Origin: Actinomycetota bacterium
GTDB taxonomy: Bacteria > Actinomycetota > Rubrobacteria > Rubrobacterales > Rubrobacteraceae
DNA length: 39,942 nt
NCBI GenBank assembly: GCA_902810695.1
Contig: CADDYV010000032.1
Coordinates: 1 to 39,942, forward strand
Direction: 5' to 3'
The position numbers and the translations under genes are program-made. Shown here piece after piece: positions 1 through 39,942 of this stretch. Within the stretch, counting starts at the first letter, position 1. Each line of letters starts with the position of its first letter. The notes beneath the pieces are model-generated. The model searched no databases. It had not been told where the DNA came from and worked only from the letters and a program-made list of their open reading frames with translations.

Positions 1-1
1 C

Positions 2-115
2 ACAAATCAGGTGGCGATAGGGTCTATCTCCAACACCCAGCCGTTGTCTATAGGAGCCAAGAGTGGTGGTGGAGACTGGTACTCTGGAGACATGGATGAG
101 GTATCAGTCCAGTAG
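2..115 (+). CDS. C-terminal end of a LamG/concanavalin-like domain protein (partial)
   Basis: The frame is open from the window edge and ends at TAG 113-115, giving 37 residues. The visible part runs LSIGAKSGGGDWYSGDMDEV and then SVQ before the stop. The IGA-x-GGGD-(W/F)-x-G-x-(M/I)-DEV pattern is the usual last strand of LamG/laminin-G-like (concanavalin A-like lectin/glucanase) domains, which often sit at the C-terminus of secreted carbohydrate-binding or adhesive proteins. The strong terminator at 153-184 follows directly, which supports a real gene end. The rest of the protein lies outside the window, so the full architecture and catalytic role are unknown. Confidence 0.6.
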   Translation, partial: TNQVAIGSISNTQPLSIGAKSGGGDWYSGDMDEVSVQ

Positions 116-152
116 AAGCTGCGATGGCGAAGAGGAAATCGTCGCCATGCAG

Positions 153-184
153 GGCCGGAGTCTTGATAAGGACTCCGGCCTTTT
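153..184 (+). terminator. Rho-independent terminator of the LamG-type gene
   Basis: A perfect 10-bp stem (GGCCGGAGTC / GACTCCGGCC) with an 8-nt loop is followed directly by TTTT. It lies 38 nt after the stop at 115 and points along the plus strand. A second smaller hairpin (ATGGCGA 124-130 / TCGCCAT 142-148) precedes it. On the minus strand the same stem lacks a T tract, so it is less likely to stop the convergent methyltransferase transcript. Confidence 0.8.
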
Positions 185-247
185 GCTCAATTCCAGGCCG
201 GGTTCTGCTCTTCTTCTGTTTCCCGGATACCCTGCCCTCTTCACAGC

Positions 248-910
248 TCAAGATTTTGAAAACCGGTGCAGCAGTACCTCCACCCTCTCTCTGCTCTGCT
301 CGACCGGGAGTGTCGTGGTCGAGCGTCGGAGTCCCTGCTCCGCCATTGCTTCGAGGAACCGGGCAGCGTTCTTGCGCTGCGGGTCGGCGATAATGGCCTC
401 ACCGCCGGGCACCAGAAGTTCGGGGACCAGAGCACCCAGCAATCGAGCATTCTCGCGCTCGTAGAGCACATCGGCGGCGAGCACCAGATCAAAGCGTCCC
501 AGACTGTCTAACTCCGGCGTGCGCCAGTCGAGCAATGATGTTTGGATCTCGCGCCCCAGGTTCTCCCTGGCGTTATATGCCGTGAAGTCCAGGGCCGCCT
601 CGTAGTAGTCAGTCGCGAGGATGTCCGCCCCCCGTTCGAGAGCCGCAACGGACGGCACCCCCACGCCGCATCCCAGTTCGATGGCGCGCTTTCCGGTAAG
701 ATCCTGCCCGGCGATGTACCTGGCGAGGGCGATGGCGCTCGGCCAGAGCTCCGCCCAGTACGGAAGTCTCTCGTCCTCCTCGAAGTCCTGCTCGTCCAGC
801 AAAGCTTCCGGCGAGGCGGGGCGCACGATCCGGTACGTCCTGTCGCCGACCTCCAGATCGGACTCCGTCAACCTGGTCTTACCGGCAAGGTGCTCCCAGA
901 GCTTTTCCAC
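248..910 (-). CDS. Class I SAM-dependent methyltransferase (METTL/NNMT-like)
   Basis: The 220-residue protein has a Rossmann methyltransferase core. Motif I is AIELGCGVGVPSVAA (about residues 94-108), an acidic motif II loop is ILATDYY, and the post-I region contains FDLVLAADVLYE. The upstream YWAELWPSAIALARYI segment is typical of the METTL16-fold lysine or nicotinamide N-methyltransferase-like family (protein methyltransferase family 16). The substrate cannot be told from sequence; homologues include protein-lysine methyltransferases. The start is a GTG at 910 with no clear Shine-Dalgarno site. It lies 32 nt downstream of the Rrf2 regulator gene on the same strand, so the two may be cotranscribed. 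Confidence 0.75.
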   Translation of the reverse strand: MEKLWEHLAGKTRLTESDLEVGDRTYRIVRPASPEALLDEQDFEEDERLPYWAELWPSAIALARYIAGQDLTGKRAIELGCGVGVPSVAALERGADILATDYYEAALDFTAYNARENLGREIQTSLLDWRTPELDSLGRFDLVLAADVLYERENARLLGALVPELLVPGGEAIIADPQRKNAARFLEAMAEQGLRRSTTTLPVEQSRERVEVLLHRFSKS

Positions 911-942
911 AGAGAGAAGAGGTTATCTAAAGAACAGGCCGT

Positions 943-1392
943 CTACTGGCCAACAGGAGCAGCTTCGTTTCCGGCCCGGATCTCGCGTTCTGCGGCGGCG
1001 AGCTGGGCGATGCTGTAACGTCCGAAGACATCTTCGAGAGCGACGCGGGCCTCATCCCAGACCCGGCTCGTGGCGCAGAGTGGAGCGTCCTCGATATAGC
1101 AGGTGCCCCCGGCGGAACACCGGGCGGGCCTGACCTCGCCGTCCAGGATCTCCACGATGTCCAGGACGGTAACCTCCTCGGTCGGAACCGCGAAGCAGAA
1201 CCCGCCGTGCGCCCCGCGGTGGCTCTCCAAAATATTCGCCCGTCGGAGCTCCCCGAAAATCTGCTCCAGAAATCGCTCGGGGATACGCTGGGTGCGCGCG
1301 ATCTCGGCTACTCCCAGCGGCGACTCACAACCGCTCACCGCAAGCTCGACCAGCGCCCGGACCGCGTATTTGCTTTTCTTCGTAAGCCTCAC
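943..1392 (-). CDS. Rrf2 family transcriptional regulator
   Basis: A 149-residue protein starting VRLTKKSKYAVRALVELA, the classic N-terminus of Rrf2 winged-helix regulators (IscR, NsrR, CymR). I chose the GTG at 1392 over an in-frame ATG at 1434 because the family start (M/V-x-LTxKxxYA) fits here and a GAGG lies about 9 nt upstream. The wing region HRGAHGGFCFA is conserved. Three cysteines in the pattern C-x5-C-x7-C (around RCSAGGTCYIEDAPLC) suggest an Fe-S cluster, although IscR and NsrR usually have C-x5-C-x5-C. A redox, NO or iron-sulfur sensing role is therefore likely but the target is unknown; the neighbouring genes are not Fe-S biogenesis genes. Confidence 0.85.
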   Translation of the reverse strand: MRLTKKSKYAVRALVELAVSGCESPLGVAEIARTQRIPERFLEQIFGELRRANILESHRGAHGGFCFAVPTEEVTVLDIVEILDGEVRPARCSAGGTCYIEDAPLCATSRVWDEARVALEDVFGRYSIAQLAAAEREIRAGNEAAPVGQ

Positions 1393-1476
1393 CTGTATTC
1401 CATTCCTCGCCCGAAGAGCGAAACTACGCCTCAAATGATACCAGATGCGGCGGAATTCGTCGGAAAATCTCCAGGA

Positions 1477-2592
1477 TTAATGTCCGGAATCGAGGCCAAC
1501 GGTTGGCTGCTTACGCCGCGTTCGCCGCGCGAGCAAGGTGAGTGTTGCCACAATCAGGATGAGGACTACGAGCGCGAGCGCGAGTGGATCGGCTTCCGCT
1601 ACGAGCGTGGCGATGGCGGCGAGGATAGCAGAGGCGGGGATGGTGAGGATCCAGGCCCACACGATGCGCCAGGCAACACCCCACCGCACGGCGCTGAACC
1701 GGCGCGTCGCGCCTGCTCCCATGACAGAGCCCGATATGACGTGGGTTGTGCTTACGGGAAGCGCCCACGAAGTGGCGACTTGGATCACCACCGCACCGAC
1801 CGTCTGGGCGGCGAACCCGTCAACGGGCTCCATGCGGATGATTCTGCTGCCCATCGTCCTGATGATGCGCCAGCCGCCAGCCCACGTCCCCAGACCGATC
1901 GCAATTGCGGCGGCGAGCACGACCCACAACGGGACGGCGAACGCCGTGAGCTGGTGCGAGCTGACGAGGGCGAGGGTGATGATCGCCATGGTCTTCTGCG
2001 CGTCGTTCGCGCCATGGCTGAAGGCGACGAAACCGCTGGAGAAGATCTGGAGCTTGCGGAACGCGCTGTTGGCGCGGCTCGGCCTGGCCCTGCGGAACAG
2101 GTTGAGCAGCAGGACGGTAACGGCGTAGGCGAGGACGAGTCCAATGACCGGGGATGTAACAAGCGCGATGATAATCGGGTAGACCTCCGACCATTCCACC
2201 GCGCCGGTGCCATAAGCCACGATCCCCATGCCTATGAGCGCCCCGATCAGGGCGTGCGTGGAGCTCGATGGGAGACCAGCCCGCCACGTGATGAGGTTCC
2301 AGGCGATGGCGCCGAAGAGCACGGCAATGATCATCGAAAGCCCAACGCCAGCGCCAGGATTCACGAGGCTGCCTATAGTGTTCGCCACCGTCGCATGGAG
2401 GAGCTGCGTCGCCACTACCGCGCCGATGAGGTTGAGAATGGCGGAGAAGATGACGGCGATGCGCGGCGGAAGTGCTCTCGTTCCGACCGTCGTCGCGATA
2501 GCGTTCGCCGTGTCGTGGAAGCCGTTGGTGAAGTCGAAGCCAAGCGCGACGACGATGGTGAGGACGAGCAGGAGAATCTGGAAGTCAGGCAT
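1477..2592 (-). CDS. pit: Inorganic phosphate transporter, PiT family
   Basis: A 371-residue integral membrane protein with two copies of the PiT signature: FDFTNGFHDTANAIAT near the N-terminus and FSHGANDAQKTMAIITLA in the second half. PiT proteins are low-affinity, cation- or proton-coupled symporters of phosphate (often metal-phosphate) in the cytoplasmic membrane. The ATG at 2592 overlaps the end of the upstream DUF47 gene by 8 nt (within AAGAATGCCTGA), so the two are translationally coupled. The DUF47-pit pairing is widespread and supports phosphate uptake rather than sulfate permease activity. Phosphate control is suggested by a PhoP-like box ahead of the pair. Confidence 0.93.
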   Translation of the reverse strand: MPDFQILLLVLTIVVALGFDFTNGFHDTANAIATTVGTRALPPRIAVIFSAILNLIGAVVATQLLHATVANTIGSLVNPGAGVGLSMIIAVLFGAIAWNLITWRAGLPSSSTHALIGALIGMGIVAYGTGAVEWSEVYPIIIALVTSPVIGLVLAYAVTVLLLNLFRRARPSRANSAFRKLQIFSSGFVAFSHGANDAQKTMAIITLALVSSHQLTAFAVPLWVVLAAAIAIGLGTWAGGWRIIRTMGSRIIRMEPVDGFAAQTVGAVVIQVATSWALPVSTTHVISGSVMGAGATRRFSAVRWGVAWRIVWAWILTIPASAILAAIATLVAEADPLALALVVLILIVATLTLLARRTRRKQPTVGLDSGH

Positions 2593-3250
2593 TCTTGATC
2601 GCGATTCCCTCTAGCACGTTCGCCACATCCTCGCAGCGATCGAGCGCGTCCTCCAGAAGGGTGTACAGCTCCTTCAGCTTGATAACCTCCAGCGCCGAAT
2701 GCTGGCCGCTGAAGAGCTCCGCGATCGCACGCCGCGATACGGAGTCCCCCACGTCCTCCAGACGATGGATCTCGATGACGTGCTCCCCGCTCTTTCTGCC
2801 GGACTCGAGCTTGCCAACCGCCTGCTTGAGCTGCGCCGTAGCCTGCACAAGAAGCTTCGACAGCTCGTGCGCGGGCTCGGGAATAGAGGTGATACCGTAC
2901 AGGTTGGCCGTGTCGGCAATTTCCTCGAGGTAGTCAATGATGTCGTCCATGCCAGCCGCAAGCGCGTATATGTCCTCGCGATCGAAAGGGGTTACGAAAG
3001 TCCGGTGCAGCGCGGCAACGATCTCGTGGGTGATCTCATCTCCCAGATGTTCGAGGTCTTTGATCTCCCGCTGCCGTGCGGGAAGCTCCGCTGCATCAGT
3101 GAGAGCCTGCTCCAGGAGATCGGCGGAGCGGACAATCGTAGTGGCCTGCCGCTCGAAGAGGTCGTAGAAACGCCGCTCGCGGGGAATGAGAGAGAGCGAC
3201 CTGAACCTCTTACCCAGAGTTTCCCGAAGCTGTTGATTGTTATTAGACAT
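2585..3250 (-). CDS. DUF47 (PhoU-like) phosphate transport accessory protein
   Basis: A 221-residue, all-helical, charged protein of the DUF47/PhoU-like family. It has the typical N-terminus (FYDLFERQATTIVRSADLL), the HLGDEITHEIVAALHRTFVTPFDREDIYALA core, and an LEDVGDSVSRRAIAE segment near residues 170-185. Family members are coded next to PiT transporters and are thought to regulate them or to bind metals as PhoU does. The ATG at 3250 has AGGAG about 12 nt upstream. It is the first gene of the two-gene phosphate operon. Confidence 0.9.
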   Translation of the reverse strand: MSNNNQQLRETLGKRFRSLSLIPRERRFYDLFERQATTIVRSADLLEQALTDAAELPARQREIKDLEHLGDEITHEIVAALHRTFVTPFDREDIYALAAGMDDIIDYLEEIADTANLYGITSIPEPAHELSKLLVQATAQLKQAVGKLESGRKSGEHVIEIHRLEDVGDSVSRRAIAELFSGQHSALEVIKLKELYTLLEDALDRCEDVANVLEGIAIKNA

Positions 3251-3294
3251 CTCTGTTTCTTACTCCTCGTATCCGACTTCTATCACTGATCTGG

Positions 3295-3360
3295 ATCATA
3301 GAGCACGGGCAGCATGATTGAGTTTCCGCTTCGTAAACTTGTCTTTAAATCCATGTTAAA
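3295..3360 (-). promoter_or_regulatory. Candidate PhoP-box-like repeats and promoter ahead of the DUF47-pit operon
   Basis: Read on the minus strand from 3360, three T-rich hexamers follow each other at 11- and 12-nt steps: TTTAAC, TTTAAA and TTTACG (3332-3360). Such near-helical spacing of TT(A/T)A(C/A)-type repeats resembles PhoP boxes of phosphate-starvation genes. A possible -10 (TATGAT, minus strand, 3295-3300) lies downstream with a poor -35 (CTCAAT), as expected for an activator-dependent promoter. The match is by eye and phosphate control is inferred. Confidence 0.35.
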
Positions 3361-3380
3361 TGCTTACTGGCCCGTATGGC

Positions 3381-3884
3381 TCAACGCTGTAATTCTCTCG
3401 CCTGCTCTTCCACCTTGGAGATAAAGCCCGTCTTGGCCTCAGTGTAGGCGCCCCGATCATCGCGGAAGCGCCGGGCAAGTTCTCTCTTGAGCCTCTCATA
3501 TTTTATCAGCGCATCGGGGTGGGAGCACAGGTAGTCGCGGAAGAGAACGTGGCGATCCCACCACCCGGCGTTGGACCGCTCGACGAGGTGGATCTGGTAG
3601 GTTCTCTTTCCATCCCGGAGCTTGCGGAAGTAGCGTCTGAAGGGGAATTCCCGCTCGAACTCCGGGACGTACTCGTAACCTATGTTTACAAGTCCATTTA
3701 TGCACGCGGGGGCATCATCCAGCGTCCTCACACCGACCATGATGTCTATGATCGGTTTGGCGGCGAGGCCCGGCACGGCGGTGCTGCCTATGTGCTTGAT
3801 CTCTACCACATAATGACCTATCGCCGCTTCAATGCGCTTCTGCTCCTCCTCAAACATCTCAGGCCAGCGCGGATCGTATGGCAT
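3381..3884 (-). CDS. GrpB family protein (UPF0157, nucleotidyltransferase fold)
   Basis: A 167-residue GrpB-family protein. It starts MPYDPRWPEMFEEE and contains VEIKHIGSTAVPGLAAKPII followed by DIMV, the family hallmark. The GSTAVPG and D-I-M positions correspond to the nucleotidyltransferase-like GS...DhD arrangement, but no biochemical activity is firmly assigned. The ATG at 3884 was chosen because longer in-frame versions run into the upstream nuclease gene and carry GTT/GTA (non-start) valines; a GGAG lies about 12-16 nt upstream. It follows the nuclease gene after 20 nt, suggesting one transcript. Confidence 0.85.
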   Translation of the reverse strand: MPYDPRWPEMFEEEQKRIEAAIGHYVVEIKHIGSTAVPGLAAKPIIDIMVGVRTLDDAPACINGLVNIGYEYVPEFEREFPFRRYFRKLRDGKRTYQIHLVERSNAGWWDRHVLFRDYLCSHPDALIKYERLKRELARRFRDDRGAYTEAKTGFISKVEEQARELQR

Positions 3885-3904
3885 GATTACTACTGGCTCT
3901 CCGG

Positions 3905-4711
3905 TCAAGATCTGCTCAGGAACAGCTCCGCCACGACAGGGTAGTGGTCGCTGGGGTAGAGGGGCTGCTCGGCGTCGCGGACGACCCTGCACGAGCGAGC
4001 TTCCCACCGCGCTTTCGCACCATCACGAAAGAGGACCCAGTCCAGACGCGCCTCCCGGCCAGAAACCTTAGGCCTGAAATCCGTCCCCCGGAATCTGTGA
4101 AAAGTATTCGAAGGCGGATTGCCGCAGGCGAGATGCGCGTCGGAAAACCCGGCACGGGCGTATATCTGGTAGCTCTTGGAGCCGGGGTTGCAGTTGAAAT
4201 CCCCCGTCAGCACCACCGGCTCATTTCCCATCTCTGCGAGCTTTCCGGTAATGAGCTTGCTCCCCTGCATTCGGGCTTCCCCGCTCCTGTGGTCGAGGTG
4301 GGTGTTGAGGTGCAAAAACTCCACGCCGTTTTCTACGAGCCGGAAACGCGCCCAGTTGGCGGAGCGAACCTGGTTGGTCTGCCAGGAACGCGAACGCTTC
4401 TCTGGCGTCTCGGAGAGCCAGAAGCCGCCGGAGTCCAGCAACTCCAGGCGCGAAGGGTTCCAGAAGATGGCATTGTGTGCGTAAGGTCTGCGGTTCTCGT
4501 ACTCCGGTCCCAGGGTGTGTTCGTAGGCAGACAGCTCTCTTTTGTAGGTGCGCAGGTTCCCGTTCTGGAACTCCTGGAACCCGATCAGGTCCGGCGAGTA
4601 ACGCCTTATGGTACGCACGTTGAGCGGAGCGCGATGTCTCCACGCATTGGCGCCGTCGGGTCTCTGGGAGCCGCGGATGTTGAAAGTCATTATTTTGAAG
4701 GTATCAGCCAT
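3905..4711 (-). CDS. Endonuclease/exonuclease/phosphatase family protein
   Basis: A 268-residue single-domain EEP protein. Visible catalytic motifs are IMTFNIRG (Asn, N-terminal strand), LIGFQEFQNG (metal-binding Glu), NTHLDHRS, LTGDFNCNPGS (Asp/Asn pair), RLDWVLFR and the terminal SDHYPVVAELF (Asp-His). This full set implies an active Mg-dependent phosphodiesterase or phosphatase; the substrate (DNA, phospholipid or other) is unclear. There is no signal peptide. The ATG at 4711 lies inside an inverted-repeat arm and has no Shine-Dalgarno site. An alternative ATG at 4690 also lacks one but keeps the catalytic Asn. Confidence 0.85.
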   Translation of the reverse strand: MADTFKIMTFNIRGSQRPDGANAWRHRAPLNVRTIRRYSPDLIGFQEFQNGNLRTYKRELSAYEHTLGPEYENRRPYAHNAIFWNPSRLELLDSGGFWLSETPEKRSRSWQTNQVRSANWARFRLVENGVEFLHLNTHLDHRSGEARMQGSKLITGKLAEMGNEPVVLTGDFNCNPGSKSYQIYARAGFSDAHLACGNPPSNTFHRFRGTDFRPKVSGREARLDWVLFRDGAKARWEARSCRVVRDAEQPLYPSDHYPVVAELFLSRS

Positions 4712-4794
4712 TAGCTATCAGCGTTCAGGAAAGAACCTGGCAGGCTGAGAGCTGACGGCTGAAAGCTGACGGCCGAGAAGCTAATGGCCGATAC
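4701..4794. repeat. Intergenic repeat: inverted arms with internal AGCTGACGGC direct repeats
   Basis: The arms GTATCAGCCATTAGCT (4701-4716) and AGCTAATGGCCGATAC (4779-4794) are complementary at 15 of 16 positions, separated by 62 nt. Within the spacer, AGCTGACGGC occurs twice, at about 4749 and 4764, and the right arm is a variant of the same unit. This looks like a small palindromic intergenic element, able to fold as a long hairpin between guaA and the nuclease gene. The left arm contains the nuclease start codon. Confidence 0.6.
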
Positions 4795-4798
4795 CTCT

Positions 4799-6319
4799 TC
4801 ACTCCCACTCTATCGTGCCGGGCGGTTTGCTGGTGATATCCAGGGCGACCCGGTTGACGCCGGGAACCTCGTTTATGATGCGGTTCGAGATGTGTTCCAG
4901 GAGATCGTAGGGCAGGCGCGCCCAGTCGGCGGTCATTGCGTCGTCGCTGGTTACGGCCCGGATCACCACCGGGTAGGCGTAGGTGCGCGCGTCGCCCATC
5001 ACCCCGACGGAATGTATCGTGGGCAGAACCGCGAAGCTCTGCCACAATTCCCGGTAGAAGCCGGCGTTCCGGATCTCATCCTGCAGCACGGCGTCGGCCT
5101 GGCGCAGGATCTCCAGCCGCTCGGCGGTAACATCCCCGATGATCCTGATGGCGAGCCCCGGCCCCGGAAACGGCTGCCGCCAGACCATCCTCTCCGGCAT
5201 CCCGAGTTCCGCCGCCACCACCCGCACCTCGTCTTTGAAGAGGTTGCGCAACGGTTCCACCAGATCCAGGTCCATCACCTCGGGCAACCCTCCGACGTTG
5301 TGGTGGCTCTTTATGCGGGCGGCGTCGCGGGTGCCGCTCTCGATCACATCGGAGTACAGCGTACCCTGCACCAGAAACTTTGCGTCCTCGATCTTCTGCG
5401 CCTCCTCCTCGAAGACGCGGATGAACTCTTCGCCCACGATCTTGCGCTTCGCCTCCGGGTCGGTAACGCCCGCGAGCTTGTCGAGGAAGCGTCCCGTCGC
5501 ATCAACGTGGATCAGGGGTATATCCGACCTTTCGCGGAACGCTTCTATTACCTGCTCGGCCTCGTTCTTACGCAAGAGGCCATGGTCCACGAACACGCAC
5601 GTCAGGTTGTCGCCTACGGCCCGGTGGACGAGCATGGCGGCAGTGGCAGAGTCCACCCCACCGGAGAGACCGGCTATGACCCTGGCATCACCGACCTGAG
5701 CCCGGATCTTCTCCACCGCGTCGGTGATGATGTTGACCGGTGTCCAGTCGGCTCTGCAGTCGCACACATCGAAGAGGAAGTTCTTGAGGATCTCCATCCC
5801 GTACTCGGTGTGCCTGACCTCCAGGTGGAACTGCACCCCGTAACGCTTCTTGTGCGGCTCCTCGAAGGCGACTATCGGGGCGGACGGGGTTTCGGCGGTA
5901 ACGACGAAATCATCCGGGGGAGAGAACACCGCATCGCCGTGGCTCATCCAGACGCGCTGTTTTTCCGCTGTACCGGCGAAAAGGCCGCTATGGTCCTTTA
6001 CTTCGAGCGTCGAGCGGCCGTACTCCCGGATCTGGACCGCCCCGACCTCGCCGCCGAGATCCAGAGCCATCAACTGCATCCCGTAGCAGATCCCCAGAAT
6101 CGGGATGTCGAGGTCGAAGAGCGCCGGGTCCACCCTCGGGGCCCCCTCGTCGTAGACGCTGTTCGGGCCGCCGGAGAGGATTATCCCTTCGGGGTTTCTG
6201 GCTCTTATCTCCTCAATCGGGGTGTCGTAGGGAATCAGCTCGGAGAAGACCCTGCACTCGCGCACCCTGCGGGCTATGAGCTGGGCGTACTGGCCGCCGA
6301 AGTCGAGGACGAGGATCAA
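4799..6319 (-). CDS. guaA: GMP synthase (glutamine-hydrolysing)
   Basis: A 506-residue two-domain GMP synthase converting XMP, ATP and glutamine to GMP. The N-terminal class I amidotransferase domain shows [29 protein letters not shown], the nucleophile loop GICYGMQ (Cys near 78) and the His-x-Glu pair. The pair is embedded in FHLEV, where almost all homologues have FHPEV. The ATP pyrophosphatase domain has the P-loop [14 protein letters not shown] and [11 protein letters not shown], and the C-terminal dimerisation domain ends [14 protein letters not shown]-like (here [14 protein letters not shown]). The ATG at 6319 is 1 nt after the guaB3 stop, so the two purine genes form one operon. Confidence 0.97.
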
Positions 6320-6320
6320 A

Positions 6321-7481
6321 CTACCTTCCCATCCCCACTCTCTGGGAGCGCTGCTCCATCTTGCCCTCGGTAGCGAGCGAGGGCGCGTACATGACCTCGG
6401 CCTTCTGGAACTCCTTGATGTTCTGGTATCCGGTGGTCGCCATGCTGGTCCTGAGAGCGCCCATGAGGTTCAGCGTCCCGTCGTTCTCGCGGGCGGGGCC
6501 GACCAGGATCTCCTCTAGCGTGCTCGTCGTGCCGGTCTTTATTCGGGTTCCCCGCGGCAGAGTCGGATGGAAGGTCGCCATGCCCCAGGAGTAACCGCGT
6601 CCCGGCGCTTCTTCTGCTTTGGTGAAGGCACTGCCGAGCATGACGGCGTCGGCGCCGCAGGTTATGGCCTTGGCGATCTCACCGCCGGTGCGCATCCCGC
6701 CGTCGGCGATGACGTTGACGTACTCTCCGGTTTCCAGGTAGTGGCGCATCCGGGCTGCCGCTGCATCGGCTATCGCCGTCGCCTGCGGAACTCCTACCCC
6801 GATAACTCCGCGGGTGGTGCAGATCCTCCCCGGTCCCACGCCGACCAGTACGCCGACTGCCCCGGTCCGCATCAGGTGCAGCGCGGTGGAGTAGCTGGCG
6901 CACCCGCCGACGACGACGGGCACGTTCAGCGAGGGGATGAACTCCATCAGGTTCAGGGGTTTGACTTGGCTGCTGACGTGCTCGGCGCTTACGACGGTGC
7001 CCTGGATCACGAGCACATCGAGCCCGGCTTCTATTGCCGCCCGGTGATACTTCTCGACGCGCTGGGGCGTCAGAGACGCGGCGGCGATCACACCCTTGTC
7101 CTTTATCTCCTGGACGCGGCGGAAGATCAACTCCTCCTTGACGGGCTCGGTGTAGATCTCCTGCATGACGCGCGTGGCCTTGGTGTCGGGCAGGCTCGCT
7201 ATCTCCTCGAAGACGGCCTCAGGGTCTTCGTAGCGGGTCTGGATGCCCTCCAGGTTGAGCACGGCCAGCCCGCCGAGAGATCCGATTATGCCCGCCGTTT
7301 TCGGGTCCACGGCCGCATCCAGAGCGCTCGCCAGACACGGCAGGTCTAGCCGGAGATCGCCCAGCGACCAGGAGATGTCTATGTCCTCTGGGTCCCGCGT
7401 CCGCCTGCTGGGTACTATGGCGATCTCATCGAGGCCGTACGCTCTGCGGGCGGTTTTTCCTTTGCCGATCTCAATTTCCAT
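6321..7481 (-). CDS. guaB3: GuaB3 family IMP dehydrogenase-related protein
   Basis: A 386-residue (beta/alpha)8 barrel of the GuaB3 family without CBS domains. The N-terminus [20 protein letters not shown] and [13 protein letters not shown] match actinobacterial GuaB3 proteins. Phosphate and flavour motifs [30 protein letters not shown] and [10 protein letters not shown] are present, as is the loop [20 protein letters not shown] with the catalytic-type cysteine of true IMP dehydrogenases. NAD-dependent IMP to XMP oxidation is therefore likely and suits the position directly before guaA. The ATG at 7481 is supported by AAAGGA about 12 nt upstream; a longer in-frame start would run through the leader hairpin. 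No second guaB is seen here. Confidence 0.9.
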
Positions 7482-7523
7482 ATGAGTAAAAAGGTCCTTT
7501 CCTATCGTCGTGAACAGGTACGC

Positions 7524-7553
7524 AAAAAGCCCACGGAAAGAGTTTCCGTGGGC
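7524..7553 (-). terminator. Terminator-like hairpin in the guaB3-guaA leader (possible attenuator)
   Basis: On the minus strand, an 11-bp perfect stem (GCCCACGGAAA / TTTCCGTGGGC, loop CTC) is followed by TTTTT. It lies between the promoter at 7595-7623 and the guaB3 start at 7481, about 45 nt before the gene. An intrinsic terminator in this place would end most transcripts before the operon unless it is bypassed, which suggests attenuation. No known purine, PRPP or ppGpp riboswitch fold was recognised in the short leader (about 35 nt before the stem). Confidence 0.7.
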
Positions 7554-7594
7554 CCGCATAAGTTTTTCCAACCAACTGCTGCAAAGTCCAGGTT

Positions 7595-7623
7595 ATGCTA
7601 CCCCGCCTCGTCTCGGTGGTCAA
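7595..7623 (-). promoter_or_regulatory. Promoter of the guaB3-guaA operon
   Basis: Minus-strand TTGACC (7618-7623), a 17-nt spacer and TAGCAT (7595-7600) fit a vegetative sigma promoter. The predicted start near 7588 gives a leader of about 107 nt to guaB3 that includes the terminator-like hairpin. Confidence 0.6.
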
Positions 7624-7742
7624 GGTAAAAGCCCTTTTCCCGGTATACTCCCCGTGATTTCGAGGCTACCATTATTCGGTATTGTACATTCCCCCGAAAC
7701 CAGGCAGTTGAAGACTGGTAGATTCTAGAATGAGAGAGCACT

Positions 7743-8342
7743 GTGGGTAGAACCAGAAGACGGAGCAATCCAAGAAGCTCTGGCAGGAGAAGGTCGCTCT
7801 GGATCTGGATAGCAGCAGTGGTCGTGGCCATTGCCGTGCTCATCGGCGGGCTCGCTTGGGCCTCGCGTCCGGACCCGCTCAAGCCCCAGGCCAACTTTGA
7901 TAACAACGGCGGCACCGGACAGCCCGTAGACGGCATAAAGTGCGCCACCTCAGAGCAGCTCGCCTTCCACATCCACGCCCACCGCGACATCTTCGTGGAC
8001 GGCAAGAAGGTCAAGGTGCCGCAAGATATAGGCATCCCCGGACAGTGTATCTACTGGCTGCACACCCACGATAAAAGCGGCATCATCCACGTCGAGTCTC
8101 CGGTGCAGCGCCAGTACACGTTGGGCAACTTCTTCGACATCTGGGGAGCCCCGCTCTCCAGGGACAAGGTTCTCTCTTTCGACATCAATTCCTCTGAGCC
8201 TCTGCGTATCTATATAAACGGGAAGCGCTATCACGGAGACCCGCGCAAGATACCGATCGAGTCTCACGAGGAGATCGCACTGGTCATCGGCCAGATGAAG
8301 GGCAAGCCTCCGGCATCGTATAACTTCCCCCCGAACTACTAG
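7743..8342 (+). CDS. Membrane-anchored histidine-rich protein, function unknown
   Basis: The 199-residue protein has a basic N-terminus (GRTRRRSNPRSSGRRRS), one transmembrane helix at about residues 20-41 (IWIAAVVVAIAVLIGG), and an extracytoplasmic domain. The domain carries clustered histidines in two motifs, LAFHIHAHRDIFVDGK and YWLHTHDKSGIIHVESP, which look suited to metal binding. Two cysteines (IKCATSE, GQCIYW) could form a disulfide outside the membrane. I recall similar proteins of unknown function in other bacteria but cannot name the family. The start is a GTG at 7743 preceded by GAGAG. It is divergent from guaB3. Confidence 0.75.
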   Translation: MGRTRRRSNPRSSGRRRSLWIWIAAVVVAIAVLIGGLAWASRPDPLKPQANFDNNGGTGQPVDGIKCATSEQLAFHIHAHRDIFVDGKKVKVPQDIGIPGQCIYWLHTHDKSGIIHVESPVQRQYTLGNFFDIWGAPLSRDKVLSFDINSSEPLRIYINGKRYHGDPRKIPIESHEEIALVIGQMKGKPPASYNFPPNY

Positions 8343-8353
8343 GCGTGTGAACA

Positions 8354-8370
8354 ACCGCCTCGCGGGCGGT
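8354..8370. terminator. Small hairpin between convergent genes
   Basis: ACCGCC / GGCGGT with a 5-nt loop (8354-8370) lies between the anchored protein gene (ends 8342) and the GntR gene (ends 8384). It has no T tract on either strand, so it is at best a weak or factor-assisted bidirectional terminator. Confidence 0.3.
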
Positions 8371-8383
8371 ATCGCTCCCCTCG

Positions 8384-9082
8384 CTACCCGGTGCTCGCCT
8401 CCTCAAACCTGCGCCGCTCGGGCTCCCAGTGGCGCACGGCACTTCGGATGTGATCCACCATCAGCCGCTCAGCATCCCCGGCACGCTTTTCAGCGATCGC
8501 GGCGGCGATTTTGCGGTGCTCTTCGAGATCCTCGTACTGCCAGTCTGACACCGCGCTGCGCCGCGAGAGCAGCCGCCGTCCTACTTCAACCAGCCACAGC
8601 GACTCGATGGCCCGCACCAGTTCCGCGTTGCCGGTGGCGCGTGCGAGCGCGATGTGAAAGTCACGGCTGGCGTCGTGGACAGAGATCCCATCCTGCGCAA
8701 TCTCCTCGCGCGCGATCGAGGCATTCAGCTCCTCGATGTCGCTCTCGCTCCGCCGTTCTGCAGCCAGCCGCGCGATACCCGGCTCTAATATGGAGCGTAC
8801 TTCCAGACGTCTCAGCACCGCGTCGAGGCCGAGGTCCGCGACGCGGAAGCCGCGGTTGGAAAGGGGATCCACAAGCCCCTCGCCCGCGAGCCGGCGCAGC
8901 GCCTCACGCACCGGCGTGCGCGAGATCCCAAACCGCTCGGCGAGCTCGACCTGCCCGAGCCTCGCACCCGGCGCTAGATCGCCGCTGAGAACCAGGTCCC
9001 GGATGCGCCGGTAAGCGAGGTCCACAACGGAGTCCACGCGAATCGGATCCGTGTTCTTCCGAGATCGAGAGGCGCCATCCAT
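8384..9082 (-). CDS. GntR family regulator, FadR/FCD subfamily
   Basis: A 232-residue regulator. The N-terminal winged helix (about residues 18-85) has AYRRIRDLVLSGDLAPGARL, the ELAERFGISRTPVREALRRL recognition helix and EGLVDPLSNRGFRVA wing typical of GntR. The C-terminal all-helical FCD ligand domain contains the metal-binding pattern D-x3-H (DASRDFHIALARATGN) and later histidines in EEHRKIAAA and MVDHIRSAVRH. FCD regulators usually sense carboxylic acids or catabolic intermediates and act as repressors. It is transcribed away from the ten-gene catabolic operon and both promoters carry the same palindrome, so it most likely represses that operon and itself. Confidence 0.92.
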   Translation of the reverse strand: MDGASRSRKNTDPIRVDSVVDLAYRRIRDLVLSGDLAPGARLGQVELAERFGISRTPVREALRRLAGEGLVDPLSNRGFRVADLGLDAVLRRLEVRSILEPGIARLAAERRSESDIEELNASIAREEIAQDGISVHDASRDFHIALARATGNAELVRAIESLWLVEVGRRLLSRRSAVSDWQYEDLEEHRKIAAAIAEKRAGDAERLMVDHIRSAVRHWEPERRRFEEASTG

Positions 9083-9088
9083 GAAGCG

Positions 9089-9117
9089 ATAATAAATCTT
9101 GTGGATACATTATTCAA
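9089..9117 (-). promoter_or_regulatory. Candidate leaderless promoter of the GntR gene
   Basis: Minus-strand TTGAAT (9112-9117), a 17-nt spacer and TATTAT (9089-9094) end only 6 nt before the ATG at 9082. Transcription would therefore start at or next to the ATG, giving a leaderless mRNA, which is common in actinobacteria. The palindrome at 9101-9117 covers the -35 and spacer, consistent with autorepression. Confidence 0.45.
9101..9117. promoter_or_regulatory. GntR-type operator, copy 1
   Basis: TGGATA-CAT-TATTCA (9102-9116) is an imperfect palindrome with the same core as copy 2 at 9154-9170 read on the other strand (TGGATACATTATCCA). Size and half-site spacing suit dimeric FCD-type GntR binding. 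Confidence 0.6.
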
Positions 9118-9135
9118 TAATTCGGCGGAGTTCCC

Positions 9136-9164
9136 TTGACAAGCCACACCATAATGGATAATGT
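9136..9164 (+). promoter_or_regulatory. Promoter of the catabolic operon
   Basis: TTGACA (9136-9141), a 17-nt spacer and TAATGT (9159-9164) are close to consensus. The predicted start near 9171 leaves a leader of about 33 nt before the FAH gene. The -10 is buried in operator copy 2. Confidence 0.7.
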
Positions 9165-9170
9165 ATCCAT
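9154..9170. promoter_or_regulatory. GntR-type operator, copy 2, over the operon -10 box
   Basis: ATGGATA-ATG-TATCCAT has perfect 7-bp arms and covers the -10 element at 9159-9164. A bound regulator would block RNA polymerase, so repression of the catabolic operon is the natural reading. Confidence 0.7.
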
Positions 9171-9203
9171 TACACAAACAATTGTGGAGATTTGGGGTGT
9201 AGC

Positions 9204-10085
9204 ATGGGGTTTATCGAGGCTGTTGAGGGCGGCAATACGGTGTGTGTACTCTACGATGGGGTACCGACGTGGGGACGGCGGGCGGGGGATGATATCCTGC
9301 TCGAATCGGGGGTTCGTCTGCCCGAGGCCGAGGCGCGCTATCTGGCGCCGGCGGAGCCTACGAAGATCATCGCCGTTCACCTGACCTACCGAAGCCGACT
9401 GGAGGAGTATGCTGCCCGTCCACCGGCCCAGCCCTCGTACTTCCTGAAGCCCCCAACAACCCTCAACGGCCACCGCGGGGTGGTGAGGCGCCCGCGGGGG
9501 ACGCGCTTTCTCAACTACGAGGGTGAGCTGGCCGTCGTGATCGGCCGTCGCATGAAGGGGGTAGCCATCGAGGATGCTCTCTCCTACGTGGCGGGGTACA
9601 CGTGCGCCAACGATGTCGGGCTGCATGACTTCAGGCACGCGGACCGGGGTTCGATGCTACGCGTCAAAGGCCAGGATGGTTTTCTGCCCCTGGGGCCCGA
9701 GCTGGTGCCCGCGTCCGAGTTCGATCCCACGGCGTTCAGCCTCCGAACGTATCTCAACGGCGAGGTCGTCCAGGAAGGCGGGGCCGACGATATGATCTTC
9801 AGCGTAGCCTACCAGCTCACCGACGTGTGCCGTCTCATCACCCTGGAACCCGGTGACGTCATCCTTACCGGCACGCCCGCGAACTCCCGGCCCATGCAGC
9901 CGGGCGATCTCGTCGAGGTGGAGATCGAGGGAATAGGGCGCCTGAGCAACACCGTCGAGGAGTGGCAGGTAGACCTGTCGGGGCCGGGCGAGCAGCCCGA
10001 AACCTCGGCGAACACGCTGCACGTCGCGCTGGCGATCTCCGAGGAGGAGGCCGAGCGCATGGTGGAGCGAGGAGCTGGCGTATGA
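9204..10085 (+). CDS. Fumarylacetoacetate hydrolase family protein (HpaG-like)
   Basis: A 293-residue FAH-fold enzyme. The C-terminal catalytic domain has the metal-binding acidic set: FLNYEGELAVVIGRRMKGV (E-x-E), GYTCANDVGLHDFRH (Asp) and KGQDGFLPLGPELVP. It also has MIFSVAYQLTDVCRLITLEPGDVILTGTP, the usual signature. FAH-family members in meta-cleavage pathways act as isomerases, decarboxylases or hydratases on ring-fission products (for example 5-oxopent-3-ene-1,2,5-tricarboxylate decarboxylase/isomerase HpaG), or hydrolyse C-C bonds of acylpyruvates. First gene of the operon. The ATG at 9204 fits better than an upstream in-frame TTG; its stop shares ATGA with the next gene. Confidence 0.88.
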   Translation: MGFIEAVEGGNTVCVLYDGVPTWGRRAGDDILLESGVRLPEAEARYLAPAEPTKIIAVHLTYRSRLEEYAARPPAQPSYFLKPPTTLNGHRGVVRRPRGTRFLNYEGELAVVIGRRMKGVAIEDALSYVAGYTCANDVGLHDFRHADRGSMLRVKGQDGFLPLGPELVPASEFDPTAFSLRTYLNGEVVQEGGADDMIFSVAYQLTDVCRLITLEPGDVILTGTPANSRPMQPGDLVEVEIEGIGRLSNTVEEWQVDLSGPGEQPETSANTLHVALAISEEEAERMVERGAGV

Positions 10086-10831
10086 GCTCTCCGGCACAGA
10101 TCCCTGGAGGTAGCAAGGTGAGACCCGTTCTGATTCGCCAGCACGACGACACAACACCGCCCGGCCTGCTCGTGGACTGGTTGCGAGAGCGCGGCATTCC
10201 GTTCGAGGTCCAGCACTCCTGGAATGAGACAGAAGCTCCCGATCCTGCGAATTATTCGTTCGTGGCCTCGTTGGGCGCTCCGTACAGCCCGCGCGACACG
10301 CACGAGCCTGCGGTCGTGGAAGAGTTGAAGTTGATCGGGAATGCGGTAGAGCGTGAAGTGCCCGTGCTCGGGCTGTGCTTCGGCGGAGAGGTGCTCTCTG
10401 CAGTTCTCGGCGGGCGTGTGGAGCAAGCCCCGACGCCCGAGCTGGGCTGGCGTGAGATCGAGACCGACGATCCAGCCATGATCCCGGCGGGTCCGTGGCT
10501 CGAATGGCACTACGAGCGTTTCACGACGCCGCCCGGCGCCGTCGAGCTGGCGCGTACGCCCGACGCGGTGCAGGCGTTCAGGTTCGGGCCGCACCTCGGG
10601 CTCCAGTTCCACCCGGAGAGCACCGTGGAGATCGTCTCCCGGTGGGCGAGCATGGATACCGAACGCCTGGCGGCGCTTGGCATCGAGGATGGAGCGGCGC
10701 TGATCTCCGCTCCGCCCGAGCGTCGGGAGACGGCCAGGAAGGCCGCCTTCCATCTCTTTGACGCGTTCTTGGCCGACGCAGTGGAGGACGGTCCCAGAGA
10801 ATCAGCCGGCCATGCCGGCAGGAAGGAGTAA
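10082..10831 (+). CDS. Class I glutamine amidotransferase-like protein
   Basis: A 249-residue stand-alone GATase1 domain with a complete triad: the nucleophile elbow VLGLCFGGEVLSAVLGG (Cys about residue 99), and LQFHPEST (His-x-Glu near 178). There is no synthase domain. Immediately before a glutamine-synthetase-like ligase, the best parallels are the amidotransferase-like proteins paired with gamma-glutamylanilide synthase in aniline degradation (AtdA2/TdnT type) and, by function, PuuD in putrescine degradation. A role in hydrolysing a gamma-glutamyl amide to release glutamate, or in supplying ammonia, is inferred. The ATG at 10082 overlaps the previous stop (ATGA), with GAGGAG upstream. Confidence 0.8.
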   Translation: MSSPAQIPGGSKVRPVLIRQHDDTTPPGLLVDWLRERGIPFEVQHSWNETEAPDPANYSFVASLGAPYSPRDTHEPAVVEELKLIGNAVEREVPVLGLCFGGEVLSAVLGGRVEQAPTPELGWREIETDDPAMIPAGPWLEWHYERFTTPPGAVELARTPDAVQAFRFGPHLGLQFHPESTVEIVSRWASMDTERLAALGIEDGAALISAPPERRETARKAAFHLFDAFLADAVEDGPRESAGHAGRKE

Positions 10832-10833
10832 TC

Positions 10834-12177
10834 GTGGTTCAAAAGGAGGAGCTCGGAGCCCGGCCGCCCGAGCTATCCGACGCCTCTTTGACATCTGTGC
10901 GGGTGATCTACGCCGACCTGCACGGGGTGGCGCGCGGCAAGGACGTACCCATCGGCGAGTTCGAGCGCGCGATCGAGCACGGGCTGGCGTTCTGCTCGGC
11001 GGTGATGGGCACCGATCTGCGCCACACCCCCGTGGTTGGCGGCGAGGAGGGTTATCCGGACCTGATCGCCTACCCCGACCTCTCGACGATGACCCTGGTT
11101 CCCTGGGAGCCCGGCCTGGCGTGCTGCATCGCCGACCTGCATCCGGTCGGGGAGCACCCGCCGCCAGCCGACCCGCGGGGAGCGGTTCGCCGCGCGGTCG
11201 CCGGATTCGAGGAACTCGGCCTCGCGCCGGTCGTGGGCCCCGAGCTCGAGTTCTTCCTGTGCGAGCGCGACCCGGAGGCCGAGAACGGGGTGCGCCGCTA
11301 CGTGGACAACCTGAGCATGGTCTACACCGTCGGACCGCAGGCCGACCCCCGCGGCGTCGTGCGCCAGATCGCCGAGGCGCTCTCACGTTTGGGCATGGGT
11401 ACGTTCGCCGCCAACCACGAGTTCATGAACTCGCAGTACGAGATCAACCTGCAACACGCGAACGCCCTGACCGCCGCCGACCGCGCCTTCCGCCTCAAGT
11501 GCGCCGTCAAGGACGTCGCCGCGATGCGCGGGCTTATCGCCACGTTCATGGGCAAGCCGTTCAACGACCAGGGCGGCTCCGGCTTCCACATCCACTTCTC
11601 GCTCGAGCGAGAGGGTAAGAACGCGTTCGCCGATGATTCCGGCGCAGAGGGCGTCTCGGCGGAGATGCGCCACTTCACGGCCGGCGTGCTCGCCCACGCG
11701 CAGGGGCTGACGGCTTTCCTGAACCCGACCGTCAACGCCTACCGGCGGCTCGTCCCCGACTCGCTCGCGCCCACCCACGCCAACTGGGGCTGGGACAACC
11801 GCACGGCGTTCGTCCGCATCCCGCCGGAGCGCGGCCGGGCCACGAGGACCGAGGTCCGCGTGGGCGACGGCAGCGCCAACCCGTACCTTGCCATAGCCGC
11901 AGTCCTCTTCGCCGGGCTGCACGGCGTGCGCGAGAGGCTGCCGCTCGGCCCGCCGGTGGGCGGCGACGCGTACGACCTGTCCGGGGAGGAGGCCGGGGGG
12001 AAGCTCCCGGCCACGCTCGAGGAGGCGCTGGACGCGCTGGAGGCCGACGAGGTGCTGCGCGAGGCGATGGGGCCGCAGATAGTCGACACCTTCCTCGCCG
12101 TCAAGCGCTTCGAGGCCGGGCGACACCGCGCGTGGGTCTCGGACTGGGAGATCGCCGAGTACCTTCACCACCTCTAG
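10834..12177 (+). CDS. Glutamine synthetase-like gamma-glutamyl ligase (PuuA/AtdA1-like)
   Basis: A 447-residue glutamine-synthetase fold protein. Metal and substrate motifs are GPELEFFL (Glu pair), the NHEFMNSQYEINL strand, GGSGFHIHFSL (ATP/metal His), LNPTVNAYRRLVP, and TRTEVRVGDGSANPYLA (Arg-x-Glu). The N-terminus (VRVIYADLHGVARGKDVP) matches PuuA-like ligases that join glutamate to an amine with ATP, rather than housekeeping GlnA. Its partner amidotransferase, permease, decarboxylase and aldehyde dehydrogenase genes in the same operon support amine gamma-glutamylation, as in Puu and aniline pathways. It starts with GTG at 10834 behind GGAAGGAG. The amine substrate is unknown. Confidence 0.85.
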   Translation: MVQKEELGARPPELSDASLTSVRVIYADLHGVARGKDVPIGEFERAIEHGLAFCSAVMGTDLRHTPVVGGEEGYPDLIAYPDLSTMTLVPWEPGLACCIADLHPVGEHPPPADPRGAVRRAVAGFEELGLAPVVGPELEFFLCERDPEAENGVRRYVDNLSMVYTVGPQADPRGVVRQIAEALSRLGMGTFAANHEFMNSQYEINLQHANALTAADRAFRLKCAVKDVAAMRGLIATFMGKPFNDQGGSGFHIHFSLEREGKNAFADDSGAEGVSAEMRHFTAGVLAHAQGLTAFLNPTVNAYRRLVPDSLAPTHANWGWDNRTAFVRIPPERGRATRTEVRVGDGSANPYLAIAAVLFAGLHGVRERLPLGPPVGGDAYDLSGEEAGGKLPATLEEALDALEADEVLREAMGPQIVDTFLAVKRFEAGRHRAWVSDWEIAEYLHHL

Positions 12178-12187
12178 GAGGAGGGCC

Positions 12188-13423
12188 ATGACAGACGTAG
12201 CAGAGACCGTACCGCTGGAGGAGATAGACCTCTCCGACCCCGGGGCCTTCGCCGAGCGGGTCCCCCACGAGTGGTTCCGCACCCTGCGCCGGGAGGACCC
12301 CGTCCACTTCAACCCCGAGCCCGAGGGCCCCGGCTTCTGGGCCGTGACCCGCTACTGGGACATCCGGGAGGTCCACCGCCGCTGGGACATCTACTCCTCC
12401 GAGATCGGGGGGACCTCGCTCGAGGACCTGGAGCCCGACCAGATCGAAGCCCGCAAGTCCATGATCGACCTCGACCCGCCGCGACACGACGAGATCCGGG
12501 GCCTCATCAAGAGCCGCTTCGCCCCGCGGGCGGTGAGGGAGTGGGAGGAGCAGGTGCGCGCTATCGCCCGCAAGGTGATAGACCTCGCGCTGCCCAAGGG
12601 CGAGTTCGACTTCGTCCTGGAGGTCTCCTCGGAGATCCCGATGCAGGTCTTCGCCGAGATCCTCGGCATCCCGCAGGAGGAGCGCCGCTACATCATCGAG
12701 CTCGGCGACCACCTGCTCGGCAACCAGGACCCGGAGTTCGCCCGGCCTCCGGAGAAACCCGAGCACCGGCTGCTGCCCTTCTCCAGCCCGGTGGCGCTGG
12801 AGATGTTCGAGTTCGGGCGCAGGCTCGCCGAGGAGCGGCGCCGCAACCCGAGAAACGACATCATCACCCAGCTCGCGTTCGGGGGGCTCACCCAGCGCGA
12901 GTACGACGTCAACTTCGTGCTGCTCGCGGCGGCGGGCAACGAGACCACCCGGCACACCATCACCCACGGCCTGCTCGCCCTGATCGAGAACCCCGACCAG
13001 CTCGAGCGCCTGCGGCGCGACCCTTCCCTCTACCCCGCGGCCGCAGAGGAGATGCTCCGCTGGGCGACCCCGGTCCACCACTTCCGGCGCACCACGACGC
13101 GCGAGACCGAGCTGGCGGGGACCAGGATCCCGGCCGGGGCGAAGGTGACGACCTGGTTCACCTCGGGCAACCGTGACGAGACCGTCTTCGAGAACCCGGA
13201 CACCTTCGACGTCGGCAGAGATCCGAACCGGCACATGACCTTCGGTCCCGGCGGGAAGCACTTCTGCCTGGGCGCCCACCTGGCGCGCCTGGAGGTACGG
13301 GTGGTCTTCGAGGAGCTCCTGCCGCGCCTGCGCTCCGTCGAGCTCGCCGGGCCGGTCAAGCGGCTGCGCTCCAACTTCTTCAACGGCATCAAGCAGATGC
13401 CGGTCCGGGTGGAGGCCGCGTGA
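12188..13423 (+). CDS. Cytochrome P450
   Basis: A complete 411-residue bacterial class I P450. The I-helix motif is LAAAGNETTRHT (oxygen activation, around 240-250), the K-helix ExxR is in EEMLRW, and the haem loop is TFGPGGKHFCLGAHLARLE (Cys ligand about residue 360). The sequence DLDPPRHDEIRGLIKSRFAP is typical of the CYP124/125/142-like actinobacterial group. It is soluble, with no membrane anchor. No ferredoxin or reductase gene is nearby, so redox partners must come from elsewhere. In the operon it replaces the Rieske dioxygenase or amine oxidase of related amine pathways, and probably hydroxylates or dealkylates the substrate. It starts 10 nt after the ligase stop behind GGAGGAGG. Confidence 0.95.
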   Translation: MTDVAETVPLEEIDLSDPGAFAERVPHEWFRTLRREDPVHFNPEPEGPGFWAVTRYWDIREVHRRWDIYSSEIGGTSLEDLEPDQIEARKSMIDLDPPRHDEIRGLIKSRFAPRAVREWEEQVRAIARKVIDLALPKGEFDFVLEVSSEIPMQVFAEILGIPQEERRYIIELGDHLLGNQDPEFARPPEKPEHRLLPFSSPVALEMFEFGRRLAEERRRNPRNDIITQLAFGGLTQREYDVNFVLLAAAGNETTRHTITHGLLALIENPDQLERLRRDPSLYPAAAEEMLRWATPVHHFRRTTTRETELAGTRIPAGAKVTTWFTSGNRDETVFENPDTFDVGRDPNRHMTFGPGGKHFCLGAHLARLEVRVVFEELLPRLRSVELAGPVKRLRSNFFNGIKQMPVRVEAA

Positions 13424-14343
13424 TCTCGCTGCGCCGCATAGACCACGTGAGCCTAAGTACAACCGACCTCCCGGACGCCGCCCGGCGCTGGTCGCTCCAG
13501 TTCGGACTCGTCGAGCGGGAGCGCGACGAGCGCCGGGCGCGCCTAGCCTGCGATGACGAGCCGTTCTCGCTGGAGCTCGTCGCCGCCGAAGCTCCCGGCC
13601 TGGACCACGTCGCCTACGAGCTGCGCCGGTCGTGCACCCCCGACGACGCGAGGAGGCACTTCGACGGGCTCGGGGTCGCGTGGGAGGAGAAGGAGGGCTC
13701 TCTGGAGGTCGCCGACCCGGAGGGCAACCGCGTGCGGGTGCTCCCCTACCGGGAGCCGAAGGAGCGCTGGACGCCGCACGCACGAGCGGCCCGAGATCAG
13801 ATCCTCGGCCACCCCCGCAAGCTCGGCCACGTCAACTTCCTGACCGGTGCGATCTCCGAGGGCGTGGACTTTTACACCCGCGTGCTCGGGATGAGGGTCA
13901 CGGACTGGCTCGGCGACGGCGGCGTGTGGTTCCACGTAAACAGCGACCATCACGTGATGGCGCTGGTAGACAAAGGATATTCCCACTTCCACCACCTCGC
14001 CTTCGACGTGGTGGACATCGGCCAGATGCGGGTCGCCCTCGATCACCTCGGGCGCCACGGCCGCTGGCTGGGCTGGGGCCCGACGCGCCACGGCGTGGGC
14101 GGAAACATCGCCTCCTACGTGCGGATCGTCGAGGAGGAGTGCTTCGTGGAGCTCTACTGCGACATGGAGCAGCTAGAAGCCGACCACGAGCCACGCCGCT
14201 GGCCCGACAACCGCTTCTCCTCCAACACCTGGGGGCCGCTGCCGCCCCGCTCCTACTTCCGCTTCGATGAGGCGGCGATCGCCTCCGAGTGCGAGAGCCT
14301 CGAGATGCTCGGCCAGCCGCTACCACAGGAGGTTTCCAGTTGA
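13420..14343 (+). CDS. Extradiol ring-cleavage dioxygenase (VOC superfamily, two-domain)
   Basis: A 307-residue type I extradiol dioxygenase with two VOC modules. The second module holds a full 2-His-1-carboxylate set: KLGHVNFLTG (His about 137), YSHFHHLAFDVVD (His) and EECFVELYCDM (Glu). Active-site support residues occur in HVNSDHHVMALV. The first module (RIDHVSLSTTDLPDAARRW) is the usual degenerate structural half. Such enzymes cleave catechols next to the hydroxyl pair to a semialdehyde, which suits the aldehyde dehydrogenase and FAH enzyme in the operon. The C-terminal signature deviates from classical catechol 2,3-dioxygenases, so the catechol is unidentified. The GTG at 13420 overlaps the P450 stop (GTGA). 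Confidence 0.85.
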   Translation: MISLRRIDHVSLSTTDLPDAARRWSLQFGLVERERDERRARLACDDEPFSLELVAAEAPGLDHVAYELRRSCTPDDARRHFDGLGVAWEEKEGSLEVADPEGNRVRVLPYREPKERWTPHARAARDQILGHPRKLGHVNFLTGAISEGVDFYTRVLGMRVTDWLGDGGVWFHVNSDHHVMALVDKGYSHFHHLAFDVVDIGQMRVALDHLGRHGRWLGWGPTRHGVGGNIASYVRIVEEECFVELYCDMEQLEADHEPRRWPDNRFSSNTWGPLPPRSYFRFDEAAIASECESLEMLGQPLPQEVSS

Positions 14344-15140
14344 TCCTGAAAGGTTACTCCATCCCCCGCACGAGCACCGGCCGGGCGAGCCTCGTCCCCG
14401 CGCCGCCGTGGCACTACGTGGGCGACTTCCTCGTCGTGGACTACTGGGCCAACCCCGACGCCGTCCGCGCCGTTCTGCCCGAGGACCTCGACCCGCACCC
14501 GGACCCCGGCCGCTGCGCCGCGGTCTTCGCCGACTGGCAGTCGTGCTCCGACGGCGGCGAGGAGCTGCTGGACCCGGTCCGGTCGCACTACCGCGAGTTC
14601 TTCATCGTGGCGAACGCGCTGCTGAACGGAGAGGAAGTTACGACCTGCCCGTTCATCTGGGTGGACCAGGACTTCGCGCTCGCGCGCGGTTGGATTCAGG
14701 GCTTCCCCAAGAAGCTCGGTTCGATCTGGATGACCCGCACCTTCGGCCTGGACCTGCCCGCCGACCCCGGACTCAAAGCCGGGGCTCGTCACGGCGCGAC
14801 GTGCTCGGCGCGAGGGCGGCAGATAGCCGAAGCTACCCTGACCATCGAGGGAGAGAGCGATGACGGCCCGCGCCACAACGCCCCGCCCATCGTCAACGTG
14901 CGCCACTTCCCGCGGCTCGCCGCCGGGCACCACGACGACCCGCAGGTGCACGAGCTGGTCCGCGCCGTAAGCCGCGACCGGGCGATGTCGAAGGTGGTCG
15001 CCGGGCCGGCGACGCTCACCCTGCATCCGGCACCCGGCGAGGAGCACGACACTTTAGCTCCGGTGAGGATAGACCGCGGGTACCGCTTCACGTTCGGCTA
15101 CACGGTAGACGACCTCGAGACCGTAAAGGAGCTCGTATGA
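14340..15140 (+). CDS. Acetoacetate decarboxylase family protein
   Basis: A 266-residue ADC-superfamily protein. The Schiff-base lysine region is intact in RGWIQGFPKKLGSIWMT, equivalent to the YPKKLG motif of clostridial acetoacetate decarboxylase. It shares the PPWHYVGDFLVVDYWANPD entry and the early acidic residues typical of the fold. Members can be decarboxylases or, like Swit_4259 from Sphingomonas, pyruvate aldolase-dehydratases. The start is TTG at 14340, overlapping the dioxygenase stop (TTGA) and preceded at 8 nt by a consensus AGGAGG; a longer in-frame ATG at 14289 lacks such a site. Within this meta-cleavage-type operon it may decarboxylate a ring-fission product or perform the missing retro-aldol step. 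Confidence 0.82.
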   Translation: MILKGYSIPRTSTGRASLVPAPPWHYVGDFLVVDYWANPDAVRAVLPEDLDPHPDPGRCAAVFADWQSCSDGGEELLDPVRSHYREFFIVANALLNGEEVTTCPFIWVDQDFALARGWIQGFPKKLGSIWMTRTFGLDLPADPGLKAGARHGATCSARGRQIAEATLTIEGESDDGPRHNAPPIVNVRHFPRLAAGHHDDPQVHELVRAVSRDRAMSKVVAGPATLTLHPAPGEEHDTLAPVRIDRGYRFTFGYTVDDLETVKELV

Positions 15141-16603
15141 CCTCAGTAACGGAACGCATCAAGGTCGCGGGAGTCGAGGTCTCGCCCGACCACTTCATCG
15201 GCGGCGAGCGGGTGGCGAGCGAACGTCGCTTCGAGGACATCTCCCCGATAACGGGCGAGGTCATCGCGGAGGTCTCGCGCGCCGGAGAGGAGGAGGTTGA
15301 CCGGGCGGTGCGCGCCGCGCGCGACGCCTTCCCGGAGTGGGCCGCTTTGGGACCGGCGGGCCGCTCGCCCTACCTGCACCGCCTCGCCGACCTGATCGAT
15401 GCCAACGTCGAGAGGCTCGCCGCGGTCGAGTGCGAGGACATGGCGATGCTGCTGCGCTCTCTGCGGGCGCGCGTGATATCACGCGGGGCGCGCAACTACC
15501 GCTCCTACGCCGACCTCGCCGCTTCGTACGAGGAGCGCGACTGGCGCTCGCAGGGCACCTGGAACCGGGTGCAGCGGATGCCCGCCGGGCCTGCGGCGGT
15601 GATCACGCCGTGGAACGCCCCGTTCATGCTCTCGACCTGGAAGACCGCTCCCGCCCTCGCCGCCGGGTGCACGGTGGTCCTCAAGCCCGCCGAGTGGTCG
15701 CCGCTCTCGTGCTCGCTGCTCGCGGACCTCGCGGAAGAGGCCGGGTTCCCGCCAGGGGTCTTCAACGTGATCCAGGGCACCGGTGAGGAGGCCGGGGCGG
15801 CGCTGGTGGCGCACCCGCTGCTGCGGCGCATATCCTTCACCGGCTCCCCGGAGACGGGGCGTCTGATCGGGGTCTCGGCGGCCAAGAATCTCGTGCCGTT
15901 CACCGCCGAGTTGGGCGGGAAGGGGCCCCTGATCGTCTTCGAGGACGCAGACCTCGACGCCGCCGCGCAGAAGGCCGCCGGCCAGTACGACGACGCGGGG
16001 CAGGTCTGCCTCGCCGGGACGCGACTGCTCGTGCAGGAGCCGGTCCTTGAGCCGTTCCTGGAGCGGTTCCACGCCGGGGTGGACGCGCACGTGCTCGGCG
16101 ACCCGCGCGAGGACGCCACCACGGTCTCGCCGCTCATCCACCCCGACCACCTCAAGCGCGTCGAAGGGTTCGTCGAGCGCGCCCGCTCTGAGGGGCACAA
16201 CGTCGTGCGCGGCGGGCGGTGCTCGGACGCGGGGCCGCTATTCTACGAGCCCACCCTGATCGAACCGCGCTCGAACGACGCCGAGATCGTCCAGCGCGAG
16301 GTCTTCGGCCCCGTCCTCACCCTCCAGACCTTCGCCGACGAGGAGGAGGCCGTCGCTCTGGCCAACTCCACCGAGTACGGTCTGTCGGGCATCGTCTACA
16401 CCTCCTCTCTCGGCCGAGCCGACCGCGTCGGGAGGGCGGTGCGCGCGGGTGTGGTGTGGGTCAACACCTTCCTGGTGCGCGACCTGACCGCCCCCTTCGG
16501 TGGGATGGGCATCTCCGGCATCGGGCGCGAGGGCGGCGACTACGCGCTGGACTTCTACTCCGACCTGAAGACCCTCCAGATCCTGGAGGGCAGCACCCGA
16601 TGA
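15137..16603 (+). CDS. Aldehyde dehydrogenase (HpaE/DmpC-like semialdehyde dehydrogenase)
   Basis: A 488-residue NAD(P)-dependent aldehyde dehydrogenase. It shows the oxyanion Asn in VITPWNAPFML, the cofactor Lys in VVLKPAEWSPLS, ISFTGSPETGRLI, the general-base Glu in TAELGGKGP and catalytic Cys in DDAGQVCLAG (about residue 290). The C-terminal EVFGPVLTLQTF and GGMGISGIGREGG segments resemble 5-carboxymethyl-2-hydroxymuconate and 2-hydroxymuconate semialdehyde dehydrogenases. Its location after an extradiol dioxygenase supports oxidation of a ring-cleavage semialdehyde; oxidation of an amine-derived aldehyde (as PuuC does) is the alternative. The ATG at 15137 overlaps the ADC stop (ATGA). Confidence 0.92.
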   Translation: MTSVTERIKVAGVEVSPDHFIGGERVASERRFEDISPITGEVIAEVSRAGEEEVDRAVRAARDAFPEWAALGPAGRSPYLHRLADLIDANVERLAAVECEDMAMLLRSLRARVISRGARNYRSYADLAASYEERDWRSQGTWNRVQRMPAGPAAVITPWNAPFMLSTWKTAPALAAGCTVVLKPAEWSPLSCSLLADLAEEAGFPPGVFNVIQGTGEEAGAALVAHPLLRRISFTGSPETGRLIGVSAAKNLVPFTAELGGKGPLIVFEDADLDAAAQKAAGQYDDAGQVCLAGTRLLVQEPVLEPFLERFHAGVDAHVLGDPREDATTVSPLIHPDHLKRVEGFVERARSEGHNVVRGGRCSDAGPLFYEPTLIEPRSNDAEIVQREVFGPVLTLQTFADEEEAVALANSTEYGLSGIVYTSSLGRADRVGRAVRAGVVWVNTFLVRDLTAPFGGMGISGIGREGGDYALDFYSDLKTLQILEGSTR

Positions 16604-17883
16604 ACGACGAGGCCCTCCTCGCCGCCGTCGCCGCCGAGGCGAAGTGGATGGAGGACCTCCTCGTCCGCCTCGTCGAGGCCCCGACCGTCCTCGGAGAGGA
16701 GGAGCCGGGACAGGAGATCATGGAGGAAGCTTTCGCCGGCTGCGGGCTCGAAGCGCGCAGCGTGCCGCTCGACGCCAGCGCTTTGCGCACCGCAACGGGC
16801 TCCTCCCCGTTTACCTGGGACGTGAGCGGCAAGCGCAACGTCGTGGCCGACTGGCAACCCGGCGACGAGGGCGGGCGCTCGCTGATCCTCAACGGCCATG
16901 TGGATGTCGTCCCGCTGGCCAACGAGGAGTTGTGGACGCACCCGCCCTTTAAGGCGGTACGCGAGGGCGACTGGGTCTATGGCCGTGGGGCCGGAGACAT
17001 GAAGGCGGGTCTCGCCGCGATGACCGGTGCGGTGCGGGCACTCATCCGCGCCGGGTACGCACCTGCAGCCCCACTCCAGTTGCAGTCCGTGGTGGAGGAG
17101 GAGTGCACGGGCCACGGCGCCCTGCAGTGCCTGCTCGACGGGGCGCATGCGGACGCGTGCATCATCACCGAGCCGCACCCAGACCACATAACCGTGGCCC
17201 AGGTCGGGGTGCTGTGGTTCCACGTAGACATCGCCGGCATTCCGGCGCACGCGGCCCGCGCGAGCCGGCTCGGCTTCAACGCCATTGACGCCGCGTGCGG
17301 TGTGCTGGCGGCGCTCCGAAACCTGGAGGAGCACCTCAATGTGGACCCACCGGCGCCTTTCGACACATTCGAGCACCCCATCAACCTCAATCCGGGTGTG
17401 ATATCGGGTGGCGACTGGCCCTCTACCGTCGCGGCTTCCTGCACGCTCTCATGCCGGATCGGACTGTATCCTGGGCAGGAGCCCGAGGAGATGCGCACCC
17501 TGGTCGAAGAGGCGGTCGCCGAAGCTGCAGAGTCAGATCCCCGGCTATCCAACAACCCGCCGCGGGTGCGCTACGAGGGTTTCTCGTGCGAGGGATCTAT
17601 CGTGGATCGTAACGAACCGGTCGTCACCGCGCTCTCGGATGCGTACTCGCGCGTGCATGAGGAGAGGCCCGAGCTGCTGGCTACGACCGCCACGACTGAT
17701 GCCCGCCACTTCATAAGGGCGGGAATACCTGCCGTTTGCTTCGGCCCGCGTGCGGAGCAGATCCACGGTATTGACGAACGCGTCTCGCTGCGCTCGGTTA
17801 TCGAGTCCGCGCAGGTGCTCGGGCTCTTCATCAGGGACTGGTGCGGCCTCATCCGAGAGTCGAACCGAAAGGAGAGAAAGTAA
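16600..17883 (+). CDS. M20 family amidohydrolase (ArgE/DapE-like deacylase)
   Basis: A 427-residue M20 zinc amidohydrolase. Visible metal and catalytic motifs are LILNGHVDVVPL (His-x-Asp), YGRGAGDMKAGLAAM (bridging Asp), SVVEEECTGHGAL (Glu-Glu) and the late IPAVCFGPRAEQIHG (His). The dimerisation lid insertion (IAGIPAHAARASRLGFNAI) is present. Family members hydrolyse N-acyl amino acids or other amides. In this operon it could release an N-acyl or N-gamma-glutamyl group or open an amide intermediate. The ATG at 16600 overlaps the aldehyde dehydrogenase stop (ATGA). Confidence 0.88.
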   Translation: MNDEALLAAVAAEAKWMEDLLVRLVEAPTVLGEEEPGQEIMEEAFAGCGLEARSVPLDASALRTATGSSPFTWDVSGKRNVVADWQPGDEGGRSLILNGHVDVVPLANEELWTHPPFKAVREGDWVYGRGAGDMKAGLAAMTGAVRALIRAGYAPAAPLQLQSVVEEECTGHGALQCLLDGAHADACIITEPHPDHITVAQVGVLWFHVDIAGIPAHAARASRLGFNAIDAACGVLAALRNLEEHLNVDPPAPFDTFEHPINLNPGVISGGDWPSTVAASCTLSCRIGLYPGQEPEEMRTLVEEAVAEAAESDPRLSNNPPRVRYEGFSCEGSIVDRNEPVVTALSDAYSRVHEERPELLATTATTDARHFIRAGIPAVCFGPRAEQIHGIDERVSLRSVIESAQVLGLFIRDWCGLIRESNRKERK

Positions 17884-19415
17884 TGTCCAACGTCGAGTCA
17901 ACAGCCACCCCAACGCCAGGTGCGGCGGAGTCCGGGAAGCTCCACCGGCGGGCACTCGGGGTGCCGGATCTCGTGTTTTTCATCGTCGCCGCCTCGGCGC
18001 CGCTGACCGCTGTAGCAGGCGGCCAGGCAACTACCTACCTGGTAACGGGCAACAAAGCCGTTCCGTTCATGTTTATTCCGCTCGGGATCGTGCTCGGGCT
18101 GTTCTCGATCGGCTACGCGGCGATGAGCCGCTACGTCGCCAACGCGGGCGCGTTCTATTCATACGTTTCCCGCGGTCTCGGCAAGCTGTCGGGTGTTGGC
18201 GCCGCCTTCGTGGCGCTCATCGCCTACAACTCCATGCAGATAGGCATCTACGGCCTCTTCGGCGTGGCACTCGGCGCGTTCATGTCCGGCAGGCTCGGCA
18301 TCAACGAGCCGTGGTGGGTGTGGTGTCTGCTCGGCTGGGCCATCATCGCCGTTCTGGGCGTGCTCCGGATAGACCTCAACGCCCGGGTGCTGGCCGTCCT
18401 CTTGATCCTCGAGGTGCTCGTCGTCGCGCTCTTTGACCTCGCGGTTCTGGGCCATCCCGGTCCCCAGGGGCTTGATATGGTCGGCTTCAACCCGGGCGTC
18501 GCGTTCGGCACGGCGGCAGGCTCTGCGCTCACGTTCAGCGTCGCCTCTTTCGTGGGTTTCGAGTCGGCGGCGATCTACTCCGAGGAGTGCCGCAACCCTA
18601 GCCGGACGGTCGCCCGGGCAACGATCCTGGCCGTCAGCCTGATCGCCTTTTTCTACGCCACCTCTAGCTGGCTGGTTGGGGTGGCCGCAGGCCCCGACAC
18701 GATAGTCAACCCGCAGGCCATGCTTAAAGCTGGATACGCTACCGCCGGCAACCCGGACCCGACGACGGTTCTGTTTATCGCGGGGCAGCAGCGCCTCGGT
18801 GCGATCTGGGGAGACGCCGCGTCGCTGTTGTTCGCCACTAGCCTGTTTGCCGCGCTGCTCTCTTTCCACAACGCGGTCGCCCGCTACACCTTCGCCCTGG
18901 GCCGGGAGGGCGTGCTCCCGCCGGTGTTCGGTCGCGTGCACGCGAACACGGGGGCGCCCGTGATCTCCTCGCTCGCCCAGTCGGTCCTGGCGGTTGTAGT
19001 GTTCGGCATCTTCGCGATTATCGGGGCGGACCCTCTGCTCAAGCTCTTTACCTGGCTGACCAACCTGGGTGCCCTGGGCGTGCTCTTGCTGATGACGGCG
19101 GCGTCTTTTGCGGTCGTGGGCTACTTCAGGCGACACCCCGAGCAGGAGTTGAGCCGCTGGGCGTCGGCCATCGCGCCATCGGTCGCCGGAGTGCTCCTGC
19201 TGATCGTGCTCGTGCTCGGCGTGGCGAACTTCAACGTCCTCATCACGGGCTCGACCGAGGCCCCGACGAACATCATGACGATCATACTCCCCATAATCTT
19301 GTTCGGGGGTGGACTCGCCGGTCTCGTTGTCGGCTCGGTGCTGAGGTCCCGCCGGCCCGACGTCTACCGCCGGATCGGTGCGGGCGCGGAAGCCGAGCGG
19401 CCACCGCAGCAGTGA
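17883..19415 (+). CDS. APC superfamily amino acid/amine permease
   Basis: A 510-residue membrane transporter with about 12 helices. The first helix HRRALGVPDLVFFIVAASAPL carries the APC unwound motif region, followed by GGQATTYLVTGNKAVPFMF. The central VASFVGFESAAIYSEECRNP and RTVARAT (helix 6 to loop 6-7) are signatures of amino acid-polyamine-organocation transporters. It starts at ATG 17883, sharing the A of the M20 stop (TAATG), behind AAGGAGAG. In the operon it is the natural uptake system for the amino acid or amine that the other enzymes process, as PuuP is for putrescine. Confidence 0.93.
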   Translation: MSNVESTATPTPGAAESGKLHRRALGVPDLVFFIVAASAPLTAVAGGQATTYLVTGNKAVPFMFIPLGIVLGLFSIGYAAMSRYVANAGAFYSYVSRGLGKLSGVGAAFVALIAYNSMQIGIYGLFGVALGAFMSGRLGINEPWWVWCLLGWAIIAVLGVLRIDLNARVLAVLLILEVLVVALFDLAVLGHPGPQGLDMVGFNPGVAFGTAAGSALTFSVASFVGFESAAIYSEECRNPSRTVARATILAVSLIAFFYATSSWLVGVAAGPDTIVNPQAMLKAGYATAGNPDPTTVLFIAGQQRLGAIWGDAASLLFATSLFAALLSFHNAVARYTFALGREGVLPPVFGRVHANTGAPVISSLAQSVLAVVVFGIFAIIGADPLLKLFTWLTNLGALGVLLLMTAASFAVVGYFRRHPEQELSRWASAIAPSVAGVLLLIVLVLGVANFNVLITGSTEAPTNIMTIILPIILFGGGLAGLVVGSVLRSRRPDVYRRIGAGAEAERPPQQ

Positions 19416-20866
19416 GCCCGCAGCCAGATGCGGCGCGGATGGGATCTGCGCCGCAACACGAGCAGGCCGACCTCCCCGCACTCGCCAACCGCGAAGGTGT
19501 TCTGACCGACCTGAGCCGCGTCATCACAGACGCCTGGGCATCCTTCGATGTGCCACGATCTTCCGAGCCGCAGCTCAGCGACGCCCTGGCTGCGCGTCTC
19601 GAAGCGCCGCTCCCCGAAGAGGCGGGCGACGCCGAGGAGGCCCTGGAGGATGCGGCCCGCATCCTGGATGCCAGTGTCTCTCCTTCGCGGCCGCTCTTCC
19701 TCGGCTATATCGGCTCTACGGGACTGGAGATCGGGGTGCTGGCATCCGCTCTTTTGGCAACCTACGACGTGAACCTCGCCACCTCTGCTGGCGGGGCGGA
19801 CCTGGTCGAACAGCAAACCCTGCGCTGGCTCGCGGAGTTCGTTGGTTTTCCGCTCGCGGAAGGCGCCTTCACCAGCGGCGGCATGACGTCGAACCTCACG
19901 GCGCTGCTCGCCGCGCGCGAGCGGGCGCTGCCGGGGTCCCGCGCCCAGGGGCTCGACGGCCGGCGGGCGGCGGTGTACTGCTCCGAGGAGGCCCACCACT
20001 CGGTGGTCCGTGCCGTCGAGGTCTGCGGGCTGGGAAGTGGTGCCGTCCGCCGCATTCCTATTGACAGCCGGCGTCGAATGAGGCCGGAGGCGCTCGATGA
20101 GGCGTTATCCTCAGACATCTCCGCCGGAGTCGTGCCCGTGGCCGTGGTGGCGACCGCGGGGACGACGCTCACGGGAGCCGTGGACCCACTTAGTGCGATA
20201 GCTGATGTTTGCACGCGCCACGGCGCATGGCTGCACGTTGATGGCGCGTACGGGCTTCCGGGGGCGGCTGCGCCGAGTACAGCATCGTTATTTGCCGGTC
20301 TGGAGCGCGCCGACTCGGCAACCGTTGATGCGCACAAGTGGCTCGGCGTGCAGAAGAGCTGCAGCGCCGTCCTGATGCGGGAAGCCGGGCGGCTGCAGGC
20401 GGCGTTCGGCCACGAGGAGCAGTACATGCCGCACGACGGCGACGTCGCCAACCCGGTTGACCGAACGCTCGAGTACTCGCGCCCGTTTCGTTCCCTGAGA
20501 CTGTGGATGGCCTTCCGCGTCCACGGTGCCGTCCAGTATAGAGCCTGGATCGAGCGTGCCCTCGCCAACGCCCGCCACTTCACCGACTTGTTGCGCGCGA
20601 CGCCCGAGTTCGAGCTTCTCCACGACCCGATGCTCTCGATCGTCTGCTTTCGGCACGCGCCGCCCGGCGTTGACAACCTCGACTCGCACAACATCCGGCT
20701 CGCCCGCGAGATGCAGCGCGACGGGCGCGTCTTTCTCGCCCCCGCCTCTGTTGACGACCGGGCCTGCCTGCGCGCATGTTTCGTTAACTTCCGCACGACG
20801 TTCGAGGAGGTCGAACACGTGCTAGAGGTTGCCCAGGAGATCGGCCACAGCCTGAGCCGGGGCTGA
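19412..20866 (+). CDS. PLP-dependent group II decarboxylase (aromatic-amino-acid decarboxylase-like)
   Basis: A 484-residue fold-type I PLP enzyme. The PLP lysine lies in ATVDAHKWLGVQKS (about residue 309). The phosphate-binding and stacking regions appear as FTSGGMTSNLTALLAA and CSEEAHHSVVRAVE, and the Asp contacting the pyridine nitrogen in WLHVDGAYG. The C-terminal EYSRPFRSLRLWMAFRVHG is typical of DOPA/tyrosine/tryptophan or glutamate decarboxylases. It would decarboxylate an L-amino acid to the amine. Last gene of the operon; the GTG at 19412 overlaps the permease stop (GTGA). It may create the amine that the ligase gamma-glutamylates, which fits an amino acid imported by the adjacent permease. 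The specificity is not determinable here. Confidence 0.9.
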   Translation: MSPQPDAARMGSAPQHEQADLPALANREGVLTDLSRVITDAWASFDVPRSSEPQLSDALAARLEAPLPEEAGDAEEALEDAARILDASVSPSRPLFLGYIGSTGLEIGVLASALLATYDVNLATSAGGADLVEQQTLRWLAEFVGFPLAEGAFTSGGMTSNLTALLAARERALPGSRAQGLDGRRAAVYCSEEAHHSVVRAVEVCGLGSGAVRRIPIDSRRRMRPEALDEALSSDISAGVVPVAVVATAGTTLTGAVDPLSAIADVCTRHGAWLHVDGAYGLPGAAAPSTASLFAGLERADSATVDAHKWLGVQKSCSAVLMREAGRLQAAFGHEEQYMPHDGDVANPVDRTLEYSRPFRSLRLWMAFRVHGAVQYRAWIERALANARHFTDLLRATPEFELLHDPMLSIVCFRHAPPGVDNLDSHNIRLAREMQRDGRVFLAPASVDDRACLRACFVNFRTTFEEVEHVLEVAQEIGHSLSRG

Positions 20867-20889
20867 GAGAAACCACCAAACCGTACGAA

Positions 20890-20911
20890 GGTACAGGCCG
20901 AAAACCGTACC
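20890..20911 (+). terminator. Possible hairpin terminator after the catabolic operon
   Basis: GGTAC-A-GG / CC-GTACC with a CCGAAAA loop follows the last operon gene by 23 nt. The stem is about 7 bp with one bulge and no T tract follows, so it would be weak or factor-dependent. Confidence 0.3.
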
Positions 20912-20982
20912 CTCGCACGATGGGCAAAACGCCATTGCGTATCACAATACCTGCACGAAACGAGCCGCGGTGGAGGTGCCGG

Positions 20983-21387
20983 ATGAAGAATAACGAGTTG
21001 CTGGCGCAGGTAGAGCGCGAGGTACTGGGGTGGCCCGGAGTCTGGAAAAAGAGGGACGAAGATGGCGTGGGCGGAATCGGCGTAAGCGGATACAGGTACG
21101 GATATCCCGAGACCGGGGGACCCCAGATCGGGCACATCCACGACAACGGCCACGCCGACTTCCGGTTCCCGAGAGAGGTCCGGGATGAGCTGATCCAGTC
21201 CGGACGCGCAATCCCCCATCCCGCCTTCCCGAACAGCCGGACGACGGTAAGCTACATGATACGAAGCAAGGAAGACGTGCCCGGCGCTGTGGAGCTCTTC
21301 CGCATGAACTACGAGCGACTCAAGGAATCCGCCGGACGGCGGGCCACTCGGCGCAAGGAGCGAAGCGGGCCGACACCGGAGCCGTGA
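20983..21387 (+). CDS. DUF5519 (luciferase-like domain) protein
   Basis: A 134-residue small protein that I place in the DUF5519 or 'luciferase domain' family from KNNELLAQVEREVLGWPGV, the GPQIGHIHDNGHADFRFP segment, and AIPHPAFPNSRTTVSYMI. The family is widespread, often annotated luciferase, but no activity is established. The ATG at 20983 has GGAGG about 10 nt upstream; the in-frame ATG at 20920 lacks one. It lies 116 nt downstream of the decarboxylase gene and could be read through from the operon, though nothing in the sequence ties it to the pathway. Confidence 0.75.
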   Translation: MKNNELLAQVEREVLGWPGVWKKRDEDGVGGIGVSGYRYGYPETGGPQIGHIHDNGHADFRFPREVRDELIQSGRAIPHPAFPNSRTTVSYMIRSKEDVPGAVELFRMNYERLKESAGRRATRRKERSGPTPEP

Positions 21388-21427
21388 GGAGGCAAACCCC
21401 GGTTATCGACCCGCTGGGATGCGCCAG

Positions 21428-22570
21428 TCAGCGGATGACGGGCCGCTTGTCTTTATGCAGGGAATTCATCAACTCCTGGCTCGCGTGCAGGTGGTCCTGC
21501 ACGAACTTCTGCGGGGTCAGCGCCATCCACTGGTTTAAGGATACATCGGCGAAGTGGTCGCTACGGAACATCTCCAGAAAACGCAGCGGTCCCTCGCCGG
21601 TGTTCTGGATGTAATGGCCCATGGCGAAGGGCACATAGCCCACGTCTCCCGCCTGGCAATCGAAGGTGCGGGCATGGGCTTCGGCTGCGAAGACGGTCAT
21701 GCGCCCCTTGCCCTCGATGTAGTACTGCCACTCGTCGTTGTTGGGGTGCCAGTGCATCTCGCGCATGCCGCCCGGCTCAAGCTCTACCAGCGCCGCCGCC
21801 ACGGTGGTAGCGGCGGGGAAGTTGGTGGAGTCGGTGATGCGCACCTGTCCGCCACTCGTCCGGATCGGCTCCTGCTCCAGCATCCGATGGCTGAAGTTTG
21901 TCGTGCCGTTTGGGGCGGAGACCTTCTCGCTCTCGAGCGGTCCGGGCACCTCGCCCTGGAAGATGTAGTGCTCACCCGAAGGAATATCCGCGAAGGCGCC
22001 CTCCGGCACGCCGAAGTTCGCCGCCAGCACGTCCTTCGGGGTGTGCGCGAACCAGTCGGTGATACTGAAGGTGCTGTTCTCGGAGAAGCTGCCATCGTCG
22101 AAGACCAGGATGAACTCGGCTCCCTCTTCGAGGCCCTGTATCGAGTGCGGGATGCCTGAAGGGAAGTTCCACAAATCTCCCACCCCGACATCATCTATGA
22201 AGTTGCGTCCTTCCTGGTCCACCGCCGTGATCCGGGCCCGCCCGTGGAGCATGAAGGCCCACTCGGCTTCCTTGTGCCAGTGCATCTCCCTGACTCCGCC
22301 CGGCGTCAGGCGCATATTCACTCCCGCCAGCGTCGTTGCGATCGGCAACTCGCGCACCGTTACCTCGCGCGACCAGCCACCTTCCTCCATCCGGCGGTGG
22401 GTGTCGGAGTAAGAGAACTTCAGGTTGTAGAACGTGCCCGAGTCGGTCTCCGGGGGAACCGAGAGGTCCGGGTTCTGGAGATCCCTCTCAATGTTTCTGG
22501 GACCGGGGTCGGTCGCACCAGCATTCCCCCTTATCGGCTGCGGCACCCGATCCCGAGATGACCCGCTCAT
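21428..22570 (-). CDS. oxdC: Oxalate decarboxylase, bicupin
   Basis: A 380-residue bicupin. Both manganese sites are visible: cupin 1 with [20 protein letters not shown] and PHSIQGL, cupin 2 with [18 protein letters not shown] and GHYIQNTG. The flexible lid reads FSENSTFS; the SENST loop with its Glu is the hallmark of decarboxylase rather than oxidase activity. It should convert oxalate to formate and CO2. Length matches Bacillus OxdC (about 385). There is no signal peptide, so the protein is probably cytoplasmic. The ATG at 22570 follows AAGGAGG. A formate-using enzyme or oxalate transporter is not visible in the window. Confidence 0.95.
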
Positions 22571-22861
22571 AATTACCTCCTTCTAAAACCACAGGACATC
22601 CGTCCTGCTCCATCTTTTTAATCTCTACCCGCTCGTTCTGAACGGAAACGCAATTAAGGCAGACCGTAGTGGCCGCTCTCAACATAACGAGCAGCGATCC
22701 ATCTATAACGTTGATTTTGGTCAGTATGCGAAGTGCGCGGGGGTGAACTTTGATCCTGAAGTTGCATCTAGTCCGAACAAGGTAGTACTCTTGTCGCAAG
22801 GCGCATGGATCGAGGCGATCATGCCCGTAATAAAAAGCTAGAGAATGGGGAGTGATCCGGG
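22571..22861. other. Divergent intergenic region between oxdC and the sugar porter
   Basis: 291 nt that must hold promoters for both neighbours. A small hairpin CAGGAC-ATCC-GTCCTG (22592-22607) lies in the oxdC leader, 22 nt before its start. I could not fix a convincing -35/-10 pair on either strand. An open minus-strand frame runs through part of it (LLVMLRAATTVCLNCVSVQ) but continues out of phase across the oxdC start and is probably chance. Confidence 0.5.
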
Positions 22862-24334
22862 ATGGAAAGTAATGTACCGGAGGGTGGGCAGGGGGCGCAC
22901 GCACAAATAATCGCACTGAGGCCGAATCGCTTTGTAATCGTAGCGGCGGTGGTCTCGGCGCTGGGTGGTCTTTTGTTCGGGTTTGATACCGGGGTGATCT
23001 CCGGGGCCCTGCTATACATCAAGCCGGAGTTTCATCTCTCGGCCACCGGACAGCAGGCGGTGGTCAGCGCGCTGCTCCTGGCCGCCATCGCCGGGGCGCT
23101 CTCCGGGGGACCGCTCTCCGATGGGGCGGGACGCAGGCGGACCCTGACCAGCGCGGCGATTCTGTTTGTGGTCGGGGCCCTCGTCGCCGCCACGGCGCAG
23201 GCATTCTGGTGGCTCATCGTCGGGCGCATACTCCTGGGGCTCGCCATAGGGGCCGCCTCGCAGGTGGTGCCGGTCTACATAGCCGAGATATCACCTCCCC
23301 GTTTTCGGGGGGCTCTGGTCTCTTTGCAGCAGCTCATGATCACGGTGGGCATCCTGCTCTCCTACCTCGTCGACTACGCCTTCTCCGGGTTTGGGGGATG
23401 GCGCTGGATGCTAGGCGCCGGGGTCGTACCGGGGGTGGCACTGTTCGTCGGGATGCTGTTTTTGCCCGAGAGCCCCCGGTGGTTTTTGGCAGAGGGCAGG
23501 CGCGAGGAAGCGTTATCGGTTCTGAGGCGCTCGCGGCCCGTAGGGACCGACGTGGGGGCCGAGGCGGACGAGATAGAGCGGGTGCGCAAGGCTGAGGCCC
23601 GCTACAGCTACCGGGACCTGCTCGCCCCGGCGGTCAGGCCGGCACTCTTGATCGGCGTGGGTATCGCCTTCTTCAACCAGCTCTCCGGGGTGAACGCGGT
23701 CATCTACTATGCGCCCACCATCATCCACGACGCGGGCTTCGGCAGCTCGGCCTCGATACTCGCCACCACCGGCATCGGGCTGGTCAACACCTCCGTCACC
23801 ATCGCGGCGCTGTTCCTGATCGACCGGGTGGGCAGGAGGCCGCTTTTGTTCACGGGCATGAGCATAGTTCTCCTCGCCCTGATCGGACTCGGGGTAGCAT
23901 ATTTGCTCCCCGGAGGCTCTTCCCTGTCCAACTACCTCCTGCTCGGGGGCCTTCTGGTCTACATCGCGGCGTTCGCCTTCAGCCTGGGGATAGCCATCTG
24001 GCTGCTGAACTCGGAGATATATCCTCTGGAGGTGAGAGGCAAGGGGGCGGCGGCTGGAGCCATGACCCACTGGGTCTTCGACTTCATAATCGCCTCGACG
24101 GTGCTCTACCTCTTCAACAGCATCACCCCCACCGGCACCTTCTGGCTGTACGGGGCGTTCGTGGTGGTGGGGATCATCTTCCTCTGGCGCCGCCTGCCCG
24201 AGACCAAGGGCAGAACTCTCGAAGAAGTCTCCGAAGACCTCGCCAAGCGGGCCTCTGTTTCCCAGACGCCCCAGGAGGTTGTAAGCAGCACCATCGAAGG
24301 CGAAGAACAGGAAAGTCCAGAACGGAGGGGTTAG
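22862..24334 (+). CDS. Sugar porter, major facilitator superfamily
   Basis: A 490-residue, 12-helix MFS sugar porter (XylE/GalP/AraE type). Characteristic motifs are LGGLLFGFDTGVISGALLYI (helix 1), DGAGRRRTL (loop 2-3), FLPESPRWFLAEGR (end of helix 6), NQLSGVNAVIYYAP (helix 7 sugar site), DRVGRRPLL (loop 8-9) and PETKGRTLEEV at the C-terminal end. It should take up a monosaccharide with protons. It faces, across a short gap, the GH2-GH30 glycosidase pair, so a released hexose or pentose such as galactose is a reasonable substrate. The ATG at 22862 has GGAG upstream. Confidence 0.93.
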   Translation: MESNVPEGGQGAHAQIIALRPNRFVIVAAVVSALGGLLFGFDTGVISGALLYIKPEFHLSATGQQAVVSALLLAAIAGALSGGPLSDGAGRRRTLTSAAILFVVGALVAATAQAFWWLIVGRILLGLAIGAASQVVPVYIAEISPPRFRGALVSLQQLMITVGILLSYLVDYAFSGFGGWRWMLGAGVVPGVALFVGMLFLPESPRWFLAEGRREEALSVLRRSRPVGTDVGAEADEIERVRKAEARYSYRDLLAPAVRPALLIGVGIAFFNQLSGVNAVIYYAPTIIHDAGFGSSASILATTGIGLVNTSVTIAALFLIDRVGRRPLLFTGMSIVLLALIGLGVAYLLPGGSSLSNYLLLGGLLVYIAAFAFSLGIAIWLLNSEIYPLEVRGKGAAAGAMTHWVFDFIIASTVLYLFNSITPTGTFWLYGAFVVVGIIFLWRRLPETKGRTLEEVSEDLAKRASVSQTPQEVVSSTIEGEEQESPERRG

Positions 24335-24348
24335 CGTACTACCGGACC

Positions 24349-24364
24349 GGCAAATAGTTTTGCC
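24349..24364. terminator. Hairpin between the sugar porter and GH2 gene
   Basis: GGCAAA-TAGT-TTTGCC lies 14 nt after the porter stop, and a second stem GAACCTT-TTC-AAGGTTC (24405-24421) spans the GH2 stop. Neither has a clear T tract, so termination here is only possible. Confidence 0.3.
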
Positions 24365-24412
24365 CTCGGTTGGAAAGTAGTAAGGCTGCGGGAATATTTC
24401 ACCAGAACCTTT

Positions 24413-26653
24413 TCAAGGTTCGACCTCTATCGTGACTTCGCCCGAGCCCAACGAGCGGTGGACGGCCCGCACGGAGATGGAGCCCGCCTCTCCTTCGATG
24501 CTGCGGACCCAGACCGCTCCCGCTCCCCCCGCGGGACCGAGATCGAAGGGGTTGTCCCCGATGATCTCTCCGGGACCTTCCAGCTCCAGCCTAACTTCGC
24601 CCCCGACGTAGGGCCTTGGCGCGCCGTAACGGTCGGTCGCCCGGAAGACGAGCCTCGTTGCGTCCGCGCCGTCGGCCACCAGTTTCCGGTCGTCGGCTTC
24701 CAGAAGTAGCCTGTCTTCCCTGGTCTCCGCGGAGAAAGAGCGCGAGACAACCTTCTGTTCCCTGACGAAGCCATCTATTCTTAGTTCGGGCAGGGTTTTC
24801 CCATCCGCCCTCAGATCCGCGAAGAAGGGCGGGTAGGGCAGGTTACCGTATCGCTCGCGGTCTGGCTGGAGAGTGGCGAAATGCTCGCCGCCGACGTACA
24901 GCTCCAGCCGCTCGCAGTTGGAGCAGATCATCGCGTCCTCGCCAGGGCCGTCCGGCGGGGAGTTCGGCCCGAAGTCCCAGTAGAAAGCGGGCTCTATAAC
25001 CGGTTTGATCGCCGGGTCCACCTGCGAACGGTAGAAGCTCGCCCCCGGCTTGGGGATACGGAAGATGTCGCACACCCCCGGTGTCTTGATGTCCTGGAAG
25101 GAATTGACCGGGGAATTGTAGTCGAAGGCCAGCCAAGCGAGAACGCCGGCGTAGCGTTCATCGGAAGCTGCTACGTTGTGGGCGGATGCGTGGCGTTTGG
25201 CCTGGACCTGCTGGATCCCCTGTGGGTCCGTACGCCGGTAGTAGCGCCTGAAGCCCCGTCCCCTGCCCGGCTCTTTCTGACCGACCGCTTCGGAGACTAG
25301 ATAGAGCGGTTGGCCTGGAGGACTGATGGGGAAGTTGTAGTCGTTTTGTCCCCAGACATCCTGGCGCAGGGGATGGTTCTTCTTGTGATACGCTCCCGTG
25401 GTTTGCCGCGAGCCGTCCAGTTCGTGCGCCAGGCGGTTTAGCGAGTCATAGAACTCTCGATGGTCGCGGTCCGACTCGTTGATGCGAACCGCCCACAAGA
25501 CGACCGAGGGACGATTCCTGTCTCGCAGGATCATCTTCCGCGCGCTCTCGAAGGCGGCCTCTTTCCACTCCCTGCCCCCGACGTGGTGCCAGCCGGGCAT
25601 CTCGTCCCATATCAGAAGCCCCAGCTCGTCGCAGGCGTCGAGGAAGTGGCGCGATTGCACGTAGTGGGCGGTTCTGACCGCGTTGCAGTTGAGCTCGTAT
25701 TTCAGGATCTCCGCGTCCTTGCGCTGCGCGCGCCGGGGCATGGCGTTCCCTACATATGGAAACAACTGGTGGCGGTTTAGCCCGAAGAGCTTCACGCGCC
25801 TGCCGTTGAGGAAGAACCCTTCCGGGGTAAATCTCGCTTCCCGGAAACCGGTGCGGGTGCGGTAGGAGTGCAGCGGCAGGCCATCCCGGAAGAGACGTAC
25901 CTCCAGATCGTAGAGCCTGGGGCGATCCAGATCCCACAGCTCGATTTCGCCGAGCCCTTCCAGGGAGAGGTCCACCCTCGAATACTCCGCCGCAACCCCG
26001 GCCTCCGAGATCGCTCGTCTGCCATCGTACAGCCGGGCTTCCACCGAGAGCGCACCGTCTGCCCTCCCGATGCCTTCCAGAAAGCAACGCACCCGCAGTT
26101 GTCTTCCCTCATCGAGCACGTCAGCGGGCCTGACGAATACGTCCTCGATGAAGGTCTGCGGGACCACTCTCAGCGAGACTTCCCGGTAGATACCCCCGAA
26201 GGTATCGAAGTCGAGCCGCCTGCCCCCGAAAGGCGGAACATCACCGCGGGTCCTGCGCGAGTCCAGCTTCACCGCAAGCACGTTGTCCGCACCCCAGTTG
26301 ATGTGGGGCGTAAGCTCAAAGTAGAAAGGCGTGTAGCCGCCGCGGTACTCGCCCAGGATCTCACCGTTGAGGTATACGGTTGAAGCGGCCATGGCCCCCT
26401 CGAAGTCCACGAATACGCGCTGATGTCTAAGCCCGGCGGGCAGGGTAAAGTGGCGGCGGTAGATCGAGACGTACTCGTAACGCTGGCGGTCTATGTCCCG
26501 CCAGGAAAACACCGCGTTGGCGTGGGGCAGGGTTACGCGCTCGAAGCCGGAATCGTCGAAGCCTGGCTGCTCCATGCCCCAGGCGAACGCTCCCCCGAAC
26601 AGCCACCCGTTGTTGAGCTGGATGGTCGTGGTTGATGCCGTCCCGCTGTCCAA
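24413..26653 (-). CDS. Glycoside hydrolase family 2 protein (beta-galactosidase-like)
   Basis: A 746-residue GH2 enzyme with the sugar-binding jelly roll (DFEGAMAASTVYLNGEILGE, GGYTPFYFELTPHI), an immunoglobulin-like domain (about residues 165-270) and a TIM barrel (from about 275, FFLNGRRVKLFGLNRHQ). The acid/base glutamate lies in VLWAVRINESDRD and the nucleophile in PLYLVSEAVG. A DUF4982-like/beta-sandwich C-terminal region ends the protein. No signal peptide is present, so it probably acts in the cytoplasm on imported oligosaccharides. A TTG start at 26653, behind GGAAGGG, lies 3 nt after the GH30 gene on the same strand, so they form an operon. The exact glycosidic specificity is not determinable. 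Confidence 0.88.
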   Translation of the reverse strand: MDSGTASTTTIQLNNGWLFGGAFAWGMEQPGFDDSGFERVTLPHANAVFSWRDIDRQRYEYVSIYRRHFTLPAGLRHQRVFVDFEGAMAASTVYLNGEILGEYRGGYTPFYFELTPHINWGADNVLAVKLDSRRTRGDVPPFGGRRLDFDTFGGIYREVSLRVVPQTFIEDVFVRPADVLDEGRQLRVRCFLEGIGRADGALSVEARLYDGRRAISEAGVAAEYSRVDLSLEGLGEIELWDLDRPRLYDLEVRLFRDGLPLHSYRTRTGFREARFTPEGFFLNGRRVKLFGLNRHQLFPYVGNAMPRRAQRKDAEILKYELNCNAVRTAHYVQSRHFLDACDELGLLIWDEMPGWHHVGGREWKEAAFESARKMILRDRNRPSVVLWAVRINESDRDHREFYDSLNRLAHELDGSRQTTGAYHKKNHPLRQDVWGQNDYNFPISPPGQPLYLVSEAVGQKEPGRGRGFRRYYRRTDPQGIQQVQAKRHASAHNVAASDERYAGVLAWLAFDYNSPVNSFQDIKTPGVCDIFRIPKPGASFYRSQVDPAIKPVIEPAFYWDFGPNSPPDGPGEDAMICSNCERLELYVGGEHFATLQPDRERYGNLPYPPFFADLRADGKTLPELRIDGFVREQKVVSRSFSAETREDRLLLEADDRKLVADGADATRLVFRATDRYGAPRPYVGGEVRLELEGPGEIIGDNPFDLGPAGGAGAVWVRSIEGEAGSISVRAVHRSLGSGEVTIEVEP

Positions 26654-26656
26654 TCC

Positions 26657-28228
26657 TTACCCTTCCCTGTGATGGCGGCTACCGCCGGAAAGCACGAAGG
26701 TCGTTACGCTGCGGCCACCGAGGAGAGCCGAAAGCGTTCCTCCCCTACCCACTCCGGGCAAGCCCACCTGCTCCAGATCCCGCTCCGCGCTCGTCTCGAA
26801 GGCTCCGGTGGGTTTCAGGTTATCTTCGGGCAGCTTCAGCCGGAACGTTTTGCGCGAATGAGAGTTGTTGATGGCCACGACTATCCAGCGGCCACCTTTT
26901 TCGGAGAAGGCCAGCGTCCGGAGACCTCGCGGTACGCTTCTGACATCATGGCGCAACGCGCCGGGGCGCACGAAGCGGCTGAAGTTGCCCATCACCCAGT
27001 AACGTTTGGTGAAGTAGATCTCCTGGTTGTTGTTTCTTCTGTAGTTGGGGTCGTAGTAGAGCAGCCCTTTGTTGTAGCCCAGGTAGTTTATCCGCTTCGG
27101 ACATTCGGGGTCTTTGAGCGGATCGCAGCCGAGGGTAGGCGAGAGGGCTATCCACCAGTGCCAGGCGGCGTCGTTTGCCTGGGTGATATCCGCCCAGATG
27201 TCGTTAGCCATCCAGAGGGCGTTGGTGATCGTCGGGTCGTACTGCCGGCCGTAGAACTTCGTCCTGCTATCCCAGCAGCTTATCTCGGTCATCCACAATG
27301 GTTTGCCGAAGAGGTCCCCTATCTGTCTTCTCGCCTGCCGCAACACCCTGCCGCTCGGGTAGTCGTAGGTGTGGTGGGCGAGCGCAGCCACCCACTTCGA
27401 GGCCGCAGGAACGTTCATCCACGCCGGAACCTCCGGGATGAACTGGCTTCCGACCTGGCTCGACTCGTCGGCGACGACGCGCGAGTAGGGCGCACGCCGG
27501 GCAAGCTCCTGTCCCAACTCCTTGACGATCTCGGCGCGCTGTATGATCGGGATGGACATCCCCTCCTGCACGCCGCCGCCCCACACGTAATCGGGCTCGT
27601 TCATCGGGCTGATGTACGAAAGGGTTATGCCCTCGGCTCTCTTGAAATGCACCGTTATGTCCGCGAGATATTTCGCGTAGGCTCGCTCTGCTCCCCGGAT
27701 CAGGTATCCCCCGGTGTTCAGATGGTTGGTTTTCCAGACCACGGGGGCGCTGTTGACGAAGCCCAGAAGCACAGGGACCTTGTGCTGGTTGGCCAGCCTC
27801 AAAAACAGCCTGCCGCCGGGGTCCCGACTCCAATCGTAGACGCCGGGACGAACCAGAAAGGTCTGCGGCGCGTGCGAGGGAATGTAAACTCCGTGTCCCC
27901 CGCCGCCTATGTTGTAGCGGTAGACGCTCAGGCCGATGCCCTTGTCGCGGCTGAACAGCAATTCGGCGATCCTCTTCTGAACCGCCGGGTCGAAATTGAC
28001 GAGGTCGTTGGGCCACCACGCTCCCGAAACCCCGAATCCCTGCATAATTTGTGAAGGCTTTCTGCTGATAGTCGCGATTGGCGAATCGCTGTCCGACAGG
28101 TCCCAGGACGTACTTCTCTCCAATAGCAGGGCCGCCCCGGCAGCACCGGCGACGCCCAGCTTCACGAATTCCCGACGACTGATCTTCCTTCCGAGGATTT
28201 TCCGGTCTACTGTTTCACCACTATCCAC
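26657..28228 (-). CDS. Tat-exported GH30-type glycosidase
   Basis: A 523-residue secreted glycosidase. The N-terminus carries a twin-arginine signal, KISRREFVKLGVAGAAGAAL (residues about 15-34). The mature protein begins with the GH30 feature IMQGFGVSGAWWPND, then RYNIGGGG, the acid/base Glu in SPMNEPDYVWGGG and the nucleophile in PLWMTEISCWD. A C-terminal beta domain follows (RFVRPGALRHDV, IVVAINNS). The overall type recalls GH30 endo-beta-1,6-galactanases acting on arabinogalactan side chains. The start is GTG at 28228, with AAAAGGG upstream. First gene of the GH30-GH2 operon, supporting extracellular cleavage and then intracellular trimming. Confidence 0.87.
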   Translation of the reverse strand: MDSGETVDRKILGRKISRREFVKLGVAGAAGAALLLERSTSWDLSDSDSPIATISRKPSQIMQGFGVSGAWWPNDLVNFDPAVQKRIAELLFSRDKGIGLSVYRYNIGGGGHGVYIPSHAPQTFLVRPGVYDWSRDPGGRLFLRLANQHKVPVLLGFVNSAPVVWKTNHLNTGGYLIRGAERAYAKYLADITVHFKRAEGITLSYISPMNEPDYVWGGGVQEGMSIPIIQRAEIVKELGQELARRAPYSRVVADESSQVGSQFIPEVPAWMNVPAASKWVAALAHHTYDYPSGRVLRQARRQIGDLFGKPLWMTEISCWDSRTKFYGRQYDPTITNALWMANDIWADITQANDAAWHWWIALSPTLGCDPLKDPECPKRINYLGYNKGLLYYDPNYRRNNNQEIYFTKRYWVMGNFSRFVRPGALRHDVRSVPRGLRTLAFSEKGGRWIVVAINNSHSRKTFRLKLPEDNLKPTGAFETSAERDLEQVGLPGVGRGGTLSALLGGRSVTTFVLSGGSRHHREG

Positions 28229-28905
28229 CGCAACGCCCTTTTGATCTGGCCGAGTCTACTATACGCTTTCTCGGGTAACACGACCTGCTGGACCACGATG
28301 CCGGGTCACAAGTTATAACGTCAACGTAGACCAACAAGTAGCTCCGGCCAACGCCCCCCGAACACGACGAGCCCACCTCTGGCCCGACCATCGGGGATCG
28401 TAACTACCACTCGCCAAAAGTTTCAAGAAAGAACTCAAGAGAGCTCCACTACCGTACCTCGACACCATTTTCAGCCAGCCTATAGGACGTTACTCTATAA
28501 AGTAGGTATGGGCGCGTGAGCTGTTGTGGTATCTGGCAAGTAGGCTGCTGCGAAAGATTCTCTCTCGCACACCGTGCCTCTTCTGCTCAACCACCGGATG
28601 GGTAACAACCACTTCAGCCCTCGAAGCTGCTCGTTTGAAAAACTCACACATCGGATTAGTTAGCAGTCGAGGACACGTTTCTGCTACTGTCGTAAGGTGA
28701 GTAGATGGCCAGGGTGAGATGGCACCACGCTGGCTGGCCAACAGGACAGGGTGGGAGTTAGTGGCCTCCCGGTATATGAAAAGCCCCATGAGATCCAAGG
28801 TAGAGAAGACGAGGTCTTTAGAGAGAAGTCTGCAAATCGGGTTCTCTTCAGAGGATCATCCGTGAAGCGTGGTTCCCTGATTTTAGAGATAAAGGTGGTC
28901 TGACC
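28229..28905. other. 677-nt region without a supported gene
   Basis: Lies between the divergent GH30 gene and the membrane-SnoaL gene. Lower GC and more stop-rich than its surroundings, with a minus-strand TATAGT (-10-like) about 35 nt upstream of the GH30 start but no good -35. A 102-codon minus-strand frame (28490-28798) has no recognisable domain. It may be decayed DNA plus two promoters. Confidence 0.5.
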
Positions 28906-30018
28906 ATGAGCTCCTCGCGCGATCCAACACTCCGCGCCCCACTTCCGGCACTTTTGCGTGAGCCGCTTTTCTGGGCGGCTGGAGCCGTCTTCGTGGGTGC
29001 CGCGGTGGGCCTTTTTGGCACCCTGCGCCTGGCCGCCGCCTTCAGCCCTCTGAGCATGCCGAGCAAATTCACCGAGCTGGTGGTGCTCCCAGCAGATTTT
29101 CTCGGAGGTCTTCTCCTAGCACTCTCACTGCTCGGAGTCCCAGCCCTGGTGAAGCCTGAAAGAGGAGGGAGGATCGCAACGAATGCGGGGGTAGGCCTGA
29201 TACTCCTCTTTGTAGTTTGCTCATTTACCTTTACCCTCTACGCGTGGTTGTGGACCTTCGGGCGGTTGAATCCGTCCTCAGCCAACGGCAGGCCTCCGCT
29301 GTTGTTCTCGGTTTGCGAATGGGCTTCTGTCTTTCTTCTGCCCGCGGGTGCTCTCCTGCTCGCCGCATCCGCCTTCCTCAGTTCGCAAAGAAGAGTCGGG
29401 GCTGTGCTTTTAGGGCTGGGGTTTCTGCCCCCCCTTCTCTTCTGGTACCTCTACCCCAATCCACTCATCTCCGCGCGCACCGCCGCCTTGCTCGCCGGAC
29501 TACTGGGTGGGGGTGTGGTGGGCATAGCGGAGATTCCTCTCTGGGCGCTTCTGGGACTCATGTTCCTGACCGGCGCCCGCGAACAGGCGCTGAAAAAGGC
29601 TGCCAGCAAGCAGGCTAAAGGGAATCTCAAGAAGGCCCGCCGTCTGTACGAGGAAGGGCTAGGTCAAGGAGATCTCTCGGTACTGGAGGAGCTGGTCTCT
29701 GAAGATTTCCACGACCTCAGGCATGGTGGGCGTGGCAGAGGAGGAATGAGAGAAATCATTACAAACCTCAGAGGGAGCTTCCCCGACCTGGCGGTGGTAG
29801 TCGAGGGGCAGGAGGCAGAGGAAGATCTGGTGAGAACAAGCCTTGTACTCTCGGGAACAGATCGGGGCGGGGTTTTGTGGTACCCGCCTACCAACAGGCA
29901 TGCTACCTTCTCGGCTACTTTCACGGACCGCTTCGAGGGAGGCAAGCTGGTAGAGCATGGAGGCAAGACGGATACAGAAGAACTCCTTGAGCAACTGGGA
30001 CTGGGCACAAAGCACTGA
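28906..30018 (+). CDS. Multi-helix membrane protein fused to a SnoaL-like (ester cyclase) domain
   Basis: A 370-residue protein of unusual layout. Residues 1-225 hold about six hydrophobic segments (AAGAVFVGAAVGLFGTL, LPADFLGGLLLALSLLGV, GLILLFVVCSFTFTLYAWL, and others). A basic linker (LKKAASKQAKGNLKKARR) leads to a SnoaL/NTF2-like domain: RRLYEEGLGQGDLSVLEELV, EDFHDLRHGG, SFPDLAVVVEG, YPPTNRHATFSATFTDRF and EGGKLVEHGGKTD match the ester-cyclase subgroup of SnoaL. That domain is normally a free soluble enzyme or binding protein, and here would sit at the cytoplasmic membrane. The function is unknown. The ATG at 28906 has AAAGGTGG upstream. Confidence 0.8.
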   Translation: MSSSRDPTLRAPLPALLREPLFWAAGAVFVGAAVGLFGTLRLAAAFSPLSMPSKFTELVVLPADFLGGLLLALSLLGVPALVKPERGGRIATNAGVGLILLFVVCSFTFTLYAWLWTFGRLNPSSANGRPPLLFSVCEWASVFLLPAGALLLAASAFLSSQRRVGAVLLGLGFLPPLLFWYLYPNPLISARTAALLAGLLGGGVVGIAEIPLWALLGLMFLTGAREQALKKAASKQAKGNLKKARRLYEEGLGQGDLSVLEELVSEDFHDLRHGGRGRGGMREIITNLRGSFPDLAVVVEGQEAEEDLVRTSLVLSGTDRGGVLWYPPTNRHATFSATFTDRFEGGKLVEHGGKTDTEELLEQLGLGTKH

Positions 30019-30192
30019 TTTCGTTAAGCCTACTCTCGACAGTTGGTTATAAAGTCTCTGAAGAGATTCGAGCGTTGCCTGACGAGCACGGGTAGTCCCT
30101 TCCGCTCGTGAAAGGCTTCGACGTGGATGTTGCACAGCGAGGGAAGATACCCCGCCTGCCGGCAGGACAGGATCCACTCTGTCTGAAACGCC

Positions 30193-30789
30193 TCAAACCT
30201 TCCTTCGCCTGAAACGCTCTGTGGACGAGGAGGGATTGGCCGAGCTATGGTTGGCCGCCTCATACACCGAGGCGGCAAAGTCCTCCAGATCCTCCCGGCA
30301 CGATATGAGTGCCTGCTCGGCCTCCCGCAAGAGCGGCGCCCCAAAGCGGTCGCGGGCTCGGATCTTGCCAAACCAGGCTTCTAGCTTGGCTAGATCGTCC
30401 TCGTTCTCCTCTAGCTCGGCGAAGCTGAACTTGCTGGCCTCGCGCTCCTTCTTTAGCTCGGCGTGAAACTCCCGGCACCTCTCTATAACCTCTGAGTACT
30501 CGGCATCCCGCGCCTCGTCGAAGGCCTCGATCAACCCCACCTCGTCAACAACCGCCTCTCCTCTCAGAAGAGAGGCTATACCTCCTGACTCGCGGATCTC
30601 CTGGGTGACACCGCGCATCACCCGCTCGGCCCCCGGATCGGCCGGAAGCGCCGCCACCCCGTTCTGCAGGTAGACCGCGCCCGCACCCTTGAGCTTCCTC
30701 CAGACGCTCGCCCGGTAGCGGGTCGGCTCCGGCGGAAGCTTGTATACCAGAACGAACCACTCATGCCCGCGATTTGTTCTATCTTCCAT
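30193..30789 (-). CDS. ChrB N-terminal domain protein
   Basis: The 198-residue protein matches the N-terminal domain of ChrB (chromate resistance regulator): WFVLVYKLPPEPTRYRASVW, RKLKGAGAVYLQNGVAALP and a charged helical half with ELKKEREASKFSFAELEENE and KIRARDRFGAPLLREAEQAL. Full ChrB adds a C-terminal domain (total about 300 residues) that is absent here, so this is an N-domain-only form, as is common. No ChrA transporter lies nearby. ChrB is a chromate-responsive regulator in other bacteria, while stand-alone members are of unknown role. The 20-bp palindrome upstream of the ATG suggests self-regulation. Confidence 0.8.
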   Translation of the reverse strand: MEDRTNRGHEWFVLVYKLPPEPTRYRASVWRKLKGAGAVYLQNGVAALPADPGAERVMRGVTQEIRESGGIASLLRGEAVVDEVGLIEAFDEARDAEYSEVIERCREFHAELKKEREASKFSFAELEENEDDLAKLEAWFGKIRARDRFGAPLLREAEQALISCREDLEDFAASVYEAANHSSANPSSSTERFRRRKV

Positions 30790-30798
30790 TATATTCTT

Positions 30799-30818
30799 AG
30801 TATAACAACCATTATACT
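30799..30818. promoter_or_regulatory. Palindromic operator over the -10 of the ChrB-like gene
   Basis: AGTATAA-CAACCA-TTATACT is a perfect 7-bp inverted repeat with a 6-nt spacer. On the minus strand it contains TATAAT (30811-30816), a perfect -10 hexamer about 20 nt upstream of the ATG at 30789. A dimeric repressor bound here would block the promoter; the regulator is unknown and could be the product itself. Confidence 0.6.
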
Positions 30819-31131
30819 GAGAGAGTAATCGAGATTGAGCAAGGAGAGGTGTTGCGCGGCAAGACAGAGTTCGTCGAAGAAGCGGTAAGGCTTACCAGAG
30901 TCCGGTTGCACCAACTGAGGTTTTGCAGAGCATCCTCGTGTCCTGGAGGGCCAGATCTAAATCCGGAACTTTCGAGACAGGAATACCTTGAGATGCCCTT
31001 GACGAGTCCAGAGTGAGGTGGACGACACGCTGCGCGACTACATGGCTGCATCGAGTGCCCCTTCTTTCGGGAAACGTTTCCCTGGCATGGGCCGAGCGCA
31101 GCCCCAGTTCGGGAAAGGAATAGTAATTTAG
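30819..31131. other. Intergenic region upstream of the antiporter gene
   Basis: 313 nt between divergent genes. A plus-strand frame runs from about 30851 (GTG, directly after AAGGAG) for some 55 codons (VLRGKTEFVEEAVRLTRVRL and onward) to a TGA near 31015. It has no recognised homology and may be a small gene or remnant. No clear promoter for the antiporter was found. Confidence 0.4.
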
Positions 31132-32076
31132 GTGGGGCTTTCTCTGGTGTGGCCGTTTGCCCTCTTTTTGATCGGCGCTCTGATTGTCATCTGGGCTACC
31201 GAGCGTCTTCTGGAAGGGCTGGTAGGGGTAGCCAGACTCGTCCGGATCTCGACCTTCGCCGTGGCCGCCATTCTCTCCGGCCTGGAGGCGGAGAATGTTG
31301 CCGTCGGGCTGGTAGCGGCCAGGGGCGGCTCGTCGGTGGTCGCGTTGGGTACGGTTTTTGGAGGGGCGATCTTTGTGGTGTGCATCGCGCTCGGGCTGGG
31401 GGCGCTCATTTATCCGCTGCGGGTGCGGCTGCCGCGCGGCTTTTTGGTGCTTATGGCATCCTGCCCGGTGCTCGTCGGGTTGGGTCTCCTGGGAGGAAAA
31501 ACCTCCCGCCTGGCGGGTGTTGTGCTGCTTTTAGCCTTTGCTGCAGCCCTCGTTTATCTCATCCTCGCTTCGCGAAGGAGGACTCTGCTCGGCTCCGAGG
31601 AGGTACGGGAGGCCTCGGAGAAGCAGTTTACCCCATGGAAAGCTTGTGGTCTTACGGCTCTGGGTATAGCCGCGATCGCTCTGGGAGGAGAGCTAGTCAA
31701 CAAGGGAGCTACGGGCATGATATCCACGGTGGGTCTGCCGTCACTGTTAGTCGGCATGGTAATAACCCCGGCAGCCATAGAGATCGAGGAGGTCATCCGG
31801 CAAGCAGTCCCGGCAAAGGAGGGCCACCCGGAGGTCTCGGCGGGAAATCTGGTGGGCACGCTCCTGTATTTCCTGTGGTTCAACCTGGGTCTGATCTCCC
31901 TGTTCGCGCCCGTGCAGGTAAACCTGGCGATCATACAGTTGGACTGGCCCTATCTGATCGGGGTAAGTTGGCTGGCGACACTCTTCCTCGTCCGGGGACG
32001 CATCGGTCGGGTGGAGGGAGCGGTGCTCGTCGCCGCCTACATCGCCTACGTTGTACTTCGGGCCTTCTACTCATAA
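31132..32076 (+). CDS. CaCA-type cation antiporter-like membrane protein (divergent)
   Basis: A 314-residue protein with about 10 hydrophobic helices in two halves, matching the calcium/cation antiporter (Na/Ca exchanger) layout. The first alpha-repeat is ISTFAVAAILSGLEAENVAVG and the second VGMVITPAAIEIEEVIRQAV, each followed by a SAGNLVGTLLYFLWF-like helix (second half). The canonical GTSxPE core is replaced, though acidic residues at equivalent places (LEAEN, EIEE) are kept. The transported ion may therefore differ from Ca. The GTG at 31132 has AAAGGA upstream. It converges on the PQQ operon. Confidence 0.7.
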   Translation: MGLSLVWPFALFLIGALIVIWATERLLEGLVGVARLVRISTFAVAAILSGLEAENVAVGLVAARGGSSVVALGTVFGGAIFVVCIALGLGALIYPLRVRLPRGFLVLMASCPVLVGLGLLGGKTSRLAGVVLLLAFAAALVYLILASRRRTLLGSEEVREASEKQFTPWKACGLTALGIAAIALGGELVNKGATGMISTVGLPSLLVGMVITPAAIEIEEVIRQAVPAKEGHPEVSAGNLVGTLLYFLWFNLGLISLFAPVQVNLAIIQLDWPYLIGVSWLATLFLVRGRIGRVEGAVLVAAYIAYVVLRAFYS

Positions 32077-32125
32077 AGAAGAAACCTCCAAAACACTGCT
32101 GCGGCCGTGCCCGGTACGGAGCACA

Positions 32126-32149
32126 GGCTCATCGAGGTGGCGATGAGCC
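32126..32149. terminator. Hairpin between convergent antiporter and PQQ operon
   Basis: GGCTCATCG-AGGTGG-CGATGAGCC is a perfect 9-bp stem 50 nt after the antiporter stop and 95 nt beyond the end of the PQQ operon. No T tract follows on either strand, so it is a structural or factor-assisted terminator at best. Confidence 0.45.
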
Positions 32150-32243
32150 GTCTAATACTGTGGCGACTGACAAGGCAAGTTTGCCCTTTATAAAACAGGC
32201 TCTGAGATCATGCTATCCTTCCCGATCCCAGAAGAGCTGACTC

Positions 32244-32783
32244 TCAGTATCCCAGTACCAGCATGACGCCCGTGATCAGGAGCCCCACGCCACAGAGGAG
32301 ATCGGAGCGGACGGGTATGAAGCGGGCGAGGGCTCCCCCGAGCTTCAGGCCGAGGAGCGACATCAAGGCCGTGATGGCACCGAAGACTATTGCCGTGAAC
32401 ACGGGGGAAAAGCCGAGCATCCCCAGGCCGGTGCCCGCGAGCAAATTGTCCAGGCTCAGAGATAGAGGGATGCCGAAGAGCGCCATGCGGTCATCCAGAT
32501 CCTCCGGAGCTTCGGCTCGCAGCCCCTGAACGACGAGGTACAGGCCATACGCAGCCAGCACGATCGGCCCCAGAGTATCCGCCGCCGGGCCGATCGCCTG
32601 CCCGAAGTAGCGTCCGATCAGCACACCCACCAGGGGCGAGAGACCGTCCCAGAACCCGAACACCACCGCCGTCCGGAGTGCCCGGCGCCAGCCGAGCTTA
32701 AAGGTTCCTAGCGCGATCGACAGCCGGAAATTATCCAGGCTGAGGACGAAACCGAGGATGAGAAGGGATATCAGGGCATCCAT
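32244..32783 (-). CDS. MntP/YtaF-like manganese efflux pump family protein
   Basis: A 179-residue, six-helix membrane protein with the duplicated MntP layout: LGFVLSLDNFRLSIALGTFK in helix 1 and FGIPLSLSLDNLLAGTGLGM in helix 4, where the paired LSLDN replaces the DAF motif of E. coli MntP. Family members export Mn(II). It is the last gene of the PQQ operon: the ATG at 32783 starts 5 nt after the pqqE stop with AAAGG upstream. A metal-handling role next to a metal-dependent PQQ dehydrogenase is plausible, although the ion is unknown. Confidence 0.75.
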   Translation of the reverse strand: MDALISLLILGFVLSLDNFRLSIALGTFKLGWRRALRTAVVFGFWDGLSPLVGVLIGRYFGQAIGPAADTLGPIVLAAYGLYLVVQGLRAEAPEDLDDRMALFGIPLSLSLDNLLAGTGLGMLGFSPVFTAIVFGAITALMSLLGLKLGGALARFIPVRSDLLCGVGLLITGVMLVLGY

Positions 32784-32788
32784 AGCCT

Positions 32789-33880
32789 TTATGTCTGGCG
32801 AGCCGTATAGGTACGGGGAACGAGATCTTCTTCGCCTGACTCTGCACCCTCGTTGGCAGCCTGCACCGCCTCCTCCACGATCCCGTGGTCCGGGGAGAGG
32901 TAACAGACCGGATCGGTGCGCGCGGCATCTCCGGTGAGTTGAAACGCCTGGCAGCGGCAACCGCCGAAGTCAACCTCGCGACGATTACAGCTCCGGCAGG
33001 GCTCCGGCATCCACTCCGTTCCCCGGAAGCGCCGGAAGAGCGGCGACTCCTCCCAGATCCAGGCCAGCGAGTGCTCGCGCACGGTGGCCCGAGGAAGATT
33101 TAGGGTGTGCGCTGCGGGGCAGGGCAGGACATCCCCGTTGGGTGTTACCGTCAGCTGCTGCCGACCCCAGCCGCCCATGCAGGGCTTCGGGTACTTGCTG
33201 TAGTAATCGGGGATGACGTAGATGATCTCCATCTTCCCCTCCAGTCGCCGGCGTGCGGCGCGTACTATCTCCTCGGCCCTATCGAGCTGAGCCCTGCTCG
33301 GCAAGAGGGCTGCGCGGTTGCGCCAGGCCCAGCCGTAGTACTGGGTATTGGCCAGCTCGATCCGGTCGGCTTCCAACTCCTCGGCCAGATCTAGGATGCG
33401 CCCGATTCTGTCGAGGTTGTGGCGGTGGAGGACCACATTCATTGTGAGCGGCCAGCCCAGCTCCTTGACCAGACGGTATGCCGCGATCTTGCGTTCGTAG
33501 GAACGGGTGCCGGCGATGCGGTCGGAGAGAGCGGGCTCGTCGGCCTGGATGCTGATCTGTACGTGGTCGAGCCCAGCGTCCTTTAGCTCTTGTGCCAGCC
33601 GGGGCGAGAGACCTATTGCGCTCGTAATGAGGTTGGTGTACAGACCCAGGTCGCGGGCGTCTCCCACAAGCTCTACAAGATCACGGCGCTGGAGCGGCTC
33701 ACCGCCAGAGAGGTGAAGCTGTAGGACGCCGAGCTCCCGCGCTTCGATTAACACCCGCTGCCACTCCGCCGTAGTCAACTCTTCATGGTAGTCTGAGAGG
33801 TTGAGAGGGTTGGAGCAGTACGGGCAATGCAACGGGCACTTGTAAGTGAGCTCGGCCAGCATGCCGAAGGGCCTATTCAT
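32789..33880 (-). CDS. pqqE: PqqA peptide cyclase (radical SAM)
   Basis: A 363-residue radical SAM enzyme that forms the Glu-Tyr C-C crosslink in PqqA, the first chemical step of PQQ synthesis. The cluster motif is TYKCPLHCPYCSNPL (C-x3-C-x2-C), followed by LHLSGGEPLQR and VQISIQADEP. The SPASM-region cysteines appear in PCMGGWG, VLPCPAAHT, PEPCRSCNRREVDFGGCRCQ and DPVCYLS, enough for auxiliary Fe-S clusters. The ATG at 33880 ([15 protein letters not shown]) overlaps the pqqD end by 8 nt and is preferred over an upstream in-frame start. Confidence 0.95.
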   Translation of the reverse strand: MNRPFGMLAELTYKCPLHCPYCSNPLNLSDYHEELTTAEWQRVLIEARELGVLQLHLSGGEPLQRRDLVELVGDARDLGLYTNLITSAIGLSPRLAQELKDAGLDHVQISIQADEPALSDRIAGTRSYERKIAAYRLVKELGWPLTMNVVLHRHNLDRIGRILDLAEELEADRIELANTQYYGWAWRNRAALLPSRAQLDRAEEIVRAARRRLEGKMEIIYVIPDYYSKYPKPCMGGWGRQQLTVTPNGDVLPCPAAHTLNLPRATVREHSLAWIWEESPLFRRFRGTEWMPEPCRSCNRREVDFGGCRCQAFQLTGDAARTDPVCYLSPDHGIVEEAVQAANEGAESGEEDLVPRTYTARQT

Positions 33881-34154
33881 CGCCAAGCTCCACCCATCGC
33901 TTGGCAACTAGCCGGGCGAGGAAATCGTGCACCTCATCGCTGTCCACGCGATTGTACTGTCCGCGCAGCTCCTCCACGATATCAGCGACCGTCCGCTCTC
34001 CATCGCAAAGGCCCAGGATGTCCGCGCCCGTCTGGTTCAGGACCAGCACCCCCTCCGGCGCCAGCAGCACCTGCCGTTCGCGCACGGGGTCCCACTCCAG
34101 CCGGACCTGCCGCGCCAGATGAGGGCGATTCGTAGATAGTATCCCGGTGCTCAT
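33873..34154 (-). CDS. pqqD: PQQ peptide chaperone PqqD
   Basis: A 93-residue PqqD that binds PqqA and presents it to PqqE (RiPP recognition element). Visible are [20 protein letters not shown], the [18 protein letters not shown] strand-helix, [15 protein letters not shown], and the C-terminal helix [16 protein letters not shown], all matching the PqqD winged helix. The ATG at 34154 shares ATGA with the pqqC stop, so translation is coupled. Both PqqD and PqqE are separate proteins here, not fused. Confidence 0.93.
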
Positions 34155-34858
34155 GCATCCTCCTCTCGAGTGCTGCTCGAATAAGCCCGCTCGATAGCGT
34201 CCAGCATGCTCCACAGCACATCATTTTTGAAGGAGAGTGCCGCCACGGCCCGCGCCTGCTCATCGGGCGTCCGGCAGTGCTCTATCACCACCTCCAGGGC
34301 GTGCTCCGAGTCGCGCGGGGCCTGCGTAAGGCGGGCGCGAAAATAGGCCAGTCCGTCGGGATCTATCCAGGTATAGAGTCGCTCGAACGCCCTTAGACGC
34401 TCTGCCATCAGATCCGGCGCAAATAGCTCGGTCAGCGAGGAGGCCACCGCCTCGACCCACGGGCGGGTGCGGGCGAAGTTGACGTAGGCATCTACGGCGA
34501 ACCGCACCCCGGGCACGACGTGCCGCTCGTCCCACACCTCCTCCCGCGTCAGCCCCACGGCCTCACCCAGGCACAGCCACGCCTCGATCCCCCCCTCGCC
34601 CTCCGCTGTTCCATCATGGTCGAGGATGCGTTGGATCCAACGCCGCCGTACCTCGCGGTCGGGACAGTTGGAGAGGATGGCGGCGTCCTTGCGTGGGATG
34701 TTCTTCTGATAGTAGAAGCGGTTGGCCACCCAGCCCTGGATCTGGCGTCGGTTCAGGCGCCCCTCGTTCATCTTCACGTGGAATGGATGCCGGCTGTGGT
34801 AGCTCTGCGACTGGGCGCGCAGGGCCCCGATGAAGCTTTCGGTGTCGGATACCACCAA
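34151..34858 (-). CDS. pqqC: Pyrroloquinoline-quinone synthase PqqC
   Basis: A 235-residue cofactor-free oxidase that carries out the final ring closure and eight-electron oxidation to PQQ. Family features are [40 protein letters not shown], and [20 protein letters not shown], plus [16 protein letters not shown] and [14 protein letters not shown]. The start is TTG at 34858 with GGAG at 8 nt (a GTG at 34855 is the alternative), 2 nt after pqqB. Normal length. Confidence 0.95.
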
Positions 34859-34860
34859 TT

Positions 34861-35748
34861 TCAGATCTCCAGCTCTAGCCCATCCACGGCCACTTCCAGG
34901 CCACTCTCCTCGACGATGCGCCGCTCGGGCGCATCCTCAAGCAGGATGGGGTTGGTGTTGTTGATGTGGATGTAGATTTTGCGCTCGATGGAAAGCGAGG
35001 CTAGCTGCTTCAGGCTGCCATCGGCGCCGCCGATCGGCAGATGTCCCATCTCGCGCGACGTCTTACCGGCGATGCCGAGCCGGATCAGCTCGTCGTCCTG
35101 CCAGCAGGTCCCATCAAAGAGCAGGCATGTGCAGCCTTCCAACTGAGCACGCACCGATGCCGTCAACTCCTGCACACCCGGCAGGTACACCAGTACCCGA
35201 CCAGTACGCTCGTCGGTGATCCGGTACCCCACCACGCTCTCTTTTCCCACCCCGAAACGCGTCCGCTTGTCCGTAGGAACTTCAAACGCCTGGTAGGACA
35301 GACCATCCGTCAGGGAGACCTCTGTCCCCGTAGCAACCTGCCGCCACTCGACATGAGTATATGCGCCGAGTATCTGGAGTAGCGATGTGCCTCTGCAGAG
35401 CGTCTCGTGAACCGCCTCGGTGGCATGCACCTCGAGACGGGCAGCCTCCCGCAGCAGCAGCAGACCTAAAGTGTGATCCAGCTCCGCGTCGGTAAGCAAG
35501 ACGGCCTGCAACGGAGAATCCCTGATCCCACGTGGGTGCAGGGCCGGGAAGGACTCGATCTGAGCGTGAATGTCGGGTGAGGCGTTGAGCAAAAACCATC
35601 GCCGGTAGTCGGCACTCACCACGACCGACGACTGGGTGAGCGGATGGCAGGGCCGCGAGCCGTCGCGCACGGCCCGACACTGAGGGCAATTGCAGTTCCA
35701 CTGCGGAAATCCTCCTCCCGCTGCTGCTCCGAGCACACGCACCCACAC
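34861..35748 (-). CDS. pqqB: PQQ biosynthesis protein PqqB
   Basis: A 295-residue metallo-beta-lactamase-fold protein. PqqB hydroxylates the tyrosine of the PqqA-derived dipeptide. Conserved pieces are [66 protein letters not shown] and [21 protein letters not shown] place the start at GTG 35748 ([15 protein letters not shown]) because GGAGG lies 6 nt before it, while an ATG 6 nt upstream abuts that site. The zinc-binding Cys pair in CNCPQC is intact. Confidence 0.92.
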
Positions 35749-35794
35749 ACCCATCCTCCATCCAGATCGCCCCACGGCAAGATGGTGATCATGC

Positions 35795-35821
35795 GGGCGC
35801 CGGACCATTCGTCCGGCGCCC
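35795..35821 (-). other. Strong hairpin between pqqA and pqqB
   Basis: An 11-bp perfect GC stem (GGGCGCCGGAC / GTCCGGCGCCC, 5-nt loop) lies 11 nt after the pqqA stop. There is no T tract, so it is more likely an RNA stabiliser or partial attenuator that keeps pqqA mRNA above pqqB-E than a full terminator. Confidence 0.6.
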
Positions 35822-35832
35822 GCCCTGGCTGA

Positions 35833-35913
35833 CTACTCTTCCCAGCGACCGGCGTACGCGGTCACTTCAGCAGAGGTCCCGATCTCCTCGAATTCGGGGG
35901 TCTGCCACTCCAT
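35833..35913 (-). CDS. pqqA: PQQ precursor peptide PqqA
   Basis: A 26-residue peptide starting MEWQTPEFEEIGTSAEVTAY and ending AGRWEE. The Glu and Tyr of the E-V-T-A-Y motif are the residues crosslinked by PqqE and turned into PQQ, and the W-x-x-P-x-F-E-E-I leader fits PqqD-binding. The ATG at 35913 is preceded by a perfect AAAGGAGGTGA. It lies 65 nt after the dehydrogenase gene. This is the substrate peptide, not an enzyme, so its high expression relative to pqqB is expected. Confidence 0.93.
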   Translation of the reverse strand: MEWQTPEFEEIGTSAEVTAYAGRWEE

Positions 35914-35978
35914 ATGGCTATCACCTCCTTTCGTATGGACCTTATTGTGCGGATTCGTGTCCTGAACCGGGGATGTTC

Positions 35979-37670
35979 CTATTCCGGCAGCGCGAAGACG
36001 AAGAGCGCGTCTCCCTGGGGTGCCCCGAGCATCATGGGCGCGAACCCTTCGGCCCAGGCACCAAACCCGACTGGCACGGCTATGTACTGCCTCCCGTCTA
36101 CGCTGTAGGTCGTCGGGCTGCTGTGGTGGCCGCTCCCGCACTGGAACTGCCACAACAGCTCTCCGGTGCGGGCGTCGAGCGCGTTGAACTCACCCGTAGG
36201 CTCGCCAGCGAACACGAGGTCGCCGCCCGTAGCCAAGACCGACGCGCACATCGGCACCTCGTTGCGCCAGCGCCACGCCTCCTTGCCGTTCGTCGGGTCG
36301 AACGCGCCCACGTAGCCGTACATGTCCTGGATATCCACCTCGACGCCGGCTCCCCAGTATGGGATGCTCTCCTTGAACTCCCTGCGTCGCCGCGTGGCCG
36401 TCGCACCGACCTCCTGTACCGGGGCGTAGAAGAGATGCGTCCTCGGGCTGTAGGCCGCGTGCGTCCATTCCTTGCCGCCGGCCGGCCCCGGCCAGAAGTG
36501 CACCGGTTCCCCCTCCTTCTCGGGGTACACCTTGCGGGTGATCTTACCGTCCGGGGTGACCTCACCCCACGTGATGCGGTCGACGAAGGGCGCGGCCCGC
36601 ACCAGCTCGCCGTTCGTGCGGTCCAGCACGTACCAGTACCCATTCTTGTCGAAGTGCGCGAGCAGCTTGCGTCCACCCTGCTCGAACAGGATGTTCTCCA
36701 TCGTGCTGTCGTAGTCCCACACGTCGTGCGGGTTGTACTGGTAGTGCCAGCGTATCTGGCCGCTGTCGGCGTCCACGGCGACGACGCTGTCGGTGTAGAG
36801 GTTGTCGCCCTCGCGGACTTCTCCGTCGAAGTCGGGCGCCGGGTTGCCGGTCCCCCAGTACAGGAGATTCAGATCCGGGTCGTAGGTGCCCGTAACCCAG
36901 CAGTTCGCACCGCCCCGCGCCCAGGCCTCACCTTCGGACGGCCAGGTCTCAGAACCGGGCTCTCCAGGCTTGGGTATCATGTAGCAGCGCCAGACGTGCT
37001 CTCCGGTCTCGAGTTTGAAGGCATCGAGGTGGCCGCGAACGCCGAACTCCCCACCGGAACTACCTACGATGACCATGTCCTTCACGACGAGGGGCGCGAC
37101 CGTGGCGCTCTCACCGGCCCGCACATCGCCGTAGGTCTTGTCCCAGACACATTCGCCGGTCTCGGCGTCGAGCGCGAGGATATGGGCGTTACCCGTGACG
37201 ACGAAGACCTTCCCCTCCGCCACGGCTACCCCGCGGTTGACGTTGCCGCAGCAGAGCGACACGTCGTACGGGATCGCATGCTTGTACCGCCACAGCTCCT
37301 GCCCGGTTTTGGCGTCGAGGGCCCAGACCCAGCCATCCCAGCCCGAGACGAACATGACCCCGTCCACGACGATCGGGGCGGCCTCGAACGAGTACGTTGA
37401 CGCGCCCGAGTGCATACCCACCGAGCCACACTGGAAGGCCCACGCGGGAGTGAGACGCTTGACGTTCTCCGTGTTGATCTGGTCCAGCGGGCTGTAGCGC
37501 TGCCCGTCGTAAGCGCCGTAGTAGGTGAGCCAGTTCTGCGGTTCTCGCTCACGGGCGTTGAGAATACGCTCGTAGGTGACGCCCCGGACGACCGGCGGCG
37601 CCTTCCCAACCATGCTGCTCAGGGATGCGTGCCTGACGGCATGCCCTGCGTCTACGTATTCGGTTGTCAT
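35979..37670 (-). CDS. PQQ-dependent alcohol dehydrogenase with a DYD (lanthanide-type) site
   Basis: A 563-residue eight-bladed quinoprotein without a haem c domain (type I). The vicinal cysteines near PQQ are in YDVSLCCGNVNRGVAV. The catalytic Asp lies in YNPHDVWDYDSTMENI: an Asp two residues after it (D-Y-D) is the signature of lanthanide-dependent XoxF/PedH enzymes, where Ca-dependent MxaF has Ala. WDALDAKTG-like blade repeats recur (VWALDAKTGQELW, ILALDAETGECVW). Unexpectedly, the N-terminus (TTEYVDAGHAVRHASLSS) has no hydrophobic signal. The ATG at 37670 has AAAGGAG 6 nt upstream. It oxidises an unknown primary alcohol with an electron acceptor not encoded nearby. Confidence 0.92.
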   Translation of the reverse strand: MTTEYVDAGHAVRHASLSSMVGKAPPVVRGVTYERILNAREREPQNWLTYYGAYDGQRYSPLDQINTENVKRLTPAWAFQCGSVGMHSGASTYSFEAAPIVVDGVMFVSGWDGWVWALDAKTGQELWRYKHAIPYDVSLCCGNVNRGVAVAEGKVFVVTGNAHILALDAETGECVWDKTYGDVRAGESATVAPLVVKDMVIVGSSGGEFGVRGHLDAFKLETGEHVWRCYMIPKPGEPGSETWPSEGEAWARGGANCWVTGTYDPDLNLLYWGTGNPAPDFDGEVREGDNLYTDSVVAVDADSGQIRWHYQYNPHDVWDYDSTMENILFEQGGRKLLAHFDKNGYWYVLDRTNGELVRAAPFVDRITWGEVTPDGKITRKVYPEKEGEPVHFWPGPAGGKEWTHAAYSPRTHLFYAPVQEVGATATRRRREFKESIPYWGAGVEVDIQDMYGYVGAFDPTNGKEAWRWRNEVPMCASVLATGGDLVFAGEPTGEFNALDARTGELLWQFQCGSGHHSSPTTYSVDGRQYIAVPVGFGAWAEGFAPMMLGAPQGDALFVFALPE

Positions 37671-37683
37671 CAACTGCTCCTTT

Positions 37684-38148
37684 CTACGGCCGTGGCTGCT
37701 CCGGTCGGTCGAGACGAGCCTCCGGTGGAGCGTCCCCTAGCACGACGATCGCGCCGGTCAGGCCCCGCCCTTCATCGTTGCCCGTACGGGAGCCGTACCA
37801 GTAGTAGCCCGGGCCGTCGAGGTTGAGGCTGGCCGTTCCTCGTGAATGGTTCACCAACCAGATGAACTGGTTGTCACCATTGCTCGGCAAGACCGCGCAG
37901 TGGGTGTTGTCGTCGTCGTTGAAGATCTCGAGCTCGAGATCTCCACCATGGGGCAAGACGAGGATCGAGGGCTCCCAGACTAGCTCATCGGGTGGGATCC
38001 GGATCTGGGCGTGCATGCGGCCGTCGGGTCCCTCCTCGGCTTGCGCGAGACTCCCGTGGGCGAGCAGCCGTCCCAGAGTCCCCTTGTTTTGCCTGTCCAG
38101 CCCTAACTCGCTCATCACCCCGGATAGTTCCCCTCCGGTGGTCGCCAT
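37684..38148 (-). CDS. PQQ-associated cupredoxin-like protein (MSMEG_3727 type)
   Basis: A 154-residue protein matching my memory of the MSMEG_3727 family, coded next to PQQ dehydrogenases in actinobacteria. It shows a cupredoxin-like fold in the multicopper style (LVLPHGGDLELEIFNDDDNT, HCAVLPSNGDNQFIWLVNHS, GYYWYGSRTGNDEGRGLTGA) without the full blue-copper ligand set. The ATG at 38148 lies 8 nt after AGGAGG; an in-frame GTG at 38157 overlaps that site. First gene of the PQQ operon, 13 nt before the dehydrogenase. It may be an electron-transfer or assembly partner. Like the dehydrogenase it has no signal peptide. Confidence 0.8.
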   Translation of the reverse strand: MATTGGELSGVMSELGLDRQNKGTLGRLLAHGSLAQAEEGPDGRMHAQIRIPPDELVWEPSILVLPHGGDLELEIFNDDDNTHCAVLPSNGDNQFIWLVNHSRGTASLNLDGPGYYWYGSRTGNDEGRGLTGAIVVLGDAPPEARLDRPEQPRP

Positions 38149-38550
38149 CAGCTTCACCTCCTAATACCGAGAACTGGGCTTAATAAGACAGCTTCAACCC
38201 CTTACAGGTACAGGCAAATCTCACCTCCTTTCCCCATAGCCGTGCAAAGGTGTCTTGTAAATATATTGGTTTCAATCTCTTATTATTCCTTTCCCCGCAC
38301 TCATACTAAGGTCTTGTACACCTTCTTTCAAGGTTACGCCCCCGCATTTTCTGTAATTTCCTCCAAGAAATAGTTCACTCGTTATCGTGTCATCAGGACC
38401 ACCTCTTTTCCTATCGGCTCTTCAAAGCACTCACCAGCCTCAAGCGTGACGCTCGGTTGGGGAAGCCTTACCACCCTCGTCTGGTACTTTATCTCCTGGT
38501 TTACTTTGCAATCGCGTACAGGAGTGTGTCGCCAAGGAGGAGATGCCAGT
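38149..38550. other. Divergent regulatory region between the PQQ operon and the dipeptidase gene
   Basis: 402 nt with lower GC than its surroundings. It holds the PQQ operon promoter (38303-38331), a leader of about 150 nt with an orphan consensus Shine-Dalgarno site (38219-38229) and short frames after it. An inverted repeat ATTTC-CTCCAA-GAAAT (38356-38371) lies just upstream of the -35. No intact small gene was accepted. Confidence 0.55.
38303..38331 (-). promoter_or_regulatory. Promoter of the PQQ operon
   Basis: Minus-strand TTGAAA (38326-38331), a 17-nt spacer and TAGTAT (38303-38308) are close to vegetative consensus. The predicted start near 38296 gives a leader of about 148 nt to the first gene. 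Confidence 0.55.
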
Positions 38551-39591
38551 ATGGGTCGGAATGTATTTCCGGTCGTGTTCGACGGCCACAACGATGTGCT
38601 CGAAAGGCTCGGTGGGCCTGATGGGGGTGGACCCGGCGCGTTCTTCGAGCGCGGCGAGAAGGGTCACCTCGATCTGCCCAGGGCATGGGCGGGGGGATTC
38701 GGGGGCGGCCTCTTTGCCGTCTGGGTTCCCTCACCCAAAACGTCCGAACGCACCCCGAGGGGGCTTCCACCCGCACTTGACCCCGCCTACGCGTTGCGCC
38801 GCTCGCTAGCCGCTACTGCCATGCTGTTCAGAGTCGAGGATCGCTCGGGCGGGAAGTTCCGGGTCGTCCGCACCGTCGCCGAACTGCAGCGGTGCCTGGA
38901 CGAGGGAGTAATGGCAGCGGTGCTCCACTTCGAGGGCGGCGACGCCATTGACACCGACCTCGACGCGCTGCACGTGCTCTACCGGGCCGGGCTGCGCTCG
39001 CTGGGCCTCGTCTGGGGCCGGCCGAACGCCTTCGCCGAGGGGGTCGCTGCGCACTTTGGGCGCTCACCGGATACGGGGCCGGGGTTAACCAAAGCCGGCA
39101 GAGAGCTGGTTCACGCCTGCAACGACCTCGGCATCATGATAGATGTCTCTCACCTGAACGAGCGAGGCTTCTGGGATGTGGCGGCTCTCACGGATGCCCC
39201 GCTCGTTGCGACCCACTCCAATGCCTACGCCCTCTGTCCCTCCACCCGAAACCTCACGGACCCGCAGCTCGACGCCATAGCCGCCTCCGACGGAATGATC
39301 GGCCTCAACTTCGGGGTCCACTTCCTCCGCGAAGACGGGGCCGAGGACGCAAACACCCCTCTGGAAGTGATGGTCCGACACATAAACTACCTGGTAGAGC
39401 GAGTCGGGATCGAGAGGGTCGGCTTCGGCTCGGACTTCGATGGAATTTCGGTGTCGCAGGAGATAGGTGATGTGACAGGTCTGCCGAGGTTGATGTCGGC
39501 GCTCAGGGAGCGGGGCTACGACGACCAGGCACTCCGAAAACTCGCTCACGAGAATTGGGTCCGTGTCCTGCGCAAGACCTGGGGCGAGTAG
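38551..39591 (+). CDS. Membrane-dipeptidase family protein (peptidase M19)
   Basis: A 346-residue zinc dipeptidase of the renal dipeptidase family. Metal ligands are visible as VFDGHNDVLER (His-x-Asp), LHFEGGDAI (bridging Glu), DVSHLNERGFWDV (His) and LVATHSNAYAL (His), followed by RNLTDPQLDAI and GFGSDFDG, the usual order in the family. It has no signal peptide, so it is cytoplasmic. The ATG at 38551 has AAGGAGG upstream. It shares a promoter region with the PQQ operon; release of the Glu-Tyr core or leader fragments of PqqA is one conceivable role, otherwise general dipeptide breakdown. Confidence 0.92.
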   Translation: MGRNVFPVVFDGHNDVLERLGGPDGGGPGAFFERGEKGHLDLPRAWAGGFGGGLFAVWVPSPKTSERTPRGLPPALDPAYALRRSLAATAMLFRVEDRSGGKFRVVRTVAELQRCLDEGVMAAVLHFEGGDAIDTDLDALHVLYRAGLRSLGLVWGRPNAFAEGVAAHFGRSPDTGPGLTKAGRELVHACNDLGIMIDVSHLNERGFWDVAALTDAPLVATHSNAYALCPSTRNLTDPQLDAIAASDGMIGLNFGVHFLREDGAEDANTPLEVMVRHINYLVERVGIERVGFGSDFDGISVSQEIGDVTGLPRLMSALRERGYDDQALRKLAHENWVRVLRKTWGE

Positions 39592-39942
39592 AAGGTGAGT
39601 CAAGAGATGTGAGAACCGCTACTGCAAACCCGACCCAGGATCTTGAACGATGGACTCGACGAGATTTTCAACGTGCGGTATTGCGCGACATACTCAAAGA
39701 TACTCGAAATCTCCCGAAGTGGTTACCTAGCCTGGCAACAGCTCTCCTTCGAATGCTCGCCCCGTGAGCTTCTGGGAAGCGTACAACTGGATTGTGATCG
39801 AAGTTCTCTGCAACAAGCCGGTAGCTACAGGCGTCAAGGTAGCGTGAAAACCGGTCTCTCGTAAAGTGTCGCGCTCAGATAACTCGCTCTATAATTTCAG
39901 AAGAGCCATCCAGAGACCTGGCTGGCCGGGAAGTGAAACGGA
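39592..39942. other. Window end: possible 52-residue ORF and a downstream -10 box
   Basis: A plus-strand frame starting GTG 39609 and ending TGA 39765-39767 could encode a 52-residue basic, helical peptide (VRTATANPTQDLERWTRRDF and onward). Its Shine-Dalgarno site is weak and no homology is recognised. TATAAT at 39890-39895, with a poor -35, may belong to a gene beyond the window. Confidence 0.35.

Follow-up and report, generated by a model that had tools for sequence, protein, structure and literature searches.

Known lanthanide enzymes are periplasmic. One of them, PedH, was recognized in much the same way as the enzyme described here, by an Asp replacing the Ser of PedE, and was then subjected to lanthanide tests (PMC5487730). 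A PQQ-dependent alcohol dehydrogenase (ADH) is also encoded in M. smegmatis, where MSMEG_3721-3727 combines the PQQ-ADH MSMEG_3726 and MSMEG_3727 with PQQ genes and has been described as PQQ biosynthesis and its dehydrogenase (PMC3023750, PMC6529628; gene content as described in these papers). Growth of M. smegmatis on ethanol was mycofactocin dependent under the conditions used. In the accessible part of the open literature, we found no work on the metal of the ADH clade described below or of actinobacterial PQQ ADHs, although these sequences may already be listed in a survey of alcohol dehydrogenases that use rare-earth elements.

The stretch of DNA analyzed here, a 39,942-nucleotide contig (the window; all coordinates are positions within the whole of it), comes from a genome that shares its family-level group with Rubrobacter marinus, and the labels G023 and L058 denote one and the same locus in our data. 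It carries a cassette resembling MSMEG_3721-3727, in the order MSMEG_3727-family gene, ADH, pqqA, pqqB, pqqC, pqqD, pqqE, and MntP-family gene on the minus strand, which is met by a convergent transporter gene:

37684..38148, minus strand: cupredoxin-like protein of the MSMEG_3727 family (TIGR04339/PF23509) that lacks type-1 copper ligands; likely ATG at 38148, longest open reading frame from GTG at 38157
35979..37670, minus strand: PQQ-dependent ADH (TIGR03075), 563 aa, without signal peptide
35833..35913, minus strand: pqqA, precursor peptide of 26 aa with E-x3-Y, above the TIGR02107 cut-off
34861..35754, minus strand: pqqB (TIGR02108), start inferred
34151..34858, minus strand: pqqC (TIGR02111)
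33873..34154, minus strand: pqqD (TIGR03859), inferred ATG start overlapping the pqqC stop
32789..33880, minus strand: pqqE, radical SAM protein (TIGR02109), start inferred
32244..32783, minus strand: cation transporter of the MntP family whose start lies a few bases past pqqE; no other MntP match occurs in the genome
31135..32076, plus strand: Na/Ca-exchanger family transporter, convergent with the operon and putatively part of the same system

The ADH gene runs from an ATG at 37670, with a GGAG Shine-Dalgarno sequence just 5′ of it, to a stop at 35979, exactly the interval originally predicted. That prediction also placed the gene in an operon with complete PQQ synthesis, and PqqA, B, C, D, and E all score above the NCBIfam cut-offs; these genes support the use of PQQ, not of a rare-earth metal. 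The ADH scores 626 bits against TIGR03075, the methanol/ethanol family of PQQ dehydrogenases (cut-off 480), versus 206 against the membrane glucose dehydrogenase model TIGR03074, far under that family's cut-off of 833, and it is the sole full TIGR03075 member in the genome. Since a mycofactocin maturase is also encoded, the genome probably holds two cofactor systems for alcohol oxidation. Our best explanation, that this is the single PQQ-dependent ADH of a Rubrobacter-like actinobacterium, encoded in an MSMEG_3721-3727-like cassette, kept in the cytoplasm, and loaded there with PQQ and a lanthanide, stands as a whole at about even chances in our judgment.

By sequence and by fold, the nearest solved structure is lanthanide-dependent PedH (38-39% identity, TM 0.82), followed in the fold ranking of the ADH model by quinohaemoprotein ADHs, ExaA, and XoxF. 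The genome collection contained 474 matching stretches, and the 80 examined were nearly all actinobacterial, including Streptomyces, Pseudonocardia, Saccharopolyspora, and Geodermatophilus. The same operon occurs on a contig labeled Bacillota (Centralia MAG 97; L076), which is basal in the tree and represents either a transfer or mis-binning.

We aligned the window protein with 85 ortholog rows from actinobacteria, with reference proteins taken from plasmid records, and with sequences of PDB entries. The residues discussed below are encoded as follows:

37248..37253, minus strand: C140-C141, vicinal cysteine pair of the PQQ pocket, in 85/85 rows
37047..37049, minus strand: E208, aligned metal ligand (E177 of MxaF), with Gly just before it
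36843..36845, minus strand: N276, aligned metal ligand (N261 of MxaF)
36705..36719, minus strand: WDYDS, residues 318-322, with catalytic D319 and extra metal ligand D321, invariant in 85/85 rows
36468..36470, minus strand: E401, replacing the PQQ-contacting N394, Glu in 85/85 rows

The original prediction rested on a D-Y-D motif whose second Asp would be the extra ligand of XoxF and PedH, and the alignment does place this motif at the metal site: E208, N276, D319, and D321 match the ligands of PedH and XoxF and are invariant in all 85 orthologs, so that D321 is not a chance motif. WDYDS falls in the column of WDFDG in PedH (6zcv) and WDYDG in XoxF (4mae), whereas the Ca enzymes lack the second Asp (WDFSG in ExaA 1flg, WDFTA in ADH-IIB 1kv9, and WDFAG/WDYAG in MxaF 1g72/4tqo); the residue at column 321 is thus Asp in the PedH and XoxF rows, Ala in MxaF, Ser in ExaA, and Thr in the quinohaemoprotein ADHs. 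The position preceding the Glu ligand divides the enzymes in the same manner, being Gly in the ADH and the DYD rows, while the known Ca rows have Ala or Asp there. The further claim, that Ca enzymes have no second Asp, is valid for the methanol/ethanol family but not beyond it, because the membrane glucose dehydrogenase Gcd of E. coli has WDMD at the same column, although Gcd lacks the Glu and Asn ligands. The structure model of the ADH was used for overall fold only, as its pLDDT is below 50 at residues 319-321 and the geometry of the metal site is not confirmable from it.

Like the metal ligands, the vicinal Cys pair and the floor Trp are invariant in the 85 rows. Three changes in the PQQ pocket extend across the clade: K342 for R331, E401 for N394, and C475 for W476, the last being Cys in 80 of 85 rows. 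E401 and C475 are absent from the other enzymes compared. Because these changes are clade-wide, cofactor or metal preference may differ from that of the known enzymes. In the phylogenetic tree, the actinobacterial rows form one clade (100/100) separate from the XoxF/MxaF and PedH/ExaA clades (100/100), and all characterized DYD enzymes in the panel fall within the XoxF or PedH clades; since the ADH lies outside these characterized lanthanide clades, the metal assignment depends on the ligand set and not on clade membership. The predicted rare-earth use is accordingly upheld as far as the ligand set and preceding Gly are concerned, and qualified by the separate clade and the three altered pocket positions. 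On this sequence evidence, lanthanide use by the ADH is likely, and we regard a lanthanide as its probable metal.

Resemblance to each described enzyme is therefore partial. The ADH shares with PedH/ExaF the four metal ligands, the Gly before the Glu ligand, and the closest structural match but differs in its separate clade, in its K342, E401, and C475, and in having neither a signal peptide nor a cytochrome partner gene; the separate clade and missing partner genes rule out that it is PedH/ExaF itself. It shares DYD and the full ligand set with XoxF, from which it differs in the W476 and N394 positions and the lack of a signal peptide, and its separate clade and missing xoxG/xoxJ neighbors rule out that it is XoxF. 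The Ca-dependent ExaA/PedE and MxaF have in common with it the fold, the outline of the PQQ pocket, and the catalytic Asp but carry Ser or Ala in place of D321 (PMC5487730). Gcd (TIGR03074) has Asp at the 321 column (WDMD) but differs in having membrane helices and neither the Glu nor the Asn ligand. In two loci from other families of the phylum (L026 and L027), open frames of 742-743 aa encode PQQ-ADH-like proteins whose N-termini resemble those of lipoproteins and whose metal site reads WDYDAP; these are possibly exported proteins of the DYD type. A WDFDG relative at a third locus (L025; G177 C2:453248-454012), with 65% identity in the C-terminal half and a TGA stop inside the match, has probably decayed.

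The point that changes the biology most is one that the original prediction did not raise, namely the missing export signal. Judged by a hydropathy calculation, no signal peptide was found on the ADH or its MSMEG_3727-family partner in 86 loci, and no hydrophobic N-terminus was seen in the partner. Ahead of the domain, the ADH carries instead an N-terminal tail of ∼44 residues that is hydrophilic and conserved (consensus xTxEYVDAGxAVDQGxLS). The maximum 12-residue hydropathy of these tails in the 86 loci is 0.3-1.6 (median 0.94, 95th percentile 1.36), versus 1.8-2.2 for five proteobacterial signal peptides by the same measure; paired basic residues are absent from the tail in 84 of 85 cases, and a lipobox Cys was found in none of 85. 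A longer N-terminus is impossible in most loci because usually just 10-60 bp separate the end of the MSMEG_3727 gene from the ADH start. As both proteins lack a signal peptide in 86 loci and there is mostly no room for one, the ADH family is predicted to be cytoplasmic: a cytosolic pair of ADH and MSMEG_3727-family protein would be the simplest reading, and we think it quite probable that the ADH stays inside the cell. The chief sequence feature against a cytosolic location is the conserved vicinal Cys pair, which in known enzymes is a disulfide formed outside the cytoplasm.

The partner protein scores 273 bits against TIGR04339 (cut-off 75), and its gene adjoins the ADH gene in 86 of 86 loci. 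Across 396 genomes of the phylum, it co-occurs with the ADH and pqqC in the same family-level group, the exceptions being two other PQQ users and cases that are incomplete or fragmentary. Its structure model (pLDDT 73.6) most often finds cupredoxin domains among the top PDB matches, at TM values of only ∼0.3-0.5. In nearly all rows, the sequence S-x2-GNDEGRGL occupies the copper loop at the C-terminal end and offers no Cys, His, or Met ligands; this makes type-1 copper electron transfer unlikely and led us to reject the family as a copper electron acceptor. Nor was a gene for a cytochrome c or a substrate-binding protein conserved near the ADH in 79 loci, in which neighbors were clustered with a codon-composition filter against antisense frames; five CxxCH matches proved to be four frames antisense to the ADH and one CPYCH protein from a single locus. 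Lacking both copper ligands in the partner and a conserved cytochrome c nearby, the system is expected to use MSMEG_3727 for docking or metallation and to have its electron acceptor elsewhere. No other exported-protein gene is conserved in the neighborhood.

Two other kinds of gene recur around the cassette. Among 71 loci with enough downstream sequence, which share ancestry, 58 have a cation transporter near the operon (MntP type in 40, Na/Ca-exchanger type in 18) and 13 have neither; because positions and strands vary between groups, this link does not reflect a single frozen gene order. Both types together were found in none of the 71, but the window holds both, and they are therefore not strict alternatives. 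As a rule, MntP proteins and Na/Ca exchangers export Mn and Ca and do not import lanthanides. Even so, a gene for metal handling fits next to an enzyme predicted to be a cytosolic metalloenzyme. The window that holds MntP also encodes a bicupin of the oxalate decarboxylase family (21428-22570; 583 bits versus 254), usually a Mn enzyme. The second recurrent neighbor is catalase-peroxidase KatG (1144 bits to TIGR00198), which 49 of 71 loci, mostly those of Streptomyces, Pseudonocardiaceae, and relatives, carry close to the MSMEG_3727-ADH pair. It lies ∼3 kb from the ADH in L041, L108, and 47 further loci, nearly always upstream and on the same strand, and usually beside a LytTR regulator with a DhaR-like N-terminus. 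Neither KatG nor a haem catalase was found in the window's genome, which rules out KatG as a general part of the system.

In the mechanism that we propose, PqqBCDE would make PQQ from the operon's own PqqA, and the apo-ADH would remain in the cytoplasm and bind PQQ there together with a trivalent lanthanide, with E208, N276, D319, and D321 as the metal ligands. With D319 as base, alcohol would be oxidized to aldehyde; the linked cation transporter may set the supply or removal of the metal, and the electron acceptor is expected to be encoded elsewhere. We put forward tentatively, as a possibility somewhat short of probable, a cytosolic DYD-type PQQ ADH that both receives its metal and acts within the cell, combined with a cupredoxin-like partner lacking copper and an operon-linked MntP or Na/Ca-exchanger-type transporter that handles lanthanide.

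A cytosolic PQQ ADH that uses Mg, Ca, or Mn and no lanthanide, with the transporter managing Mn or Ca, would suit the Mn and Ca families to which the neighboring transporters belong and the pocket changes that set the ADH clade apart. The second Asp would then serve a divalent ion, as in the membrane glucose dehydrogenases, for Gcd has an Asp there. Gcd, however, is without the Glu and Asn ligands that the ADH keeps, and across the whole panel of the methanol/ethanol family the Asp splits the known lanthanide from the known Ca enzymes, so that we consider divalent metal use rather unlikely. Somewhat less probable again is a lanthanide-dependent ADH with the same site that acts outside the membrane, reached by nonclassical export or carried by a signal-bearing partner encoded elsewhere. 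Known PQQ ADHs do act outside the cytoplasm (PMC5487730), and the cysteines that form the disulfide in known enzymes are invariant, but neither the ADH nor its invariant partner has a signal, no exported neighbor is conserved, and the tail that stands in place of a signal is itself conserved and hydrophilic.

The KatG association raises a different prospect for the Streptomyces/Pseudonocardiaceae branch, where the reduced ADH might give its electrons to oxygen and the upstream KatG remove the peroxide, making the enzyme a quinoprotein alcohol oxidase. The recurrent upstream, same-strand placement of KatG speaks for this, as does the lack of a conserved cytochrome c nearby and of a visible redox centre in MSMEG_3727. 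We nonetheless judge this improbable: quinoproteins are normally poor with oxygen, KatG may form a transcription unit of its own, governed by the LytTR regulator, and the window's genome has no peroxide-removing enzyme of either kind.

If the preferred cytosolic lanthanide reading is true, it would be surprising in placing a lanthanide enzyme in the cytosol, a new location for rare-earth biology, and it would bring a large Gram-positive group within the range of rare-earth biochemistry. It would also give testable roles to the MSMEG_3727 family and to the operon-linked MntP or Na/Ca-exchanger transporter, and tractable hosts exist. Elsewhere in the window, a catabolic run on the plus strand (9192-20866) encodes an FAA hydrolase, glutamine synthetase, P450, glyoxalase-like protein, acetoacetate decarboxylase, aldehyde dehydrogenase, M20 peptidase, amino-acid permease, and PLP decarboxylase.
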